NCBI RefSeq assembly: GCF_001570585.1
Contig: NZ_BBXF01000005.1
Location: 310,001 to 374,000, forward strand
Length of the DNA stretch: 64,000 bases
Reading direction: 5' to 3'
Source: Herbidospora daliensis
Lineage (GTDB): Bacteria > Actinomycetota > Actinomycetes > Streptosporangiales > Streptosporangiaceae
Shown piece after piece: positions 1 to 64,000 of the stretch; within the stretch, counting starts at the first letter, position 1, and every line of letters begins with the position of its first letter. The position numbers and the translations under genes are program-made. The notes under the pieces were generated by a model. That model worked only from the letters and a program-made list of their open reading frames with translations. It was not told where the DNA came from and ran no database searches.

Positions 1-1
1 C

Positions 2-718
2 GACATCTCCGCCGAGATCCCCAAGCTCCTCACGGCCGACGCCGTCCGGGCCGGCGACGTGGTCGTCACCATGGGCTGCGGGGACGCCTGCCCGGTCTTC
101 CCGGGCAAGCGCTACGAGGACTGGCGGCTGGCCGACCCCGCCGGGCAGGGCGTGGCTGCTGTGCGGCCCATCCGCGACGAGATCGAGGCCCGCGTCCGCG
201 TGCTGATCGGCGAGCTCCTCCCGCAGCGCGTGACGATCACCGCCATGACCGCCGAGCACGCCGGACAGGCGCTGGAGATCTACCGGCTCGGTATCGACGA
301 GGGTCAGGCCACCTTCGAGACGCTCGCTCCCACCTGGACGGACTTCGACGCGGGCAAGCTGCCCGGCCATCGCCACGTCGCCCTCGACGCGACCGGCCAG
401 GTTCTGGGCTGGGTGGCGGCAAGCGGGATATCCGACCGGTGCGCCTACGCCGGGGTCGTCGAACATTCGGTGTACGTGCACCCGCGGGCCCGAGGCCGCG
501 GCGTCGGTACCGCCCTGCTGTCCGCGCTCGTCTCCTCCACGGAGGCGGCGGGCATCTGGACGATTCAATCCGGCATCTTCCCGGAGAACATCGCCAGCCT
601 GACACTGCACGAACGCGCGGGATTCCGCGTGATCGGCCGCCGTGAGCGCATCGGCCGCCACCACGGCGTCTGGCGCGACGTCGTGCTGGTCGAGCGCCGC
701 AGCCCGGTCATCACCTGA
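2..718 (+). CDS. ArsC-type arsenate reductase (C-terminal part) fused to a GNAT acetyltransferase; 5' end outside window
   Basis: The frame is open from the window edge. The first ~75 residues match the C-terminal half of thioredoxin-coupled, LMW-phosphatase-like ArsC (TMGCGDACP, then PGKRYEDW and RPIRDEIE). Without a stop it continues into a GNAT domain with the acetyl-CoA motif RARGRGVGTA and the ending GFRVIGRRERIGRHHGVWRDV. This resembles ArsN1/phosphinothricin-type N-acetyltransferases, which detoxify arsinothricin-like amino acids. Inference: one polypeptide that reduces arsenate and acetylates an organoarsenical or phosphinothricin-like substrate in the cytosol. The ArsC catalytic N-terminal Cys lies upstream of the window, so activity of that half cannot be judged. 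Confidence 0.85.
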   Translation, partial: DISAEIPKLLTADAVRAGDVVVTMGCGDACPVFPGKRYEDWRLADPAGQGVAAVRPIRDEIEARVRVLIGELLPQRVTITAMTAEHAGQALEIYRLGIDEGQATFETLAPTWTDFDAGKLPGHRHVALDATGQVLGWVAASGISDRCAYAGVVEHSVYVHPRARGRGVGTALLSALVSSTEAAGIWTIQSGIFPENIASLTLHERAGFRVIGRRERIGRHHGVWRDVVLVERRSPVIT

Positions 719-728
719 ATGGGCATGA

Positions 729-1044
729 CGACGTCGAGAAGCTCCTCCGCGTCAACCGACCGAGGTCGAAGAGCGCCCCGGTTCGATCCTCGTCTTCAAC
801 GCCGTCTCCACCCCGCTGGCCCTCCGGAGATCCGTCGCAGCCCGGGACCGTGGATCCAGCGCGATGTCCACCGACCTGCTCGTCGTCATCGCCGCCTGCG
901 TGCCGGCTGCGGCGCTGGGTGCCTTCACGGGGGTCACCCTGTTCGGCGTTACTCGGGACGGCCCTGGCACACCGGGCGGGCGAACGCGCGCTGACCTTCC
1001 TGCTGGGGCTCGCGCTGACTTATGCGCTTCTGATCTCCCGCTGA
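729..1044 (+). pseudogene. Possible TauE/SafE (TSUP) permease remnant
   Basis: Between the ArsC-GNAT stop and the next gene no intact gene is visible. Two frames joined by a shift near 945-955 read as a membrane protein C-terminus: a hydrophobic run DLLVVIAACVPAAALGAFTG in one frame, then LLGTALAHRAGERALTFLLG in the next. The second part resembles the last helix of sulfite-exporter TauE/SafE proteins. Family assignment is tentative. The rest of 719-1226 holds nothing else I can support. Confidence 0.3.
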
Positions 1045-1244
1045 CCTCGACGCGCCGAGCTGGTGAAAGTGCGAGAATCCGCAGGTCAAGCCCTAGACGA
1101 TTGCCGGTCCGGCCGCTGCCTCCTCACGACGGAACACAGGCCGCCCGATTTATAGCGGATGCTCCAAAAGTGTCGTGTTCGGGGGTGCGCCAATCGTCCT
1201 ATATCTGAGGGCAGATTCCTGCCGTCATGAACAAGGAGACGACC

Positions 1245-1580
1245 GTGCCGGTTGAGGACAGCAAGCACGCAGCGCATCGAGCGCTGGTGGACGGCGTACT
1301 GAACGGGCCGGGTGAGGCCTCCGCGCAGCAGCGGGCACAGGCTTTCCGCGATGACGGCCTCCCGCCGCCGCTGAACGCGCTGATCAGCAAGGTCGTCGAC
1401 CGGCCGGCGGAGGTGACCGATGGGGACCTGGCCGTCGCCAAGGCCTCGGGATGCACCGAGGACCAGCTCTTCGAGCTGGTGATCTGCGCCGCTGTCGGTC
1501 GGTCGGCCCGGTTGTATGAGGCCGGGCTGACCGCCCTGACCGAGGCGATCGCCGGAGGGAGGCCGGACCATGAGGCTTGA
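1245..1580 (+). CDS. Small carboxymuconolactone-decarboxylase-like protein
   Basis: A 111-aa protein with an alpha-helical CMD/AhpD-like fold (C-terminal segment DQLFELVICAAVGRSARLYE). The catalytic CxxC of AhpD is absent, so peroxidase activity is not expected. GTG 1245 is preferred because AAGGAG precedes it at good spacing; the in-frame ATG at 1227 has no clear ribosome site. It overlaps the next gene by 11 bp and is probably translated with it as a pair. Function unknown. Confidence 0.65.
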   Translation: MPVEDSKHAAHRALVDGVLNGPGEASAQQRAQAFRDDGLPPPLNALISKVVDRPAEVTDGDLAVAKASGCTEDQLFELVICAAVGRSARLYEAGLTALTEAIAGGRPDHEA

Positions 1581-2151
1581 TGTGCTCAACCACGGATACC
1601 GTCCCGGCACGAAGCTGCTCTTCGCGCTCATCCGGCTGCTGACCGGCCGGCCGCTGCCCGACGCCGCCAAGGTGACCTTCTACCGGCCCGACTTCTACGG
1701 CGCCCGCGCCAAGGAGTTCACCCACCAGGCGATGCGCGGACCTTCCGCGTGGTCAGTGGCCGACCGGGAGCTGATGGCCGCCTATGTGTCGAAAGTCAAC
1801 GAGTCGGCGTTCTGCGTCGCGGCGCACTCGGCGACCGCCCGGCGGGCATCGCAGGACGCACCCCGGGTCGCGGCGGCATTGGCCGACGTGGACTCGGCCC
1901 CGATCGAGGAGCCGTTGCGGGCGACGCTGCGCATGCTCGGCACGTTGACCCGTGAGGGCACGGTCAGCTCCGCGGACATGCGGGCCGTCTTGGCCGCCGG
2001 CGCCACACCCGACCAGGTCAGGGATGCTCTGGCGGTCTGCGCCGCCTTCACCGTCACCAACCGGCTCGCCGACGCCTTCGGCTTCGAGATGCTCACACCG
2101 GAGGGCTTCGACGCCGGAGCCGGATACCTCCTCAAACGGGGCTACCGATAA
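1570..2151 (+). CDS. Carboxymuconolactone decarboxylase / AhpD-like protein
   Basis: A 193-aa protein with the CMD core LMAAYVSKVNESAFCVAAHS. One Cys plus the downstream His of the AhpD CxxCxxxH motif remain, while the first Cys is replaced by Ser/Ala. It may therefore be a non-peroxidatic CMD homologue. The upstream frame overlaps its start, suggesting a two-gene unit. Similar CMD proteins recur in this window at 25966-26517 and 27422-28012. Substrate unknown. Confidence 0.7.
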   Translation: MRLDVLNHGYRPGTKLLFALIRLLTGRPLPDAAKVTFYRPDFYGARAKEFTHQAMRGPSAWSVADRELMAAYVSKVNESAFCVAAHSATARRASQDAPRVAAALADVDSAPIEEPLRATLRMLGTLTREGTVSSADMRAVLAAGATPDQVRDALAVCAAFTVTNRLADAFGFEMLTPEGFDAGAGYLLKRGYR

Positions 2152-2248
2152 AACAGTCGGCGCAAGTGTCGTGGTGAGACGGTGCCCGATCGTCTCTCAG
2201 GTGAGGCTTACCCGAAGGGACCCACTCAGTGGAGGAAGAGGGCACATC

Positions 2249-2644
2249 ATGAAACCGATGTTGAACACGATCGACATCGTGGTCTCCGACATGGAGGCGT
2301 CCGTCGCGTTCTACGCGCGGCTCGGGCTCGACTTCAAGCTCGACCCCGGCTCCCCCGAGCACGCCGGCTGCGACCTGCCCAACGGGATGCACCTCATGCT
2401 CGACACCGAGGCGTTCCGCACCCCGTTCCTGCCCGGCTGGAAAGCGCCGGAAGGCGGCCCGCGCACCCTGCTGTGCTTCCAGTTCGACACTCCGGCCGAG
2501 GTCGACGCCGCCTACGCGGAGCTGACCGCAGCCGGATACAAGGGACTGGCCGAGCCGTTCGACGCCTTCTGGGGTCATCGATACGCCACCATCGCCGACC
2601 CCGACGGCAACGGCGTCGATCTCTACGCGACGCTGCCGGCCTGA
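2249..2644 (+). CDS. VOC (glyoxalase/bleomycin-resistance-like) protein
   Basis: A 131-aa VOC fold: DIVVSDMEASVAFYARLGLD at the N-terminus, HRYATIADPDGNGVDL at the C-terminus. Such single-domain proteins bind a metal and act as glyoxalases, dioxygenases or drug-binding proteins; the substrate is not predictable here. The start ATG follows a purine-rich GAGGAAGAGGG stretch. It begins a likely operon with the YCII protein and ECF sigma factor downstream. Confidence 0.8.
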   Translation: MKPMLNTIDIVVSDMEASVAFYARLGLDFKLDPGSPEHAGCDLPNGMHLMLDTEAFRTPFLPGWKAPEGGPRTLLCFQFDTPAEVDAAYAELTAAGYKGLAEPFDAFWGHRYATIADPDGNGVDLYATLPA

Positions 2645-2675
2645 CCAGGCGACCAAGGTAAGGGGGGAACCGAAG

Positions 2676-3017
2676 GTGAAGTACGTCCTGATGTTCGTGG
2701 AGACCGAAGAGTTCGCCAAGGAACTGGAGGCGATGGGCGACCTGGACCGCGAGAACGCCTACGCGGCGGTCGGCCGCTGGTTCGCCGAAAACGGGAGCAA
2801 GATCACTCACCACACCCATCTGGCGCCGGTGCACACCGCGACCACCATGCGGCTGCGGCGCGGCGAGGAGCCGATGGTGACCGACGGGCCGTTCGTGGAG
2901 GGAAAAGAGGTCGTCACCGGGTTCGTCGAGGTCGAGGTGGCCGACCTCGACGAGGCGCTCAAGATGGCCAGGTCGTGGCCGGCCTGCCCGATCGTGGAGA
3001 TCCGTCCCGTCTCGTGA
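2676..3017 (+). CDS. YCII-family protein
   Basis: A 113-aa protein beginning KYVLMFVETEEFAKE and ending EEALKMARSWPACPIVEIRPV-like; this is the YCII/DGPF domain often encoded beside ECF sigma factors. A GTG start follows AAGGGGGG-like purines. Its TGA overlaps the GTG of the sigma factor gene by one base step (GTGA), so the two are translationally coupled. A paralogue lies on the opposite strand at 4216-4542. Confidence 0.85.
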   Translation: MKYVLMFVETEEFAKELEAMGDLDRENAYAAVGRWFAENGSKITHHTHLAPVHTATTMRLRRGEEPMVTDGPFVEGKEVVTGFVEVEVADLDEALKMARSWPACPIVEIRPVS

Positions 3018-4210
3018 CAGAACCAGATTCGGAGCAGGCGCTGGCCCGTGTGGTGCGTGACCACGCGGGCCGGCTGGCCGCGTCCCTGGTCTCGCTGCTC
3101 GGCGACTTCTCGGCCGCCGAGGACCTCGTCCAGGACGCGGTCGAGACCGCACTGCGGCGCTGGCCGGTCGAAGGGGTGCCCGACCGGCCCGACGCGTGGT
3201 TGTTCACCGTCGCCCGCAGGCGCGGGCTCGACGTCATGCGGCGGGAGACCAACTACCGCGCCAAGCTGGCCCAGCTCACCTGGGTCGAGCCGGCCAGGAA
3301 AGACGACCGGCTGCGGCTGATCTTCACCTGCTGCCACCCTGCGCTGTCGCGTGAAGCCCGGGTCGCGCTGACGCTGCGGGTGGTCTGCGGGCTGAGCACC
3401 GCCCAGATCGCCGCGGCGTTCCTGCTGCCGGAGACGACGGTCGCCCAGCGGCTGACCCGGGCCAAGCGGAAGATCACGGAAGCGGGCATTCCCTACCGCG
3501 TCCCCGATGCCGACGACCTGCCCGAGCGGCTCGACGGCGCCCTCGCGGTCATCTACCTGCTGTTCAACGAGGGCTACCTGTCCAGCGGCGGGGCCCGCGC
3601 GCACGCCCGCGATCTCGTCGACGACGCCGAGTGGCTGGCCAGCCTGCTGGCCGGGCTCATGCCCGACGAGCCCGAGGTGGCGGGATTGCTGGCGCTCATC
3701 CGGCTGCACCGGGCGCGTGGCGCCGCCCGGTTCGACGACCGGGAGCAGCTCGTGCTGCTGGCCGACCAGGATCGTGGCCTGTGGGACCACGAGGCGATCG
3801 GCGCGGCCACCACCCTGCTGGTGCGCGCCGCCCGCGCGCACCGGCGACCTGGCCCTTACCAACTCCAGGCGGCGATCGCGGCCTGCCATGCCGAGGCCGC
3901 GAGCTTCGAGAGCACCGACTGGGTGCAGATCGTGGTCCTGTACGACATGCTGCTGCACCTGGCGCCCTCGCCGATCACCCGCCTCCATCGGGCCATCGCC
4001 GTGCGATATGCCGTGAGCCCCGAGGCCGCACTGGACGAGCTCAAGGGGCTCGACCTGGAGAACCACGCGCTCCTGCACGCCACCCGCGCCGACCTGCTGC
4101 GGGCGCTGGGCCGCGACGCGGAAGCCAGGGAGTGCGACGAGCGGGCGCTGGCGCTGACCGCCAACCCCGCCCAGCAGGCGCTTCTGGAAGAGCGGTTGAG
4201 CTGGAACTGA
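3014..4210 (+). CDS. ECF-type RNA polymerase sigma factor with long C-terminal (DUF6596-like) extension
   Basis: A 398-aa protein. Region 2 (GDFSAAEDLVQDAVETALRRW) and region 4 (RVVCGLSTAQIAAAFLLPETTVAQRL) are clear. A ~230-residue extension (LLFNEGYLSSGG, and TDWVQIVVLYDMLLHLAPSP) is typical of the ECF group encoded next to YCII proteins. GTG 3014 overlaps the YCII stop. The linked YCII protein is presumably a functional partner. No anti-sigma gene is adjacent, so the C-terminal extension may hold regulation. Confidence 0.9.
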   Translation: MTEPDSEQALARVVRDHAGRLAASLVSLLGDFSAAEDLVQDAVETALRRWPVEGVPDRPDAWLFTVARRRGLDVMRRETNYRAKLAQLTWVEPARKDDRLRLIFTCCHPALSREARVALTLRVVCGLSTAQIAAAFLLPETTVAQRLTRAKRKITEAGIPYRVPDADDLPERLDGALAVIYLLFNEGYLSSGGARAHARDLVDDAEWLASLLAGLMPDEPEVAGLLALIRLHRARGAARFDDREQLVLLADQDRGLWDHEAIGAATTLLVRAARAHRRPGPYQLQAAIAACHAEAASFESTDWVQIVVLYDMLLHLAPSPITRLHRAIAVRYAVSPEAALDELKGLDLENHALLHATRADLLRALGRDAEARECDERALALTANPAQQALLEERLSWN

Positions 4211-4215
4211 CGGGC

Positions 4216-4542
4216 TCACGCGGCCGGACGGATCTCCACGATCGGGCAGGCAGGCCAGGATCTGGCCAGCCGCAGGGCCTCGTCGAGGTCGGCGACCTCC
4301 ACCTCGATGTAGCCGCTGAACGTCTCTGGGCCGTCGCCGACCGCGCCGTCGACGATCGCGTCGAGCCGGATGGTGGTGGCGGTGTCGGGGTGCTTCAGAT
4401 GGGTCTGATGGGTGACCTTTTCGGCGTGCTCGGCTAACCAGCGTCCGACCGCCTCGTAGGCCACATCCTGCTCCGTGGCGCCCTTCTCCCGCATCTCTCT
4501 GACGTAGGACTCGGTTTCGAAGAACATCAGGACGTACTTCAT
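4216..4542 (-). CDS. YCII-family protein (paralogue)
   Basis: A 108-aa YCII domain (KYVLMFFETESYVREM, C-terminal LARSWPACPIVEIRPA), clearly related to the protein at 2676-3017. ATG 4542 is preceded by GGAGGA. It converges tail-to-tail with the sigma gene, only 5 bp between stops. The two YCII genes flanking one sigma factor probably belong to the same function. Confidence 0.85.
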   Translation of the reverse strand: MKYVLMFFETESYVREMREKGATEQDVAYEAVGRWLAEHAEKVTHQTHLKHPDTATTIRLDAIVDGAVGDGPETFSGYIEVEVADLDEALRLARSWPACPIVEIRPAA

Positions 4543-4620
4543 GACATGTCCTCCTCTGTCGGCCTTCATGGGGAAGACGATCGGGAACCGATCAGATACG
4601 ACATCGGCGGAGAATTCTCT

Positions 4621-5736
4621 TCATCGCTGGGTGAGCAGGGCGGCGGCGCGGTCGACGTCCGCTTCGGTCGTCCAGCGGCCGAGTGACAGCCGGATCGCGG
4701 CCAGCGCACGGGCGCGGTCGAGACCCATCGCGGTGAGCACTCCGGACGGCTCCGGATCTCCGGTGTGGCAGGCCGATCCGGTCGCCGCCACCAGACCGGG
4801 CAGACCGGCGAGCAGGTCGCGGCCGATGACACCCGGCAGGCTGACGTTGAGGGTGCCGGGCAGGCGGTGGTCGGGATGGCCGTTCAGCCGGACCTCGCCG
4901 AGCCGGTCGTGCAGGCGGTCGCGGAGTTCGGTGATCCGGGCGGCTTCGACGCCGAGACTCTCGTCCGCCAGGCGGGCGGCTTCGCCGAGGGCCACGGCGA
5001 AGGCGACGTTCTCGGTCCCCGACCGGCGGCCGTCCTCCTGTCCGCCGCCCGGGATCAATGGTTCGAGGGGGACGCCGTGGCGGACGTACAGGGCACCGAT
5101 GCCTTTCGGGGCGTAGAGCTTGTGGCCGGCGATCGTGAGCAGGTCGACGCCCAGGTCGGTGACCGACACGGGAATCTTGCCGACGGCCTGGGCGGCGTCG
5201 GTGTGGAACAGGGCGCCGTGCTCGCGGGCGATCGCGGCCAGTTCGGCGACCGGCTGGACGGTGCCGGTCTCGCCGTTGGCGAGCATGACCGACACCAGGC
5301 GGGTCCGCGGGGTGAGGGCCCGGCGCAACTCGGCCGGATCGACCCGCCCGAAGCCGTCGACGGACAGCAGGGTGATCCGGACGCCGGCGCGTTCGAGGGC
5401 GGCGCAGGTGCGCAGTACCGCCGGGTGCTCGGTGACCTGGGTGACCAGGTGATCGCCCGGCGCGAGGGCCGGGCCGCGCAGCGCGAGCGCGTCGGATTCC
5501 GAGCCGCCGCTGGTGAAGACGATCTCGCTGGGGTCGGCATCGACCAGCTCCGCCACGTGGACGCGGGCCTCATGGAGGGCGCGGCGGGGCTCCTCGGCGT
5601 AGGCGCCCGTGGTCGAGGGGTTGCCGAAGTGCGTCTCGAGGTACGGCCGGGCCGCTTCCACCACCCGGGGGTCGACCGGGGTGGTGGCGTTGTGGTCGAG
5701 GTAGACGACGTCGTCGCGGAGGCCCGGCGGTCTCAT
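4621..5736 (-). CDS. Cysteine desulfurase (NifS/IscS class)
   Basis: A 371-aa PLP enzyme. The N-terminus VYLDHNATTPVDPRV, the PLP lysine in TIAGHKLYAPKGIG, and the mobile-loop cysteine in ATGSACHTG are all present, so it should release sulfur (or selenium from selenocysteine) as an enzyme persulfide. ATG 5736 overlaps the stop of the ArsR-rhodanese gene (ATGA), tying the desulfurase to persulfide sensing and transfer. Likely feeds the linked rhodanese or Fe-S/thio-cofactor assembly. Housekeeping IscS cannot be excluded, but the operon argues for a dedicated role. Confidence 0.9.
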   Translation of the reverse strand: MRPPGLRDDVVYLDHNATTPVDPRVVEAARPYLETHFGNPSTTGAYAEEPRRALHEARVHVAELVDADPSEIVFTSGGSESDALALRGPALAPGDHLVTQVTEHPAVLRTCAALERAGVRITLLSVDGFGRVDPAELRRALTPRTRLVSVMLANGETGTVQPVAELAAIAREHGALFHTDAAQAVGKIPVSVTDLGVDLLTIAGHKLYAPKGIGALYVRHGVPLEPLIPGGGQEDGRRSGTENVAFAVALGEAARLADESLGVEAARITELRDRLHDRLGEVRLNGHPDHRLPGTLNVSLPGVIGRDLLAGLPGLVAATGSACHTGDPEPSGVLTAMGLDRARALAAIRLSLGRWTTEADVDRAAALLTQR

Positions 5737-6392
5737 GAGGCGATCGGCAGTCCCTCGGCGTGCCACTGCGGCCAGCCGTCGACCAGGAGGCGCGCGTCGA
5801 ATCCCGCGGCCCGCAGCAGGCGCACGGCCTCCGGCGCCATCACGCAGAACCGGCCGCGGCAGTAGGCCACGATGAGACTGGTCTTCGGAAGTTCGGCCAG
5901 GCGGGCGGCGACCTGGTCGTGCGGGATGGACAGCGCGCCCGCGATGTGACCGGCGGCGTACTCCTCGGCGGGGCGCACGTCGACCACGACCACCTCGCCC
6001 CGGGCGATCAGCTCGGTCAGTTCGCCGCGCCCGACCGGCTCCAGGACGGAGACGTCGCCCAGGTAGTCGCGGGCCGCCTTCTCGGCGTCAGGCAAGGTCT
6101 CGGTCGCCAGGGCCTTCAGGGTCTCGACGAAGTCGTGCACCGACGGGTCGGCCAGCCGATAGAAGATCTTGACTCCGGACCGTCTCGTCTTCAGCAACCC
6201 GGCGTGCTGCAACACCTTGAGCTGGGCAGAGGTGTTGCTGAGCTTCCACCCGCAGGAGGTGGCCAAATCGTCGACGCTGCGCTCCCCCTGGGCCAGCACG
6301 TCGATCAGTTCCAGTCGCAGAGGGTTGGCCAGGGCCTTGCCCATACGCGCGAACTGTTCGTACAGCAGCAGCTTGCGTTCGCGATCGCTCAT
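5733..6392 (-). CDS. ArsR-family regulator fused to a rhodanese domain
   Basis: A 219-aa protein: winged helix in residues ~1-95 (GWKLSNTSAQLKVLQHAGLL) and rhodanese in ~125-215 (VVVDVRPAEEYAAGHIAGAL, then YCRGRFCVMAPEAV). The loop has the catalytic Cys and a second Cys five residues later, a pair conserved in two paralogues here (46777, 48817). Such fusions are persulfide/sulfide-responsive repressors. It is divergent from the MBL-rhodanese gene, with TGGAGG immediately before the start. Probably autoregulated through the 56-bp intergenic region. Confidence 0.9.
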   Translation of the reverse strand: MSDRERKLLLYEQFARMGKALANPLRLELIDVLAQGERSVDDLATSCGWKLSNTSAQLKVLQHAGLLKTRRSGVKIFYRLADPSVHDFVETLKALATETLPDAEKAARDYLGDVSVLEPVGRGELTELIARGEVVVVDVRPAEEYAAGHIAGALSIPHDQVAARLAELPKTSLIVAYCRGRFCVMAPEAVRLLRAAGFDARLLVDGWPQWHAEGLPIAS

Positions 6393-6393
6393 C

Positions 6394-6448
6394 TATAATC
6401 CTCCAAATACTTATGGAATATCGTAACAGCCGTCTGGGAGGTAGCACA
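6394..6448. promoter_or_regulatory. Divergent promoter/operator of ArsR-rhodanese and MBL-rhodanese
   Basis: AT-rich 55-bp gap in GC-rich DNA. It contains TATAATCCTCCA (6394-6405), identical to one arm of the operator before the paralogous gene at 48817, then AATACTTA and TGGAATATCGTAA, giving an imperfect palindrome TCCA-N8-TGGA. On the minus strand TGGAGG doubles as the ribosome site of the regulator, so repressor binding there would cover both. Confidence 0.6.
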
Positions 6449-7765
6449 GTGGACACGAACATCATCCCGCTCGTGGACGAAGGGCTCGGCAACACCGCCT
6501 ACCTCACCGACCTGGGCGACGGCCGCGCTCTGGCCGTCGACGCCTCACGTGACCTTCGGCGGCTCAGGGCCGCCGCCGAACGCCGGGGGCTGAAGATCGC
6601 CTACGCGGCGGAGACCCACCTGCACGCCGACTTCCTGTCGGGAGCCCGCCAGCTCGCCGCCGACGACGGGGCGACGATCCTCGCCTCGGCCGAGGGGGGA
6701 CGCGAGTTTCCCCATGTGGGTCTGCACGACGAGGAGGAGGTCGACCTCGGCGGGCTGACGCTCCGGGTTCTGACCACGCCGGGGCACACGCTGGAACACA
6801 TCGTGTACGTGCTCCTCGACGGCGACCGGCCACTCGGCGTCTTCACCGGAGGTTCCCTGATCGTCGGCTCTGCCGCACGGACCGACCTCGTCGATCCCGA
6901 CCGGACGATCGAACTCGCGCACGCCCAGTACGCCTCGTTGCGCCGCCTCACCACACTGCCCGACGAGACCCACGTCTGGCCCACCCACGGGGCGGGCTCC
7001 TTCTGCTCGGCGCCTCCCGGAGCCGAGCGCACCTCCACGATCGGAGCCGAGAAGCAGGCCAACGCCTTACTCCGCTCACCCGATCCAGCCGCCTTCACCG
7101 AACGCCTGCTCGCCGGGCTGGGCTCACATCCCTCCTACTTCGCCGACCTGCCCGAGGTGAATCGGACGGGCCCGGCCGTGGTGGCCGGACGGCCGTCGCT
7201 GGGCCTCGTCGACCTCGCGACCGTGGCCCGTGCGGGCGGGGTCGTGGTCGACGTGCGACCGGTGCTCGACTTCGCGCGCGGGCACGTGCCGGGATCGGTC
7301 TCCATCCCGCTGCGCGGTCAGTTCGCGACCTGGCTGGGCTGGACGGTGCCCGCCGGAACCCCGGTGGCGTTCGTGCGCGACGCGGCGCAGGACGCCGACG
7401 AGATCGTGTGGCAGGCGCTCAAGGTCGGATACGACACCATTCTGGGCGAGGTGGCCGGAGAGCGGCAGGCGACGGTCGACGTGATCGGGCCCGCCGAAGT
7501 GGGCGGCGACCAGGTGATCGACGTGCGGCAGGAGTCGGAGTTCGAGACCGGTCACCTGCCGGGGGCGCGCAACGTGGAACTCGGCCGGATCGAGTCGCTG
7601 CCGCCGGGCGGTGAACCCCTCGTGGTGATGTGCGGCCACGGTGAGCGTGCCGCGACGGCCGCCAGCCTGCTGATGCGGGGTGGCCACCGGAACGTGCGCA
7701 TCCTGTCGGGTGGGCCGGGTGACTGGTCGCGGCTGACCGGTCTGACCCTGGAGCGCGGCCGATGA
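6449..7765 (+). CDS. Metallo-beta-lactamase persulfide-dioxygenase-like protein with two rhodanese domains
   Basis: A 438-aa protein. The MBL domain holds ETHLHADFLSG, TPGHTLEHIVY and WPTHGAGSFC, the metal motifs of ETHE1-like glutathione-persulfide dioxygenases. Then come a rhodanese domain lacking the active-site Cys (VVVDVRPVLDFARGHVPG) and a second with VVMCGHGERAATA containing it. Predicted role: oxidising persulfide sulfur to sulfite, with sulfane sulfur transfer. GTG 6449 follows GGGAGGT. It overlaps the MFS gene by 4 bp (ATGA). Confidence 0.9.
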   Translation: MDTNIIPLVDEGLGNTAYLTDLGDGRALAVDASRDLRRLRAAAERRGLKIAYAAETHLHADFLSGARQLAADDGATILASAEGGREFPHVGLHDEEEVDLGGLTLRVLTTPGHTLEHIVYVLLDGDRPLGVFTGGSLIVGSAARTDLVDPDRTIELAHAQYASLRRLTTLPDETHVWPTHGAGSFCSAPPGAERTSTIGAEKQANALLRSPDPAAFTERLLAGLGSHPSYFADLPEVNRTGPAVVAGRPSLGLVDLATVARAGGVVVDVRPVLDFARGHVPGSVSIPLRGQFATWLGWTVPAGTPVAFVRDAAQDADEIVWQALKVGYDTILGEVAGERQATVDVIGPAEVGGDQVIDVRQESEFETGHLPGARNVELGRIESLPPGGEPLVVMCGHGERAATAASLLMRGGHRNVRILSGGPGDWSRLTGLTLERGR

Positions 7766-9000
7766 CAGGTGGGCCTCGCCTCGGCCTGCGCGCGAACCTC
7801 CCTCAGTTCACTCTGCTCGTCGTCGTCAACGCGCTGGTCGGCGGCATGCTCGGCCAGGAGCGCACCGTTCTCCCGTTGCTGGCCGAGCAGGTGTTCTCCC
7901 TGAGCGCCTACACGGCCGTGCTGACGTACATCCTGGCCTTCGGCCTGTCCAAAGCGGCCGCCAACCTCTTCGCGGGCTCCCTCTGCGACCGCTACGGCCG
8001 CAGGCCGGTTCTGGTCGCGGGCTGGCTGGTCGGGCTCCCGGTGCCGCTTCTGATCATCTGGGCGCCGGAATGGGGCTGGGTCATCGCGGCGAACGTGCTG
8101 CTCGGGGTCAACCAGGGGCTGACGTGGTCGACCACGGTCATCATGAAGATCGACCTGGTCGGGCCGGAGCGTCGCGGCCTGGCGATGGGCTTCAACGAGT
8201 CGGCCGGCTATCTCGCCGTGGCGGTCACGGCCCTGGTCACCGGCTATCTGGCGGAGGCGTACGGGCTGCGGCCCGCGCCCTTCCTGCTCGGCCTGGCCTA
8301 CGCGGTGATCGGGCTCGGGCTCTCCGTGGTCTTGGTCAGGGAGACGCGCGGATTCGTGTCCCTGGAGACGCGCGGTCACGATCGGCGTTCGGCCCGCGAG
8401 ATCTTCGTGACGACGAGTTTCCGCGATCGCTCGTTGTCGGCGGTCAGCCAGGCCGGCCTGGTGAACAACCTCAACGACGGCGTGGCGTGGGGCCTGTTCC
8501 CGGTGCTGTTCGCGGTCGAGGGGCTGACTCTGGCCGAGATCGGGATCCTGACGGCCGTGCTCCCGGCCGTGTGGGGGCTGGGCCAGATCGCGGCGGGCGC
8601 GCTTTCTGACCGGTGGGGCCGCAAACGCCTCATCACCGGAGGGATGCTGCTTCAGGGCGCCGCGCTGGCGTGGGTCGCCGCCGCGGACGGCTTCGTCCCG
8701 TGGGCGATCGGTGCCGCTCTCATCGGCGCGGGCACCGCGATGGTCTACCCGACGTTGCTGGCGGCCGTCGCCGACGTCGCCCATCCCTCGTGGCGGGCGC
8801 GCGCGGTGGGGGTCTACCGGTGGTGGCGCGACTTCGGGTTCGCCGTGGGCGCGGTGCTCGCCGGGGTCGTCGCCGACCGCTTCGGCGTGCACGCCGCGGT
8901 GGCCGCCACGGCCGTGGTGACAGCCCTGTCCGGCCTGGTCGTGGCGGTGCGGATGAAGGAGACGCGACCTGGTCAAACGCCGGATAGAACGTTGCTTTAG
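7762..9000 (+). CDS. MFS transporter
   Basis: A 412-aa major facilitator with ~12 hydrophobic helices. The signature GSLCDRYGRRPVLV between TM2 and TM3 and ALSDRWGRKRLITGG at the start of the second half are clear. ATG 7762 overlaps the MBL-rhodanese stop. The coupling suggests export of a sulfur-detoxification product such as sulfite or thiosulfate; this is inferred from context only, and drug efflux is possible. Confidence 0.85.
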   Translation: MTGGPRLGLRANLPQFTLLVVVNALVGGMLGQERTVLPLLAEQVFSLSAYTAVLTYILAFGLSKAAANLFAGSLCDRYGRRPVLVAGWLVGLPVPLLIIWAPEWGWVIAANVLLGVNQGLTWSTTVIMKIDLVGPERRGLAMGFNESAGYLAVAVTALVTGYLAEAYGLRPAPFLLGLAYAVIGLGLSVVLVRETRGFVSLETRGHDRRSAREIFVTTSFRDRSLSAVSQAGLVNNLNDGVAWGLFPVLFAVEGLTLAEIGILTAVLPAVWGLGQIAAGALSDRWGRKRLITGGMLLQGAALAWVAAADGFVPWAIGAALIGAGTAMVYPTLLAAVADVAHPSWRARAVGVYRWWRDFGFAVGAVLAGVVADRFGVHAAVAATAVVTALSGLVVAVRMKETRPGQTPDRTLL

Positions 9001-9011
9001 ATTCATATAGC
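8994..9011 (+). promoter_or_regulatory. AT-rich palindrome, site A (proposed HxlR-type operator)
   Basis: GCTTTAGATTCATATAGC is a variant of the consensus ACTTTAAATTCATATAGT (ACT-W-TA, N6, TA-W-AGT) found at five other places here. It lies 54 bp before the lipoprotein PLP enzyme, in the opposite orientation to most other copies relative to its gene. TTGCTT at 8993-8998 could be a -35 element. Confidence 0.5.
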
Positions 9012-9065
9012 ACGGTGTTACGCTTGAGAAATCTATAGCTCGCTCTGCCCTGTGCAGGAGGCGTC

Positions 9066-10421
9066 ATGACCGACCCCGCGAAGACCGTTCACCGCCGCTC
9101 CCTCCTCCTGGGCGCCGCCCTGGCGGGTGGCGGGCTGCTGACCGGCGCGTGCACGACCGCGAACGCCGGCGCGGCCGGAGCCGGAGGAGCCCCGTCGCCC
9201 CCTCCGGCTCCGAAGTTCGACCCACGCGACTGGAAGTCCGTCCGGGCGCAGTTCCCGCTGACGCCGAGCCTGGCGCACTTCTCGGCCTTCATGCTGTCCT
9301 CCCATCCGGCCCCGGTGACCGCCGCGATCACCGGGTTCCGGCAGGGACTCGACAGCAACCCGATCGAGTTCGGCATGGGCATGGCCGACTTCGAGTTCAG
9401 CTCCCGGGCCCGCCAGGCCCTGGCCACGTACATCGGCACCCGCCCCGACGAGATCGCCCTCACCGACAGCGCGACCATGGGCATCGGCCTCATGTACGGG
9501 GGTCTGGTGCTCAAGGAGGGCGACGAGATCGTGACCACCGCCCACGAGTTCTACTCCACCTACGAGGCGGTGCGCTTACGCGCCACCGCGACCGGCGCCA
9601 AGGTCCGCACCATCCGCCTCTACGACGACCCCGCCCAGGCGCGGGCCGACCAGATGGTGGCCAAGCTGAAGGCCGTGATCACCCCCAGGACGCGGGTGCT
9701 CGCGATGACCTGGGTGCACTCGATCACCGGCGTCAAGGTCCCGATCAGGCAGGTCGCCGACATGCTCGCGACGATCAACGCCGGCCGGCGGGAGCCCGAG
9801 CGAGTCCTGCTGTGCGTCGACGGGGTGCACGGTTTCGCCGCCGAGGCCGCCACCGTGAAGGACGTCGGCGCCGACTTCTTCGTCACCTCCACCCACAAGT
9901 GGCTGTTCGGGCCGCGCGGCACCGGGTTCGTGTGGGGCACCCCGGCGGCGTGGCGGCGGCACCGGCAGATCATCCCGAGCTTCTCGATGCCGGCCTTCCA
10001 GGGCTGGTTCACCGGCCAGCCGCCCGGTGGCGCGCCCGGCGACCTGGCCACGCCCGGCGGCTATCACACCTTCGAGCACCGGTGGGCGCTGCCGGCGGCC
10101 GTGGAGTTCCACCAGGCCATCGGCCCCGCCCGGGTGGCCGAGCAGATCAGGACCCAGGCCGATCAGCTCAAGGCCGGGCTCGCCGGGCTGCGGCACGTCC
10201 GGCTGGTCACGCCCCGGTCGGCCGAGGTGTCGTCGGGGGTGATCTGCTGCGCTGTCCAGGGGATGCACCCGGAGGCCGTGGTGGAACGCCTGGTCAAGGA
10301 GCATCAGGTCGCGGCGGCGGCGACGCCGTACCGGGAGAGCTATGTGCGGTTCGGGCCGAGCATGGTGACCACGGCGCAGGAGGTCGACCAGGCGATCTCC
10401 GCGATGGCGGCGCTGGCCTGA
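9066..10421 (+). CDS. Exported lipoprotein class-V aminotransferase (cysteine-desulfurase-fold PLP enzyme)
   Basis: A 451-aa protein. The N-terminus HRRSLLLGAALAGGGLLTGAC combines a twin-arginine signal with a lipobox (cleavage before Cys ~29), so it should be exported folded and anchored outside the membrane. The body is an isopenicillin-N-epimerase/SufS-like fold: VLLCVDGVHGFAAEA for PLP contact, Lys in TSTHKWLFGPRGTG. Two adjacent Cys (GVICCAVQG) near the C-terminus could hold persulfide. An extracytoplasmic PLP enzyme is unusual, since cofactor must be loaded before export. It is convergent with the DsrE/Phn-like operon. Confidence 0.85.
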   Translation: MTDPAKTVHRRSLLLGAALAGGGLLTGACTTANAGAAGAGGAPSPPPAPKFDPRDWKSVRAQFPLTPSLAHFSAFMLSSHPAPVTAAITGFRQGLDSNPIEFGMGMADFEFSSRARQALATYIGTRPDEIALTDSATMGIGLMYGGLVLKEGDEIVTTAHEFYSTYEAVRLRATATGAKVRTIRLYDDPAQARADQMVAKLKAVITPRTRVLAMTWVHSITGVKVPIRQVADMLATINAGRREPERVLLCVDGVHGFAAEAATVKDVGADFFVTSTHKWLFGPRGTGFVWGTPAAWRRHRQIIPSFSMPAFQGWFTGQPPGGAPGDLATPGGYHTFEHRWALPAAVEFHQAIGPARVAEQIRTQADQLKAGLAGLRHVRLVTPRSAEVSSGVICCAVQGMHPEAVVERLVKEHQVAAAATPYRESYVRFGPSMVTTAQEVDQAISAMAALA

Positions 10422-10429
10422 GGACGAAA

Positions 10430-10464
10430 GGAACCGGCCGGGCCCTGGGCGCCCGGCCGGTTCC
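10430..10464. terminator. Bidirectional hairpin terminator
   Basis: A perfect 14-bp inverted repeat, GGAACCGGCCGGGC and GCCCGGCCGGTTCC with a 7-nt loop, sits between the convergent stops of the PLP enzyme and DsrE genes. No T-run of note on the plus side beyond TCTTT. Confidence 0.85.
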
Positions 10465-10479
10465 GTCTTTCCGGGGAGG

Positions 10480-10830
10480 TCAGACGTTGATCGTGCGGTC
10501 GGCCCACATCGTCCAGGTGGCCAGTTCCTTCATCGAGGAGCGGTGGGTGCCGCGCGCGACGCTGTCCTCGTTGATGCCGCGGGCGTCCAGGCAGGTGCCG
10601 CACGAGCCGACCTCGGCGTTCTTGGACACCAGGCCGCGGATCATGTTGCCCACGTTGTAGTAGCCGTCGGGGGTCTTCTGCCCGGACATCACCGCCGAGA
10701 CGGCGTCACCGAACATGAAGACCTTGACCTCGTTGCCGTCGTCCTCCAGCATCTGCCGGGCCCAGCGGATGCCGTTGTAGGTGCGCTCACTGCCGTAGGG
10801 GGCGTCGTGCAGGACGAAAAGAAGCTTCAT
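10480..10830 (-). CDS. DsrE-family sulfur-relay protein
   Basis: A 116-aa DsrE/DsrF-like protein (N-terminus KLLFVLHDAPYGSERTYNG; GNEVKVFMFGDAV). The conserved cysteines form CGTC inside NAEVGSCGTCLDARG, the position that carries persulfide in this family. It is the last gene of a five-gene chain, its ATG overlapping the permease stop. Proposed role: a cytosolic acceptor of S or Se released from the imported substrate. All Cys codons are TGC. Confidence 0.9.
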   Translation of the reverse strand: MKLLFVLHDAPYGSERTYNGIRWARQMLEDDGNEVKVFMFGDAVSAVMSGQKTPDGYYNVGNMIRGLVSKNAEVGSCGTCLDARGINEDSVARGTHRSSMKELATWTMWADRTINV

Positions 10831-11702
10831 CGCGGGCTCCTCCAGAGGGATCGAATCGCGGACGGCAGGCCGCCGCCCGTACGTTCGGAGGCCGCCCCGA
10901 GGCGCCCCCGGAAAATCTTCGAGATCCGGTCCACGGCGATGACGAGGATCACCACCGAGGCCATGAGCGTGGCCAGTTCCTGGTAGCGGAACAGGTGCAG
11001 GGCGATGCCGAGGGCCTGCCCGATGCCGCCCGCGCCGACGAAACCGATGACCACCGAGCTGCGGATGTTGCACTCCCACTGGTAGAGGATCTGGGAGGCG
11101 ATCACCGCACGGGCCTGCGGCACTATGCCGAGCAGCGCCGTCGTGGTCCGGGAGCCGCCGGTCAGCCGCATCGCCTCGACCGGGCCGGGGTCGACGGCCT
11201 CCAACTGCTCGGAGCAGAGTTTGGCCAGCACCCCCGCCGAGTGCAGGGCGATGGCGTACACCCCGGCCGCCGGGCCGAGCCCGACCGTGGCGACGAACAG
11301 CAGCGCCCAGAGCAGTTCGTGCACGCTGCGCAGGGTGGTCGCGACGGTCCGGGCGCCGGCGGACAACCAGCGCGGCGCCTGCACGTTCCCGGCCATCAGC
11401 ACCGCCAGCGGCAGGCCGATGAGCACGCCGATCACCAGCGCCGCGACCGAGATCTGCACGGTCTCCACGGCCGCCGTCACGACCCGGCCGAGCAGGTCGG
11501 CGTCCAGGTCGGGCGGGAACAGCCCGCTGACGATCTGCGCGGCGCCCTCGCGGCCCTCGATCAGGGAGGCGAGACCGATCCCGGTCCCGGCGACCGACCA
11601 GCCGATGACGCCCAGAGCGAGCAGCGTGACCACGACGCGGGGACCGCGGCGGGGCTCGGGCGGCGGTGGAGTGGTGCGCACGCGTTCCTGCTGGAGGGTC
11701 AT
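10827..11702 (-). CDS. PhnE-like ABC transporter permease
   Basis: A 291-aa membrane protein with six or so helices, the phosphonate-type permease domain (SVHELLWALLFVATVGLGP, and the cytoplasmic EAA-like loop AMRLTGGSRTTTALLGIVPQA). Its start and stop overlap the neighbouring ATPase and DsrE genes by 4 bp. The PhnCDE superfamily imports phosphonates, phosphite and other oxyanions or organic compounds; sulfur-relay neighbours make an organosulfur or selenium substrate plausible (inference). Confidence 0.88.
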   Translation of the reverse strand: MTLQQERVRTTPPPPEPRRGPRVVVTLLALGVIGWSVAGTGIGLASLIEGREGAAQIVSGLFPPDLDADLLGRVVTAAVETVQISVAALVIGVLIGLPLAVLMAGNVQAPRWLSAGARTVATTLRSVHELLWALLFVATVGLGPAAGVYAIALHSAGVLAKLCSEQLEAVDPGPVEAMRLTGGSRTTTALLGIVPQARAVIASQILYQWECNIRSSVVIGFVGAGGIGQALGIALHLFRYQELATLMASVVILVIAVDRISKIFRGRLGAASERTGGGLPSAIRSLWRSPR

Positions 11703-12451
11703 GACATCAGCTCCGCGGGCGCGCCGTAGATCCGCTCCAGCCGACCGGCGTCGGGCGGGTCGCCGTCGTGCACGACCTGCCCGTCGCGCAACGCGACGAC
11801 GCGGTCGAAGCGGCGGGCCACATCCAGGTCGTGGGTGGTGGCGATCAGGGTGGCGCCGCTGCCGGTCAGGTGGTCGAGGGCGACGGCCGCACGGACCGGG
11901 TCGAGCCCCGAGGTGCACTCGTCGGCGAGCAGCAGGCCGGGGGCGGTGAACAGGGCGCGGGCCAGCGCGACGCGCTGCCTCTCCCCGCCGGAGAGGCGCT
12001 CGACGCGGGTGCGCAGCAGAGCGGTGATGTCGTGGATGGCGGCCAGTTCCGAAAGCCGCGCGGCGAACCGCGAAGGCACTCCGCCGGCCAGCACCACGGC
12101 CCAGTCGGTGGGCCGCCAGGCATGGGCGACCCCCGCGAGGATGTTGGTACGGGCGGTGAGCCCGACGATCAGGTCGTCGCGCTGGCGTACACACCCGATC
12201 CCGCGTCGGAGCCGGGTGACGTCGGCGCGACGCCCGAAGGGGTCGGCGCCATCGATGGAGACCTCGCCTTCGGCGGGGCGGACCGCGCCGATGATGACAC
12301 GGAGCAGCGTGGTCTTGCCCGCTCCCGATGGACCGAGCAGCGCGACCCGCTCCCCTGGCCCGACCTTGAGATGCACACCGGACAGGACGGTGCGGCCGGC
12401 GAACGCCACTGTGACCCCGCCGACGTGCACTTCCATGGGCTGTCCCGTCAT
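11699..12451 (-). CDS. PhnC-like ABC transporter ATPase
   Basis: A 250-aa ABC ATPase: Walker A GPSGAGKTT, signature LSGGERQR, Walker B LLLADE, H-loop TTHDLD. Closest in pattern to phosphonate-type importers. ATG 12451 overlaps the stop of the binding-protein gene and its own stop overlaps the permease start, so stoichiometric synthesis is likely. Confidence 0.9.
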   Translation of the reverse strand: MTGQPMEVHVGGVTVAFAGRTVLSGVHLKVGPGERVALLGPSGAGKTTLLRVIIGAVRPAEGEVSIDGADPFGRRADVTRLRRGIGCVRQRDDLIVGLTARTNILAGVAHAWRPTDWAVVLAGGVPSRFAARLSELAAIHDITALLRTRVERLSGGERQRVALARALFTAPGLLLADECTSGLDPVRAAVALDHLTGSGATLIATTHDLDVARRFDRVVALRDGQVVHDGDPPDAGRLERIYGAPAELMS

Positions 12452-13353
12452 GGCTGGCCTTGCTTGGGGGTCAGCAGCCCGAGGGTCGCGGCCTGCGTGC
12501 GCACCTCGTCGTAGTCCGCCGCGGTCACGGGCGCGAACTTCTTGGCCCGCATCAGGTCGAGCAGTTGGGGCTGGTCGATCGCGAGGAAGGCGTCGGTGAC
12601 GGCGGTGCGGGTCGCCTCCGGCAGGTCGGGGTGGGCCACCCAGGGGTAACCCATGACGTTGCGGGTCTCGACGACCCGCAGGGCGCCAGTCGGGACGCTC
12701 CCCTGTTTCTCCAGGCGGTGCAGGATGCGCAGTTCGATGCCTCCGGCCTCGACGTCGCCCTTGGCGACCGCCTGCGCGGTGGCGTCGTGCCCGCCGGTGA
12801 AGGTGACCGCCTTGAGCGGCGGGCAGGCCATCAGGTCGCCGGTCTCGCACCGGGCGCCCGCCGCGGTGATCATGATGCGGGGGTAGAGGCTGCCCGATGT
12901 CGAGCTGATGTCGCCGAACGCGAACGCGCCGCCGGCGTCGACGACCTCCTTGGTCGTCTGGTACGCCGAGTCGGCCTTCACCACGATGGCCGAGAGGTAT
13001 TCGGGCGTGCCGGTCTCCTGATCGACCTCGGTGACCAGCGGCACGATCTTCGTCTGCGCCTCGGCCTGGACGTAGGTCAGCCCGCCGAGGTAGGCGACGT
13101 CGAGGCGGCCGGCCGTGAGCGCGGCGACCACTCCGGCGTAGTTGGTGGCCACGAACAGCTCGACCTCGGTGCCGAGCTTCCCGGCCAGGTAGGCACGCAG
13201 CGGTTCGTACTGGGCGCGCTGCTTCTCCGGGGAGATGTTCGGCACCACGCCGACCCGCAGCGTGCCCTGGCCGTGGCCCGCGTGGCCGCCGGATCCGCAT
13301 CCGACGGCGGTCAGCAAGAGGACGGCGAACGCGGCGATGAGTCTCCGGGTCAT
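12448..13353 (-). CDS. PhnD-like substrate-binding lipoprotein
   Basis: A 301-aa protein with signal and lipobox (LIAAFAVLLLTAVGC), then the PhnD fold: GVVPNISPEKQRAQYEPL, LDVAYLGGLTYVQAE, FGDISSTSGSLYPRI. Should capture the substrate outside the cell for the PhnC/PhnE-like pair. Its ATG overlaps the stop of the acyl-CoA-dehydrogenase-like gene. Substrate unknown; phosphonate, phosphite, or an S/Se compound are the options. Confidence 0.9.
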   Translation of the reverse strand: MTRRLIAAFAVLLLTAVGCGSGGHAGHGQGTLRVGVVPNISPEKQRAQYEPLRAYLAGKLGTEVELFVATNYAGVVAALTAGRLDVAYLGGLTYVQAEAQTKIVPLVTEVDQETGTPEYLSAIVVKADSAYQTTKEVVDAGGAFAFGDISSTSGSLYPRIMITAAGARCETGDLMACPPLKAVTFTGGHDATAQAVAKGDVEAGGIELRILHRLEKQGSVPTGALRVVETRNVMGYPWVAHPDLPEATRTAVTDAFLAIDQPQLLDLMRAKKFAPVTAADYDEVRTQAATLGLLTPKQGQP

Positions 13354-14561
13354 CGCCCCTCACCACCGGGGATCACGAACGGCGCGACCGGGGCGAGTTC
13401 GACGCCGAGGGTGCTGGCGCCGATCAGCTCACGGCCGGTGCGGTTGTTGATGGGCATGAACAGGCCCGCCTGCACGTCCCGCCAGATGCGCTCATAAGCC
13501 GAACCGCGCCGGTAGGCGGCGCCGCCGACGACGTCGATCAGCCGGGTCAGAACGGCCGCCGCGTTGTTGGTGCACACGTTCTTGACCAGCGCGCAGCGGG
13601 CCAGCCCTTCCTGTACGGGCAACTGGGAGACCAGCGCGCCGCTCATGACGTCTGCGGCGTGCCGCTGGAGCAGGGCCCTGCTGGTCTCGATGGCGATCTC
13701 GGCGTCGGCGACGGCATCTTGGACGCGGGTGTCACGCTCCAGGCCGTTGCGGCGGGCCAGGTCGACTGCGAAGTCGAGGGCGGCGACGGCCAGGCCGGTG
13801 TAGACCGCGCCGAAGCTGGGCGTGGTCCACGACAGGATCATGTCGAGCACCTGCACGTCGAAGTGGCCGACCGGGATCGACTGGAGCACGGCCATGTCGG
13901 GCACGAACATGCCGTCGAACACGATGTCGTCGCTGCGGGTGGCCCGCATGCCGAGCGTGTCCCAGGTCTGCTCGATCGTCACGCCGGGCATGCTCGGGTC
14001 GATCATCACGATCAGCACCTGCGGCCCGCCGGGGGCCTCGTCCCAGCGGGCGGTGGCGGCCCACATTGTGGCGATGGCGCTGTTGGTGCCGAAGATCTTG
14101 CGGCCGTGCAGTTGGAAGCCGCCGTCGACCTTGGTGGCACGGGTCTTGGCGTCCATGAACAGGGCCGGGATGCCGGGTTCGCTGGCGATCGCGGCCAGCA
14201 CCAGGCCGTCCTGGCCCGCGATCCGCAGGACCTGCTCCAGCGGGGGCGCGCCGGTGCGCCGCCAGGTGTGTGCCCACGATCCGAGGGGGGCGGCGTGCAT
14301 GGCGTACGACAGGGCGGTGGCCCCGTCGGCGGTGGCCAAACGTTCCAGGACGCGCAGCAGTTCGCCCTGACCGGCGCCGAGGCCGCCGAGTTCCTCGGGC
14401 ACGGTGAGCCGGAGCAGGCCGCCCGCACGCAGGTCGTCGTAGTTGTCGGCGGGGAAGGTGTTGTCCCGGTCGTGGCGCGCCGCGCGCTCGCTGAGGGCCG
14501 GGAGGACCTTGTCGGCGAGGGCGAGGAACGACTGTTCGCGTTCCGTCAGGAGCTGACGCAT
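13350..14561 (-). CDS. Acyl-CoA-dehydrogenase-like flavoenzyme
   Basis: A 403-aa protein of the ACAD superfamily (N-terminal helical domain with VPEELGGLGAGQGELLRVLE, beta domain KIFGTNSAIATMWAATARW, C-terminal VDVVGGAAYRRGSAYERIWRD). Members beside transporters are often SfnB/DszC-like FMN-dependent monooxygenases of organosulfur compounds, not beta-oxidation enzymes. ATG 14561 follows GAGGAGAT. First gene of the PhnD/C/E-like/DsrE operon. A homologue is paired with another PhnD-like protein at 56009-57126. Confidence 0.88.
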   Translation of the reverse strand: MRQLLTEREQSFLALADKVLPALSERAARHDRDNTFPADNYDDLRAGGLLRLTVPEELGGLGAGQGELLRVLERLATADGATALSYAMHAAPLGSWAHTWRRTGAPPLEQVLRIAGQDGLVLAAIASEPGIPALFMDAKTRATKVDGGFQLHGRKIFGTNSAIATMWAATARWDEAPGGPQVLIVMIDPSMPGVTIEQTWDTLGMRATRSDDIVFDGMFVPDMAVLQSIPVGHFDVQVLDMILSWTTPSFGAVYTGLAVAALDFAVDLARRNGLERDTRVQDAVADAEIAIETSRALLQRHAADVMSGALVSQLPVQEGLARCALVKNVCTNNAAAVLTRLIDVVGGAAYRRGSAYERIWRDVQAGLFMPINNRTGRELIGASTLGVELAPVAPFVIPGGEGR

Positions 14562-14626
14562 GGGTGATATCTCCTCGAGACTCGATGAGATGGCCGGATG
14601 CGGCGGCGGGGTGCCGTCGCCCGGAG

Positions 14627-15940
14627 TCATGGACGGTTCGTGAGCGCGTCGTCACTGACGTGCCGGGACAGCAGGAACAGAGCGATGAAGCCGGACAGGA
14701 CGGCCACCGCGGTGAGCGCGGCGGCCGCGATGGTGAGGGCGCCGGCCCCCCGCTGCGCGATGCCGCCGATCACGGCGACACCGAGCAGGGAGGCGGCCTG
14801 GCGGGCGGTGTTGAGCACCCCCGATGCGGCGGGCACCAGGTCGGGGGCGAGCCACCGAATGGCCTCAGTGCTGGCCGGCGCCATGACCAGCCCCACGCCC
14901 AGACCGGCCACCGCCAGCGCCGCCACGGCCAAGCCCGACGTGGACAGCGCGAACCCGATCGCGCCGGCGCCGAGCGCGAACATTCCGGCGGCCATGATCG
15001 GCCCGCCGCCGATCCGGTCGCTGAGCCACCCGGCGACCGGAGAGGCGAACCCCGCCGCCACCGCCATGGGCAGCAGCGCCAGCCCGGTGTCGATCGCATC
15101 GCCGCCGAGTTCTCCCTGGACGCGTACGGAGACCAGGAGCATCAGGCCCGCGAGCACGCCGAACTGGGCGGCGCCCACCCATCCGGCGACCAGGAAAGCG
15201 CGGTCGTGGAACACCTGGGGCGGCATCAGCGGCGCCCGGTGACCCCGCTGCCGCAGGGCGAAGGCGGTGACGAGCACGGCGGCGGGCACGAGCCAGAGCA
15301 GCCGCCCGGGGGTGAGCAGCGCGTAGGAGGCGACGGCCAGTCCGGTGCCGATGAGGACGACGCCGCCCCAGTCCAGCTCACTCCGGGCGGTTGTGGCACC
15401 CGTGGGCAGCCGGCGCAGGGCCAGCACCAGGGCGGCCAGGCAGAGAGGCACGTTGATCAGGAAGACCCACCGCCAGCCCCAGGTCGTGACGATCAGGCCG
15501 CCGCCGACCGGCCCGAGCACGGCGGCCAGGGCCATCGTCGCGCTGACCAGGCCGAGCGCGGCGCCACGTCTTTCCGCAGGGAAGACGGCGGCGATCAGGG
15601 TGAGCGTCTGCGGCACGATCATCGCCCCGCCGACGCCCTGCGCCACCCGGGCGGCGACCAGTTGCGGCAGCGCCGTCGCCAGCCCGCCGGCGAGAGACGC
15701 CAGGGCGAACACGACCAGGCCCGCGATCAGCAGGCGGCGCGGACCGTGCGTCCCGCCGAGCCGTCCGGCGGTGATGAGGAGGGCGGCGTAGGCGATGACG
15801 AACCCGTTGAAGACCCACAGCACGTCGTCGAGCCCGGCGCCGAAGGAGACGGTCAGAGCGGGGACCATCACCTGGACGACGGTGGAGTCGATCATCACGA
15901 CGAACGCGGAGAGACAGAGAACGGCGACCGCACTGAACAT
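14627..15940 (-). CDS. MFS drug-efflux-type transporter (DHA2-like)
   Basis: A 437-aa transporter with about 12-14 helices. Motif A-like GRLGGTHGPRRLLIAGL and the second half SDRIGGGPIMAAGMFALG are visible. ATG 15940 is chosen over 15958 because GGGAG lies six bases upstream. The upstream region carries two stacked palindromes (15957-15997), so it is likely repressed by the same factor as other units here. The five-gene Phn-like operon starts 65 bp downstream. Confidence 0.85.
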   Translation of the reverse strand: MFSAVAVLCLSAFVVMIDSTVVQVMVPALTVSFGAGLDDVLWVFNGFVIAYAALLITAGRLGGTHGPRRLLIAGLVVFALASLAGGLATALPQLVAARVAQGVGGAMIVPQTLTLIAAVFPAERRGAALGLVSATMALAAVLGPVGGGLIVTTWGWRWVFLINVPLCLAALVLALRRLPTGATTARSELDWGGVVLIGTGLAVASYALLTPGRLLWLVPAAVLVTAFALRQRGHRAPLMPPQVFHDRAFLVAGWVGAAQFGVLAGLMLLVSVRVQGELGGDAIDTGLALLPMAVAAGFASPVAGWLSDRIGGGPIMAAGMFALGAGAIGFALSTSGLAVAALAVAGLGVGLVMAPASTEAIRWLAPDLVPAASGVLNTARQAASLLGVAVIGGIAQRGAGALTIAAAALTAVAVLSGFIALFLLSRHVSDDALTNRP

Positions 15941-15956
15941 GCGCACTCCCGGAAGC

Positions 15957-15997
15957 ATTCAAAACATTCTTTGAATACTTTAGAATTATATAGTCAT
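15957..15997 (-). promoter_or_regulatory. Stacked palindromes, site B plus ATTCAAA repeat
   Basis: ACTTTAGAATTATATAGT (15977-15994) matches the shared palindrome. Directly adjoining it is a perfect inverted repeat ATTCAAA-N6-TTTGAAT (15957-15976). In gene direction ATGACT-N17-TCAAAG could be the promoter, so both repeats cover the core promoter of the MFS gene. The region overlaps the 3' end of the UbiB-kinase gene. Confidence 0.6.
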
Positions 15998-17236
15998 ATT
16001 CTCCGGGGCTTCCGACGCTGTCAAGGCCCCCGTAAGGAGGCCTTGCATCACGTAGGGAGCCGCCTCGATCTGGAAATCCATCAGCGGATGAAGCCGCCGC
16101 ACCGTTCCCTCCAGGGCCAGCAGGCACAGCAGCGGGAACACGAATTCGGGTTCGGCGAAAACGGCGTGGCCGCGCTGCAGGTCGAAGAGCCGGACCGCGA
16201 ACGGCCCCAGCTCGAAGTCCTGCGCGACCGCCCCGGAACTGCGATTCACCAGGTCGGCGACCTCACGCTGGAACCCGGCCACGTCGGCGCCCTCGGCCAC
16301 GCCGCGCGCGCTGGCCAGCAGAATGCGCGCGCAGAACTCACCGTCGCCCTTGATCATGCCGCCGAAGAATCGCGTGAAGCTGGTCCGCGCCATTTCGCTG
16401 AGCGGGAACATGAATCCGGCGTCGAGGATGACGACCTCGCCGCCGGGACGGATGTAGGCGTTTCCCTGGTGCAGGTCGACGTGAATGAATCCGCGCACGA
16501 ACAGCATGTGATAAACAGCGCGAACCAGCGTGGTCACGCCGCGTTCCGTCGATTCGGGGTCGCCGGGCTCCTTGGTCAGCCCTTCGGCGAACGTCATCGT
16601 GATGACGCCGCCGGCGGTCAGTTCGTCGACGGGCTCGGGGACGACCACGCCGTCCACGTCCGCGAGGTCGGCGCGCAGCCGATGGAGGTACCGCGTCTCC
16701 TGCGCGAAGTCGAGCTGACCTCGCAGTGCCTCACCCAACTGGCCGACGATGTCGGTCATCGGCAGCCGGGCCAGGCGGGGAACACGCGCGGCGAGCCGGG
16801 CGAAGCCCGAGACGATCGCGGTGTCGGCGGCGAAGCGGCGGATCACGTCCGGCCGCCTGACCTTGACCGCGAGGTCACGGCCCTGCCACGTCATCCGGTA
16901 GACGCACGCGATCGACCCGCTGGCGATGGGCGGCCGGGCCAGGGCCGCGAGCATCTCCGACGGCGGATCCGCGAAGGCCTGCCGGGCGGCGAGCAGGGCG
17001 TGCCTCGACGGCATCGGCTCGACCTTGTCGTGCAGGCGGCCGAGCTCGGCGGCCAGGGTCTCCCCCACGACGTCGACCCGGGTCGCCAGCAGCTGGCCCG
17101 CCTTGAGGAAGGCGCCGCCGAGCCGTTCGAGCAGCCGGGCGACCTCGGCGGCCCTGGTCGGCCGCCGCCAGGCGACCAGGGCCAGCCCGATCAGCACGTG
17201 GAAACCCACCTGGACGAGGCGGATGGCGACCGTCAT
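15986..17236 (-). CDS. ABC1/UbiB (AarF)-family atypical kinase
   Basis: A 416-aa protein with the ADCK/UbiB signatures: KxGQ motif in FLKAGQLLATR, Ala-rich loop PPIASGSIACVYR, catalytic Lys in LAVKVRRP, HVDLHQGN and LDAGF. Members bind ATP and support isoprenoid/quinone or lipid metabolism at the membrane. Its ATG overlaps the preceding unknown gene by 4 bp. Last gene of a four-gene operon driven from site C. Confidence 0.9.
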   Translation of the reverse strand: MTVAIRLVQVGFHVLIGLALVAWRRPTRAAEVARLLERLGGAFLKAGQLLATRVDVVGETLAAELGRLHDKVEPMPSRHALLAARQAFADPPSEMLAALARPPIASGSIACVYRMTWQGRDLAVKVRRPDVIRRFAADTAIVSGFARLAARVPRLARLPMTDIVGQLGEALRGQLDFAQETRYLHRLRADLADVDGVVVPEPVDELTAGGVITMTFAEGLTKEPGDPESTERGVTTLVRAVYHMLFVRGFIHVDLHQGNAYIRPGGEVVILDAGFMFPLSEMARTSFTRFFGGMIKGDGEFCARILLASARGVAEGADVAGFQREVADLVNRSSGAVAQDFELGPFAVRLFDLQRGHAVFAEPEFVFPLLCLLALEGTVRRLHPLMDFQIEAAPYVMQGLLTGALTASEAPENMTI

Positions 17237-17949
17237 CGCCGCGCCTCCGCCCCGGCCAGGGCGTTCTCGACCGCCTCACGCAGTGTTTCGGGGCTGTCGT
17301 CGAAGTCCTCGCAGGCCAGCGGCACGGCCGGGCCGCTGCGGGTGAAGTCGGTCCGGTGGCCGCTGTCGAGCCGCGACACCCGCACCCGACGGGGCAGCCA
17401 GTCCTCGGCCGGGCCGCCCAGCTCCAGGGCCTCCCACCGGCGGATCGCTTCCCCGCGCTGCTCCACGACCCGGTCGACGACCACGCCGGTCCCGGGCACG
17501 AAGCACTCCCGCACCACCAGGGCGTCCAGTCGGGCCGGACCTCGGTAGACGCGGGTGCCCGTGCCCGGCGCTCCGGAGCCGGAGAGCTGAAGCACGGGAT
17601 GAGGCCACGCCATCAGGTCGACGTAGCCGATGTCGGTGAGGGGCAGGCAGTCGAAGGCCAGCCGGTCGACGACCTGGATGGGCCTGCGCATGGTCGGCAG
17701 GTAGGTGCTGATCCGGCACTCACCGGCGTCGCGCTCCTCCTCCATCCAGACGTAGGTGCCGAACAGCACATCGGGTTTGATCACGAAGATCGCGGTCACC
17801 GCGCGTTCCGGCAGGGCGGAGAAGCGGCGCGCGAACAGGTACCGCATCGGGTTGTTGCCGATGGCGGCCTCGACACCGAAGGCATAGGACGCGAGCCGGC
17901 CCGCGCGGAAATTCGCCCGAGCCGGCCCGGCAACACGCACGTCATCCAT
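17233..17949 (-). CDS. Unrecognised protein, 238 aa
   Basis: No family recognised. No signal peptide or membrane segment. Sequence is mixed alpha/beta with motifs YLFARRFSALPERAVTAIFV and LTDIGYVDLMAWPHPVLQL; the middle (YVDLMAWPHP) faintly recalls outer-membrane lipoprotein-sorting proteins of the LolA-like fold, which is uncertain. Starts 12 bp after the preceding stop and overlaps the UbiB kinase start, so it probably acts with the kinase. Confidence 0.75.
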   Translation of the reverse strand: MDDVRVAGPARANFRAGRLASYAFGVEAAIGNNPMRYLFARRFSALPERAVTAIFVIKPDVLFGTYVWMEEERDAGECRISTYLPTMRRPIQVVDRLAFDCLPLTDIGYVDLMAWPHPVLQLSGSGAPGTGTRVYRGPARLDALVVRECFVPGTGVVVDRVVEQRGEAIRRWEALELGGPAEDWLPRRVRVSRLDSGHRTDFTRSGPAVPLACEDFDDSPETLREAVENALAGAEARR

Positions 17950-17961
17950 CGCTGAGAGTGC

Positions 17962-18693
17962 CTACGCCAGCAGTCGTGCCAGCTCGGCGGGGATCACCGC
18001 GCTGGCGATCGGGACGTGGTGCAGGAGGTTCCCGATCTCGATGTCGGCGGCCAGAAGCTCACCGACCTGACGGCCTTCGCTGTCGTACAGCGCGTAGTGC
18101 TTGTTCGTTCGCGACACGTCCCCGATCGGGGGGACCATCGCGACCCGCGACTCCAGACGGACCACCTGGTCGCCCGTGTCGACGGTCGTGCCGAGCTGCT
18201 CTACCTCGAACCGAGGATAGATCATGGTGATACAGTCCTTGATGGGCATCGGTGTCCCATCGTCCGGGGTCGGACTCGGCTTGACCCGCGCCCCTTCCGA
18301 CTTGCCAGGCGTGTTCGACACCTTGACCTGGCCGAAGAGCTCGCTGTGCCCCGTCACCTGAAGCGACAGGAACTGGGCCGTGATCGTGGCGCTGGCCCAG
18401 TTCAGCTCGCCGGCGGCGTGCGGGTCGTGGCGACGGTAGATCGCCATGCCGTGGAGGTCGACGATGTCCTCACCGAGACCGTCGATGCGCACGTGGATGC
18501 GCTCGCGGACGATGAACGTCTCCAGAGCCGACGGCGTCAGCGTGTAAGGGCGGATGGGGTAGAGGTTCCCCGGCCCTCCCCACGCGGAGTCGTGGCCCCG
18601 GACGACCTCCGCCGGAGAGAGGGTCGCGGGGTCGATGTCCGCCGCGACGCCCCTCTCCAGGAGTTGTCTGAGGATTCCCTGTGGTTCGCTCAC
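17962..18693 (-). CDS. Unrecognised protein, 243 aa
   Basis: No family recognised. Beta-rich, soluble, no signal; repeated short strands such as ERIHVRIDGLGEDIVDLHG and SATITAQFLSLQVTGHSELFG suggest a beta-barrel or jelly-roll. GTG 18693 follows AAAGG. Second gene of the operon beginning at 19189; the proteins on either side are also of unknown family. Confidence 0.72.
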   Translation of the reverse strand: MSEPQGILRQLLERGVAADIDPATLSPAEVVRGHDSAWGGPGNLYPIRPYTLTPSALETFIVRERIHVRIDGLGEDIVDLHGMAIYRRHDPHAAGELNWASATITAQFLSLQVTGHSELFGQVKVSNTPGKSEGARVKPSPTPDDGTPMPIKDCITMIYPRFEVEQLGTTVDTGDQVVRLESRVAMVPPIGDVSRTNKHYALYDSEGRQVGELLAADIEIGNLLHHVPIASAVIPAELARLLA

Positions 18694-18745
18694 AGTTCAA
18701 CCTTTCGAGTGAGAGCGATGATGGGTGGCCCCGTGCCGCCCCTCG

Positions 18746-19189
18746 TCAGTTGTCGAGGGACGCCATCAGGGCGTCGAGCGAATCGATGACATGCGCGAAG
18801 TCCACGGTCCGCTCGCGGAGGCGGGACTTGTCGACCGTCTGGTCGCCAAGCTCGACCGCGAGCACCTCGATCAGCCGATCGAGGTTGTTGTAGGCGACGC
18901 TCACCGGGAAGTGGGCCAGCGGCGTCTCGTGCCGGGGGTCGGCGGGCGGGCCGCCGGACTCCAGCAGTCCGGTCGATCCGCTCTGCTCCCGCCAGGCGCG
19001 CTCCACCGTCACGTCGTACTGGTGGAAGGTCCCGTAGTAGTGCGGCTTCCAGAGTTCGCGGAGCTCGTTGGCGCTGATGCGCCGCTCGAGGTAGTCCACC
19101 GCGGCGGGGACGAACACCTCGCGGTACTCCTTGAGCAGAGGACCGACGTCCGGCGAAGTCGTCGGCAGCGGACTGTCAGCGATGGTCAT
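18746..19189 (-). CDS. Unrecognised protein, 147 aa
   Basis: No family recognised. Helical, acidic, soluble: LLKEYREVFVPAAVDYLERR and VAYNNLDRLIEVLAVELGD. ATG 19189 follows GGGAGACGAC; a TTG 12 bp upstream is less likely. First gene of the four-gene UbiB operon, transcribed away from tRNA-Sec, with palindromic site C 52-73 bp upstream. Confidence 0.72.
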   Translation of the reverse strand: MTIADSPLPTTSPDVGPLLKEYREVFVPAAVDYLERRISANELRELWKPHYYGTFHQYDVTVERAWREQSGSTGLLESGGPPADPRHETPLAHFPVSVAYNNLDRLIEVLAVELGDQTVDKSRLRERTVDFAHVIDSLDALMASLDN

Positions 19190-19233
19190 GTCGTCTCCCA
19201 ACCAGGGCTCGGTAGGTCTGAACGTCGATCCTC

Positions 19234-19262
19234 AGTTGATTACTTTAAATTCATATAGTCAA
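19234..19262 (-). promoter_or_regulatory. Promoter with palindrome, site C
   Basis: The best copy of the shared element: ACTTTAAATTCATATAGT at 19242-19259. In gene direction it lies between TTGACT (-35, 19262-19257) and TCAACT (-10, 19239-19234) with 17-bp spacing. A protein bound there would block RNA polymerase. Confidence 0.65.
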
Positions 19263-19353
19263 GCTCCGGATATGTCCGAGCGTTCCAAAGAACAAACCAC
19301 CCTTTGAATAGCCTGTTCAGCGCGCCTACCAGCGGAAACCTTTGAGGACGCGG

Positions 19354-19390
19354 TTGACGGCACGCGCTCCAATATCGTTAGTTACTTCAT
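19354..19390 (+). promoter_or_regulatory. Promoter of tRNA-Sec (and probably selB)
   Basis: TTGACG at 19354-19359 and GTTAGT/TTAGTT at 19377-19383 give -35/-10 elements with ~17-18-bp spacing, placing transcription start close to the first base of the tRNA at 19391. Confidence 0.5.
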
Positions 19391-19483
19391 GGAGGCGTTG
19401 GGTGCCTGGTGGCCCTCCCGGTCTACAAAACCGATGGGGCGGCGTTCGGCGTCGCCGGCGGGTTCGATTCCCGTTCGCCTCCG
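19391..19483 (+). tRNA. selC: tRNA-Sec with anticodon ACA
   Basis: A 93-nt tRNA with the Sec architecture. The acceptor stem GGAGGCG pairs with CGCCTCC, discriminator G, no encoded CCA; the T-arm is GCGGG-TTCGATT-CCCGT; an extra arm of ~7 bp (GGCGGCG/CGTCGCC) follows the anticodon arm; the D-stem is extended. It lies 45 bp before selB. The anticodon arm is CGGT-CTACAAA-ACCG, so positions 34-36 are A-C-A. E. coli selC has CTTCAAA (UCA) in the same place. An ACA anticodon pairs with UGU (Cys), not UGA. The identification as tRNA-Sec is strong; the anticodon is read directly from sequence. Confidence 0.93.
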
Positions 19484-19528
19484 CTTTTCGCACCACCGCG
19501 GGATTCTTCAGGGTGAGGAGTGGCGCGC

Positions 19529-21286
19529 ATGCACGTAGTGGCGACCGCCGGTCACGTCGACCACGGCAAGTCGACCCTCGTCCGCGCTCTCACCGGAATG
19601 GAGCCCGACCGCTGGGCCGAGGAACGCCGGCGGGGCCTGACGATCGACCTGGGGTTCGCCTGGCGCACCATGCCCTCGGGACGCTCGCTCGCCTTCGTCG
19701 ACGTTCCCGGCCACGAGCGGTTCGTGACCAACATGATGGCCGGCATCGGCCCGGTGCCCGCCGTACTCATCGTGGTCGCCGCCGACGAGGGGTGGATGCC
19801 GCAGTCGGCCGAGCACCTGGCCGTGATCGACGCGCTCGGCGTACACCACGGACTGCTGGTGGTGACCCGGTCGGACCGAGGCGACGCCGAACTGGCCATC
19901 GAGGAGGCACGGCTGGAGCTGGCCGACTCCTCCTTGGCCGACGTGCCCGCCGTGGCCGTCAGCAGCATCACCGGCGAAGGTATCGACGACCTGGTGACCG
20001 CTCTCGACTCGCTGGTGGCATCGCTGCCCGCCCCCGACGACGCGGCGCCGGTCCGGTTGTGGATCGACCGCGCGTTCACCATCAAGGGCATGGGCACCGT
20101 CGTCACCGGCACCCTGCCGGCCGGGACCGTGAACGCCGGAGACGAACTCCAGCTCAGCCCGTCAGGACGGATCGTGAAGATCCGCGGCATGGAGTCGCTG
20201 AAGCGGAAGGTCGAGACGGTGACCGGCGTGGCCCGGGTCGCCCTCAACCTCAAAGGCGTCGACCTGGACGAGTGCCGGCGCGGGATGGCCCTGATCACCC
20301 CCGGCCGGTGGAGCGACACCGACACCCTCGACGTGCGGCTGCGGGCCGGGACCTCCGACCTGCTACCGCGCGAGTCGCTGCTGCACGTCGGCTCGGCGTC
20401 GGTGAGCGTCCGGATCCGCCGCCTGGGCGAGACGACCGCGCGGCTCACCCTCGAACATCCGTTGCCGATGCACGTCGGCGACCGGGTGATCCTCCGCGAC
20501 CCGGGCTCGCGCCGGGTGACCGGCTTGACCGTGCTCGATGTTCGGCCGCCGCCTTTCCACGGCCGGGGCGCGGCGGCGCGGGCGGCCGACGAACTGGCCG
20601 AGTGGCCCGACCCGCCGACCGCCCACCACCTGCTGGCCCGCCACCATTATCTGAAGGTGGCCGACTTCGGTCTCATGGGCCTCCCCCCGGTCGGCCGGAC
20701 GGCCGACGGCGACTGGCGGGTGGACCTCGGCTGGCGGGTCAGCCAGTCTCAGCGCCTCAGCGCCCTCACGAAGGACCACGCCCTGGCCAACCCCCTCGCT
20801 CCGACTCTTCCCGTCGAGGTGGCCCGGCAGCTGCTCGGGCTCCCCGACCGGCGGCTCGTGGAGGCGCTGGTCCGGCCGCCGCTGCGGGTCGAGGGAGGGC
20901 GGATCCACCGGCCCGCCGACCGGCCCAAGCTCCCCGAGGCGATCGCCGCCGCCGTGCGTCGTCTGGAGCGGGAGCTGGAGTCGACGCCGTTCCAGGCGCC
21001 GGAGGCGGGCCGGCTCGCCCAGCTCGGGCTCGACTCCCGGGCCGCCATCGCCGCGCACAAGGTCGGGGCCGTCCTGCGGCTGGCCGAAGGCGTCGTCCTC
21101 CCCCTGACGGCCGAGCCGCGAGCGGTGGAGATCCTCGGCGACCTGCCGCAGCCGTTCACCGCGAGCGAGGCCCGCAGCGCCCTGGGCACCAGCCGCCGCG
21201 TGGTGATCCCCTTGCTGGAGTATCTGGACGAGCGGGGCCACACGATGCGGGTCGACAACACGAGCCGGCGGATGCGCCCCAACTGA
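19529..21286 (+). CDS. selB: Selenocysteine-specific elongation factor SelB
   Basis: A 585-aa GTPase: G1 GHVDHGKST at residues ~8-16, G3 DVPGHERFV, then EF-Tu-like domains II/III and a C-terminal winged-helix region (~res 380-585, e.g. SRAAIAAHKVGAVLRLAEGV) that binds SECIS hairpins. Length matches bacterial SelB. ATG 19529 has GAGGAG eight bases upstream; the GTG at 19520 overlaps that ribosome site and is less likely. It delivers Sec-tRNA-Sec to recoded codons. Cotranscribed with selC. Confidence 0.95.
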   Translation: MHVVATAGHVDHGKSTLVRALTGMEPDRWAEERRRGLTIDLGFAWRTMPSGRSLAFVDVPGHERFVTNMMAGIGPVPAVLIVVAADEGWMPQSAEHLAVIDALGVHHGLLVVTRSDRGDAELAIEEARLELADSSLADVPAVAVSSITGEGIDDLVTALDSLVASLPAPDDAAPVRLWIDRAFTIKGMGTVVTGTLPAGTVNAGDELQLSPSGRIVKIRGMESLKRKVETVTGVARVALNLKGVDLDECRRGMALITPGRWSDTDTLDVRLRAGTSDLLPRESLLHVGSASVSVRIRRLGETTARLTLEHPLPMHVGDRVILRDPGSRRVTGLTVLDVRPPPFHGRGAAARAADELAEWPDPPTAHHLLARHHYLKVADFGLMGLPPVGRTADGDWRVDLGWRVSQSQRLSALTKDHALANPLAPTLPVEVARQLLGLPDRRLVEALVRPPLRVEGGRIHRPADRPKLPEAIAAAVRRLERELESTPFQAPEAGRLAQLGLDSRAAIAAHKVGAVLRLAEGVVLPLTAEPRAVEILGDLPQPFTASEARSALGTSRRVVIPLLEYLDERGHTMRVDNTSRRMRPN

Positions 21287-21378
21287 TCGTTTTCTCGGAC
21301 TCGCCGCCTCACACTTTTCCGGCCTGCGTCGTCCTGTTGGTGAGGGCAGCGACCGGCGGCCCGGAACGGAGTGCGGAA

Positions 21379-22113
21379 ATGAAGGTTTTCATCGCTGGTG
21401 GGCGCGGCCGTGTCGGGTCCCGCCTTGCTGACAACCTGGAGGCCAAGGGCATCGAGGTGGTCTCGGGAGGGCTGGAGGACGGGGTCGACGTGATCTCGGG
21501 CAAGGGGCTCGCCGAGGCTCTCGTCGGAGCCGACACCATCGTGAACGTCCTCAACACCCCCCGCTTCGACGCGGAGGGGGCGATCTCGTTCTTCGAGGGA
21601 GCGATCGACAACCTGACCGCGGAGGGCGAGCGGGCAGGTGTGCGTCACCACGTCGTGCTCTCCATCGTCGGCGTCGGGGAAGGGGACGCATCTGAGATCG
21701 GCTACTACCTCGGCAAGGTGGCGCAGGAGAAGGCCGTGCGATCCGCGTCGATCCCCGCCACCATCATTCGGGCCACCCAGTTCCAGAGCTACATTCCGGT
21801 CCTCATCGACCAGCACACCGTGGACGGAAAGGTTCTCGCTCCGAGGTCGTTCATCCAGCCGGTCGAGCTGGAGGAAGTCGTCGAACTGCTCGCCGAGGCC
21901 GTCACGACGCTGGAACCGGGAAGCGCGGTCGAGATCGCCGGCCCCGACCGGTTCTTCCACGACGACCTCTTCCGCGCCACCCTGGCCGATCGCGGAGACG
22001 ATCGTGAGGTGGTGACCGTGGACGGGCAGGAGCCCCTCGACGCCATGGTTCCGCGCGGCGCGTTCCGGACGGGCACCGTGCGGTACCCGATTACGGGGAT
22101 CCCCACCGCCTGA
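21379..22113 (+). CDS. NmrA/SDR-type NAD(P)-binding protein
   Basis: A 244-aa atypical SDR: N-terminal nucleotide motif KVFIAGGRGRVGSRLADNL (GxxGxxG-like), then VLNTPRFDAEGA and HHVVLSIVGVGEG. ATG 21379 follows CGGAG. Located 58 bp upstream of an ECF41-type sigma factor; ECF41 genes are characteristically encoded beside such oxidoreductase/epimerase proteins, so the two are probably one functional pair. Substrate unknown. Confidence 0.85.
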   Translation: MKVFIAGGRGRVGSRLADNLEAKGIEVVSGGLEDGVDVISGKGLAEALVGADTIVNVLNTPRFDAEGAISFFEGAIDNLTAEGERAGVRHHVVLSIVGVGEGDASEIGYYLGKVAQEKAVRSASIPATIIRATQFQSYIPVLIDQHTVDGKVLAPRSFIQPVELEEVVELLAEAVTTLEPGSAVEIAGPDRFFHDDLFRATLADRGDDREVVTVDGQEPLDAMVPRGAFRTGTVRYPITGIPTA

Positions 22114-22171
22114 ATGCGATAGTGGAGAAAGGCGGCAAGGTGCGTGCCGCGCTCCAACGGGAAAGGGCTCC

Positions 22172-23107
22172 ATGCCGGAAGATCTTCCTGCCGAAAAATC
22201 ACCGGCTCTCGATCCGGTCATGGCGGAGCGGCATCGTCTGCTGTCGTTGGCCTTTCGCATGATGGGCACCTTGGCCGACGCCGAGGACGTCGTTCAAGAG
22301 ACATATGTGAGGTGGTACCGCCTTGAGCCCAGGGAACGCGACGAAATCGCCACGCCGGCAGCATGGCTGATTCGAGTCGCGAGCCGCATCTCACTCGACC
22401 TGCTGGGTTCCGCGCGGGCGCGACGGGAGACGTACGTCGGACAGTGGCTGCCGGAGCCGGTTCCCGCCGATCTCTTCGCAGGCACGGCCATCGCGCCGCT
22501 GAACTCCAGTGATCTCGCTGCCGATCCGCTCGATCGTGTCACCCTCGACGATGCCGTCAGCATGGCATTGCTGACGGTCCTCGAAGCCATGACCCCGGCA
22601 GAGCGAGTGACGTTCGTCCTGCATGATGTGTTCGGCGTCCCGTTCGACGAGATCGCCGGCGTCGTAGGTCGTTCGGCAGCGGCGACGAGGCAACTGGCGA
22701 CGTCCGCACGCCGCCACGTCCGACGAGGAAGACGCGCACGGGTTTCTCCCCGCCAGCACGATGAGGTCGTGCGGGCATTCCGCGGCGCGACCGCCAGAGG
22801 GGACATCGAGGACCTGCTCCGCGTGTTGGCTCCAGACGTCGAACTACGAGTAGACGGCGGCGGCTTCGTCAACGCCGCACCCAGGGTCATCCGCGGGTCG
22901 GATCATGTGGCCCGGTGGTTCATGGGAGTGATGCGCAAGCAGCCCGCCCTCCGTCTCGAGCGACGCGACACGGCTGACGGTCTCGGTTACATTCTTCGAA
23001 ATGAGGGGCTTCGATACGGAGTACTTACCTTTGACGTCAGCGATGAAGGCGTCACGAATGTGTGGCTGATGCTGAATCCAATAAAGCTGACGAATTGGTC
23101 ACTCTGA
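22172..23107 (+). CDS. ECF41-type sigma factor (SigJ-like)
   Basis: A 311-aa sigma factor: region 2 RLLSLAFRMMGTLADAEDVV, region 4 FVLHDVFGVPFDEIAGVVGR, then a SnoaL-like C-terminal domain (VRAFRGATARGDIEDLLRVL, GGGFVNAAPRVIRG) that tunes activity in ECF41 proteins in place of an anti-sigma. Paired with the NmrA protein upstream. Confidence 0.9.
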   Translation: MPEDLPAEKSPALDPVMAERHRLLSLAFRMMGTLADAEDVVQETYVRWYRLEPRERDEIATPAAWLIRVASRISLDLLGSARARRETYVGQWLPEPVPADLFAGTAIAPLNSSDLAADPLDRVTLDDAVSMALLTVLEAMTPAERVTFVLHDVFGVPFDEIAGVVGRSAAATRQLATSARRHVRRGRRARVSPRQHDEVVRAFRGATARGDIEDLLRVLAPDVELRVDGGGFVNAAPRVIRGSDHVARWFMGVMRKQPALRLERRDTADGLGYILRNEGLRYGVLTFDVSDEGVTNVWLMLNPIKLTNWSL

Positions 23108-23412
23108 ACCCCTTTGGGATAAGTGGAGTTGAGCGTAATAGAGGGCTTCATGCTCGGCAGGCGGTGTGCGAGCGCTGATAGCTGCGCCATCGGCGAGCCT
23201 TTCCAGGACGGTTTGATCAGTTCGATCGCGCGCGAGCACATATCGACCCCGAAGGCGACACACTGACGCCCAGCCCCGCCGCGATAGCTTTCATCACGGT
23301 TTACTCGGTGGGGTAGGTCGGCCGGACTTCCGGGACCAGGCGCACCGCACGTTCACGAAGCTCGGGAAGGTAGGGGGACGGGCGCGTTCGAATCTCCAAC
23401 CAACCCGTTCGG
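23108..23412. other. Intergenic, no gene seen
   Basis: About 305 bp between the convergent sigma factor and selA genes. It has lower GC at its left end and no supported coding frame, RNA gene or strong hairpin. A T-loop-like GTTCGAATC near 23383 does not belong to a foldable tRNA. Confidence 0.5.
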
Positions 23413-24810
23413 TTACGGCAGCGCCGCCAGTAGCGCCTTCTCCAGAACGTCGTCCTCCTCGGGCGCCACCGTACGCAGGTCGACCAGCACCCGTCCCCGT
23501 TCGGCCCGCACGATCACCGGCGTCTCTCCGGCGCGCAGCGCCCCCATGACGGCCGTCTCGCCCGACGGCCCGCAGCTGAGCTCGACCAGCACCGACGGAA
23601 GCCGCTCGACGGGCAGGCTGCCGCCGCCCACCATGCCCGCGCCGTCCCGGACCCGGGCCCGCCGCCCGATCGAGCGCGCCAGCCGGTCGGCCCGGCGGGT
23701 GAGCTCCTCGATCGGCGCGTCGAGCATGCGCCAGACCGGCAGCTCGCCTCGGCGTCCGCCCAGATGGGACAACAACGTGGCTTCCAGAGCGGCCAGGGTG
23801 AGCTTGTCGATGCGCACGGCACGGGCGATCGGATGCCGGGACAGCCGCTGCACCATCGTTTCGTCGCCGACGACGATTCCGGCCTGGGGGCCGCCGAACA
23901 GCTTGTCGCCGGAGAAGACCGTCAGGTCGGCCCCGGCCGCCATGCTCTCCCGCAGCGTCGGCTCGTCGCCCAAATCGCCGGTGAGCAGGCCCGATCCCAA
24001 ATCGTGCAGGAGCGGGAGGCCCGACTCGTGAGCGGCGGCGACCAGGGCGGGCAGCGGCGGCGCGGCCGTGAAGCCTTCGATGCGGTAGTTCGACGGGTGC
24101 ACCACGAGGATCATCGCGGTGCGGTCGGTGATGGCGTCGACGTAGTCGGCCAGGTGGGTGCGGTTGGTCGAGCCGACCTCGACGAGCCGCGCTCCGGCGG
24201 CCTCCATGATGGACGGGATGCGGAACTCGCCGCCGATCTCCACCAGTTCGCCGCGCGAGACGATGACCTCCCGGTCGCGGGCGAAGGCGCCGAGCGCCAG
24301 GAAGAGCGCCGCGGCGGCGTTGTTGACCGCCAGGGCGCCGGGTGCGCCGCTCAGCTCGCGCAGCAGGGTGTTCACGGTTGCGCCGCGTTTGCCTCGGCCG
24401 CCGGTGGCCAGGTCGAACTCGACCGTGGAGTAGCCGGCGGCGGCGTTGACGGCGGCCCGGGCCGCCTCCGACAAGGGGGCCCGGCCGAGGTTGGTGTGCA
24501 GCACGACGCCGGTGGCGTTGATGACGGCCCTGACCCGGCCCGCGTCCAGCGTGGCCAGCGCGTCGGCCACCTTGCCGGCGATCTCGTCGGGGGACGGCAC
24601 GGTCCCGCCTCCGCCCACCGCACAGCGGGCCTCGTCGATCACCAGGCGGACCTTCTCGGTCACCAGCGGGCGGCCCCATGTGGCTGCCAGCTCGCCCATC
24701 AGCGGGAGCGAGAGGACGGCGTCAATCTTCGGCAGCGCGCGGCGGGGATCGGCGGGAGGAGTAGCGCGTGGCACTTCAACAGGTGCGGCCGGGCCGGAAT
24801 CCATGATCAT
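23413..24810 (-). CDS. selA: L-seryl-tRNA(Sec) selenium transferase SelA
   Basis: A 465-aa PLP enzyme converting Ser-tRNA-Sec to Sec-tRNA-Sec with selenophosphate. SelA features are present: N-terminal VINATGVVLHTNLGRAPLS, PLP lysine K303 in SGDKLFGGPQAG, and the GSTNRTHLADY region. ATG 24810 follows GAGGGG and starts 9 bp after the selD stop, so selD-selA are one operon. Confidence 0.96.
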   Translation of the reverse strand: MIMDSGPAAPVEVPRATPPADPRRALPKIDAVLSLPLMGELAATWGRPLVTEKVRLVIDEARCAVGGGGTVPSPDEIAGKVADALATLDAGRVRAVINATGVVLHTNLGRAPLSEAARAAVNAAAGYSTVEFDLATGGRGKRGATVNTLLRELSGAPGALAVNNAAAALFLALGAFARDREVIVSRGELVEIGGEFRIPSIMEAAGARLVEVGSTNRTHLADYVDAITDRTAMILVVHPSNYRIEGFTAAPPLPALVAAAHESGLPLLHDLGSGLLTGDLGDEPTLRESMAAGADLTVFSGDKLFGGPQAGIVVGDETMVQRLSRHPIARAVRIDKLTLAALEATLLSHLGGRRGELPVWRMLDAPIEELTRRADRLARSIGRRARVRDGAGMVGGGSLPVERLPSVLVELSCGPSGETAVMGALRAGETPVIVRAERGRVLVDLRTVAPEEDDVLEKALLAALP

Positions 24811-24819
24811 CGTGACCCC

Positions 24820-25881
24820 TCAAGCGCCTGCATGGACGGAGATGTGACCGGGCCGTCCCGCGACCGCCTGGCCGATGACGGCCGTGGACCGGTCGTGTTC
24901 ACGCAGGCGGTCGACCAGCCCGGCCGCCGACGGCGGCACAGCGAGCAGCAGGCCGCCTGAGGTCTGCGCGTCGTGCAGCAGGATCGCGACCTCCTCGTCG
25001 ACCGACACCGCGACGTCCACCCAGTCGGCCAGGAAACTCATGTTCGCCTTGGTCCCGCCGGGCACGAAACCCTTGGCCGCCAGCTCACGCGCGTCGGGCA
25101 GCAGCGGCACGCGGTCGGCGTCGACCGTCGCGGCCAGGCCGCTGGCGCTGAGCATGCGCCGCAGGTGCCCGAGCAGCCCGAACCCGGTCACGTCGGTCGC
25201 GGCCCGCACTCTGGCGGCCACCGCGGCGCGGGCGGCGTTCGCGTTGAGCGTCGTCATCGAGGCGACGGCCTCGGCGAGGGTGGCGGGGTCGGCGGCGTCC
25301 TGTTTGAGGGCGGTGACGATGACGCCGGTGCCCAATGGTTTGGTCAGCACGAGCAGGTCGCCGGGGCGCACCTGGTCGATCGTCATCAGGTGGTCGGGGT
25401 CGGCCAGGCCGATGACGGCCATGCCGTATTTCGGGACGGGGTCGGCGATGGTGTGGCCGCCGACCACGGCGCAGCCGCCCTCGGCGGCCTTGGTGGCGGC
25501 GCCGCGCATGACGTCGGCCAGCAGGTCGAGCGGCAGGCCGTCGCCCGGCCAGGCGGCCAGGTTGAGCGCGGCGACGGGGCGGCCGCCCATGGCGTACACG
25601 TCGGACAGGGCGTTGGCCGCGGCGACGCGGCCCCAGTCGTAGGGGTCGTCGAGGACGGGGGTGAAGAAGTCGGTGGTCAAGATGAGTGCCTGGCCGTCGC
25701 CCAGGCGCAGCACCGCTGCGTCGTCGCCCTCGGGCAGGCCCACCAGCAGGTCGTCGGCGGCTTGGGCGCCGAACCCGTTGAGGCTGGTCATGAGCGTTTC
25801 GAGTGACGCCTGCGGCAGTTTGCAGGCGCATCCGGCGCCGGGTGACAACGTGGTCAGTCGGACGGTGGTGTTTTCCCTCAT
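24820..25881 (-). CDS. selD: Selenide, water dikinase (selenophosphate synthetase) SelD
   Basis: A 353-aa enzyme making selenophosphate from selenide and ATP. The catalytic N-terminal loop is GAGCACKLP with Cys18 (TGC) where some SelD proteins have Sec, followed by LVGLPEGDDAAVLRLGDGQA and TTDFFTPVLDDP. Lies between an AhpD-like gene (85 bp upstream) and selA. All Cys codons are TGC, so it is not itself a UGU target. Confidence 0.96.
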   Translation of the reverse strand: MRENTTVRLTTLSPGAGCACKLPQASLETLMTSLNGFGAQAADDLLVGLPEGDDAAVLRLGDGQALILTTDFFTPVLDDPYDWGRVAAANALSDVYAMGGRPVAALNLAAWPGDGLPLDLLADVMRGAATKAAEGGCAVVGGHTIADPVPKYGMAVIGLADPDHLMTIDQVRPGDLLVLTKPLGTGVIVTALKQDAADPATLAEAVASMTTLNANAARAAVAARVRAATDVTGFGLLGHLRRMLSASGLAATVDADRVPLLPDARELAAKGFVPGGTKANMSFLADWVDVAVSVDEEVAILLHDAQTSGGLLLAVPPSAAGLVDRLREHDRSTAVIGQAVAGRPGHISVHAGA

Positions 25882-25965
25882 GGGGCCCTTCCCGGACGTG
25901 CGTCGGCGGAGCGGGGCGGCCGGTCCCGGCGGCTGGGCGCCGCCGGGACCACCGCCTGGTGGCCG

Positions 25966-26517
25966 TCAGTGGCCGGTGGCGCACATCCGGTAGCCGTCGT
26001 TGATGATCATCTGGGCCATGCCGGCGTAGGCTCGCGGGTCATCCGGGACGATGGCCGCCAGCCCGTCGCAGTAGCGGTTGAACATGCAGAACGCCGCCGA
26101 GATGAGCACCGAGTCGTGGATCTCGGTGTCGGTGGCGCCGGCCTGCCGGGCCGCGTCGACCAGCTCGGCGGTGACGGCGTGGCCGCCTTCGACGGTCGCG
26201 CCGGCGATCTTGATCAGGGCGCGGAGCTTGGGCGAGATCGGGGCGCTGTCGACGTCGTCGAGGACCTTGTCGACCAGGGCCCGGCCGCCGTCGATCTGGG
26301 CGGCGCTGACCTCCGAGTGGGTGGAGCTGCAGAACTTGCAGTGGTTGAGCACCGACACGTAGGTCGCGATGAGCTCGCGGTCCCCACGCCCCAGCGAGTG
26401 GGGGCTGCGCAGCAGCGTCTCGGCGAGCTCACCGAGGGGGCGCCCCGTCTCCGGACGGTACTGGAACAGACCGGGCGTGCCGGGGGCAAGCTCGGGGGAC
26501 ATGGCGATGTGCGGCAT
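25966..26517 (-). CDS. AhpD-like alkylhydroperoxidase (CxxC)
   Basis: A 183-aa CMD/AhpD protein with the full redox motif NHCKFCSSTHSEV (Cys60, Cys63, His), so peroxide or thiol oxidoreductase activity is plausible. ATG 26517 follows GAGGAGAG. It heads an operon with selD and selA, transcribed from a promoter covered by palindromic site D. AhpD-like families include natural selenoproteins, but both Cys here are TGC with no obvious SECIS. Its presence with selDA suggests redox control or a Sec-linked redox task. Confidence 0.88.
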   Translation of the reverse strand: MPHIAMSPELAPGTPGLFQYRPETGRPLGELAETLLRSPHSLGRGDRELIATYVSVLNHCKFCSSTHSEVSAAQIDGGRALVDKVLDDVDSAPISPKLRALIKIAGATVEGGHAVTAELVDAARQAGATDTEIHDSVLISAAFCMFNRYCDGLAAIVPDDPRAYAGMAQMIINDGYRMCATGH

Positions 26518-26593
26518 TGATCTCTCCTCTGGAAATGGCGAGTACGCCCGCGGAGCCGCCGGACGAGCGTCAGGTTTCGACCCGACTCTTCCC

Positions 26594-26622
26594 AGTAGAG
26601 GACTTTAAGTTTATATAGTCAA
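26594..26622 (-). promoter_or_regulatory. Promoter with palindrome, site D
   Basis: ACTTTAAGTTTATATAGT (26602-26619) lies between TTGACT (-35) and TCTACT (-10) at 17-bp spacing in the direction of the AhpD-selD-selA operon. Same layout as sites C and F. Confidence 0.65.
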
Positions 26623-26682
26623 TATGAGCCGCTTGATCCTTGAGATCGGATTCTGTCGATGACCGCTACATGGATGTCAAGC

Positions 26683-27342
26683 TCAGCCGATCGGCGACGC
26701 CATCAGTCCGAGCAGGACGCTGGAGCGCACGATGGCGTCGGTGTCGCCGTTGAGCTGGAGTCTCCCGGAGGCCAGCGCCTCGAACGGGGTCAGCCGCTTG
26801 GCGCCGATCTCGACGAAGGTGCGCGCGTCGGTGCGGGCCACCACGGCGGGCTCCCCGTCGGCCGGGCCGTCGAGCGCGACCGGCTTGCCGTCGGTGACGG
26901 CGATGTGGAAGACCACGTCGTCGACGCGGAACTCGTAGGACTCGTCGATGTCGGTGGCCCGGTCGGGGTCGATCATCGCCTGCACCGCGAGGAAGCCCCA
27001 GTGGGCGCGGACCTCGACGTCGTCGGCCGGCGCGTCGATGAAGTGGAGGCCCCAGCGCGCCATCGAGAGCACCGGTTCGCGCAGCTCCCGGCCGAGGTCG
27101 GTCAGCGCGTAGCCCTGGTCGCGGGTCTGCGGGCGGGTGACGACCCCCAGTTCGTGAAGCACCTTGAGGCGTTCGGCGAGCAGGTTGGTGCCGATGCCGG
27201 GCAGTTCCTCCAGCAGCTCGCCGTAGCGGCGCGGGCCCAGCAGCAGTTCCCGGACGATGAGCAGCGTCCAGCGCTCGCCGATGACGTCGAGGGCCGCCGC
27301 CAGCCCGCAGTACTGGCCGTAGTTACGCCGGACGTGACCCAT
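26683..27342 (-). CDS. HxlR-family regulator with C-terminal SCP2-like domain
   Basis: A 219-aa regulator: HxlR winged helix (YCGLAAALDVIGERWTLLIV, LEELPGIGTNLLAERLKVL) followed by a ~100-aa SCP2/sterol-carrier-like domain (FRVDDVVFHIAVTDGKPVAL) that may sense a lipophilic ligand. ATG 27342 follows AAGGAGG. A copy of the AT-rich palindrome (site E) lies between it and the divergent CMD gene, and another follows its 3' end. It is the best candidate for the factor binding sites A-F (inference). Confidence 0.88.
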   Translation of the reverse strand: MGHVRRNYGQYCGLAAALDVIGERWTLLIVRELLLGPRRYGELLEELPGIGTNLLAERLKVLHELGVVTRPQTRDQGYALTDLGRELREPVLSMARWGLHFIDAPADDVEVRAHWGFLAVQAMIDPDRATDIDESYEFRVDDVVFHIAVTDGKPVALDGPADGEPAVVARTDARTFVEIGAKRLTPFEALASGRLQLNGDTDAIVRSSVLLGLMASPIG

Positions 27343-27367
27343 GGCAGCCTCCTTGCTTCGCCTGGTT

Positions 27368-27385
27368 ACTTTAATTATACATAGA
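27368..27385. promoter_or_regulatory. AT-rich palindrome, site E
   Basis: ACTTTAATTATACATAGA, a weaker copy of the shared palindrome, in the 79-bp divergent gap between the HxlR regulator and the CMD protein. Fits autoregulation. Confidence 0.5.
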
Positions 27386-27421
27386 ATATGTAAGTTGTCC
27401 CGGCAACCCTGAGGAGCGCGC

Positions 27422-28012
27422 ATGACCCCCGGCTCTCCCGGCGTCAACGTCCCGATCGTCACCGAGGCCGCCGCCACCGGCGATGTCGCCGAACTCTACG
27501 GCGAGATCCGCGATCACTTCGGGCTCGGGCTGGTGCCCGACGTCTTCAAGCTCGTCAGCACTCGCTCACGATTTCTCAAGGTGTTCTGGGACGGCTACCG
27601 CTCGGTCTTCGACGAGGGAGAGCTGCCCCGCGACGTCAAGGAGCTCATCGCGGCGTACGTGGCGCGCGAGGTCTCCTGCCGCTACTGCGTCGACGCGCAC
27701 GTGCTCTTCCTCGATCTGCTGGGCGCCGACACCGCGCTGAAGGCGAGCCTGTCGGTGGCGGAGGTGGAGCGGATGGATCTGCCCGAACCGGTGCGCGAGC
27801 TGCTGCGGCTGGCCAAGCGGATCACCGACGAGTCCCACCGCGTCACGGAGGCCGACTTCGCGAAGGCCCGCGCCTGCGGCTGGAGCGACGCGCAGATCCT
27901 GGAGGCGCTCTGGACGGCCTGCCAGTTCAACTGGGTGACCCGCATGGTGAGCGCGGCCGGCCTGGTCTCGTTGGGGCAGCTAGCCGAGTTCGAACCGGCT
28001 ACAGGACGGTGA
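27422..28012 (+). CDS. Carboxymuconolactone decarboxylase / AhpD-like protein (CxxC)
   Basis: A 196-aa CMD protein with EVSCRYCVDAHVLFLDLLGA, the complete CxxCxxxH redox motif. ATG 27422 follows GAGGAGCG. Divergent from the HxlR regulator, the usual arrangement for a regulator and its target. Its last 14 bp overlap the 3' end of the convergent clp gene. Confidence 0.87.
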   Translation: MTPGSPGVNVPIVTEAAATGDVAELYGEIRDHFGLGLVPDVFKLVSTRSRFLKVFWDGYRSVFDEGELPRDVKELIAAYVAREVSCRYCVDAHVLFLDLLGADTALKASLSVAEVERMDLPEPVRELLRLAKRITDESHRVTEADFAKARACGWSDAQILEALWTACQFNWVTRMVSAAGLVSLGQLAEFEPATGR

Positions 28013-30242
28013 AGGTGAGCGACGGGTGTTCCCCGTCGCTCACTCCGAACAGCACCGTCCGCCCGGCGGTGAGCCGCCCGCTCAGCACCTGCGCCGACAG
28101 GGTGTCGTCGAGCTCGCGCCGGACGGTTCCGCGCAGGGGCCGGGCGCCCATGGCCGGGTCGTTCCCCAGCTTGGCCAGGAACTCCTTGGCGGGGGCGGTC
28201 ACCTGAAGCCGTACACCCGCGCTTTCATAGAGGCGCTGGGACAGGTCGTCGACGGCCATGTCGACGATGCGCAGCAGTTCGGCGTGGCCGAGCCGGGCGA
28301 AGACGACGACGTCGTCGAGCCGGTTGAGGAACTCGGGCCGCAGATACCGCCGCAGTTCGTTGTGGACGAGGGTCCCGGTCATCCGCTCGCTGACGAACCC
28401 CGAGGTCTGCCGGGCCGCCTCGCGCGCCCCCAGGTTGGTGGTGAGGATGACCACCGCGCTGGTGAAGGTCACGGTACGCCCGTCTCCGGAGGTCAGCCGC
28501 CCTTCTTCGACGAGCTGGAGCAGCACGTCGAGCACGTCGGGATGGGCCTTCTCGATCTCGTCGAACAGCACCACGCTGAACGGCTTGCGCCGAACCTGCT
28601 TGGTGAGCTGCCCGCCGTCCTCGAACCCGGCGTAGCCGGGCGGGGCGCCGATGAGGCGGGAGACGGAGTGGGGTTCGGCGTACTCGCTCATGTCGACCTG
28701 GATCAGGGCGTCGTCGGCGCCGAACAGCACGCCCGCCAGGGCTCTGGCCAGCTCGCTCTTGCCCACGCCCGAAGGGCCGGCGAACAGGAAGGAGCCGATC
28801 GGGCGGTCAGGGTCGGCGACACCCGCGCGCGAGCGGCGGATGGCCGAACCCAGGGAGGCGATGGCGGCGTCCTGGCCCACGACGCGGGCGCGCAGCTCGT
28901 TTTCGAGGTTGCGCAGCCGGAGCAGGTCTTCGGTGGTCAGCCGTTCGAGCGGGATGCCGGTCATGGCGGCCAGCACCTCGGCGACCAGGTCCTCGTCGAC
29001 CTTGTCGGGGGCGTGGCCGCCCGCCAGTGAGCGCACCCGGGCCAGCGCGCCGGCCTCGTCGATGGCGTCGATGGCCTTGTCGGGCAGCGCGCGGCCGGTG
29101 ACGTAGCGGTCGGTCATGCGGGCGGCGGCCACCAGCGCGGCGTCGGTGACGACGACTCGGTGATGGGCCTCGTAGTGGGGGCGCAGGCCCTTGAGGATCT
29201 CGATGGTGGCGGCGACGCTGGGCGCCTCCAGGGTGATCGGCTGGAAGCGGCGGTCCATGGTGACGTCGCCGGCGAAGTACCTGCGGTACTCCTCCGGGGT
29301 GGTGGCCCCGATGACGCGCAGTTCGCCGCGGGCCAGCAGGGGTTTCACGATGGCGGCGGCGTCCAGCGCCCCGGCCCGGTCCCCCGCGCCCACCAGGGCG
29401 TGGATCTCGTCGACGAAGAGGATGACCTCGCCGTCGGTGCGGGCCTCGGCCAGGATCGTGCGCAGGCGTTCCTCGAAGACGCCGCGTTCCCGGGCGCCCG
29501 CGATCATCGAGCCGAGGTCCAGCGCATACAGGCGCTTGCCGAGCAGTTCCTCCGGCACCGTCCCGGCGACCACCCGCTGGGCGAGCGCCTCGACCAGGAC
29601 GGTCTTGCCGACTCCTGGCTCGCCGATCAGCAGGGGGCTGTTCTTGGTCCGCCGCAGCAGCACCTGCACCAGCCGGTCGAGTTCGTGGTCGCGTCCGACG
29701 ACGGGATCGAGGTCGCCGGAGCGGGCGGCGTCGGTGAGGCTGCGGCCGAACCGCGACAGCAGCAGGTCGACCGAGCGCACCGGGCCGGTGGCGGCGCGGA
29801 TCGGCTCCGGGACCTGGTCGAGCAGTTCGTAGACGCGTTCGCGGACGCGGACCGGGTCGACCGACAGGCCGTGCAGCACGGCGACGGCGGGGTCGTTCTC
29901 GTCGGCGAGCAGGCCGAGCAGCATGTGCTCGGTGTCGACGGTGTCCTCGCCGAGGCGGCGGGCCTCCTCGGTGGCGCGGGCCATCAGCCGGGCCGCGGGC
30001 TCCCCGAGCGGGATCGGACCCGGCGTGAACACGGGCCCCGCCCCGACGACGATCTCGATCTGCTCGTGGACGAGGTCGAGTTCGACCCGCATCTCGTGGA
30101 AGACCGCCCCGGCGATCCCTCCGGCCTGGACCAGGCCGAGCAGCAGATGTTCGGTGCCGATGGTGTTGCGGTTGAACATCCTGGCCTCTTCCTGTGCCAG
30201 GACGACCGCCTTGCGCGCGCGTGCGCTGAGCCGGTCCACCAT
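27999..30242 (-). CDS. Clp/Hsp100 AAA+ ATPase (ClpC-like)
   Basis: A 747-aa class-I Clp ATPase: N-terminal double Clp-N repeat (AQEEARMFNRNTIGTEHLLL and EEARRLGEDTVDTEHMLLGL), AAA1 Walker A GEPGVGKT and Walker B VILFVDEIHAL, AAA2 Walker A GPSGVGKSELARAL and VVLFDEIEKAHP. The middle UVR segment of true ClpC seems short or missing. ATG 30242 and GTG 30251 are both possible starts. Follows the ArsR gene, whose reading frame runs into it. Probably an accessory stress unfoldase, not the housekeeping copy. Confidence 0.9.
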   Translation of the reverse strand: MVDRLSARARKAVVLAQEEARMFNRNTIGTEHLLLGLVQAGGIAGAVFHEMRVELDLVHEQIEIVVGAGPVFTPGPIPLGEPAARLMARATEEARRLGEDTVDTEHMLLGLLADENDPAVAVLHGLSVDPVRVRERVYELLDQVPEPIRAATGPVRSVDLLLSRFGRSLTDAARSGDLDPVVGRDHELDRLVQVLLRRTKNSPLLIGEPGVGKTVLVEALAQRVVAGTVPEELLGKRLYALDLGSMIAGARERGVFEERLRTILAEARTDGEVILFVDEIHALVGAGDRAGALDAAAIVKPLLARGELRVIGATTPEEYRRYFAGDVTMDRRFQPITLEAPSVAATIEILKGLRPHYEAHHRVVVTDAALVAAARMTDRYVTGRALPDKAIDAIDEAGALARVRSLAGGHAPDKVDEDLVAEVLAAMTGIPLERLTTEDLLRLRNLENELRARVVGQDAAIASLGSAIRRSRAGVADPDRPIGSFLFAGPSGVGKSELARALAGVLFGADDALIQVDMSEYAEPHSVSRLIGAPPGYAGFEDGGQLTKQVRRKPFSVVLFDEIEKAHPDVLDVLLQLVEEGRLTSGDGRTVTFTSAVVILTTNLGAREAARQTSGFVSERMTGTLVHNELRRYLRPEFLNRLDDVVVFARLGHAELLRIVDMAVDDLSQRLYESAGVRLQVTAPAKEFLAKLGNDPAMGARPLRGTVRRELDDTLSAQVLSGRLTAGRTVLFGVSDGEHPSLTFTVL

Positions 30243-30613
30243 CGTCGCCACCCCGTCATGGAGTCATTTTTTTTTGGATCCCGGTCTTCCGCCTCGACCC
30301 GGGCCCGGGCGAAGCCCGCCCACCAGATGTCCTCCAGGAAGGCGCGCAGCTTGGCCAGGGTGCTCTGGCTGGCCCGGTAGAGGCGTCGGGTGCCCTGGCG
30401 GCGTTCGACCACGAGGCCGGCCTCGCGCAGGACCTTCAGGTGCTGGGAGACCGCCGACCGGGTGACCGCGAAGTGCTCCGCGATCCGCCCGGCCGGCAGT
30501 TCCGTGGACGCGATGAGATGCAGGATCGCCCGGCGGGTGGGGTCGGCGATGGCCCGAAGGACCATGTCGAGTTCCTCGTCCGGGGGCGGTTCGCCCATCT
30601 CATCGGCGGTCAT
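29984..30613 (-). CDS. ArsR-family regulator with a 9-A run and frame extension into clp
   Basis: Residues 1-~110 are a normal ArsR repressor (AIADPTRRAILHLIASTELP, FAVTRSAVSQHLKVLREAGL). After DRDP the frame passes a run of nine A (plus-strand T at 30267-30275) and continues ~95 residues in the wrong frame of the clp gene, giving Arg/Ser-rich nonsense. One extra A would give DPKKK and a stop at 30266-30264, a normal length of ~118 aa. Nine A in such GC-rich DNA suggests polymerase slippage or a sequencing error. Belongs to an MFS-VOC-ArsR-Clp unit. Confidence 0.8.
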   Translation of the reverse strand: MTADEMGEPPPDEELDMVLRAIADPTRRAILHLIASTELPAGRIAEHFAVTRSAVSQHLKVLREAGLVVERRQGTRRLYRASQSTLAKLRAFLEDIWWAGFARARVEAEDRDPKKNDSMTGWRRWWTGSAHARARRSSWHRKRPGCSTATPSAPNICCSAWSRPEGSPGRSSTRCGSNSTSSTSRSRSSSGRGPCSRRVRSRSGSPRPG

Positions 30614-30620
30614 GGTCGGC

Positions 30621-30968
30621 TCAGCGCTGCCACAGGCCGACGGTGATCCCGTCGGGGTCCTTGAAGGTGGCCATGGTGCCGATGCCCGGGATCTCGTAGG
30701 GCGGCACGTCGCGCTGGCCGCCGTTGGCCTCGATCTGCTTGAGGGTCTCCTCGGCGTCGTCGACGACGAGGTAGACGACCAGGGCGGGGGCGGCCTCGGG
30801 GTTCTCGCCGATGCCGCCGGGGATGCCCTCGGAGGAGCCGGTGTCGACCATGCCGTAGCCCATGTCGGGGTCGACGTCGATCTTCCAGCCGAAGACCTCG
30901 GAGTAGAAGCTGCGGGAGACGCCCGCGTTCTTGGAGGTGAGGTCGAACCAGGCGATGGGGTTACCCAT
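30621..30968 (-). CDS. VOC (glyoxalase-like) protein
   Basis: A 115-aa single VOC domain: GNPIAWFDLTSKNAGVSRSF at the start, IPGIGTMATFKDPDGITVGL at the end. ATG 30968 follows GAAGGGA. Sits between the MFS pump and ArsR gene with short gaps (16 and 7 bp), pointing to a detoxification operon. Confidence 0.85.
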   Translation of the reverse strand: MGNPIAWFDLTSKNAGVSRSFYSEVFGWKIDVDPDMGYGMVDTGSSEGIPGGIGENPEAAPALVVYLVVDDAEETLKQIEANGGQRDVPPYEIPGIGTMATFKDPDGITVGLWQR

Positions 30969-30984
30969 GATGTGTCCCTTCTCG

Positions 30985-32412
30985 TTAGTTTTCGCGGATG
31001 GGGGAAGGCTCGGGGGACGGCGCCATGTCGAACTCGGGCCGCTTGATGATGAAGGCGGCCGCGACCCCGACCAGGGTGATGACGGTGAGCACGATCGTGG
31101 CCGGGGTGAAGCCGTCGACGAAGCTCTCGGCGCTGCCGTAGCCGCCGGTCGCGGTGAAGGTCGCGGCTGCGGCGGCGACGCCGAAGACCGCGCCGACCTG
31201 CCGGACGGTGTTGCTGACGCCGGCCGCGATGCCCGCCTCCATCGGGTTGACCGAGCGCATCACGGCGGAGGCGACGGTCGGGAAGGCGATGGAGACGCCG
31301 ATGCCGGCCAGCAGCAGCGGGAAGATCATCGGGCCGTAGCCGGTGCCCGCGTCGGCCATGAAGGCGATCGCGCCGAAGCCGATGGCGTGCAGGAGCAGGC
31401 CGATGATGACCAGCGGGCGCTCGCCCATCTGGTCGGCCAGCTTCCCGGCGATCGGGGAGACGATGATGGCCAGGCCGACCCAGGGCAGCATGCGCAGGCC
31501 CACGCCGAGCGGCGAGTTGCCCTCAGCGAGCTGGAGGTACTGGGCGAACACGAAGCCGTTGCCGTACAGGGCCGCGGCGAGCACGAAGCCCGCGATGCAG
31601 CCGCCGGTGAAGCTCAGGTTGGCGAACATGCCGATCGGCATCATCGGGCTGGGCGTCTTGGTCTGCCAGTAGACGAACAGGGCCAGCGCGACGAAGCCGC
31701 CGATGAACCCGATGAGGATGGTCGGCTCGGTCCAGCCGACGTCACCGCCCCGGATCAGCGACTGCGCGATGCCGAACACGCCGAGCGTCGACAGGATCAG
31801 GCCGACGACGTCGATGCCGCGTACGGCGCCCCGGGTGTCGGCGATGCGCGCCATGCTGAGCAGGATCAGGGCGATGCCGACGGGCACGTTCAGCCAGAAG
31901 ATCCACTGCCAGGCGAATCCCTGGATGACCAGGCCGCCGACCAGCGGCCCGGCGGCGACCGCGACACCGGAGATGGCGCCCCAGATGCCGAAGGCGGCGC
32001 CGCGTTCCTGCGGCGGGGTGGCGTCGGTGATGACCGCCAGCGCCAGCGCGATGGCGATGCCGCCGCCGATGCCCTGGACGGCGCGGGCCGCGATCAGGGT
32101 CTCGATGGTGGTGCTGAGCGCGCAGACGGCCGAGGCCAGCGTGAAGATCGCGATGCCCGCGACGAACAGGTTGCGCCGTCCGAACCGGTCACCGAGCGCG
32201 GCGCCGGTCAGTATGAACGCCGCGAAGCCCAGCTCGTAGGCGTTGACGGTCCAGCCGAGCCCGGCGACGCCGGCGCCGAGCTCCTCGTGCAGCGTCGGCA
32301 GAGCGGTGGTCACGACGAGGACGTCGAGGCCGACCATGAAGGACGCGAACGAGGCCAGGATGAGCGTCCATCGTTGGCGATCCTTGGGGAACTGCGAGGA
32401 GACGTCGGTCAT
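30985..32412 (-). CDS. MFS multidrug transporter (DHA2, 14-TM)
   Basis: A 475-aa transporter: DVLVVTTALPTLHEELGAGV, GAALGDRFGRRNLFVAGI, RAVQGIGGGIAIALALAVIT. EmrB/QacA-like. ATG 32412 is favoured, GGAG lying five bases upstream; GTG 32418 is the alternative. First gene of the MFS-VOC-ArsR(-clp) unit under the promoter at 32496-32524, so ArsR probably controls this pump. Confidence 0.9.
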   Translation of the reverse strand: MTDVSSQFPKDRQRWTLILASFASFMVGLDVLVVTTALPTLHEELGAGVAGLGWTVNAYELGFAAFILTGAALGDRFGRRNLFVAGIAIFTLASAVCALSTTIETLIAARAVQGIGGGIAIALALAVITDATPPQERGAAFGIWGAISGVAVAAGPLVGGLVIQGFAWQWIFWLNVPVGIALILLSMARIADTRGAVRGIDVVGLILSTLGVFGIAQSLIRGGDVGWTEPTILIGFIGGFVALALFVYWQTKTPSPMMPIGMFANLSFTGGCIAGFVLAAALYGNGFVFAQYLQLAEGNSPLGVGLRMLPWVGLAIIVSPIAGKLADQMGERPLVIIGLLLHAIGFGAIAFMADAGTGYGPMIFPLLLAGIGVSIAFPTVASAVMRSVNPMEAGIAAGVSNTVRQVGAVFGVAAAAATFTATGGYGSAESFVDGFTPATIVLTVITLVGVAAAFIIKRPEFDMAPSPEPSPIREN

Positions 32413-32495
32413 GGTCACTCCAACCAGACAGGGGGAAGGACCGGGCAGCGCCTCGCGCGCTCCACGCCCGGCGGAAGATCACTGTATGGTTTTAA

Positions 32496-32524
32496 ACGTT
32501 AGTGGCTGCTTCCGAAAGCGTCAA
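32496..32524 (-). promoter_or_regulatory. Promoter of the MFS-VOC-ArsR operon
   Basis: TTGACG (32524-32519), 17-bp spacer, TAACGT (32501-32496). The same core, with AGTTGACGCT around the -35, precedes the ArsR gene at 46688 and the acyl-CoA-dehydrogenase-like gene at 57126. Confidence 0.55.
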
Positions 32525-32597
32525 CTGTCACTCGAAGATGGGCGGATGGCCCCGAAGTGACGAGTCCGGCTTCCATGGAATCTCTCATCGAACGATA

Positions 32598-32626
32598 TTG
32601 ACTATATATTTATAAAGTACTCCACT
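32598..32626 (+). promoter_or_regulatory. Promoter with palindrome, site F
   Basis: TTGACT (32598-32603), 17 bp, TCCACT (32621-32626), with the palindrome (32601-32618 on the plus strand) filling the spacer. Transcription would begin at or next to the A of the ATG at 32634, so the mRNA is probably leaderless. Confidence 0.65.
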
Positions 32627-32633
32627 GGAAGTC

Positions 32634-34022
32634 ATGAACCGGAGAACCCCCTTACGCGTGGGCGGCGCGCTGGCCGTCCTCGCCCTCACCTTCGGCAGCA
32701 CACCCGGCGTCGCCGCGCCCTCCCCCGCGCCCGACGCGGTGCTTAGCAGTCCGAATGTCAAGCAGGTGGCCAACATCCCCAAGCCCGGCCCGTTCGCCGC
32801 GCCGATGGCCCCGATGACCGACCTCGTCTTCACCGGCGATCACGCGATCGCCGGCAACTTCGAGGGCTTCGTCGTGTACGACATCCGCACCCCCACCGCC
32901 CCCAAGCTCGTCAGCCAGGTCCTGTGCCCCGGCGCGCAGAACGACCTGTCCGTCCACGGCGACCTGCTGTTCCTGTCGACCGACGACCCCCGGAGCGACG
33001 ACACGTGCAAGAGCACGCCCGCCTCGCCGACCGACCCGGAGGCGTGGGAGGGAATCAAGATCTTCGACATCAAGGACAAGTCGAACCCGCGCTACGTCGG
33101 AGCGGTGCGCACCCCCTGCGGCTCGCACACCAACACGCTGGTGCCCGGCGAAGGCAGGGACAAGGACTCGGTCTTCCTGTACGTCTCCTCCTACGGCCCC
33201 GCCCCGACCAACCCCACCTGCCAGCCCCCGCACAACGGCATCGCGATCGTGAAGGTCCCGGTCAAGTCGTCCGAGAAGGCGAAGATCGCCGCCCAGCCGG
33301 TGCTGTTCCCCGGCGGCGGCAACCCGGCCGACGAAGGCGCCACCTGGTTCCCGACCAGCGGCTGCCACGACCTGGCCGCCTACCCGGCCAAGGACCTGAT
33401 GGCCGGGGCGTGCATGGGCGACGGCATCCTGATCGACATCTCCGACCGGCTCAGGCCCCGGGTGATCGACACCGAACGCGACGTGGAGAACTTCGCCTTC
33501 TGGCACTCCGCGCTGTTCAACGACAAGGGCGACAAGGTCGTCTTCACTGACGAACTCGGCGGCGGCATGGCCCCCACCTGCAACAAGATGGTCGGCGCGG
33601 AGAAGGGCGCCAACGCCGTCTACACGATCGAGAAGCGCAGGCTGGTCAAGCAGAGCTACTACAAGATCCCCCGCGAGCAGGGACCGACGGAGAACTGCGT
33701 GGCCCACTACGGCTCCCTGGTGCCGGTCGCCGGGCGTGACGTCATGGTGCAGGCGTGGTACCAGGGCGGCGTGTCGGTCTGGGAGTTCACCGACCCGCGC
33801 CGGCCCAAGGAGATCGCCTACTTCGACCGGCCGCCGCTGTCGGACAAGCAGCTCATGCTCGGCGGCGCGTGGTCGGCCTACTACTACAACGGCTACGTCT
33901 ACGCCACCGACACCCAGAAGGGCCTGGACGTACTGGATCTGACCGACCCCGGCCTCCGGTCGGCCAAGGACGTGAAGCTCAAAGAACTCAACGCGCAGAC
34001 CCAGTACGCCAGGAAGGCATGA
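32634..34022 (+). CDS. Secreted LVIVD-repeat beta-propeller protein
   Basis: A 462-aa protein with a Sec-type signal (LAVLALTFGSTPGVAAPSPA) and repeated units of the LVIVD type: EGFVVYDIRTPTAPKLVSQV, IKIFDIKDKSNPRYVGAV, VSVWEFTDPRRPKEIAYF, GLDVLDLTDPGL. Eight Cys, all TGC, probably form disulfides outside the cell. A beta-propeller binding or scaffolding role is likely; no enzyme function can be assigned. Convergent with the enediyne-type operon, 5 bp apart. Confidence 0.87.
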   Translation: MNRRTPLRVGGALAVLALTFGSTPGVAAPSPAPDAVLSSPNVKQVANIPKPGPFAAPMAPMTDLVFTGDHAIAGNFEGFVVYDIRTPTAPKLVSQVLCPGAQNDLSVHGDLLFLSTDDPRSDDTCKSTPASPTDPEAWEGIKIFDIKDKSNPRYVGAVRTPCGSHTNTLVPGEGRDKDSVFLYVSSYGPAPTNPTCQPPHNGIAIVKVPVKSSEKAKIAAQPVLFPGGGNPADEGATWFPTSGCHDLAAYPAKDLMAGACMGDGILIDISDRLRPRVIDTERDVENFAFWHSALFNDKGDKVVFTDELGGGMAPTCNKMVGAEKGANAVYTIEKRRLVKQSYYKIPREQGPTENCVAHYGSLVPVAGRDVMVQAWYQGGVSVWEFTDPRRPKEIAYFDRPPLSDKQLMLGGAWSAYYYNGYVYATDTQKGLDVLDLTDPGLRSAKDVKLKELNAQTQYARKA

Positions 34023-34037
34023 CCCGCTCAGCGGGTC
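34021..34037. terminator. Hairpin spanning the two convergent stops
   Basis: GACCCGC-TCA-GCGGGTC, a 7-bp perfect stem covering the end of the LVIVD gene and the stop of the membrane protein gene. Likely a short terminator; an alternative role is given in the findings. Confidence 0.5.
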
Positions 34038-34567
34038 GTGACGAGGGAGCGGGCGGCGCACTTACAGTCCATCGCCGCCCGTTCCTCCGGCCGCGGCCGC
34101 ATGTGCAGCACCATGGCCACCACCATCGGGACGAAGACGATGGTGTTGTAGAACAGGTGCAGCTCGACGCGCGGGATGAGCAGCTGGATCAGGCTGGTCG
34201 GCACCGCCTTGCCGGCGATGTACGACCCGGAGAGCGCCTGGATGAGCAGCAGCAGGTGCTCGAAGTGGTGCCAGGCCTGGATGGCGAGGGAGATGGTCCA
34301 CCAGGTCTTGGCCCGGCCGGTGAAGCCGGGCCGCAGCAGGATCAGCCCGATGAGCATGAGGAAGGCGTACCCGTAGTGCATCCACTCGGAGTGGACCAGC
34401 CACGGGAACGGCACGCCGAGGACGCCCCGGGCCTCGTGCAGCGGCCAGCCGAGGGCGTAGATCTGGATCGCCTGGGTGATGTGCTCGGCCCAGTGCGCCA
34501 CGACGATGAGGAGATAGATCCACAGTGCGATGTGGTGGTAGCGGTTGTTGATGGCCCAGGAACGCAT
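34028..34567 (-). CDS. Multi-pass membrane protein, last gene of the enediyne-type operon
   Basis: A 179-aa protein with about five hydrophobic helices (HIALWIYLLIVVAHWAEHIT, AFLMLIGLILLRPG, NTIVFVPMVVAMVL) rich in His and Trp within or near them. Family not recognised. The C-terminus AAMDCKCAARSL holds the only two Cys, C168 coded TGT and C170 coded TGC. Starts 12 bp after the preceding gene's stop. Function unknown; a redox or quinone-related membrane role is a guess. Confidence 0.8.
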   Translation of the reverse strand: MRSWAINNRYHHIALWIYLLIVVAHWAEHITQAIQIYALGWPLHEARGVLGVPFPWLVHSEWMHYGYAFLMLIGLILLRPGFTGRAKTWWTISLAIQAWHHFEHLLLLIQALSGSYIAGKAVPTSLIQLLIPRVELHLFYNTIVFVPMVVAMVLHMRPRPEERAAMDCKCAARSLVTTR

Positions 34568-34579
34568 GGCGTTTCTCCG

Positions 34580-35521
34580 TCAGTACCAGGTGATGGTGGG
34601 GAACCAGATGACGCCGGTGCGGGCGAGCAGCCGGACGTCCCAGTAGAGGAAGGTGAAGACCCCCGCGACCAGTAGCGCCGACCCGGCCACCACGGCGACC
34701 CGGCCGGGCTTGGAGGTGAGCCAGCGCTGGACCCGCCCGCCGGTGGCGACCGCGAGCAGCAGGAACAGCACCGCGAGCACGACGATGTTGCCCAGCGACT
34801 GGGTGAGGAACGACAGCGCGCCGTAGAGGGGGTTGCCGCTGTCGGCGACGTCGCGGAACAGTTGCCGGTAGAGGCCGAAGGGGCGGCCGATGAGGAACAG
34901 GCCGATCAGCACGCCCATGACCAGCGACCGGGCGTGCGGGAATCGGGCCGAGACCTTCGCCAGCGGGTCGGGCACCAGGTGCAGCGCCGCCAGCCCGAGG
35001 TAGATCATGACCAGCCCGAGGACGCCGAACACGACCAGCGACTGGATCAGGCGCGGCGCGAGCTGCCCGGAGGCGACGGTGACGGTGGAGTACTGCGGCA
35101 TGTGCGTGCCGAAGAAGGCGACCACGACCCCGTACAGAGCCGAGACGACCGCCATCGCGGCGACCAGCCAGCCGAGCGGCACGAGCGCCTGGGTGATGCG
35201 GCCCTTGATGGAGCGGCGTTCGCCGAGCATGGGCGCGACCGCGCCCAGAGCGGCGATGTTACAGGCGGTGAAGGTGCCGCCGAGGCCGCTGGCGAAGGCG
35301 AACAGCACGCCCGACAGGATGCCGGCGATGGGCGCTCCAGTGGCCTCGTGGCCGATGATCGCGCTGGTGACGTTCTCGCCGATGACCTTGTCGACGAAGG
35401 GCGCCGACCAGAGCACGGTCAGGGCGAAGCCGCCGAGAAAGCTGAACAGCACGATCCGACCCCGATGGTCGGGGACGTCGGTCCGCGGTGGCGCGGTGGA
35501 GCGGGGCTGGGTGGCCGTCAC
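34580..35521 (-). CDS. Multi-pass membrane protein with a single, UGU-coded cysteine (candidate selenoprotein)
   Basis: A 313-aa protein with about seven to eight helices. The segment GLGGTFTACNIAALGAVAPM, inside a hydrophobic region, carries its only Cys (C87), coded TGT at 35263-35261. The pattern loosely recalls DsbD/CcdA-type thiol-redox membrane proteins, but a family is not established. A hairpin with GGUC loop begins 14 nt after the TGT (see 35230-35247). GTG 35521 overlaps the reductase stop. If C87 is Sec, this would be a membrane selenoprotein using a Cys codon. Confidence 0.82.
   Translation of the reverse strand: MTATQPRSTAPPRTDVPDHRGRIVLFSFLGGFALTVLWSAPFVDKVIGENVTSAIIGHEATGAPIAGILSGVLFAFASGLGGTFTACNIAALGAVAPMLGERRSIKGRITQALVPLGWLVAAMAVVSALYGVVVAFFGTHMPQYSTVTVASGQLAPRLIQSLVVFGVLGLVMIYLGLAALHLVPDPLAKVSARFPHARSLVMGVLIGLFLIGRPFGLYRQLFRDVADSGNPLYGALSFLTQSLGNIVVLAVLFLLLAVATGGRVQRWLTSKPGRVAVVAGSALLVAGVFTFLYWDVRLLARTGVIWFPTITWY
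35230..35247 (-). promoter_or_regulatory. SECIS-like hairpin within the membrane-protein gene
   Basis: In the mRNA, UGGGCGC-GGUC-GCGCCCA forms a 7-bp perfect stem (G-C rich) with a GGUC tetraloop. Twenty nucleotides separate the UGU codon from the loop. The loop sequence and distance match the E. coli fdhF SECIS (GGUC, ~18 nt). It lacks the bulged U of E. coli's upper stem. Confidence 0.45.
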
Positions 35522-36165
35522 GTGGGCCGTCCTTTCTGGTGGGGGGTGGTGAGCCGGAACCCGACGGAGTCGCCGAGGCCCTGCTCGGTGCCGAGGTGAC
35601 GTAAGAAGGCGGCCAGCGACTCGATCCAGGTGCTGGCCGACAGCGGTCCGGCGTCGAGGATGGTCAGGCCGGTGCCGCCGAGCAGCGCGGTCACCGCGTC
35701 CTTGGCGGCCGGGTGGTCGCCCGCGATCGGCACGGTGAGGTCGTCACCGGGCCTTACCAGGCTGAGCCGCCGGGCCGAGACGCAGTTCAGCGCTTTGACG
35801 ACGGCGCTCTTGCGGAAGGCGTCGGCGACCAGTTCGGCCGACGAGCGTGGCCCGCCCTCCGGCATGTCGCCGGGGTCGGGGTTGGAGACGTCCACGACGA
35901 CGCGGCCGGCCAGTTCGCGTGCGGTCAGCGGGGCGATGACCTGGCAGGTCACCCGCAGCCGGGTGGCCAGGAACACGATCGGCGCCCTCGCGGCGACCGT
36001 GGCCAGGTCGGCGGCGACGGAGCCGGGCAGCGTGGCGGCCAGCAGGGCGCCGGTCCGGCGCGGCCCGCCCGCCAGGAGGAGCGGATGGCCGTTGCGGTGC
36101 AGCAGCCCGGCGATGGCGGCGCCCATCGAACCGCACCCGACGACCCCGACGGGCTCCCCCCTCAC
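35518..36165 (-). CDS. NAD(P)-binding oxidoreductase, F420H2:NADP-reductase-like
   Basis: A 215-aa Rossmann protein: GVVGCGSMGAAIAGLLHRNG, then VVVDVSNPDPGDM and VVKALNCVSARRLSL, the pattern of NADPH-dependent F420 reductase and related NADP oxidoreductases. GTG 36165 overlaps the thioesterase stop and its own stop overlaps the membrane gene, placing it firmly in the enediyne-type operon. May supply reducing equivalents to polyene processing (inference). Confidence 0.85.
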   Translation of the reverse strand: MRGEPVGVVGCGSMGAAIAGLLHRNGHPLLLAGGPRRTGALLAATLPGSVAADLATVAARAPIVFLATRLRVTCQVIAPLTARELAGRVVVDVSNPDPGDMPEGGPRSSAELVADAFRKSAVVKALNCVSARRLSLVRPGDDLTVPIAGDHPAAKDAVTALLGGTGLTILDAGPLSASTWIESLAAFLRHLGTEQGLGDSVGFRLTTPHQKGRPT

Positions 36166-36602
36166 CGCCGGCTTCCCGGCACGGCGTACGCGTCCAGCGC
36201 CTGGTAGAGCTCCTGGGGGACGTCGATGGCGATGAGGTCGCCGTCGACGCGCTGCATGCAGGCGACCGTCTGCGCGCCGCGGGCGACGAGCTGGCCGGGG
36301 CCGTTGCCGACGCGGAAGTAGTCGAAGCCCATGACGATCCGGTTGAGGTCGATGCTGCGCAGCGTCATCCGGATCGACACCAGGTCGAAGGCCTGCAACT
36401 CGGCGAAGTACTCGCACGAGCACGACACGGTGACCAGCGCGAGGTCGGAGTAGAGGTTGCGCAGCACTCCAGGCGCGTGGTCGGCCAGGAAGCGTTCCCG
36501 GCAGGCGCCCTGCCAGGCGACGTAGTTGGCGAAGTAGACGTTGCCGACGAGGTTGGTGTCGGCGAAGGTCACCAGGTGTTCGTAGGCGAAGTGGGGGTTC
36601 AC
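36162..36602 (-). CDS. Enediyne-type hot-dog thioesterase (E10-like)
   Basis: A 146-aa hot-dog thioesterase: YEHLVTFADTNLVGNVYFAN, RMTLRSIDLNRIVMGFDYF. This is the pattern of CalE7/DynE7-type thioesterases that release the polyene from the enediyne synthase. GTG 36602 overlaps the PksE stop (GTGA), so synthase and thioesterase are translationally coupled. Confidence 0.92.
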   Translation of the reverse strand: MNPHFAYEHLVTFADTNLVGNVYFANYVAWQGACRERFLADHAPGVLRNLYSDLALVTVSCSCEYFAELQAFDLVSIRMTLRSIDLNRIVMGFDYFRVGNGPGQLVARGAQTVACMQRVDGDLIAIDVPQELYQALDAYAVPGSRR

Positions 36603-39600
36603 GGTGATCCCTTCACAAGGACGGCCACGGCCACCGGCCGAGGATCACCGCCGATGCGCACGATCGCCGAGGCGATCCGGTGCGGCCCGCCGCGCAGCAG
36701 AACCCATCCCTGCTCGAAGACCCCTGAGACGGTGAGCGGCACCCCGCCGGTGTCGCCCGCCGAGACCAGACAGGAACGGACCGTGCGCAACCGCGCGTGC
36801 GTGAAGGCGGCGGGCTCGCCGGTGAGCCGTGTGATCGGATGGGGCTCCCCTGGCGGCTCCTCCTCGTCGAGGGCCACGTGGTCCAGGGCGCAGCCGAGCG
36901 TGGCCGCGCCGGTGACCTCCAGGTCGAGGCCGGGGCCTGTCTCGACCTTGACGTTGACGTCGGGGAGCAGGCTCTCCAGCCCGCGTTCGACCAGGGGGCC
37001 GAGCAGGACGGCGGGCCAGCCGCCTTCGGGTTCGAGCGGGCCGATGTCGCGTAGCCGCAACCGGTGCCAGCTCAGCACGGGCCGGTCCTGGTCGTCGTGG
37101 ACCGAGACGTCGTAGACGTGCTCGGCTCCGTCGCGGTGATGTTCTGTCGCCGACAGGCGCAGTTCCGCCGGGTGGGGGCCGGGGTCGTGCACGGTGATCG
37201 CCTCGCAGCCGACCGGCAGCAGGCGACGGCCGGGCACGCAGACCTGGAGCGCGTGGATGGTGGCGTCGGTGAAGGTGGGGTCGCCCAATTGCGTGCCCTC
37301 CGGAGACCAGCGCGGCCCGGCGTCCACGACGGCGACGCAGGCGGTGGCCTCCAGGTGGTCGTAACGGCGTACCCGCTGGAAGGCGGGGCCGTGGAAGAAG
37401 ATCGGGCCGTAGAGGTCGGCGCCGTCGTGCGGCGGCAGTTCCGAGACCCGGTGCAGAGGCTCGATCGGCTCCCGGGTGGTTCCGGCGACGGCGGTGAAGT
37501 GCTCGGCGGCGTAGCCGCTCTCGTCGCTGCGCAGCACCACGCGGACCCCGTCCGGGCCGGCCAGCGCGCAGACGCGGACCGTTCGCACCCCGTCGTCCGG
37601 GACGATGACCGGCCGGTCGAAGCGGGCCGTACCGAGGGACGTGACCGGGTGCCCGGTGAGCGTCGCGGCGGCCTCGGCCATCAGCTCCAGCGCGACCACG
37701 GCGGGCAGCACGGCCAGCCCGTCGATGAGGTGGTCCCTCAGCTGGGGGTGGGTGTCCAGCGCCAGGTCGGCCTCGGCGACCAGTTCGACGCCGGGGACGT
37801 GCAGCCGGGTCCGGGTGAGCAACGATCCCGCCGGGTCGCCGGGACGGTCGAGTTGCGGCAGCCGCCCGGTCGCCAGGAGGGTGGAATTATCGGCCGTGAG
37901 CACCTCATGGAGCAGTTCCACGCCTCGATCGGCCGGGAGGGGGTCGACCCCCGCCCGGCGCAGGCCGTCGAGCACGTCGAGGCGCTCGCCCATGCCGGCG
38001 CCCGACCAGGCCGTCCAGTCGACGTTGCGAACCCGGCAGTGCGGCACCCGCCGCGCCAGGACGCGGGCGAGTTCGCGCATGCGGCCGTTGGCCAGGGCGT
38101 AGTGGGCTTCGCCGGGGAGGCCGAACCGGCCGATGACCGATCCGAAGGTGACCACATGGCGCAGCCGGGACAGGTCGACGGCGGCCAGGACGTTCTTCAG
38201 GCCGTGGTACTTGGCGGCGGCGTGCCGGGCGAGGTCGTCGTCGGTGAGCTCGGCGAAGCGTTTGGGTTCGTTGACGCCCCCGCTGTGGATGATCGCGGTG
38301 ACCGGTTCGCCGATCGCCTCCGCCACGGCCACCGGATCGGCGAGGTCGGCCTGGAGATAGGCGTACCGGATGCGGTTCTCGGTGAGGAGTGCCAGGTTGG
38401 CGCGTAACTCCTCGTCGGCGGACGGGTCGGCGCGCCCGAGCAGCAGCAGGCGGCAGCCGTAGGCGTCGCCGACCGCGAGGGCGGAGCGGAACCCGATGCC
38501 CTTCCCGCCGCCCGTCACCAGCACCACGTCATCCGGGGTCAGCGGCGTTCCGCCGGTTCCGGCCCCGGCGGGGCGGAAGACCGGGACGCCGACACCGCCA
38601 TCGGCGACTACCTCGACAGGGCCGTCGAACGGGGCCGCGAGCACGGTCGCGACCGATTCGGCGTCGGCGGCGGAGATCCAGCGCAGCCACCGGTCGGGGT
38701 GTTCGGCGCGCACCGAGGCGAGGAAGCCCGAGGCGGTGTCGCCGTGGTCGACGACCGTGAGCGGCGATCCGGTACGGGCGGCCTCGACCAGCGCCGCGAC
38801 GTCCTCGTCCGAAGGGTCCTCGGGGAGGAAGACGAGTTCGGCGTCGCCTCCCGACTGGAGCGAGGGTTCCAAGGCGTCCCGCAACGGGCCCCGGCCGCTG
38901 ATCCGCCAGGCGTGGGGACGGTCGGCGACCGCCAGTTCGACGGGCTCGGTGTGCTCGGTGAGCAGCCGGTGCCAGCTCGCGACCCCGGCGAGCGGCGGCT
39001 CGGTCTCGTCGGCGGTGGGCAGCGCGGCGATCAGCGCGGCGAGTTCGGCCACCGACACGTCGGCCGACATCAGCGGCTCGGCGGGCACAGCCCGGCCCAG
39101 CACGGCGGCCGCCTCCCCCGCGAGCTGCACGACCCGCAGCGAGTTCAGGTGCAGGTCGCTGAGCAGCCGGTCGTCCTGGCCGACGGCGTCGACGGGAAGC
39201 TCCAGCAGCCCGGCCACCAGTTCCCGCACGGTCGCCGGCACGTCACCGGACGCCGTCCGAGTCTCCGGGACGGCCTCGGCGGCGATCGGCTCGTATCCCG
39301 CCTCCAGATGCGGCGCCTGTTCGCACGGGTTCTCCAGGAACAGCGGCTCCCGCCACAGGTCGAAGGGCCGGTGCGAACGATGGGCGGACAGCGGCCGGGG
39401 GTCGGTGAGCAGGCCGAGCGCGTAGAGCGCGGCGGCGGCCTGCAGCGGCGCGGCGGCCGGCTCGCCTCCGACGTCCATCGCGACCACGGGCCGCGGCGTC
39501 AGCGTGGTGGCCAGCGTGGTGAGGGAGTGTCCCGGACCGACCTCGATCAGCAGGTCGCAGTCCTCGGCCAGGGAGACGACCGCGTCGGCGAACTTCACCG

Positions 39601-41986
39601 GCGCGGTGAGCTGGGTGGTCAGCAGCTCCGCCAGGTCGGTCTGCGAGGTCAGCAAGGTGCCGAGCACGGTGGAGTGCACGCTGCCGCGTACCGGACCGAA
39701 GTTCAGGCCGCGCAGGTGTTCGGCCAGCACCGGCTCGGCCTCGGTGAAGGCCGGTGAGTGGAAGGCGTGACTGACCCGCAGCGGCCGCGCGGTGATCCCC
39801 CGCGTCCGGCAACGTGTCAGCAGCGCGGCGAGCTCCGCGTCGGGACCGGCGACCACGTGGGAGGTGCCGTGTTCGGCGGCGACCACCAGGCCGGTGCCCG
39901 CGATCAGCGCGTCGGCAAGGTCCCGGTCGGCCATGACCGACACCATCCCGGTGCCGGGGGCACCGTGGGTTTTCATGATCTTGCCGCGGGCGGCGGCCAG
40001 GTCGACGGCCTGGTCCTCGGTGAGAGCGCCGGCCCAGTGCAGCGCGGTGATCTCCCCCAGGCTGTGGCCCACGGCGCCGTGGGCGGTGACGCCGAGCGAG
40101 GTCAGCCAGCGCAAACCGGCGATGGAGGCCCGCACCACCGACGGCTGCACCACGGCCGTGTCGACGGTGTCGTCGACGCCGTCGAAGTAGGCCGCCAGTT
40201 CGGGATCGAACCCGCCGAGCGCCCCGGGGCCGGCCGGGATGCCCGCGCCCTGGCCGGTGAACAGCAGACCAGCCCGGCCAGCCGGGCCGGCGCCCACCGC
40301 GCCGCCGGGGAAGACCGTGAAGCCCCCGTCGAGCGCGGCCAGCGCCCGCCGGGCCCGGTCACCGAGTTGCGCAGGATCGGCGGCGACCAGGGCGGCCCGG
40401 AAGGCGGGCCGGTCGGCGGGGAGGTGACTGGCGGCGAGGTCGGACAGTTCGCTCATCGCCATCGTCGCGGACGCGGCGACGGCCCGGTCGAGCACGCGGC
40501 GCAGTTCCTCGGGGCTGTCCGCTCCGAACAGGACGAGTTCGTGAGTCGGCGGACGCCGGGCGAGCACCTGCTCGCGCGGGGTCAGCGCCGCCCGCCGGGC
40601 GGAGGTGGCCGACTCCAGGACCAGATGGGTGTTGATGCCCCCGAACCCCATGGCGCTGACCCCAGCGCGCAGCGGTTCTCCGTCCGGCCACGATTCGGCC
40701 TCCGACAACACCCGCAGCGGCGCGCCCTCGGCCCGGAGGCCGGGGTGCGGGCTCTCGCAGCCCGTGGTGGGCGGGAGCACCTGCCGGTGCAGCGCCATGG
40801 CGGCCTTGAGCAGCCCGGCCAGCCCGGCGGCGGCCTTGGTGTGCCCGATGTTGGCCTTGATCGAGCCGAGCGCGGCCGGGATCGTGGTCCGCCTGCCGCG
40901 CTGCGCCTCGACGAGGGTGGCGATCTCCACGGCGTCGCCGACGGCGGTGCCGGTGCCGTGGCCCTCGAACAGGGCGACGTCCTCGGGGCCGTACCCGAGG
41001 CGTTCGTAGGCCCGCCGTACGGCGAGCACCTGGCCCGCCTGTTCCGGGCGGGTGATGCCGCCCCTGCCGTCGGAGGACACGCCCCAGTCGCGGATGAGCG
41101 CGAGCGGCGCCCGGCCTTCGGCCAGCGCGTCCTGCGCCCGCATCAAAACGACCATGCCGCAGCCCTCGCCGGGCCAGAACCCGGTCGGGTGCTCGTCGTA
41201 GATGCGCATGGCGTCGGTCGCGATCGCGCCCGTCCGGGCGAAGCCGACCAGTTCGAACGGGTCGAGGCTGAGATCGACGCCCCCGGCGATCACGACGTCG
41301 GCCGCGCCGGAACGCAGCGTGTTCCCCGCCGTGATGACCGACAGCAGGGACGAGGCGCAGGCGCCGTCAACGGTGTAGCCGCCGCCGTGGAAGTCGAAGT
41401 GGTTGCAGACGCGCCCCGCGATGGTGTTGGCCAGCCCGCCCGCCAGGCTCTCGTCGTTGGGCTCGGGGAAGGGCTGTTTGAAGCGGTGCTCGACGGTGGC
41501 CAGGAAGCGGGCCAGCTCGGGCGCCTCCCAGCCCTCCTCCGTCAGCGCCTGCTGCATCACCCTGCGGACGTAGGGCCAGCGCAGCCGCAGTCCGTTGGCG
41601 CGGCTGAACTCGCCGTTCATGGTATTGCCCACGACCACGCCGACCCGGTCGCGCTCCAGCCCGGCCCCGTCGGGGTATCCGGCGGACGCCAGCGCGTCGG
41701 CGGCCACCTCCAGGGCGAGCCAGTGGGTGGTGTCGGTGACCCGGTGGACCGGCCCCGGGATGCGGAACCGGGCCCGGTCGAAACTCCAGCCCTCCAGGAC
41801 GGCCGCGAATTTGGCGTAGGTGCCGTCGCGGTCGCCGGCGTAGTCGGCCAGGTTCAGCCGTCCCGGCGGGATGGGGCGGAAGGAGCGCCGCCGGGAGAGT
41901 ACCGACTCCCAGAGCTGGGCCGGGTCGTCGGCGCCGGGGTAGCGGCAGGCGGCGCCGACGATGGCGATGGTGGCGTGGTCGTACAC
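36599..41986 (-). CDS. pksE: Iterative type I enediyne-type polyketide synthase
   Basis: A 1795-aa megasynthase. KS: VDGACASSL with C210, HGTGTAVGD, NIGHTKAAAG. AT: GHSLGE with S642. ACP: LLSDLHLNSLRVVQ with S949. KR: VLVTGGGKGIGFRSA at ~1160. DH: DHLIDGLAVLP at ~1415. The last ~150 residues align with the built-in phosphopantetheinyl transferase, but the motif GCALDHVAL has Ala where the first metal-binding Asp is expected, so it may be weakened. This domain order is the hallmark of PksE. Product: a linear polyene precursor. Confidence 0.95.
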   Translation of the reverse strand: MYDHATIAIVGAACRYPGADDPAQLWESVLSRRRSFRPIPPGRLNLADYAGDRDGTYAKFAAVLEGWSFDRARFRIPGPVHRVTDTTHWLALEVAADALASAGYPDGAGLERDRVGVVVGNTMNGEFSRANGLRLRWPYVRRVMQQALTEEGWEAPELARFLATVEHRFKQPFPEPNDESLAGGLANTIAGRVCNHFDFHGGGYTVDGACASSLLSVITAGNTLRSGAADVVIAGGVDLSLDPFELVGFARTGAIATDAMRIYDEHPTGFWPGEGCGMVVLMRAQDALAEGRAPLALIRDWGVSSDGRGGITRPEQAGQVLAVRRAYERLGYGPEDVALFEGHGTGTAVGDAVEIATLVEAQRGRRTTIPAALGSIKANIGHTKAAAGLAGLLKAAMALHRQVLPPTTGCESPHPGLRAEGAPLRVLSEAESWPDGEPLRAGVSAMGFGGINTHLVLESATSARRAALTPREQVLARRPPTHELVLFGADSPEELRRVLDRAVAASATMAMSELSDLAASHLPADRPAFRAALVAADPAQLGDRARRALAALDGGFTVFPGGAVGAGPAGRAGLLFTGQGAGIPAGPGALGGFDPELAAYFDGVDDTVDTAVVQPSVVRASIAGLRWLTSLGVTAHGAVGHSLGEITALHWAGALTEDQAVDLAAARGKIMKTHGAPGTGMVSVMADRDLADALIAGTGLVVAAEHGTSHVVAGPDAELAALLTRCRTRGITARPLRVSHAFHSPAFTEAEPVLAEHLRGLNFGPVRGSVHSTVLGTLLTSQTDLAELLTTQLTAPVKFADAVVSLAEDCDLLIEVGPGHSLTTLATTLTPRPVVAMDVGGEPAAAPLQAAAALYALGLLTDPRPLSAHRSHRPFDLWREPLFLENPCEQAPHLEAGYEPIAAEAVPETRTASGDVPATVRELVAGLLELPVDAVGQDDRLLSDLHLNSLRVVQLAGEAAAVLGRAVPAEPLMSADVSVAELAALIAALPTADETEPPLAGVASWHRLLTEHTEPVELAVADRPHAWRISGRGPLRDALEPSLQSGGDAELVFLPEDPSDEDVAALVEAARTGSPLTVVDHGDTASGFLASVRAEHPDRWLRWISAADAESVATVLAAPFDGPVEVVADGGVGVPVFRPAGAGTGGTPLTPDDVVLVTGGGKGIGFRSALAVGDAYGCRLLLLGRADPSADEELRANLALLTENRIRYAYLQADLADPVAVAEAIGEPVTAIIHSGGVNEPKRFAELTDDDLARHAAAKYHGLKNVLAAVDLSRLRHVVTFGSVIGRFGLPGEAHYALANGRMRELARVLARRVPHCRVRNVDWTAWSGAGMGERLDVLDGLRRAGVDPLPADRGVELLHEVLTADNSTLLATGRLPQLDRPGDPAGSLLTRTRLHVPGVELVAEADLALDTHPQLRDHLIDGLAVLPAVVALELMAEAAATLTGHPVTSLGTARFDRPVIVPDDGVRTVRVCALAGPDGVRVVLRSDESGYAAEHFTAVAGTTREPIEPLHRVSELPPHDGADLYGPIFFHGPAFQRVRRYDHLEATACVAVVDAGPRWSPEGTQLGDPTFTDATIHALQVCVPGRRLLPVGCEAITVHDPGPHPAELRLSATEHHRDGAEHVYDVSVHDDQDRPVLSWHRLRLRDIGPLEPEGGWPAVLLGPLVERGLESLLPDVNVKVETGPGLDLEVTGAATLGCALDHVALDEEEPPGEPHPITRLTGEPAAFTHARLRTVRSCLVSAGDTGGVPLTVSGVFEQGWVLLRGGPHRIASAIVRIGGDPRPVAVAVLVKGSP

Positions 41987-41990
41987 GGGA

Positions 41991-42905
41991 TCACGTCCTG
42001 TTGGCGGCGGCGACGAGCTGGGGCGCGGGTTCCTCGGCGGGGGTGGCGGCGCGGGCGCGCAGCGAGATCACTCCGAGTGCCGCACCCCGCAGGGCGCACA
42101 CGATGACCAGGGCGAAGAACAGGCCGAAGGCGATGTGGACGTGCACCAGCAGCCCGTAGACCGCGGCCGTCGCGACGCCGAAGGCGACCTGGTTGGCGGG
42201 TTTGACCGGGGTCGTGCCCGGGTCGGTGATCATGTAGTTGGTGAACAGGATGAACGCGGTGCCGGTCATGACGGTCAGCGCGGTCGCCGTGGCCGTGCCG
42301 TCGATGCCGGTCCGGATCACCGCCTGGGCGGCGAAGCCGAGGACCCAGCCGAGGATGAGCGGGATCTTCTTGGTGAGCATGGCGTTGATGACCGTGCCGG
42401 AGATCAGGATGAACGCGGGCAGCACCCAGTCGAGCGGCCCGCTGATCCACTCGGTGAAATGGTAGGGAGGCGCGATGCTCACCCACGGGAACACGATCAG
42501 CACCACGACGATGCCGAAGTTCGACGGGTTGAGCACGTGCCGGAACTTGCCGTGGAGCCGGATCCGGATCAGGTACTTGGACGCGATCGCCACGATCACC
42601 GCGAAGATCACCGGGGCGATGCGGTCGTTGGCGTACAGGAGCATCGCGCAGGCCAGTCCGGTGATGTGGGCCGGCAGCAGGAAGGTGACCAGCCCCTTGA
42701 AGCCGCCGCCCCGGAACTTGGGCGTGCGCCCGGTCGCCGCGGCGTCCAGCCACTCCAGCCCGATCTCCAGGATGTAGGCGGCGGCCAGCGCCGCCAGCGG
42801 CGTGACGTAGGCCTGCTCGAAGCCGAGCACGGCGTGGCCGAGGATGTTGAACGCCGTGATCGAGATCGCGAAGCGGCGCAGCGCGATGACGCGGGGGTCT
42901 TTCAT
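41991..42905 (-). CDS. unbL: Enediyne-cassette membrane protein (UnbL-like)
   Basis: A 304-aa integral membrane protein with ~10 helices, related to the RnfD/NqrB fold: EIGLEWLDAAATGRTPKFRG, RLHGKFRHVLNPSNFGIVVV, FTNYMITDPGTTPVKPANQV. This is one of the three conserved genes of unknown role that accompany PksE. ATG 42905 overlaps the UnbV-like stop; PksE follows after 4 bp. Confidence 0.88.
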   Translation of the reverse strand: MKDPRVIALRRFAISITAFNILGHAVLGFEQAYVTPLAALAAAYILEIGLEWLDAAATGRTPKFRGGGFKGLVTFLLPAHITGLACAMLLYANDRIAPVIFAVIVAIASKYLIRIRLHGKFRHVLNPSNFGIVVVLIVFPWVSIAPPYHFTEWISGPLDWVLPAFILISGTVINAMLTKKIPLILGWVLGFAAQAVIRTGIDGTATATALTVMTGTAFILFTNYMITDPGTTPVKPANQVAFGVATAAVYGLLVHVHIAFGLFFALVIVCALRGAALGVISLRARAATPAEEPAPQLVAAANRT

Positions 42906-44764
42906 CGGGTCTCCTTGACGGTTCCGTCGTTGCCGAGCAGGACCGTGTGCCATCCGGAGGTCAGCCGCGTGTCGGCGCTGTGCCGGACTCCACAGGCGTC
43001 GCGCCAGGTGAGGGTGACGTCGGCGGCCTGGCCGGAGAGCCCGAACAGCAACTCGGGCGAGGAGACCCCGGCGTGACCTGCGGCCGGGTACACCTGGCCG
43101 CTGGTGACCCCGGCCGCGCCGGAGCGCAGCCGCACCGCGGCGCCGATCGCCGGTGTCGCGGTGAGGGTGCCCTGGCAGGTGGCCGGGCGGGTCAGCGTGA
43201 GCCCGAGATGGGGCAGGTCGGTGGTCCTGGTGTTGCGGTAGAAGTGCGACTGCCGCCACTGGTTGCCGATGGCGTAGTCGAGGCGTCCGTCGTGGTCGAC
43301 GTCGGCCAGCGCGATGCCGCGGGTGGGGCCGCCGTCGTCCAGGCCGAGCCGGCCGCCCAGGTCGTGGAAGCGGCCGTCCGCGCCGCGGACGAAGAAGCGG
43401 TCGGGGTCGCTGCCCGACAGGTCGTCGGTGATCTGGAAACGCGGCCACATGGCCGGATCCACCAGCAGGGCGTCGTTGGTCATGGCCAGTTCCTGCAGCT
43501 CCGGCCAGCGGTTGGTCTCGCCCCTGATGAAGCCGGTGGCCTGGACGATCTGCAGGTCGCCCGTTCCGGCGAAGTCGCCCATCTTCACGTCCCAGCCCCA
43601 GCCGGAGCGGGAGATGCCGATCTGTTCGCTGTGGTCGTCGTAGGAGGCGGTGCCCTCGGCCTTGAAGGCGACCCCGTCGGTGCTGAGCCAGGCGAAGTTG
43701 CTCTCGTGCAGGCCGTAGTTCTGGGTGATGTTGCTGACCACCATGTCGGGCACCTCGTCGGCGTTGAGGTCGCCGAACGCGACGCCCATGCCCTTGAAGG
43801 AGTCCCACCCGAGGGCCTTGGACTTGGGGGTGGTGAAGTGGCGCACCCCTTCCATGAGCTCGAAGCGCGGGGCGCCCGGTGTGGAGATGTTGCGCAGCAG
43901 GCGGTCGGGGCCGAAGTCGTTGGCGACGTACAGGTCGGGGCGGCCGTCGGCGTCGAGGTCCTGGGCGCCCATGGCGAGGGTCCAGCCGTCGCCCATTTCG
44001 GCGTCGAACGCCCCGGCGGCCTCGTCGAAGCGGCCTTGGCCCTGAGCGAGCAGGATCCGGTTGCGTCCGGCGTTGTAGGCGCGCGACATCGAGTCCTGCA
44101 TCTGGATCCCGAACTGCACCGCCGTCGGGTCGAGGATGCGCGCGCCGTCGGGGAAGTAGTTGCCGATCGCGACGTCGGTCCGGCCGTCGCCGTCGAAATC
44201 GGCCAGCGAGATGGCGTTGGTGTTCCAGACCTCGTACGGCCGGATCATCTCCGTCGGGGTGAAACCGGTGCCGGAGTTGAGGTGCAGGATGGGGCTGCGA
44301 CCCCAGAAGTAGACGAGCAGGTCGGTGCGGCCGTCGTCGTTGTAGTCGCCGGGCACGCAGCCCATCGGCGCCATGGTGGCGTTGTAGGGCAGCGGGCCCG
44401 CCGTCAGGACGCGGGCGGGGTACCTACTGCCGGTTCCCGGCACCGGCGACAGACGGACCGAGTCGTCGCGCGGGTCGACCAGGCAGACGTCGTCGGGACG
44501 GCCGTTGGCGTCGGTGTCGGCCAGCGCGACCGCGCCTCCGAGCGAGGAGATCCAGTGATCGATCCTCTTGTAGGCGGGCGCCACGACGCGGATGGAGCGT
44601 TCCGTCGCCGCTTCGTTCAGCGGGAGCCGCTGGAAGGCGAAGCGGCCGGCCAGGGCGTCGGCCGTCGCGGGTGCGGCGGCGGGCTGGCGGGCCACCTGCC
44701 AGCCGGCCACGATCAGGACGACCGCGACGACCTGTACCAGGCGTCTTTTGATCGGGGACGTCAC
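42902..44764 (-). CDS. unbV: Enediyne-cassette FG-GAP/CRTAC1-like protein (UnbV-like)
   Basis: A 620-aa protein with one N-terminal signal/anchor helix (VQVVAVVLIVAGWQ) and repeated Ca-binding FG-GAP/VCBS units (DFDGDGRTDVAIGNYFPDGA, DVDHDGRLDYAIGNQW), then an ASPIC/UnbV domain at the C-terminus. A beta-propeller facing outside is expected. One of the three conserved companions of PksE. GTG 44764 overlaps the UnbU-like stop. Confidence 0.9.
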   Translation of the reverse strand: MTSPIKRRLVQVVAVVLIVAGWQVARQPAAAPATADALAGRFAFQRLPLNEAATERSIRVVAPAYKRIDHWISSLGGAVALADTDANGRPDDVCLVDPRDDSVRLSPVPGTGSRYPARVLTAGPLPYNATMAPMGCVPGDYNDDGRTDLLVYFWGRSPILHLNSGTGFTPTEMIRPYEVWNTNAISLADFDGDGRTDVAIGNYFPDGARILDPTAVQFGIQMQDSMSRAYNAGRNRILLAQGQGRFDEAAGAFDAEMGDGWTLAMGAQDLDADGRPDLYVANDFGPDRLLRNISTPGAPRFELMEGVRHFTTPKSKALGWDSFKGMGVAFGDLNADEVPDMVVSNITQNYGLHESNFAWLSTDGVAFKAEGTASYDDHSEQIGISRSGWGWDVKMGDFAGTGDLQIVQATGFIRGETNRWPELQELAMTNDALLVDPAMWPRFQITDDLSGSDPDRFFVRGADGRFHDLGGRLGLDDGGPTRGIALADVDHDGRLDYAIGNQWRQSHFYRNTRTTDLPHLGLTLTRPATCQGTLTATPAIGAAVRLRSGAAGVTSGQVYPAAGHAGVSSPELLFGLSGQAADVTLTWRDACGVRHSADTRLTSGWHTVLLGNDGTVKETR

Positions 44765-45738
44765 CGTGTCACCTCTCCCAGGGTGGAGGACCAGGCGTCC
44801 CGGACACCGGCCCGCCAGGCTTCGTAGGTTTCGGGGGTGTCGGGGCGGCCGGTGAGCGCGGCCAGCGCGTCGTCGGTCCACTGCGCCGCCGCGGGGACGT
44901 CCACGCCGGTCAGGATCTTCACGGCGGCGGCGGTCTCGTCGGTGACGACGCCCGACAGCAGATGCGCTTTGGCGGCGAAGGCCGCCCCCTGAGCCAGTTC
45001 TGCGGCGTGCTCCCCACCCGCTGCGACCAGGCGGTGCAGCGCCTCCGGCGACTGCGCCCCCGTGTAGGCCGCCGCCAGCCCGATGCCCGCCCACAGATCG
45101 GCGCGGCGGTGTTCGGGAAGTCCCTCGATCACCTCGGCGATGCGGGCGGGTTCGGCTCCGGCGTAGAACCACAACGCCCGGCCCGCCCCCTGGTCCCTGA
45201 TGGGGCGGCAGTCCTCCGGTACGCGGGCCTCGATCCAGCCGCTGCCGAAGACCGCGGCGGGATGGAAGAACGCCTGGTGGAAACCCCAGCCGTCCCAAGC
45301 CAGCCAGCGCAGCACCGGCGGCCCGAACCGCACCCCGCGCCACGGCCGTAATCGCAGCCGGGCGTAGGCCCACCCTGCCCCGACCAGCAGCAGGTGGACG
45401 TAGCGCCCGCCCGTCACCCGGTCGAGTTCGCGGATGCGACGGCCACCGCTCACGGTGACCAGGTCGAGGATGACGGCGCTCATCGCGGCGCCTTCGTAGG
45501 CGAAGCCGCGGACCCGCGCGCCCAGCCTGTCTACGCCGAGGTCGCCCGGATCGCGGGAGAGCATCCCGTTGTACCCGGTGGCGAAGGCGGCGACCACCGA
45601 GTCGAGGACCGGCCGGACCGCCGGGTCCGCGAGCCGGAACCCCCGCGCGCCGAGATCAAGTTCTTCGGGCCGGAGGGTGAGCGGACGGCGGAGTGCCGAT
45701 CTCACCAGGGAATGCGACGTTGCCACAGAAGGCAACAA
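44761..45738 (-). CDS. unbU: Enediyne-cassette DUF1702 protein (UnbU-like)
   Basis: About 325 aa: LDLGARGFRLADPAVRPVLD, RVRGFAYEGAAMSAVILDLV, WLAWDGWGFHQAFFHPAAVF and GRALWFYAGAEPARIAEVIE match the DUF1702/UnbU family found with PksE. The start is uncertain: no ribosome site precedes TTG 45738, and GTG at 45726 or 45702 are alternatives. First gene of the eight-gene operon. Confidence 0.88.
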   Translation of the reverse strand: MLPSVATSHSLVRSALRRPLTLRPEELDLGARGFRLADPAVRPVLDSVVAAFATGYNGMLSRDPGDLGVDRLGARVRGFAYEGAAMSAVILDLVTVSGGRRIRELDRVTGGRYVHLLLVGAGWAYARLRLRPWRGVRFGPPVLRWLAWDGWGFHQAFFHPAAVFGSGWIEARVPEDCRPIRDQGAGRALWFYAGAEPARIAEVIEGLPEHRRADLWAGIGLAAAYTGAQSPEALHRLVAAGGEHAAELAQGAAFAAKAHLLSGVVTDETAAAVKILTGVDVPAAAQWTDDALAALTGRPDTPETYEAWRAGVRDAWSSTLGEVTR

Positions 45739-45838
45739 ATAACATCGCGAAAAGAGGTGTCAACCGACGATTCGACAGAAAGTCTGCGACGTGCGCAAAC
45801 AAATTCTAAAAGGATCTATTGAATAGCTGGACGCCGAT
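45739..45838 (-). promoter_or_regulatory. Promoter region of the enediyne-type operon
   Basis: One hundred bp of markedly AT-richer DNA upstream of unbU. TTTAGAATTTG and GATCCTTTTAGAA-like stretches occur on the minus strand, but no confident -35/-10 or operator was found. No copy of the shared palindrome is here. Confidence 0.4.
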
Positions 45839-46300
45839 TCAGCCGTTGACCTGCGCCTCGAAGCGGCTCAGAATGAATGCCCAGCCGGACTGATGTGCCA
45901 GGTAGGACTCCATCAGCAGCGAGGTGAGGTTCTCCCAGCCCCGGTGGGTCATCTCGACCCGTGTCAGGGCCGGCCCCAGCGGCTTGAACAGCAACTCGAC
46001 CTCGGTGAGCGTGGGGGTTTTAATTACCTCCCATGTGAACGTCACCATATTCGGCGGATCCCACTGGAGAATGTGACCCCAGTCGCGTTCCTGGCCGTCG
46101 TCGAGAATTTCGTAAATACGCCCGCCCACACGCTCCTCGACGCAGACGTCGCGCACACGTCCGGGCTCGATCGCGATCGCCTCGACGGGCCACCAGGTGG
46201 CCAGCTCGCGGGTGAAGGTGCTGAACGTCCGCGACTGGTCGGCCTCGACGTTGACCGCATGGCGGATGGGTTCGACGTTGGTCTCGGCCGGGCTGGTCAT
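45839..46300 (-). CDS. SRPBCC (AHSA1-like) protein
   Basis: A 153-aa START-like domain: VNVEADQSRTFSTFTRELAT, WDPPNMVTFTWEVI, RVEMTHRGWENL. ATG 46300 follows AGGGGT. Encoded just behind an ArsR regulator (53 bp), a very common pair in actinomycetes in which ArsR controls an AHSA1-type protein. Ligand unknown. Confidence 0.88.
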   Translation of the reverse strand: MTSPAETNVEPIRHAVNVEADQSRTFSTFTRELATWWPVEAIAIEPGRVRDVCVEERVGGRIYEILDDGQERDWGHILQWDPPNMVTFTWEVIKTPTLTEVELLFKPLGPALTRVEMTHRGWENLTSLLMESYLAHQSGWAFILSRFEAQVNG

Positions 46301-46352
46301 CGGCGCTACCCCTGCGTGCGGCGGACGGACAGGGGCAAGTCTGCCAGACCGG

Positions 46353-46688
46353 TCAGCCCGCCACCTGCTCATCGCGCAAGGCGTCGCCGCCTTCGACCGA
46401 GTCGCGGGCCCGCGCCATGCTCTCGCGCCACAACGACTCGACCACCTCGCGGAGCTGGGCCAGCGCGTCTTCGCTGGCCCGGTAGATCCGCTTGGTGCCG
46501 TCGCGCCGTTCCAGGACCAGGCCCGCGTCCTTGAGGATCTGCAGGTGCTGGGAGACGGCCGAGCGGGTCACCTCGAAATGCTCGGCGATCCGGCCGGCGG
46601 GAAGTTCCTCGGTGGCGACCAGACGCAGGATCGCCCGCCTGCGGGGCTCAGCGATGGCCCGCAGTACCTCGTCCACGTCACCGTTCAT
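46353..46688 (-). CDS. ArsR-family regulator
   Basis: A 111-aa winged-helix repressor: AIAEPRRRAILRLVATEELP, FEVTRSAVSQHLQILKDAGL. No metal-binding Cys pair is visible. Related in sequence to the ArsR at 30613. Forms an operon with the SRPBCC gene from the promoter at 46734-46762. Confidence 0.9.
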   Translation of the reverse strand: MNGDVDEVLRAIAEPRRRAILRLVATEELPAGRIAEHFEVTRSAVSQHLQILKDAGLVLERRDGTKRIYRASEDALAQLREVVESLWRESMARARDSVEGGDALRDEQVAG

Positions 46689-46733
46689 GAAGTCAGATCC
46701 TAGCCAGGGGGCGAGACCCCTGAATGCTTACGA

Positions 46734-46762
46734 GAGTAGGCACCCCCTTTCGTTAGCGTCAA
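46734..46762 (-). promoter_or_regulatory. Promoter of ArsR-SRPBCC operon
   Basis: TTGACG (46762-46757), 17 bp, CTACTC/TACTCT (46739-46733). The -35 is embedded in AGTTGACGCTAACG, also seen before the acyl-CoA-dehydrogenase-like gene at 57126. Confidence 0.55.
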
Positions 46763-46776
46763 CTTTCACATCGAGG

Positions 46777-47508
46777 TCAGGCCCCACGTACGGCCGTGTG
46801 CTCCCGCTCGCGTACCGGGGTCACCGGCAGCTGGCGGCGAGGCTTGGGACGGCCGGAGGCCAGGGGAAGGCGCTGAAGGCGCCATTCGAGCATGCCCTCC
46901 TCCAGCCTTCGCCCACATCGGCCATGTGACTTGAGCAGCCACAACGCCTCCCGGGCAAGCAGACAGTGGGAGCTGCGGCAGTAGACGACGATCTCGGCGC
47001 CGACCGGCAGTTCCTCCACTCTGGTGCGCAGATCCTCGACGGGGATGGAGACGGCGCCCGGGATGTGGGCGGCGACGTACTCGACTGCCGGACGAACGTC
47101 GATCAACAGGGTCCGGCCGTCCCCTCGGCGGCGCAGCAGTTCCTCACGGGTGATCGTGGCATCGGAGGCGGCCGCCCGGAGGGGGACCACGCGGGGACTC
47201 TCCTGCTCGGGTGAGCGTCGCCGGGTCACCTGGCGCAGGCTGGCATATAAAGAGGCCACGTCGTCACCGGCCAGACGGTAATAGATACGCGTGCCGTCCC
47301 GGCGGCTGCACACCAGCCCCGCGTCCCGCAGGACCTTGAGCTGGGCGGAGGTGTTGCCGATCGGCACCCCCGCGGCGGTCGCCAGGTCTTCGACGTTGCG
47401 CTCGGCCTGGGAGAGCAGGTCGAGCAGGTGGAGCCGGACGGGATTCGCCATCGCCTTGGCGACTCGGGCGAACTCGGCGAGCACCGTGGTCACGTTGTCG
47501 GTGGTCAT
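46777..47508 (-). CDS. ArsR-rhodanese fusion regulator (second copy)
   Basis: A 243-aa protein: winged helix (AAGVPIGNTSAQLKVLRDAG), rhodanese (LLIDVRPAVEYVAAHIPGAV, VVYCRSSHCLLAREALWLL) and an extra basic tail of ~35 residues absent from the paralogues. C177 is the canonical loop Cys (TGC); C182, five residues on, is TGT, and a further TGT codes C in HGRCGRR. ATG 47508 follows AAGG. Starts 38 bp after the FAD enzyme, so it is cotranscribed with it. Confidence 0.88.
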   Translation of the reverse strand: MTTDNVTTVLAEFARVAKAMANPVRLHLLDLLSQAERNVEDLATAAGVPIGNTSAQLKVLRDAGLVCSRRDGTRIYYRLAGDDVASLYASLRQVTRRRSPEQESPRVVPLRAAASDATITREELLRRRGDGRTLLIDVRPAVEYVAAHIPGAVSIPVEDLRTRVEELPVGAEIVVYCRSSHCLLAREALWLLKSHGRCGRRLEEGMLEWRLQRLPLASGRPKPRRQLPVTPVREREHTAVRGA

Positions 47509-47546
47509 GTCTACCTTGCCTTTCCCGTCATGTGCTGGAGGGATGT

Positions 47547-48686
47547 TCACGCGTTCCAGCGCTTGAGCCAGTTGCCTTCCTGGTCGGCCTTCTCCTCGTG
47601 GAACAGCGGTGACGGGTCGAAGAGGGTCACCTCGGGGGCGGGGTCACGCAGGAAGTCGCCTTCGCCCTTGGCCGCGACCCGGTCGCCGAGTTCGATGTAG
47701 CAGGAACCCATCCCGTCGAACCACGGCTCGGGGGCCTGATAGCCGAGGTGCCGGGCGACGCCGTCGGCCACGACGTCGGCGGCGCCCTCGGCGAACACCG
47801 CGGCTTTGGGCAGCGGCTTGCCGTTCGGCAGGATCAGGGCGCTGGCATCGCCGATCGCCCACACCCCCGCCGTCTCGGCCGCGAACGTGCGCGGGGCGAC
47901 GGGGAGCCATCCGCCCAGCGCCGCCGGTGGCCGGTGCGGCGGGACGACCGCCAGCAGGTCATATCGTTCTCGGGCGCCGCCCGCGAAGAGGAGTTCGCCG
48001 TCGCCGACGGACTCGATCGTGTGCTGCCCGTGGAAGCCGATGCCCGCTTGGGTGAGCATGCCGACCAGTGCCTGGCCGACGGCCGGCCCGGCGACCGGCA
48101 TGGGGAGCGGGTCGGGGGTGAACACGTCGATGGTCACCCGGTCGCGTGCCCCTGTTTCGGTCAGCAGGTCGGCGGCGAGCAGAGCGCCCTCGAACGGCGC
48201 GGCGGGGCATTTGAAGGGCACCCCGGCGACCAGCACGGCCAGCCGGCCGTTCTGTAAGGCGGTCAGCTTCTCCCGCATCGCGGCGGCGCCGTTCAGGGTG
48301 TAGAACTCTCCGGCTCGCCCGCTGTCGAGGGCCTCGGCCAGTCCCGGTACGGCTCCCGCGTCCAGGTCGGCGCCCAGGGCGACCACCAGCGCGTCACAGT
48401 CGAGGATCCCGGCGTCGGTGTGCACCCGCCGGGCCTCCACGTCGACCCGCTGGACCGACGCTCTGATCATTTCCACGCCGGGCAGGGACTCGGGGGTGGG
48501 GCGGACGCGGACCCGTTCGGGTGTGCGCCAGCCGCGCATGACCCACAGCAGTGACAGTCCTAAGACTCCGTCGAAGGAACGGTCTACCAGCAGGACACGA
48601 TCGTGGGCGGGCAGCCGTTCGCGGAGGGCCTCGGCGACGGTGAGGCCACCGGCTCCGGCCCCCAGGACGATGACGATCTTGGTCAT
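47547..48686 (-). CDS. FAD-dependent oxidoreductase, sulfide:quinone-reductase-like
   Basis: A 379-aa flavoprotein: FAD motif IVIVLGAGAGGLTVAEALRE, VVALGADLDAGAVPGL, and the second nucleotide/membrane part PFKCPAAPFEGALLAADLLT with Cys in FKCPAAP as in SQR and related flavocytochrome-c dehydrogenases. C-terminal GSCYIELGDRVAAKGEGDFL. Likely oxidises sulfide or persulfide with electrons to quinone. ATG 48686 follows GGGAG. Cotranscribed with an ArsR-rhodanese regulator. Confidence 0.87.
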   Translation of the reverse strand: MTKIVIVLGAGAGGLTVAEALRERLPAHDRVLLVDRSFDGVLGLSLLWVMRGWRTPERVRVRPTPESLPGVEMIRASVQRVDVEARRVHTDAGILDCDALVVALGADLDAGAVPGLAEALDSGRAGEFYTLNGAAAMREKLTALQNGRLAVLVAGVPFKCPAAPFEGALLAADLLTETGARDRVTIDVFTPDPLPMPVAGPAVGQALVGMLTQAGIGFHGQHTIESVGDGELLFAGGARERYDLLAVVPPHRPPAALGGWLPVAPRTFAAETAGVWAIGDASALILPNGKPLPKAAVFAEGAADVVADGVARHLGYQAPEPWFDGMGSCYIELGDRVAAKGEGDFLRDPAPEVTLFDPSPLFHEEKADQEGNWLKRWNA

Positions 48687-48769
48687 GGTGTGCTCCCGTT
48701 GAATCGAATCGATCTTTTCGGTGCGGCTCTGACCAGTCGGAACTACAGGACAGGCGTCCTTCGGAAAGC

Positions 48770-48817
48770 TATAATCCTCCATGCATCCATTAATCCATTG
48801 CTCATTGGAGGATTATA
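48770..48817. promoter_or_regulatory. Perfect 12-bp inverted-repeat operator over the ribosome site
   Basis: TATAATCCTCCA (48770-48781) and TGGAGGATTATA (48806-48817) are perfect inverted copies 24 bp apart. The right arm contains the Shine-Dalgarno GGAGG and touches the ATG of the ArsR-rhodanese gene. The same 12-mer precedes the paralogous gene at 6392. It could act as DNA operator or as an mRNA hairpin hiding the ribosome site. Confidence 0.75.
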
Positions 48818-49500
48818 TGGTCGGAGACAGCGAGAGAAAAGCCTCCCTTTTCGACCAGATCGCCCGCGTCGGTAAAGCCCTGAGTCATGGCAAACGGCTC
48901 GAGCTGCTTGACCTGCTCGCACAGCGGGAGCAGAGCGTGGAGGCCCTGGCGAACACCGCGGGGATGGGGGTCACGAGCACGTCGGCGCACCTGCAGACCC
49001 TCCGCCACGGCGGGTTGGTCGCCACCAGGCGCGACGGCCAGCGGGTCCTCTACCGCCTGGCGGGCAATGACGTGGTCGATCTCTATGCCCGGTTGCGCGA
49101 TGTGGCGGCCACCCGGCTGGCCGACGTCCAGGTCGCCGTCGTCGCCTACCTCGGCGAGCAGACCGAGGAGGTGACCCGCGACGAACTGCTGCGACGCGCC
49201 GAGACCGGCCGTGTCACGATCCTGGACGTCCGCCCGCAGGGCGAATACGACGCGGGTCACATCCCCGGCGCCGTCTGCATCCCCATCGACGAGCTGCCCG
49301 ACCGGCTCAGCGAGTTGCCGCCCGAGGCCGACGTGGTCGCCTACTGCCGGGGGGCCTACTGCGTCTTCGCCCCGGAGGCGGTCCGCGTGCTGAAGGCCCA
49401 TGGCATTCCCGCGGCCCGGCTGAACGAGGGAATGCTCGAGTGGCAGGTCGCCGGACTCCCCGTCGAAAAGGAGGAGTCAAACATTCAAAAGGATTCGTGA
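48817..49500 (+). CDS. ArsR-rhodanese fusion regulator (third copy)
   Basis: A 227-aa protein: winged helix GMGVTSTSAHLQTLRHGGLV, rhodanese TILDVRPQGEYDAGHIPGAV and VAYCRGAYCVFAPEAV with the two-Cys loop, both TGC. ATG 48817 follows GGAGG in the operator arm. It lies just upstream of the molybdoenzyme operon and divergent from the FAD enzyme, so it is the likely persulfide-sensing regulator of one or both. Confidence 0.9.
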   Translation: MVGDSERKASLFDQIARVGKALSHGKRLELLDLLAQREQSVEALANTAGMGVTSTSAHLQTLRHGGLVATRRDGQRVLYRLAGNDVVDLYARLRDVAATRLADVQVAVVAYLGEQTEEVTRDELLRRAETGRVTILDVRPQGEYDAGHIPGAVCIPIDELPDRLSELPPEADVVAYCRGAYCVFAPEAVRVLKAHGIPAARLNEGMLEWQVAGLPVEKEESNIQKDS

Positions 49501-49599
49501 ACAAGCGCCGAGCTGGGCCGACGACATCGGTTGTTGACCGGGAGAAAAATCCCGATTTACTCTCCGGGGCACCGCTGTCCGAATACCGCGAGGGGTTCC

Positions 49600-50220
49600 A
49601 TGGCCCGCCTCGGCATGCTCATCGACCTGCGCACCTGCATCGGCTGCCACGCCTGCTCGGTCGCCTGCAAGGCAGAGTTCGACGTCCCGCTCGGAAACTT
49701 CCGCGACACCGTCAAATACGTCGAGGAGGGCGCCTATCCCAAGGTCACCCGCCATTTCATCCCGGTGTTGTGCAACCACTGCGAGGACGCGCCCTGCCTC
49801 AACGCGTGCCCGACGGGCGCGGTCGTCCGACTCGACGACGGCCAGGTGACGATCGAGGACGGCGACTGCAACCTCAACCGGGCGTGCATGGCCGCCTGCC
49901 CCTATGACGCGATCTACGTCGACGAGGACCGGGGCACGGCCGCCAAGTGCACCTTCTGCGACCACCGGACCGCCGAAGGGCGGCAACCCGCCTGCGTGGA
50001 CGCCTGCCCGACGAACTGCCGCGTCTTCGGCGACCTCGACGACCCGGGCAGCGAGATCTCCCGCCGGGCCTCGGCCGCCGACGACGTCACTGTCTGGAAG
50101 GAGGACGAGGGCACCCGCCCGCGGGTCCTCTACATCGACCCGAAGAGCGCGCTTCCGCTGATAGCCGACCAGGGCGTGCAGGTCGACACGACCGCCGACC
50201 TGTCCGGCGAGCCGTCGTGA
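49600..50220 (+). CDS. Electron-transfer subunit with four [4Fe-4S] clusters (PsrB/SrdB-like)
   Basis: A 206-aa ferredoxin subunit: CIGCHACSVACKAEFD, CNHCEDAPCLNACPTGAV, CNLNRACMAACPYDAIYV and CTFCDHRTAEGRQPACVDAC, four cysteine sets for four clusters, as in PsrB/PhsB/DmsB. ATG 49600 follows GAGGGG. Its stop overlaps the membrane subunit start (GTGA). Passes electrons between the quinol-oxidising membrane subunit and the molybdenum subunit. Confidence 0.93.
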   Translation: MARLGMLIDLRTCIGCHACSVACKAEFDVPLGNFRDTVKYVEEGAYPKVTRHFIPVLCNHCEDAPCLNACPTGAVVRLDDGQVTIEDGDCNLNRACMAACPYDAIYVDEDRGTAAKCTFCDHRTAEGRQPACVDACPTNCRVFGDLDDPGSEISRRASAADDVTVWKEDEGTRPRVLYIDPKSALPLIADQGVQVDTTADLSGEPS

Positions 50221-51017
50221 CCCTCGCGTGGGGTCCGCTGCTGGCGGCCTACGTCGTCCTGGTCGGTCTGCCCACGGGGCTGACGCTGATGACGTGGTGG
50301 GTCGGCAGGTCGGGCGCGGCGGCGCGGCTGGAGCGGGCCGGGGCGTGGGGCGCGCTGGCGGCCCTGGTGGCGATCAGCGTGCTGCTGGTGGTCGATCTCG
50401 GCCGGCCCGAACGGTTCCATCTGATGCTGGTCCGCTTCGACAACCTCGCCTCCCCCATCTCGTGGGGGGCCAAGCTGATCGCTCTGAAGATCCTGCTGCT
50501 CCTGCTCGTCGTCTTCGCCATGGAGCGTCGCAGACCGCCCGGTGCGCCGATGCCGCGTACCACCAAGGTCGTGGCCGGGTTGCTCCTGGCCGTCAGTTTC
50601 GCGCTCGCGCTCTACCCCGCCGCGCTGCTGGCCCGCTCCTGGGCCTCTCCCCTGGCCGGGAGCTCTGGCGTGTTGTTCCTGCTCACCGCGCTTTTGATGG
50701 GCGCCGCCGTCGTCGTGCTGCTCGGGGGCGACGGGCGCACCGCGCTGCTCGGGCTGCTGGCGGCGTCGGCCGTCGCCCTCGCCGTCGAAGCGCTCGCGCT
50801 GGCCGGGCGGCCCGGCGACCGGGAGTTGCTGGCCGAGCTCACGACCGGCGCGATGGCGCCGCTGTTCTGGGGGCTCGCCGTCGGGGCCGGGCTGGTGCTG
50901 CCCGTCATCGGGTTGCTGGCGCTGCCGCGCAACCGGGTGGTGACGGCGCTCTGCGCGGTCGCCGTGCTCGCCGGTGCGGCGGCCACCCGATACCTGCTGT
51001 TCGCCGTCGGCTCGTAG
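50217..51017 (+). CDS. NrfD/PsrC-like membrane anchor subunit
   Basis: A 266-aa protein with eight predicted helices (LAALVAISVLLVVDLGRPER, LIALKILLLLLVVF, LLGLLAASAVALAVEALALA). LGRPERFHLMLVRFDNLASP between helices is the NrfD-family loop. Holds the complex in the membrane and exchanges electrons with (mena)quinone. GTG 50217 overlaps the ferredoxin subunit stop; the catalytic subunit follows after 11 bp with AGGAGGA. Confidence 0.9.
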   Translation: MTLAWGPLLAAYVVLVGLPTGLTLMTWWVGRSGAAARLERAGAWGALAALVAISVLLVVDLGRPERFHLMLVRFDNLASPISWGAKLIALKILLLLLVVFAMERRRPPGAPMPRTTKVVAGLLLAVSFALALYPAALLARSWASPLAGSSGVLFLLTALLMGAAVVVLLGGDGRTALLGLLAASAVALAVEALALAGRPGDRELLAELTTGAMAPLFWGLAVGAGLVLPVIGLLALPRNRVVTALCAVAVLAGAAATRYLLFAVGS

Positions 51018-51028
51018 GAGGAACGCCC

Positions 51029-53524
51029 ATGTCCACCTGGACGCTGACCCGGCGCGACCTGCTGCGGGCCGCCGTCGTCGCCGGAGCGGGCGCCGCCGGT
51101 CTGGGCGGCATCGAGGTCGTGCACCAGCTGAGCGCCTCACCCGGCCCCACCGGCCAGACGACCGGCGCGGTGCGCCGGGTCGCCTCGATGTGCCAGATGT
51201 GCACGACCGCCTGCGGCATCATCGCCAACGTCAGGGACGGTCGGCTGCTCACCATTGAGGGCAACCCCGCCGACCCCAACAGCCAGGGGTCGGTCTGCGC
51301 GAAAGGCGTGGCCGGTCCTTCCGTCCTGTACGACCCCAACCGCCTGCTCTACCCGCTCAAGCGGGTCGGCCGCCGTGGCGAGGGCAAGTGGAAGCGCATC
51401 ACGTGGGAGGAGGCGTACACGGAAATCGCCGACCGGCTGCGCGCGATCCGCGAGAGCGGCCGTCCGGAGGAGTTCGCCTTCCAGCAGGGCCGCAACCGCT
51501 CCACCGACATCGTGGCCCGGTTCCTCGACGCCTTCGGCACCCCGTCGGCGTTCAACCACCGCGCCCTGTGCTCCCTGAACCGGCGGGCCGCGATCCTGAG
51601 CACGATCGGCGACTCCGACTGGGATCTCGGCGACTTCGAGAACAGCCGCTACATCCTCAACTTCGGCAGCAACTGGGCCGAGGCCCACCAGGGCCACATC
51701 CCGGTCGCGATCCGCATGATGCGGGCCCGGGAACGCGGCGCGAAGATCGTCACCTTCGACGCGCGGTTGTCGAACACCGCCGCCCTGTCGGACGAGTGGC
51801 ACCCCGTCCGCCCCGGCACCGACGGCCTGATCGCCCTGGCCATCTCCCACGTGATCTGCGCCGAGGAGCTGTGGGACCGCGACTGGTTCGACCGGTGGAC
51901 CAACTACCCGGCCGAGAAGTACGCCGAGCACGTCGCCGCGTACACCCCCGAACTGGCCGAGGCCGAGAGCGGCGTGCCGGCCGAGGCGATTCGGCGTATC
52001 GCCCGCGAGTTCGCCGCGGCCGCGCCGCGCTGCACCACGATCTGCAACCGCGGCTCGGCCGCCCACCGCAACGGGTTCCACAACGACCGCGCCATCACCG
52101 TGCTCAACGCTCTGGTCGGCAACATGGGCAAGGAGGGCGGCTGGTGCTGGCACCCCATGAGCGCCTGGGACAAGAAGGCGCTGCCCGAGCCGGGCCCGAT
52201 CGCGCCCAAGCCGACCGCGCGCAGCCTCATCGCCGAGGCGAAGGACTGGCCGCTGGCCAACGCCTGGCAGGGCAACAAGATGCGGGTCGGCGAGATCGTC
52301 TACCTGTGGATCAAGGAACGGCGGCAGCAGATCTCGGCGCTGATGACCTACAACTGCGACCAGGCGTGGGCCTGGCCGGAGGCGAACCTGGTGCGCGAGG
52401 TGCTGGCCGACGAGGACCTCGTGCCCTTCCACGTCTGCCTCGACGTGATGGCCTCGGAGACCTCGAACCTGGCCGACATCGTGCTCCCGTGGACGACCTA
52501 CCTGGAACGGTGGGACATCGACTCCCGCCCGCCCCAGGGCCTGGTCGACTACGTCGGCCTGCGCCAGCCCGTCGTCGCGCCGCTGGGCGAGTCGAAGGAC
52601 CTGCGCGAGATCTTCCCCGAGCTGGCCCGGCGGATCGGCGGCGGCATGGAGGAGTACTTCCCGTGGGCCACGCAGGAGGAGTACTTCGAACGCTACTTCG
52701 CCCCCGTGCCCGGCGGCTTCGGCCACATGCGGACCGCCGGCGTCTACGTCGACCCGGCCAAGAAGCCCAACTATCTCCCGTACGAGAAGGAGCTCACCCC
52801 CGAAGATCTCGAAGGCACCCGTACCGAGGACGGGGTGATCCACAACGCGGAGGGCCCGATCGGCGTCATGGTCGACGGGGTCGCCCGGCGCGGATTCGGC
52901 ACCCCCTCACGGAAGGTCGAGGTGCACAGCGGGTTCGTCGCCGACCGGGGCCGCGAGGCCGACCGGGAGATCTCCCCGCTGCCGGTGTACGAGCCCATCC
53001 CCGGCCACCGGGAGCAACTCGCCCAGGGCAGGCTCATCATGATCAGCTTCAAGTGGAACGTGCACAACGCCCACCGCACCATGCAGTCGAAGTGGCTCCA
53101 GGAGATCTCGCACACCAACCCGGCGTGGCTGAACCCCGCCACGGCGGCCCGGCTCGGCCTGGTCCACGGCGACTGGATCGAGGTGACGAGCTACCGCCCA
53201 ATTGATCCGCAGGTGCCCCGGGGCGACGGCTCTCGGGTGGGATCGCTGCGCACCCGCGTCCACCTCACTGAGGGCGTCCACCCTCAGGTCATCGCGATCG
53301 CCCACAACGCCGGCCGGACCACCGGCGGCCCGGTCGCCTCCAACGGCCGCGACCGCGCCGTGCTGCCCGGCCACGAGCCGCCCGACCACGGCCGGGTCTG
53401 GTGGGCGGGCTCGCTGAGCGTGGCCCAGAACGACATCCTGCCGATCTACCCCGACCCGGTGTCGGGACAGCAGGCCTACCACGACACGATGGTCACCGTC
53501 CGCCGGATCGAGGGCACCGCGTGA
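51029..53524 (+). CDS. Molybdopterin catalytic subunit, DMSO-reductase family (Psr/Phs/Srd-like)
   Basis: An 831-aa protein. Twin-arginine signal TRRDLLRAAVVAGAGAAG, [4Fe-4S] motif MCQMCTTACG with the fourth Cys in GSVCAKG, and the predicted Mo ligand C181 in NHRALCSLNRRAA, then NFGSNWAEAHQGH. Exported by Tat with the B subunit. The gene order B-C-A plus TorD matches selenate (Srd) and polysulfide (Psr) reductases; tetrathionate or thiosulfate are other options. The ligand is Cys (TGC), not Sec. Its TGA overlaps the TorD start. Confidence 0.92.
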   Translation: MSTWTLTRRDLLRAAVVAGAGAAGLGGIEVVHQLSASPGPTGQTTGAVRRVASMCQMCTTACGIIANVRDGRLLTIEGNPADPNSQGSVCAKGVAGPSVLYDPNRLLYPLKRVGRRGEGKWKRITWEEAYTEIADRLRAIRESGRPEEFAFQQGRNRSTDIVARFLDAFGTPSAFNHRALCSLNRRAAILSTIGDSDWDLGDFENSRYILNFGSNWAEAHQGHIPVAIRMMRARERGAKIVTFDARLSNTAALSDEWHPVRPGTDGLIALAISHVICAEELWDRDWFDRWTNYPAEKYAEHVAAYTPELAEAESGVPAEAIRRIAREFAAAAPRCTTICNRGSAAHRNGFHNDRAITVLNALVGNMGKEGGWCWHPMSAWDKKALPEPGPIAPKPTARSLIAEAKDWPLANAWQGNKMRVGEIVYLWIKERRQQISALMTYNCDQAWAWPEANLVREVLADEDLVPFHVCLDVMASETSNLADIVLPWTTYLERWDIDSRPPQGLVDYVGLRQPVVAPLGESKDLREIFPELARRIGGGMEEYFPWATQEEYFERYFAPVPGGFGHMRTAGVYVDPAKKPNYLPYEKELTPEDLEGTRTEDGVIHNAEGPIGVMVDGVARRGFGTPSRKVEVHSGFVADRGREADREISPLPVYEPIPGHREQLAQGRLIMISFKWNVHNAHRTMQSKWLQEISHTNPAWLNPATAARLGLVHGDWIEVTSYRPIDPQVPRGDGSRVGSLRTRVHLTEGVHPQVIAIAHNAGRTTGGPVASNGRDRAVLPGHEPPDHGRVWWAGSLSVAQNDILPIYPDPVSGQQAYHDTMVTVRRIEGTA

Positions 53525-53976
53525 ACGCCGACGTCCTGCTGCTCACGTCGCGGCTGGTCAGCACGGAGATCGACGCGCCGTTGCGGGAGGCGCTCGGGTG
53601 TCCCGAACCGCTGGAGGAGTTGTCGGCGGAGTTCTGCCGCCTGTTCGTCGGGCCGCGCCCGGTGTGCCCGCCGTACGCGTCGGTCCAGCGGGGCGAGCCG
53701 ATGGTCGGTGGACGTGCCGAGCGGCGGCTGAAGGACTTCGCCGCCCGGCACGGGCTCGACGTGGTGGTGCCCCCGGGCTTCGCCGTGCTCGCCCTCGACC
53801 ACCTCGGGGTGGAGTTGGCCCTGCTCCATCACCTCGGCGACGGACCGGTCGCGGCGGAACTGTTGGACGACCACCTGCGGCCGTGGGCGCCCGGCTACCT
53901 GCGCCTGCTGGAGGAGTCGGCGCGCCTGGAGCCCTACGTGTCGGCCGCGCGGTGGTGCCGCGAGGAGCTCACATGA
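53521..53976 (+). CDS. TorD/DmsD-like molybdoenzyme chaperone
   Basis: A 151-aa helical protein: LSAEFCRLFVGPRPVCPPYA, VALDHLGVELALLHHLGDGP, WAPGYLRLLEESARLEPYV-type segments, typical of TorD chaperones that guard cofactor loading and Tat export. GTG 53521 overlaps the catalytic-subunit stop. Its last 8 bp overlap the convergent TusA-ferritin gene. Confidence 0.87.
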   Translation: MNADVLLLTSRLVSTEIDAPLREALGCPEPLEELSAEFCRLFVGPRPVCPPYASVQRGEPMVGGRAERRLKDFAARHGLDVVVPPGFAVLALDHLGVELALLHHLGDGPVAAELLDDHLRPWAPGYLRLLEESARLEPYVSAARWCREELT

Positions 53977-55159
53977 AGTTGCGCGTGTGCAGGGCCGACA
54001 ACTCGGCGGCCTCGTCGTGGGGGAAGCCCAGCCGCACCAGCCGGTGCTGACGTCCCTCGTCCATCTCGGCCTGAAGGTCCTGTACGGCGGCGTAACCGCG
54101 CCTGATGCCGGCCGGGGTCCACTCCCCCGCTGCGAGCACGACCAGCGCGTCGAAGACGTCCTGGTTCAGCCCCGCGCTGGAGATGAGCGTCTCGTGCCGC
54201 TGCTCGATCGCCCCCCGCAACCGCCCCAGCAAGGTCCGGTCGAGGTTGCCCTGGTGCTGAAGGTGGGCGACACCGAAGGCGACATGGCGGGCCTCGTCCT
54301 GGCGTGCCATGCGGGCGACCTGGCGGGTCACCGGGTCGGGGGCGTTGCGGTCGATGAAGGTCAGCAGGTTGAGGAAGCTGCCCTCGCCGAGCACCGACAG
54401 CAGGAACGACGCCATTGAGAAGTCGGGTTCGCGCAGCAGCGTGGCCAGCGACTCCCGGCCGCTGACCGAGGAGGTGCCCATCTCGCCGCCTGTCAGCAGC
54501 GCCCGCCGGGTGAAGACCTCGACGTGGCGGGCCTCGTCGGCGGCCTGGACGGCCAGCAGTTGCAGCACCTCGCGGAAGTGCGGGTGGATGCGGGCCAGCA
54601 GCCGCGCCGGGACGACCAGCGCGGCCTGCTCGTTCTCCACCAGGAACGTCATGACCTGCACGACCGCGCGCTCGATCTCGGGTGCGAGATCGACGGTGGC
54701 GTCCCAGGCGATGGCGGTGGCCGGGTCCCACTGCGAGGCCGCGGCGTTGGCGTACAGCGTCGGAGCCAGATCAGCCCAGACGAGTTCCCGCGAGGCCAGG
54801 TCGGCGGCGATCGGCGGCCCGCCCGGCTCGACCAGCGCGCCCCGGGCCGCCAGCCCCCAGTGAGCCGGAGGCGCGTCGACGATCCGCAGCGGAGAGGGAC
54901 CGCCGGCGCGTTCGGCGTGCATCCATCGATCGAGGTCGGCGCGGCCCCGGGTGACCCAGACCCGCACCCCTTCGTCGTTGTCGTCGGCCCGGCGTGTGTG
55001 GTGCCCCTTCGCCCGGCACCACACCTCCACGTGCATGGCCAGCGCCGGGTCCAGGCCCGCGACGCCCACCTCGTCACCCGGCCGCAGCGGGCCCAGGGCC
55101 CGTTGCAGCAGGATGTGGGCGCCCTGCTCGAAGCCCAGATCGCCCAGGTCGACGATCAT
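53969..55159 (-). CDS. TusA-like domain fused to a ferritin-like di-iron protein
   Basis: A 396-aa fusion. Residues 1-~75 are a TusA/SirA-like fold (DLGDLGFEQGAHILLQRALG, LRPGDEVGVAGLDPALAMHV, EVWCRAKGHHT); the usual N-terminal CPxP Cys of TusA is not seen, although a Cys is kept in the WCRAKGH segment. Residues ~150-396 are ferritin-like, with VENEQAALV, QAADEARHVEVFTRR and RQDEARHVAFGVAHL giving the E/ExxH iron ligands. An oxygen-activating di-iron enzyme working on a protein-bound S or Se group is plausible. ATG 55159 overlaps the PhnD-like stop. Confidence 0.82.
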   Translation of the reverse strand: MIVDLGDLGFEQGAHILLQRALGPLRPGDEVGVAGLDPALAMHVEVWCRAKGHHTRRADDNDEGVRVWVTRGRADLDRWMHAERAGGPSPLRIVDAPPAHWGLAARGALVEPGGPPIAADLASRELVWADLAPTLYANAAASQWDPATAIAWDATVDLAPEIERAVVQVMTFLVENEQAALVVPARLLARIHPHFREVLQLLAVQAADEARHVEVFTRRALLTGGEMGTSSVSGRESLATLLREPDFSMASFLLSVLGEGSFLNLLTFIDRNAPDPVTRQVARMARQDEARHVAFGVAHLQHQGNLDRTLLGRLRGAIEQRHETLISSAGLNQDVFDALVVLAAGEWTPAGIRRGYAAVQDLQAEMDEGRQHRLVRLGFPHDEAAELSALHTRNFM

Positions 55160-55995
55160 GGCCGGTAGTCGGCGGCGGTGACGGCCCCGGCCGCGTCGTA
55201 GAAACCGGTCTCGTCGACGGCCCTCTCCAGCGCCGGATAGCCGCTGGTGCGCCCGGGCTCCCAGCGGGTCAGCCCCTCCAGGTCGAACAGCGGCCGGACC
55301 TTCGGGTCGGTGTACGACATGGACAGCAGCAGTTCGGCGAAGTCGGCCCGGGTGGTGTCGGAGACGGTCTCGCCCAGGGTCATGTTGCAGTGGTCGAAGG
55401 GCGCGGTCTGCCCGATGATCCGGGTCGACCCGGCGGGCAGCGTGCCCTCCTTGCCGAACAGCAGGTGGTTGGAGTCGATCATGCACGCGGCGGCGACCGA
55501 ACCCGCGATCAGTGCACGGGCCGCATCACGCTCCCCGCCGATGTGGTCACCGTGCAGCCCCACCCCGACGTCGAAGCGCCGCACGTTCACCGGCACGTCC
55601 CGGGAGGCCAGGTAGGACAGCGGCAGCAGCGTGGCCTGCGGCGAGTCGACCGCCCCGACCGCGACGGTCTCACCCTTGAGATCGGCCACGTCCTTGAAGG
55701 GCGAGTCGGCCCGTACGACGATCAGCGAGGTCAGATCGCGGTCGGTGTCACGCATGACCAGCGGGGTCAGCGTGCGACCGCGCGCCTCCGCGAGCCGTCT
55801 GCTGCGGATCCATGCCAGCGGCGAGTTCCAGGCGGCGTCGATCCGGCCCTCAGCCAGGTCTTCGGCCTGGCGCTCGTACTGGGAGTAGAGGACGAAGTCG
55901 AAGGGCAGCCCGTTGTCGTTCAGCCACGACCGGAAGCCGCCCCAGATGGTGACCACCTTGGGGTCGTAGGCCACCGCACCCATGAGAAGCGTCAT
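55156..55995 (-). CDS. PhnD-like binding protein without signal peptide
   Basis: A 279-aa PhnD fold: LLMGAVAYDPKVVTIWGGFR, RIDAAWNSPLAWIRSRRLAE, FKDVADLKGETVAVGAVDSP. No signal or lipobox and no adjacent ABC permease or ATPase, unlike the PhnD-like lipoprotein at 12448. It is probably cytosolic and may act as a substrate carrier or enzyme subunit. Sits between an acyl-CoA-dehydrogenase-like gene (13-bp gap) and the TusA-ferritin gene (ATGA overlap). Confidence 0.85.
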   Translation of the reverse strand: MTLLMGAVAYDPKVVTIWGGFRSWLNDNGLPFDFVLYSQYERQAEDLAEGRIDAAWNSPLAWIRSRRLAEARGRTLTPLVMRDTDRDLTSLIVVRADSPFKDVADLKGETVAVGAVDSPQATLLPLSYLASRDVPVNVRRFDVGVGLHGDHIGGERDAARALIAGSVAAACMIDSNHLLFGKEGTLPAGSTRIIGQTAPFDHCNMTLGETVSDTTRADFAELLLSMSYTDPKVRPLFDLEGLTRWEPGRTSGYPALERAVDETGFYDAAGAVTAADYRP

Positions 55996-56008
55996 CGCGC
56001 GCGCCTTC

Positions 56009-57126
56009 CTAGAACAGCGGCAGGCCGAGCGTGGCCCGTCCGACGAAGTCGTGCAGGGCCTCGGTCGTGGGCGCCATCACCCGCGCGGCCAGCGAGTCGC
56101 GAAAGAGCCGCTCCACCCCGGTGGACTTGCGGAAGGCCGACCCGCCGCACACGCGCATCACGCCGTCGGCGACCTCCGCCGCCGCCTCCCCGGCCACGGC
56201 CTTGACCTGCAGCACCCGCAAAGTCGCGTCCGCGCGCCCGGAGCCGAGCGCGGCGAGGGTGTCGTCCCGGAAGGTGCGCACGGTGTCGGTGCGGGTGCGC
56301 AGTTGCGCGAAGGAGGCGCGCAGCTGCGGCTGGTCGGCCAGCGACTGCCCGAGATGGTCGAGCCGGGCGCCGACGAGATGGTCGTGGGCCTTGGCGACCA
56401 GCGCCTCCATCAGGCCAAGCGAGAACGAGGCGTTCAGCACCAGGAAGAACGGCAGCGCCGAGGCGAGCGCCTGGTTGAGTCCCTCGCCGTCGGCGCCGAG
56501 CATCGCCGAGCGGGACACCGTCACGCCCTTGCCCTTGACCGGGTTGGAGGCGTTGCCCCGTAACCCGAACCCGTCGAAGGGCCCGCCGACATCGAGCCCG
56601 GCCGCGTCACTGGCCACCAGCCAGATGGTCATCGGCCCGTCGGCGGCCAGCGGACGGCTGGACCACACGTAACTGTCGGCCTCGCCGGCGGCGGTGACCC
56701 AGCTCTTGTCGGAGTCGAGCCGCACCTGCTCGCCGTCGGCCTCGGCCGTGCCCAGCGGTGCCCAGAAGTGACTGCGGGAACCGGTCTCGGAGAAGGCCAG
56801 CGTGGTGAGGTGGCCGTTGCCGGCGATGGCCTCGCGAGTGGCCTTGTCGCCGTGGGCTTCGATGAGCGCCGTGGCGGCGTAGTGCATCAGCAGGACCATC
56901 GCGGTCGACCCGCACACCCCCGCCACCCGCTCGATCACCTCGGCGGCGGCCTTCATGTCCTGCCCCCGGCCGCCGACCTCCTCGGCGCTGATCAGGCCGA
57001 GCAATCCGGCCTTGGCGAGGGCGTCGATGCTCGCTCTCGGGAAGGTTCCGGAACGGTCCGTTTCGGCGGCCTGGGGGCGATGGTGTCTTGGACGACGGCA
57101 TCCAGGGCGGCGTGATCGATGGACAT
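56009..57126 (-). CDS. Acyl-CoA-dehydrogenase-like flavoenzyme with a probable N-terminal frameshift
   Basis: About 370 aa of ACAD fold: LISAEEVGGRGQDMKAAAEV, SDKSWVTAAGEADSYVWSS, VMRVCGGSAFRKSTGVERLF. The start at ATG 57126 reads SIDHAALDAVVQDTIAP and then loses frame within a run of C (plus-strand G near 57072-57076); one added C would join it to AAETDRSGTFPRASIDALAK. So either a sequencing error or a recent inactivation. The enzyme resembles the one at 13350-14561 and is likewise encoded beside a PhnD-like protein. Confidence 0.8.
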
Positions 57127-57197
57127 GACCATTCACCACTTTCGATGTGCGTGAAAGAAGTCAATAATCTCGCGCGAAATTGCGAGGCGACATGGCG

Positions 57198-57226
57198 AGC
57201 GTACGCACGGCAAGCGTTAGCGTCAA
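57198..57226 (-). promoter_or_regulatory. Promoter of the ACAD/PhnD-like/TusA-ferritin operon
   Basis: TTGACG (57226-57221), 17 bp, TACGCT (57203-57198), with AGTTGACGCTAACG shared with the ArsR promoter at 46757. About 70 nt of leader follow before ATG 57126. Confidence 0.5.
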
Positions 57227-57296
57227 CTGTCGGAAGCATCATTGCAGTTCAAACGGCTAGAATGAATAATTCTCACTTTCACTTGGGCCACCTTAA

Positions 57297-57313
57297 AGAA
57301 TTCTGGGAATTCT
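57297..57313. repeat. Inverted repeat AGAATTC-TGG-GAATTCT
   Basis: A perfect 7-bp inverted repeat with 3-bp centre in AT-rich DNA upstream of the ACAD-like operon. ACTTTAGATTTCAC, a half-match of the shared palindrome, follows at 57319. Candidate operator. Confidence 0.45.
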
Positions 57314-57350
57314 AAAAGACTTTAGATTTCACAGGTCGCCGACACGGCGA

Positions 57351-58425
57351 ATGTGGCCGGTGATCATGGATGTCTGGAGACCATCCGGGTCGGCAAGCCA
57401 ATTCCGTCGCCACACCCGCGTTTGCGGGGTTGCCCCGTTCTGTCCGGCGGGCGATGGCGAGCGATGTGCCCGCTTCCCTCGGTTGCCCCGCTTGTCAGGC
57501 TCCGGCGGGCCACAAGTGCCGCCGCACGCTCACCGTGTCGCTCTGGCCGCAGCCTGCGTCACCCTTGCCTGGATCGCTGAACGCTTCCTGACCGCCGATG
57601 TCTTCGGCAACCTGCTCCTGCTGATCGAAACCGAGCACACTCTCGGGCCGCACCGGGCCGCCCGCAGAGCTCACCCGTTCCACGATCCTTCCGGCGACGA
57701 CCGCCGGGCGGCACCCCAGTGGGAGCGCAAGATGCTCCTGCTCGCCGTCCGTTTATAGGAAGGCGTCGAGGAGATCCTGGCCGCCGTCGACGGCCGCAGC
57801 CTCACACTCAAAGACGAACGCGCCCAGTCCGACAGTCTCTACACCACGTTGACCCACCTCCGCCCGGCCATCGAACTGCTCCCCGAAACCAGCGACGAAC
57901 TGGACCGGCCGCCCTCCCTGCGCCGCCTGCAGCAACGACGAGACCGCGATCTCAAGGCCGAACTGGCCACCTGCGTCCGGCGGCGCGACCGGGCCCAGGC
58001 CGGCAGCGCCTCGCCTCTGCCGGCCGCACGCTGGCAGGTCACCCGCCATGACCCCAACGGGGTGTTCGCAGCGAGGGCACCGCGAACGCGATCATGGGGA
58101 CGGTCGGGAGTTCCTGTCGTGGTGCAGCCTGCAGGGGTGCCGCCGACGGTGGTCAACACCCGCACCCAGCCGAAGTTCCTGCGCTACCTGCCCCCCGGGT
58201 TCGACCCGGGCGAGGAGGGCCGGCACCGCACCATCAAGTACAGGGTCGTGATCCCCGGCTATGAGTCGCTGACCGATCAGGAGATCGACGAGCTGCTCGA
58301 CCTAGCCCGGCACGACCGCGTTGACGGCGGCACAGGCTGCGGCTACCAGGTCGATCTCACCCATGGACCACCCGAAGTGGTGCGGATCCAAGCCTCGGCT
58401 GCGAAGACGAACACACCGCCAGGTG
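57351..58425. other. Degenerate region, no intact gene
   Basis: Reading frames here are short, Arg/Pro-rich or broken. A zinc-finger-like fragment (SLGCPACQAPAGHKC) near 57480-57520, a helical fragment (LTHLRPAIELLPETSDELDR) near 57850, and FLRYLPPGFDPGEEGRHRTI near 58180 look like remnants of plasmid- or element-borne genes, but none can be assigned to a family with confidence. Confidence 0.4.
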
Positions 58426-58640
58426 GTGAGCCCGCCCGAGCTGCTGTCGCGGGTGGTCGCGACCGTGCGGTTCGTGTCCTGGGGCGCGATCCCGTTCGGC
58501 GCGCTGCTGGGTGGCGAGATCGCGGCGGCCATCGGTTCGCGTGGTGCGCTGTGGGTGGCGTGCTTGCTGACGCTGGTGTGCCCGCTGTTCCTGTGGTTCA
58601 GCCCGGTCCGCCGGCTGCGGGACCTGGCCGGGGAACCTGT
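58426..58640 (+). pseudogene. C-terminal fragment of an MFS transporter
   Basis: PELLSRVVATVRFVSWGAIP, FGALLGGEIAAAIGSRGALW and LFWFSPVRRLRDL-like text match the last two or three helices of EntS-type MFS exporters. The N-terminal ten helices are missing and no start is associated. It overlaps the 3' end of the convergent YjbR gene. Confidence 0.65.
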
Positions 58641-59029
58641 CCCGCCAGCTTCTTCGGCGCCCGCAGGCAGTAGCTCTCGACGAGCAGCTCGGCGATCTCG
58701 TCCCAGTCCGCGTCCGGTTCGATCACCATGCCCACGACCTGCGGGTGCCACCTCGGTTTGTAGAACGGGTGGCCGGTGCCGACGAGCGCGGCGAGCTCGG
58801 CACCGTCGGAGCGGAAGGTCAGGATGGTGGCATCCCCGACGAACGGCGCGTCGCGGGTGTAGGCGGCCGGGTACTCGTCGCTGATGCCGAGTACGTGGGC
58901 GAAGGTCTTCTTGCGGACCAGCCAGCGGGTGCCGACCCAGGCCTGTTCCTCATAGACGCCGGGGAGTGCGAGGCACAGCGCGCGGAGGCGGTCGAGGACG
59001 TCGTCCGGCACGTCGGGGTTGTCCGGCAT
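58598..59029 (-). CDS. MmcQ/YjbR-family DNA-binding-like protein
   Basis: A 143-aa protein: VLDRLRALCLALPGVYEEQA, KKTFAHVLGISDEYPAAY, HPFYKPRWHPQVVGMVIEPD. Matches the MmcQ/YjbR (CyaY-like) fold. ATG 59029 follows GGGAG. Function in actinomycetes is not known. The C-terminus past LRAPKKLAGQVPRP lies over the MFS remnant and may be extended by the rearrangement there. Confidence 0.82.
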   Translation of the reverse strand: MPDNPDVPDDVLDRLRALCLALPGVYEEQAWVGTRWLVRKKTFAHVLGISDEYPAAYTRDAPFVGDATILTFRSDGAELAALVGTGHPFYKPRWHPQVVGMVIEPDADWDEIAELLVESYCLRAPKKLAGQVPRPGPAAGGPG

Positions 59030-59531
59030 CGGCGTCTCCCAGAATTGTCGGTGCTCTCGTGCATGAGCCTGAACCACGTCGACGTCGTCCTGGCGGCTGA
59101 CCCACTTGCCTGACATGCCTTACCGATCATCAACCGCTGAACAGCCGGAACGCTCAAGACCCTGAGGCAGGCGGCGGAGACCTTCAGTGATCTGACTTGA
59201 TCAACACCTGAGCGAACGCCACTCGCCATGACCTTAGAACCCGGGTGAGGCGCGTGGCGGCCTCTTGAAACGCCACTCGACAGCGGCCGAGATCGGTCTT
59301 ACAGCGCTGCAGACCACTGAGCAGCGAAGTCGCTCGAGAACCCAAGCGGTTGTTGGTGGCATGTGACCGCGGGCACGGTTGGGCGAAGTCGTTGTTCGCG
59401 GGATTCGACCGCGCTGATGGACCGCATCGCCGACCTCCAGGGCGGCGCACCTCTACGATCTCGCCGCCCTCCCGCACCTAGCTCAGGCCCGCCGGATGCT
59501 CGAGAAGTGCCGCGTGAGTCCGTAGCCGGTC
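59030..59531. other. Intergenic, no gene seen
   Basis: Half a kilobase without a convincing coding frame on either strand, and no clear hairpin or repeat. Codon pattern is unlike the neighbouring genes. Confidence 0.45.
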
Positions 59532-60251
59532 CTACTCGGCGTCCTGTGCCTCGATCAGGTCGAGGTCGCGGATGCAGAAACGGTGGTGCTCGAAGGTCTC
59601 GTTGAGCACCGTGCCGAGGCACTGCCGCACCGAGCGGCCCCGGGCGTACGGCGGCCAGACATCGTCGTCGGGCACCGGCGCTCGCCCGGCGAGCTGCTCA
59701 GCGGTGACCTTGTCGAGCCAGGCCTCGAGCTCGGCGGCCTGTGCGTCACGCACGCTCACGATCTCGTCGAGGGACGGATCGAGCGAGAGGTCAAGTCCGT
59801 GCGCTCCACGGTAGGGCTCGACGGTCGTCCCGATGCCCATCGGCGTGAACAGCTCCGTCGAGCCCAGGCAGCAGCGGCGGAACCACGAGTCGTGGACGAA
59901 GACCAGGTGGCGCATCGTCTGCACGGCCGACCACTCGTCGTTCACGCTGCGGCGCTCGATGCCGGGCGTACGACGGATTCGCTCGATCGTGGCGGCCCAG
60001 CCGGAATGGAGCTGACGCGCTGCCTCGCGCAGATCGGCAGGGTCCTCGGAGCGGATCAGCAGCCGCACCGGATTACGCCGGTCGAGCTCTGCCTCGACGT
60101 ACTCGGTGACCTCGACCCCGTTCACCACGAGGTTGGTGATAAGCCCGTCGATCACGGCGTCCTGCATGACGACGCCGATCAGTCGTGCCCCGGTCAGATC
60201 GCACTCGCGGAACTCTGCACCGTGCAGGTCCTCGTCGACATACCGCTTCAT
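59532..60251 (-). CDS. DinB-like protein with a short pentapeptide-type N-terminus
   Basis: A 239-aa protein. The first ~45 residues (DLHGAEFRECDLTGARLIGV) resemble pentapeptide repeats; the rest is a DinB/mycothiol-dependent four-helix domain (DEWSAVQTMRHLVFVHDSWF, ETFEHHRFCIRDLDLIEA) with His residues spaced for metal binding. Of three nested ATGs, 60251 has GGAG at the right distance. Likely a mycothiol- or metal-dependent transferase of unknown substrate. Confidence 0.85.
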   Translation of the reverse strand: MKRYVDEDLHGAEFRECDLTGARLIGVVMQDAVIDGLITNLVVNGVEVTEYVEAELDRRNPVRLLIRSEDPADLREAARQLHSGWAATIERIRRTPGIERRSVNDEWSAVQTMRHLVFVHDSWFRRCCLGSTELFTPMGIGTTVEPYRGAHGLDLSLDPSLDEIVSVRDAQAAELEAWLDKVTAEQLAGRAPVPDDDVWPPYARGRSVRQCLGTVLNETFEHHRFCIRDLDLIEAQDAE

Positions 60252-60761
60252 GCTCATGCTCCGCATGCTAGGGACGAGCACTGACAAACCAGCCTCCCTG
60301 ACCCCGCGACCTCCATCCCATGGTGCGGTCGGCTCTCGCGAACATTGATCATGGTTCCAGTGTCCTGTCGCCGATAAAGGGGTCCCGGTAGCACTGAAGA
60401 AGTTTGGGTTGGATATGCCGCTGATCAGCACTGATGCTGATCTGGCTGCTGTCCAAGAAGACCGGCGGCACCATCACCTCCGGCAACCACTTCGACGCGT
60501 GGTCGTGCCAGGCGAACCGCACACCGCACGGGTGTCGCGGGGCGCTCGAACAGTGGTTGCAGACGGCTGTCGCCCAGTGGGCTCCTCGTGCCGTCCGGGT
60601 GCCGGCCGACCTTCTACGCATCACGCTCGCCGTCCTCAGGCCCGCACTCCGCCACCAGCAGCAGCGACCTGCCGCCTCGGGAAACGGCGTCCCGGCCCTT
60701 CCGGGAGACGACCGCGTTCGCGAAAGGGGTGTTACGGTGGTCGCCGGAAGGAGGCGTGTTG
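60252..60761. other. Degenerate intergenic DNA
   Basis: About 500 bp with only broken short frames. A stretch near 60409-60480 reads LDMPLISTDADLAAVQED and then loses coding character. No intact gene, tRNA or repeat seen. Confidence 0.4.
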
Positions 60762-60830
60762 ATGACTGTCGTGGAAACGCCCGCTGTGCGCGGCGCCCGG
60801 ATCATCCACACCTCCCGGGCCTCACGCTGA
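60762..60830 (+). CDS. Possible 22-aa peptide
   Basis: TVVETPAVRGARIIHTSRAS after an ATG with GGAGG seven bases upstream, the best ribosome site in this stretch. It may be a truncated gene start or a real small peptide encoded 145 bp before a methyltransferase. No homology recognised; low confidence. Confidence 0.25.
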   Translation: MTVVETPAVRGARIIHTSRASR

Positions 60831-60975
60831 CCTTCGCCTGTCGCCCAAGGGCCCCACACTTCGTATCCGAATGCGCCGTGCGCGCCGACGTCGAAGACGG
60901 CTCTCTCCCGGCGCCGTGCAAGGCTGCGTGCCCTCGAACGATCCCCGCTTCAAGGCATGACGGAAAGGAACGGTC

Positions 60976-61722
60976 ATGGACCTTCCCCGTATCTTCACCA
61001 TCCGTGAGAGCAGCCACCGGATCCACAACCCGCTGACGGCGGACAAACTCGCCGCCTTGGGCGCCTCGCTCCACCTCGCCGCCGGGACACGGGCGCTCGA
61101 CCTGGCCAGCGGCTCTGGTGAGCTGTTGTGCACCTGGGCGCGTGACCACGGGATCATGGGCACCGGGGTCGACATCAGCACGGTCTTCACCGCGCGTGCC
61201 CAGGCCCGCGCCGCCGAACTCGGCGTCGCCGACCGAGTCGAGTTCGTCCACGGTGACGCCGCCGGTCATGTCGCGGACCAGCCGGTCGACCTGGCCGCCT
61301 GTGTCGGCGCCACGTGGATCGGCGACGGCGTCGCCGGAACGATCGAGCTGCTCGACCGCAGCCTGCGTCCCGGCGGACTGATGTTGATCGGCCACCCGTT
61401 CTGGCGGCGGACCCCTCCGGACGAGGACATCGCCAAGGCGTGCCACGCCACCTCCATCGCGGATTTCGTGCTCCTCTCTGAACTGATCGGGCAGTTCCAG
61501 GAGCTGGGGTACGACGTCGTGGAGATGATGCTGGCCGATCAGGACAGCTGGGACCGCTACGCCGCAGCCCAGTGGCTCAACCTGCGACGCTGGCTCGACC
61601 AGAACCCGGACGACGAACTCGCCCCCGAAGTACGGGAGGAACTCAACACCGAGCCCCTTCACTACGCCCGTTACGGGCGTGAATATCTGAGCTGGGGGGT
61701 CTTCGCCCTCATGAAGCGCTGA
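60976..61722 (+). CDS. SAM-dependent methyltransferase
   Basis: A 248-aa class-I methyltransferase: motif I RALDLASGSGELLCTWARDH, VEFVHGDAAGH, and SLRPGGLMLIGHPFWRRTP. ATG 60976 follows AAAGGAA. Substrate unknown. A strong terminator follows 13 bp after the stop. Confidence 0.87.
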   Translation: MDLPRIFTIRESSHRIHNPLTADKLAALGASLHLAAGTRALDLASGSGELLCTWARDHGIMGTGVDISTVFTARAQARAAELGVADRVEFVHGDAAGHVADQPVDLAACVGATWIGDGVAGTIELLDRSLRPGGLMLIGHPFWRRTPPDEDIAKACHATSIADFVLLSELIGQFQELGYDVVEMMLADQDSWDRYAAAQWLNLRRWLDQNPDDELAPEVREELNTEPLHYARYGREYLSWGVFALMKR

Positions 61723-61735
61723 TGCCCCCTCCCCT

Positions 61736-61768
61736 GCGGGGCCTGGAGGGCCTGCCTCCAGGCCCCGC
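61736..61768 (+). terminator. Hairpin terminator after the methyltransferase
   Basis: GCGGGGCCTGGAGG and CCTCCAGGCCCCGC form a perfect 14-bp stem with a 5-nt loop. Confidence 0.85.
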
Positions 61769-62133
61769 AAGGGCCTCCGACGGCTTAAACAACCGGCGTT
61801 GATCAGAAGGCCGAGGACGTGGACGAGGACGGATGCCCAAGGGCTGGTTCTAGAAGGTGAGGATCCGTTGTTGAAGGCGCAGGCCCGGGAGGACTTCGCT
61901 GAACGACCCTTTCGCACCCCTCCCGGCCTGCCCGAAGAGAGACCGGCGAGTGTGCGGGCCTGACCTCGGCAGGGGTCTGGGCAGATGCTCCCCCATGCCG
62001 CGGGCCCATCGCGAGGATCGCCGCGGTGGCGAAGGCGGGCCTGGCGAAGCGGTCGGCGCCCGGCGCGCCTCTGTCGGGGCCGCGCACCTGCACGTGCGCG
62101 ATCCGCTCGGCGGCGCGCCGGACGGCCGCAGGG
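61769..62133. other. Intergenic, no gene seen
   Basis: About 365 bp downstream of the terminator. Frames are short and without family signal. Possibly leftover 3' sequence of the broken lectin gene beyond its stop. Confidence 0.4.
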
Positions 62134-62765
<632 letters not shown>

Positions 62766-62823
62766 ACCGAGAAGGACAGCAACGACGAAGGCCGTGCGGA
62801 GAACCCAGGTTGGCTGAAGTCGA

Positions 62824-64000
62824 TCAGCCGTTGACGACGAACTTCAGCTCCGCCACGGGATTGGCGAACTGGGTGACGCGCAGGGACACCTGCATCCGCC
62901 ACGTTCCCGGTACCGGGAGCATGACCTGCGCGGTGTAGAAGCCCGCTGACACCTGCGTCAGCGGGACGGCGCCCAGCGTCGTCGTGTCAGAGGTCAGGCG
63001 TATCACCGGCGGAGCCACGCCCTCGGCGGGTTGACCGCTGGCGGAGCGCAGCCGAAGGGTGAGGGTGCTGGGACCGCGGGCGAGCGGGGTGAGGGAAGCC
63101 TGCACCGTGATGTCGCCCAGTGTCGTGGTGTGGGTGCCGGGGTTGGACTCCGCTTGCGCGCCCACTGGCGCGGGGTCTCCATCGGGACTCGTGTCGACGA
63201 GAACGCCGGTCAAGAGCAGTGCGACGGCAAGGACCGCCCCCTCGACCGCGGTGGCGCGCACGACCCGCCGGGAGAGCCCTTGCCGGCTGGTGGTGTTCGA
63301 TGCCTGCTTGAGCCGCGGCAGGAGCGACCATCTGTTCCACGCCGCGATCGCGAGGGCTGTCAGCACTATGGCGATCTTGGCCAGCACCAGCCGGCCGTAG
63401 TCGCTGCCGGCCGGCGTCGGCCAGGAACCGAGAATTCGCCACACGAGGAGGGATCCGGTGGCCACCAGAGCCACGAGGACGCCGGCGGCCGTGGTGGAGA
63501 ACCGGGTGAGCACCTCGGCCGCGGCGGCGCCACGGCCGGAGAGGGTCGGCAAGGTGAGCACCAGACCGGTGATTCCGCCGAGCCAGATGCTGCCCGCCAG
63601 GAGGTGCAGTGCGTCCGCGCCGATGACGAGGAGTTCGGGGCTCGCCGCGCGTGTGTGCCCCACCAGGGCGGGAGCCGTGGCCGCGATCGAGGCCGCCGCG
63701 ACCGCCGCGAGGCGACGCCGTCGCGACGTCGGCCCGTGCCGGAGCAGTGCCACGGCCAGCGCGAGTCCAGCGGCGACGGTCGTGGCGACGGCGTACTCGG
63801 TCAGCGGCAGCGACGACCACGTCGCACCTTCGAGGAGCAGGCCCGCCCCACCGCCGAGCAGGTAGAGCGCGGTGATCGGCAACGCGGTGAGCCACGCTCC
63901 GGCGGCGACGGCCGCGGCGGCCCGCGCCGAGACGGTGACGCGGCGGCGAGGACGGTCGGCGTAGGACTCCGCAGGTAGGAACATGACGGCGAAGGCGACG
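62824..64000 (-). CDS. CopD-family membrane protein with C-terminal YtkA-like domain; 5' end outside window
   Basis: At least 392 aa, frame open to the window edge (VAFAV precedes the ATG at 63984). Eight or more helices with the CopD pattern: LLVIGADALHLLAGSIWLGG, VLTRFSTTAAGVLVALVATG, LVLAKIAIVLTALAIAAWNR. The last ~110 residues form an extracytoplasmic YtkA/CopC-like beta domain (GDITVQASLTPLARGPSTLT, LPVPGTWRMQVSLRV). Probably copper import or resistance. Start cannot be fixed. Confidence 0.85.
   Translation of the reverse strand, partial: VAFAVMFLPAESYADRPRRRVTVSARAAAAVAAGAWLTALPITALYLLGGGAGLLLEGATWSSLPLTEYAVATTVAAGLALAVALLRHGPTSRRRRLAAVAAASIAATAPALVGHTRAASPELLVIGADALHLLAGSIWLGGITGLVLTLPTLSGRGAAAAEVLTRFSTTAAGVLVALVATGSLLVWRILGSWPTPAGSDYGRLVLAKIAIVLTALAIAAWNRWSLLPRLKQASNTTSRQGLSRRVVRATAVEGAVLAVALLLTGVLVDTSPDGDPAPVGAQAESNPGTHTTTLGDITVQASLTPLARGPSTLTLRLRSASGQPAEGVAPPVIRLTSDTTTLGAVPLTQVSAGFYTAQVMLPVPGTWRMQVSLRVTQFANPVAELKFVVNG

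Follow-up and report, generated by a model that had tools for sequence, protein, structure and literature searches.

A tRNA-Sec gene with the anticodon ACA

A 64-kb stretch of the Herbidospora daliensis genome (G000, C5:310001-374000), termed the window below, contains a tRNA-Sec gene with the anticodon ACA. The question raised by this locus is whether this tRNA directs selenocysteine (Sec) to a UGU codon and, if so, in which gene. The tRNA gene and its anticodon are located as follows.

19391..19484, + strand: selC2, tRNA-Sec with the anticodon ACA (sequence, ARAGORN, Rfam)
19425..19427, + strand: anticodon ACA (A34 C35 A36) of selC2 (sequence, ARAGORN)

The anticodon loop, CTACAAA, is located at 19423-19429. 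ARAGORN reports 19391-19484(+) as 'tRNA-Cys (aca)', which is its sole tRNA call in the window. The Rfam tRNA-Sec model RF01852 matches 19391-19482 over its full length with 66.8 bits (gathering 47), and a sequence pattern for selC2 gives one match in the window and none in 100 shuffles. Because selC2 has ACA instead of UCA, it is classed as a variant tRNA-Sec; published tRNA-Sec variants also depart from UCA, according to passages of three papers (PMC10778597, PMC8124441, PMC11415595). The same ACA gene recurs in H. galbida, H. yilanensis, the Streptosporangiaceae genomes G499, G655 and G675, and Planomonospora parontospora, indicating that the ACA anticodon is not a read error. The preliminary description of this DNA, which placed a tRNA-Sec(ACA) at 19391 and recommended a check with a Sec-tRNA covariance model, is therefore borne out by ARAGORN, by RF01852 and by the sequence itself. 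It also placed selB downstream, and a selB gene does start 37 bp (GTG) or 46 bp (ATG) past the Rfam end of selC2. Genes for the remaining Sec machinery follow.

19520..21286, + strand: selB2, Sec-specific elongation factor, 588 aa (Pfam, TIGR00475)
23413..24810, - strand: selA2, selenocysteine synthase (PF03841, 402 bits)
24820..25881, - strand: selD2, selenophosphate synthetase (TIGR00476, above cut-off)

SelB2 scores 304.8 bits against TIGR00475 selB (cut-off 242.25) and contains the winged-helix domain SelB-wing_3. selB2, selA2 and selD2 co-occur with the A34 tRNA across the loci, the 8 kb of Planomonospora covering selB2 alone.

The UGU codon of a DUF6073/DynF-family gene

The candidate target gene is located on the strand opposite to selC2, one gene away.

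17962..18693, - strand: 243-aa protein of the DUF6073/DynF family, putative selenoprotein with UGU as its Sec codon (PF19550, DynF 6UBL)
18232..18234, - strand: TGT of residue 154, the proposed Sec codon and the sole Cys codon of the DUF6073 gene

This protein scores 299.4 bits against PF19550 (cut-off 25). It is aligned with DynF (6UBL) with an E value of 2.6e-5, Cys being aligned with Cys, and with an E value of 0.021 in the profile comparison. In 34 other genes of the window, cysteine is encoded by 126 TGC and 11 TGT codons.

PF19550 is found in 22 of 341 Streptosporangiaceae genomes, 12 of which have a protein of the window's type, with the PIKD motif. Position 154 of these 12 proteins is encoded by TGT in six and by TAT in one (G421), which are termed Sec types, and by TGC in five, which are termed Cys types. 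When all 22 genomes are compared, the position is Cys in 20, with TAT in G421 and GGC in the distant G633 as the exceptions. The DUF6073 gene of P. parontospora, which contains TGT, provides an eighth Sec-type locus. A class-wide sample of 394 genomes contains PF19550 in four (G000, G002, G593 and, outside the family, G1053). In the DynF-like clade, one in-frame TGA is present within the PF19550 match of each of G593, G629, G607 and G613; that of G593 looks like an upstream stop, because it is located before the first ATG.

A pattern for tRNA-Sec with A34, which is restricted to A34 variants of one fixed loop, matches seven of the 341 family genomes, and these are exactly the seven with a Sec-type DUF6073 gene. 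DUF6073 is not found in the four Herbidospora genomes without the ACA tRNA. With Planomonospora included, the codon matches the anticodon at all eight loci, as TGT/ACA at seven and as TAT/AUA at one. The tRNA-Sec(ACA) gene is located within about 1 kb of the DUF6073 gene at every TGT locus. Likewise, a tRNA-Sec with the anticodon AUA is located about 1 kb from the TAT gene on the same contig of G421, so far the one draft genome with this pair (83% complete, 840 contigs). In the five TGC genomes, ARAGORN detects no tRNA-Sec in the 20 kb around DUF6073, and neither selA nor selB is found around it. One of these Cys types, G693, has selD 9.8 kb from DUF6073, which is counted against the Sec reading.

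As a guard against a hand-picked gene, all 11 TGT codons in 27 cluster genes were compared with six other genomes, namely five ACA genomes and G421, although several of the other ten codons cannot be aligned in some of them. Of these 11 codons, that of residue 154 is the sole one that stays TGT throughout the five other ACA genomes. Likewise, residue 154 alone is a Tyr codon among 32 Cys columns aligned in G421. Residue 154 of the DUF6073 protein is very probably made with selenium, and UGU elsewhere is expected to be read as cysteine. The proposal of the preliminary description that UGU specifies Sec if followed by a SECIS is very probably correct for the gene at 17962-18693.

A SECIS-like hairpin downstream of the codon

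A bacterial SECIS of the E. coli fdhF type is a hairpin directly after the codon, with a bulged U and a loop that contains GGU. A hairpin of this kind is located 3' of the proposed Sec codon.

18197..18224, - strand: proposed SECIS hairpin with a bulged U, a CCUC stem and a GGUUC loop (fold, comparison of Sec types)

In the Sec types, the stem of this hairpin is CCUC/GAGG, the bulged base is located at position 18 and the loop, GGUUC, at positions 23-27. It resembles that of E. coli fdhF in the bulged U and in a GGU loop at nearly the same distance, and the system differs from that of fdhF in the codon, which is UGU or UAU here.

When the paired positions are counted, 95.5% of 44 cells are formed in the Sec types (six sequences, four of them distinct), as compared with 36-52% when the structure is slid along the sequence. 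The corresponding value for the five Cys-type sequences is 56.4% of 55, as compared with 22-47% when slid. The hairpin is taken from the Herbidospora fold, a choice that favours it. The hairpin of the five Cys types is broken. Single-sequence folding of the Nonomuraea wenchangensis stretch selects a different structure. Six hairpin regions out of the eight differ by at most one base. No covariation is seen, since no pair is changed on both sides among the four distinct rows, and synonymous conservation 3' of the codon is not significant (5/8 versus 44/127, p 0.11). When the genome is searched with a model of the hairpin region, a single place is found, the residue-154 site, with 150 of 5117 first-look candidates scored; the model depends mainly on sequence, and a SECIS of another kind would escape it.

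An ordinary UCA set in the same genome

The preliminary description regarded ACA as standing in place of UCA. This part does not hold, because the genome (8.52 Mb) retains a normal tRNA-Sec(UCA) at C1:380607-380698 (76.9 bits; 150 of 1967 first-look candidates scored) with selA, selB and selD of its own and a nearby UGA gene. This tRNA gene is located directly 3' of its selA and selB, and selD is located on its other side. The UCA tRNA-Sec is present in six of seven Herbidospora genomes, and ACA is present in addition in three of the seven. In Nonomuraea wenchangensis, only the ACA gene is seen.

The UGA gene near the UCA set is membrane-protein-like, with a TGA in frame inside the motif GFSLSGSV-U-SLNSADLL. 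It is found in seven of 15 loci screened around UCA genes, namely that of G520 and those of the six UCA-bearing Herbidospora genomes, and the hairpin 3' of its TGA is identical or almost identical across them. It represents a candidate UGA selenoprotein (loci L009:6936(-), L112, L113, L114, L115, L120 and L125). Pieces of this gene match no Pfam family and give one weak NCBIfam match, far below the cut-off. Formate dehydrogenase was rejected as a UGA target: none of the eight PF00384 matches in the genome contains an in-frame stop.

Two selenocysteine sets are therefore predicted in one Herbidospora genome, because the UCA set and the UGA gene coexist with the ACA set. A second tRNA-Sec(UCA) together with a UGA gene had been named beforehand as a finding that would refute recoding of UGU; both are present, yet recoding of UGU is not refuted by them, because the ACA set is additional. 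In H. yilanensis, the 8 kb around the UCA set (L115, C49:47000-55000) contains selA, selC(UCA), selD and the UGA gene and no selB. SelB2 might serve both codes in this organism, and a separation of the two SelBs is thus presumptive.

The enediyne-type cluster around the Sec set

The Sec set is located within a gene cluster with the following further members.

15986..17236, - strand: ABC1/UbiB-like kinase
17233..17949, - strand: unassigned protein, 238 aa, no Pfam/NCBIfam match
18746..19201, - strand: unassigned protein, 151 aa, between DUF6073 and selC2, no Pfam/NCBIfam match
25966..26517, - strand: AhpD-like (CMD) protein, CxxC with TGC codons
36162..36602, - strand: enediyne-type hotdog thioesterase (PDB matches)
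36599..41986, - strand: enediyne-type iterative PKS, KS-AT-ACP-KR-DH (domain order, DynE8 match)
42902..45373, - strand: UnbV/ASPIC FG-GAP protein (family match)

The six best PDB matches of the thioesterase are all thioesterases, including DynE7, CalE7 and an ACP-polyene thioesterase, with E values from 1.5e-47 to 7.6e-36, and the next other family follows at 1.2e-5. The PKS matches the solved piece of DynE8 with an E value of 2.7e-60, and longer modular PKS chains score higher. With both a PKS of this domain order and a hotdog thioesterase, the cluster is assigned to the enediyne type by sequence comparison. A relative of the PKS is located within 25 kb of DUF6073 in all seven Sec-type genomes examined, the window included, and UnbV is present in the five of them in which the stretch extends to it or it was looked for (H. 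galbida and H. yilanensis left out). Among the Cys types, a PKS is located within 30 kb of DUF6073 in four of five, and not in the stretch of G712.

The DUF6073 and AhpD-like proteins share 99.5-100% identity with their counterparts in H. galbida and H. yilanensis, and other neighbours mostly share 84-99%. The AhpD-like protein was rejected as a UGU target, because all its Cys codons are TGC.

Origin of the ACA/AUA set

A tree of 16 SelBs places those encoded beside ACA or AUA tRNAs, eight in number, in one group (95/93), with the AUA row beside an ACA row (94/90). The UCA-linked SelB of G489 adjoins this group. The Sec types are grouped weakly in the DUF6073 tree (66/48). A path of the tRNA from UCA to ACA to AUA, by one base per step, with the codon following from UGA to UGU to UAU, fits these results; the UGA stage of the residue-154 codon is presumed, and none is seen. 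The SelB of G489 belongs to a second UCA tRNA-Sec set in that genome (G489:C8, L117) and is 60% identical to SelB2. This set possibly resembles the ancestor of the ACA set.

Proposed mechanism and alternatives

It is highly likely that the window contains a complete second selenocysteine system for one gene of an enediyne-type cluster, by which Sec would be incorporated at UGU-154 of the DUF6073 protein. According to this proposal, tRNA-Sec(ACA) would be charged with serine, and SelA2 would convert the Ser-tRNA to Sec-tRNA with selenophosphate from SelD2. SelB2 would then bring Sec-tRNA(ACA) solely to the site followed by its SECIS hairpin, UGU-154 of DUF6073, where it would compete with the normal Cys-tRNA, and UGU at other sites would be decoded by the usual tRNA, as Cys. 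The same system would operate in G421 with a UAU codon and the AUA tRNA. Failed recoding would yield a full-length protein with Cys (Tyr in G421), unlike that of UGA, so that the choice of UGU or UAU would avoid truncation. The family-wide Cys position suggests that a selenol there may perform covalent or redox chemistry on the ligand of the barrel. It is also reasonably probable that the enediyne cluster possesses its own expanded code, in which a private tRNA-Sec, SelB, SelA and SelD would provide a catalytic Sec in a DynF-type barrel acting on a polyene or enediyne intermediate, beside the ordinary UGA code and with the codon stepping through UGA, UGU and UAU.

The agreement between codon and anticodon could also arise if the cluster has been inherited as a block, in which case TGT-154 and ACA would be linked by descent and the tRNA would not decode the codon. 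The single group formed by the SelB2 rows and the near identity of most hairpin regions are compatible with such inheritance, but the codon and the anticodon of G421 change together and are still matched, and no other TGT codon of the 11 compared is retained by every ACA genome. Moreover, A34 matched to the residue-154 codon is unexpected by drift, because normal bacterial tRNA-Cys and tRNA-Tyr have G34. Block inheritance is therefore very unlikely to account for the match. If A34 is converted to inosine, the tRNA would read UGC (and UGA) as well, and may serve, for example, the AhpD-like CxxC protein at 25966-26517, the gene of which adjoins selD2 and is highly conserved in the two ACA Herbidospora relatives. 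NCBIfam does list AhpD-related (seleno)proteins. This conversion is unlikely: the codon ends in U at all eight loci, as unmodified A34 would require, and the sequence-heavy hairpin model, which could miss another SECIS, gives no second genomic site among the 150 of 5117 candidates scored; inosine is not needed, since unmodified A34 pairs exactly with UGU and UAU.

It would be most surprising if the tRNA remained charged with Ser or Cys and caused targeted mistranslation only. The name tRNA-Cys given by ARAGORN agrees with such a role, and a passage of PMC11415595 describes the delivery by SelB of a tRNA-Cys that resembles tRNA-Sec, but selC2 keeps the G after the acceptor stem that is common to the UCA tRNA-Sec genes, and it co-occurs with selA2 and selD2 as well as selB2.

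Comparison with known systems

Recoding of sense codons to Sec by variant tRNA-Sec is already published. According to passages of three papers (PMC10778597, PMC8124441, PMC11415595), in which Mukai et al. 2016 is cited for this recoding, natural anticodon variants of tRNA-Sec recode UGU/UGC and ten sense codons; Aeromonas salmonicida recodes UGU or UGC, and the reviews disagree on which. The present system is similar to those described there in that a changed anticodon of tRNA-Sec would recode a sense codon, but differs from them in that the genome retains its UCA set as well, and in the DynF-family target, the enediyne-type cluster and the presence of UGU/ACA and UAU/AUA forms. The target, the codon-anticodon switch, the two Sec codes per genome and the biosynthetic cluster with its own recoding kit seem to be new. 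No literature was found on DUF6073 or on Herbidospora with selenocysteine, and no title or abstract opening found for enediyne with selenocysteine describes such a system.

According to passages of PMC8725005, DynF (6UBL) is a palmitate-binding barrel whose role is unconfirmed, and sungeidine biosynthesis depends on Sgd15, the DynF orthologue, as an essential protein; neither 'cysteine' nor 'Cys' occurs in the main text of that paper. By sequence, the DUF6073 protein is a relative of DynF and shares the aligned Cys position, but DynF has Cys there, whereas in the window UGU is combined with a hairpin that resembles a SECIS and with a Sec system of its own. If the proposal is correct, the DynF/DUF6073 family would contain a selenoprotein of natural-product biosynthesis, one cell would harbour a natural pair of parallel Sec codes, a codon-anticodon switch would have been caught between relatives, and the gene set would be a source of tRNA, SelB and SECIS parts for recoding. 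Sense-codon selenoproteins are easily missed in annotation, because ordinary translation gives Cys or Tyr.

A genome-wide scan gives 15 stretches, four from Streptosporangiaceae and 11 others. Ten of these 11 were scanned with Rfam and two (L036 and L041) reach the tRNA-Sec threshold; L038 was scanned with ARAGORN only. The L041 and L036 stretches, which give no tblastn match to selA, selB or selD of the window, carry ACA tRNA-Sec genes outside Actinobacteria, in a Planctomycetota MAG (L041, 75.4 bits in Rfam) and in Desulfallas sp. (L036, 47.2 bits).
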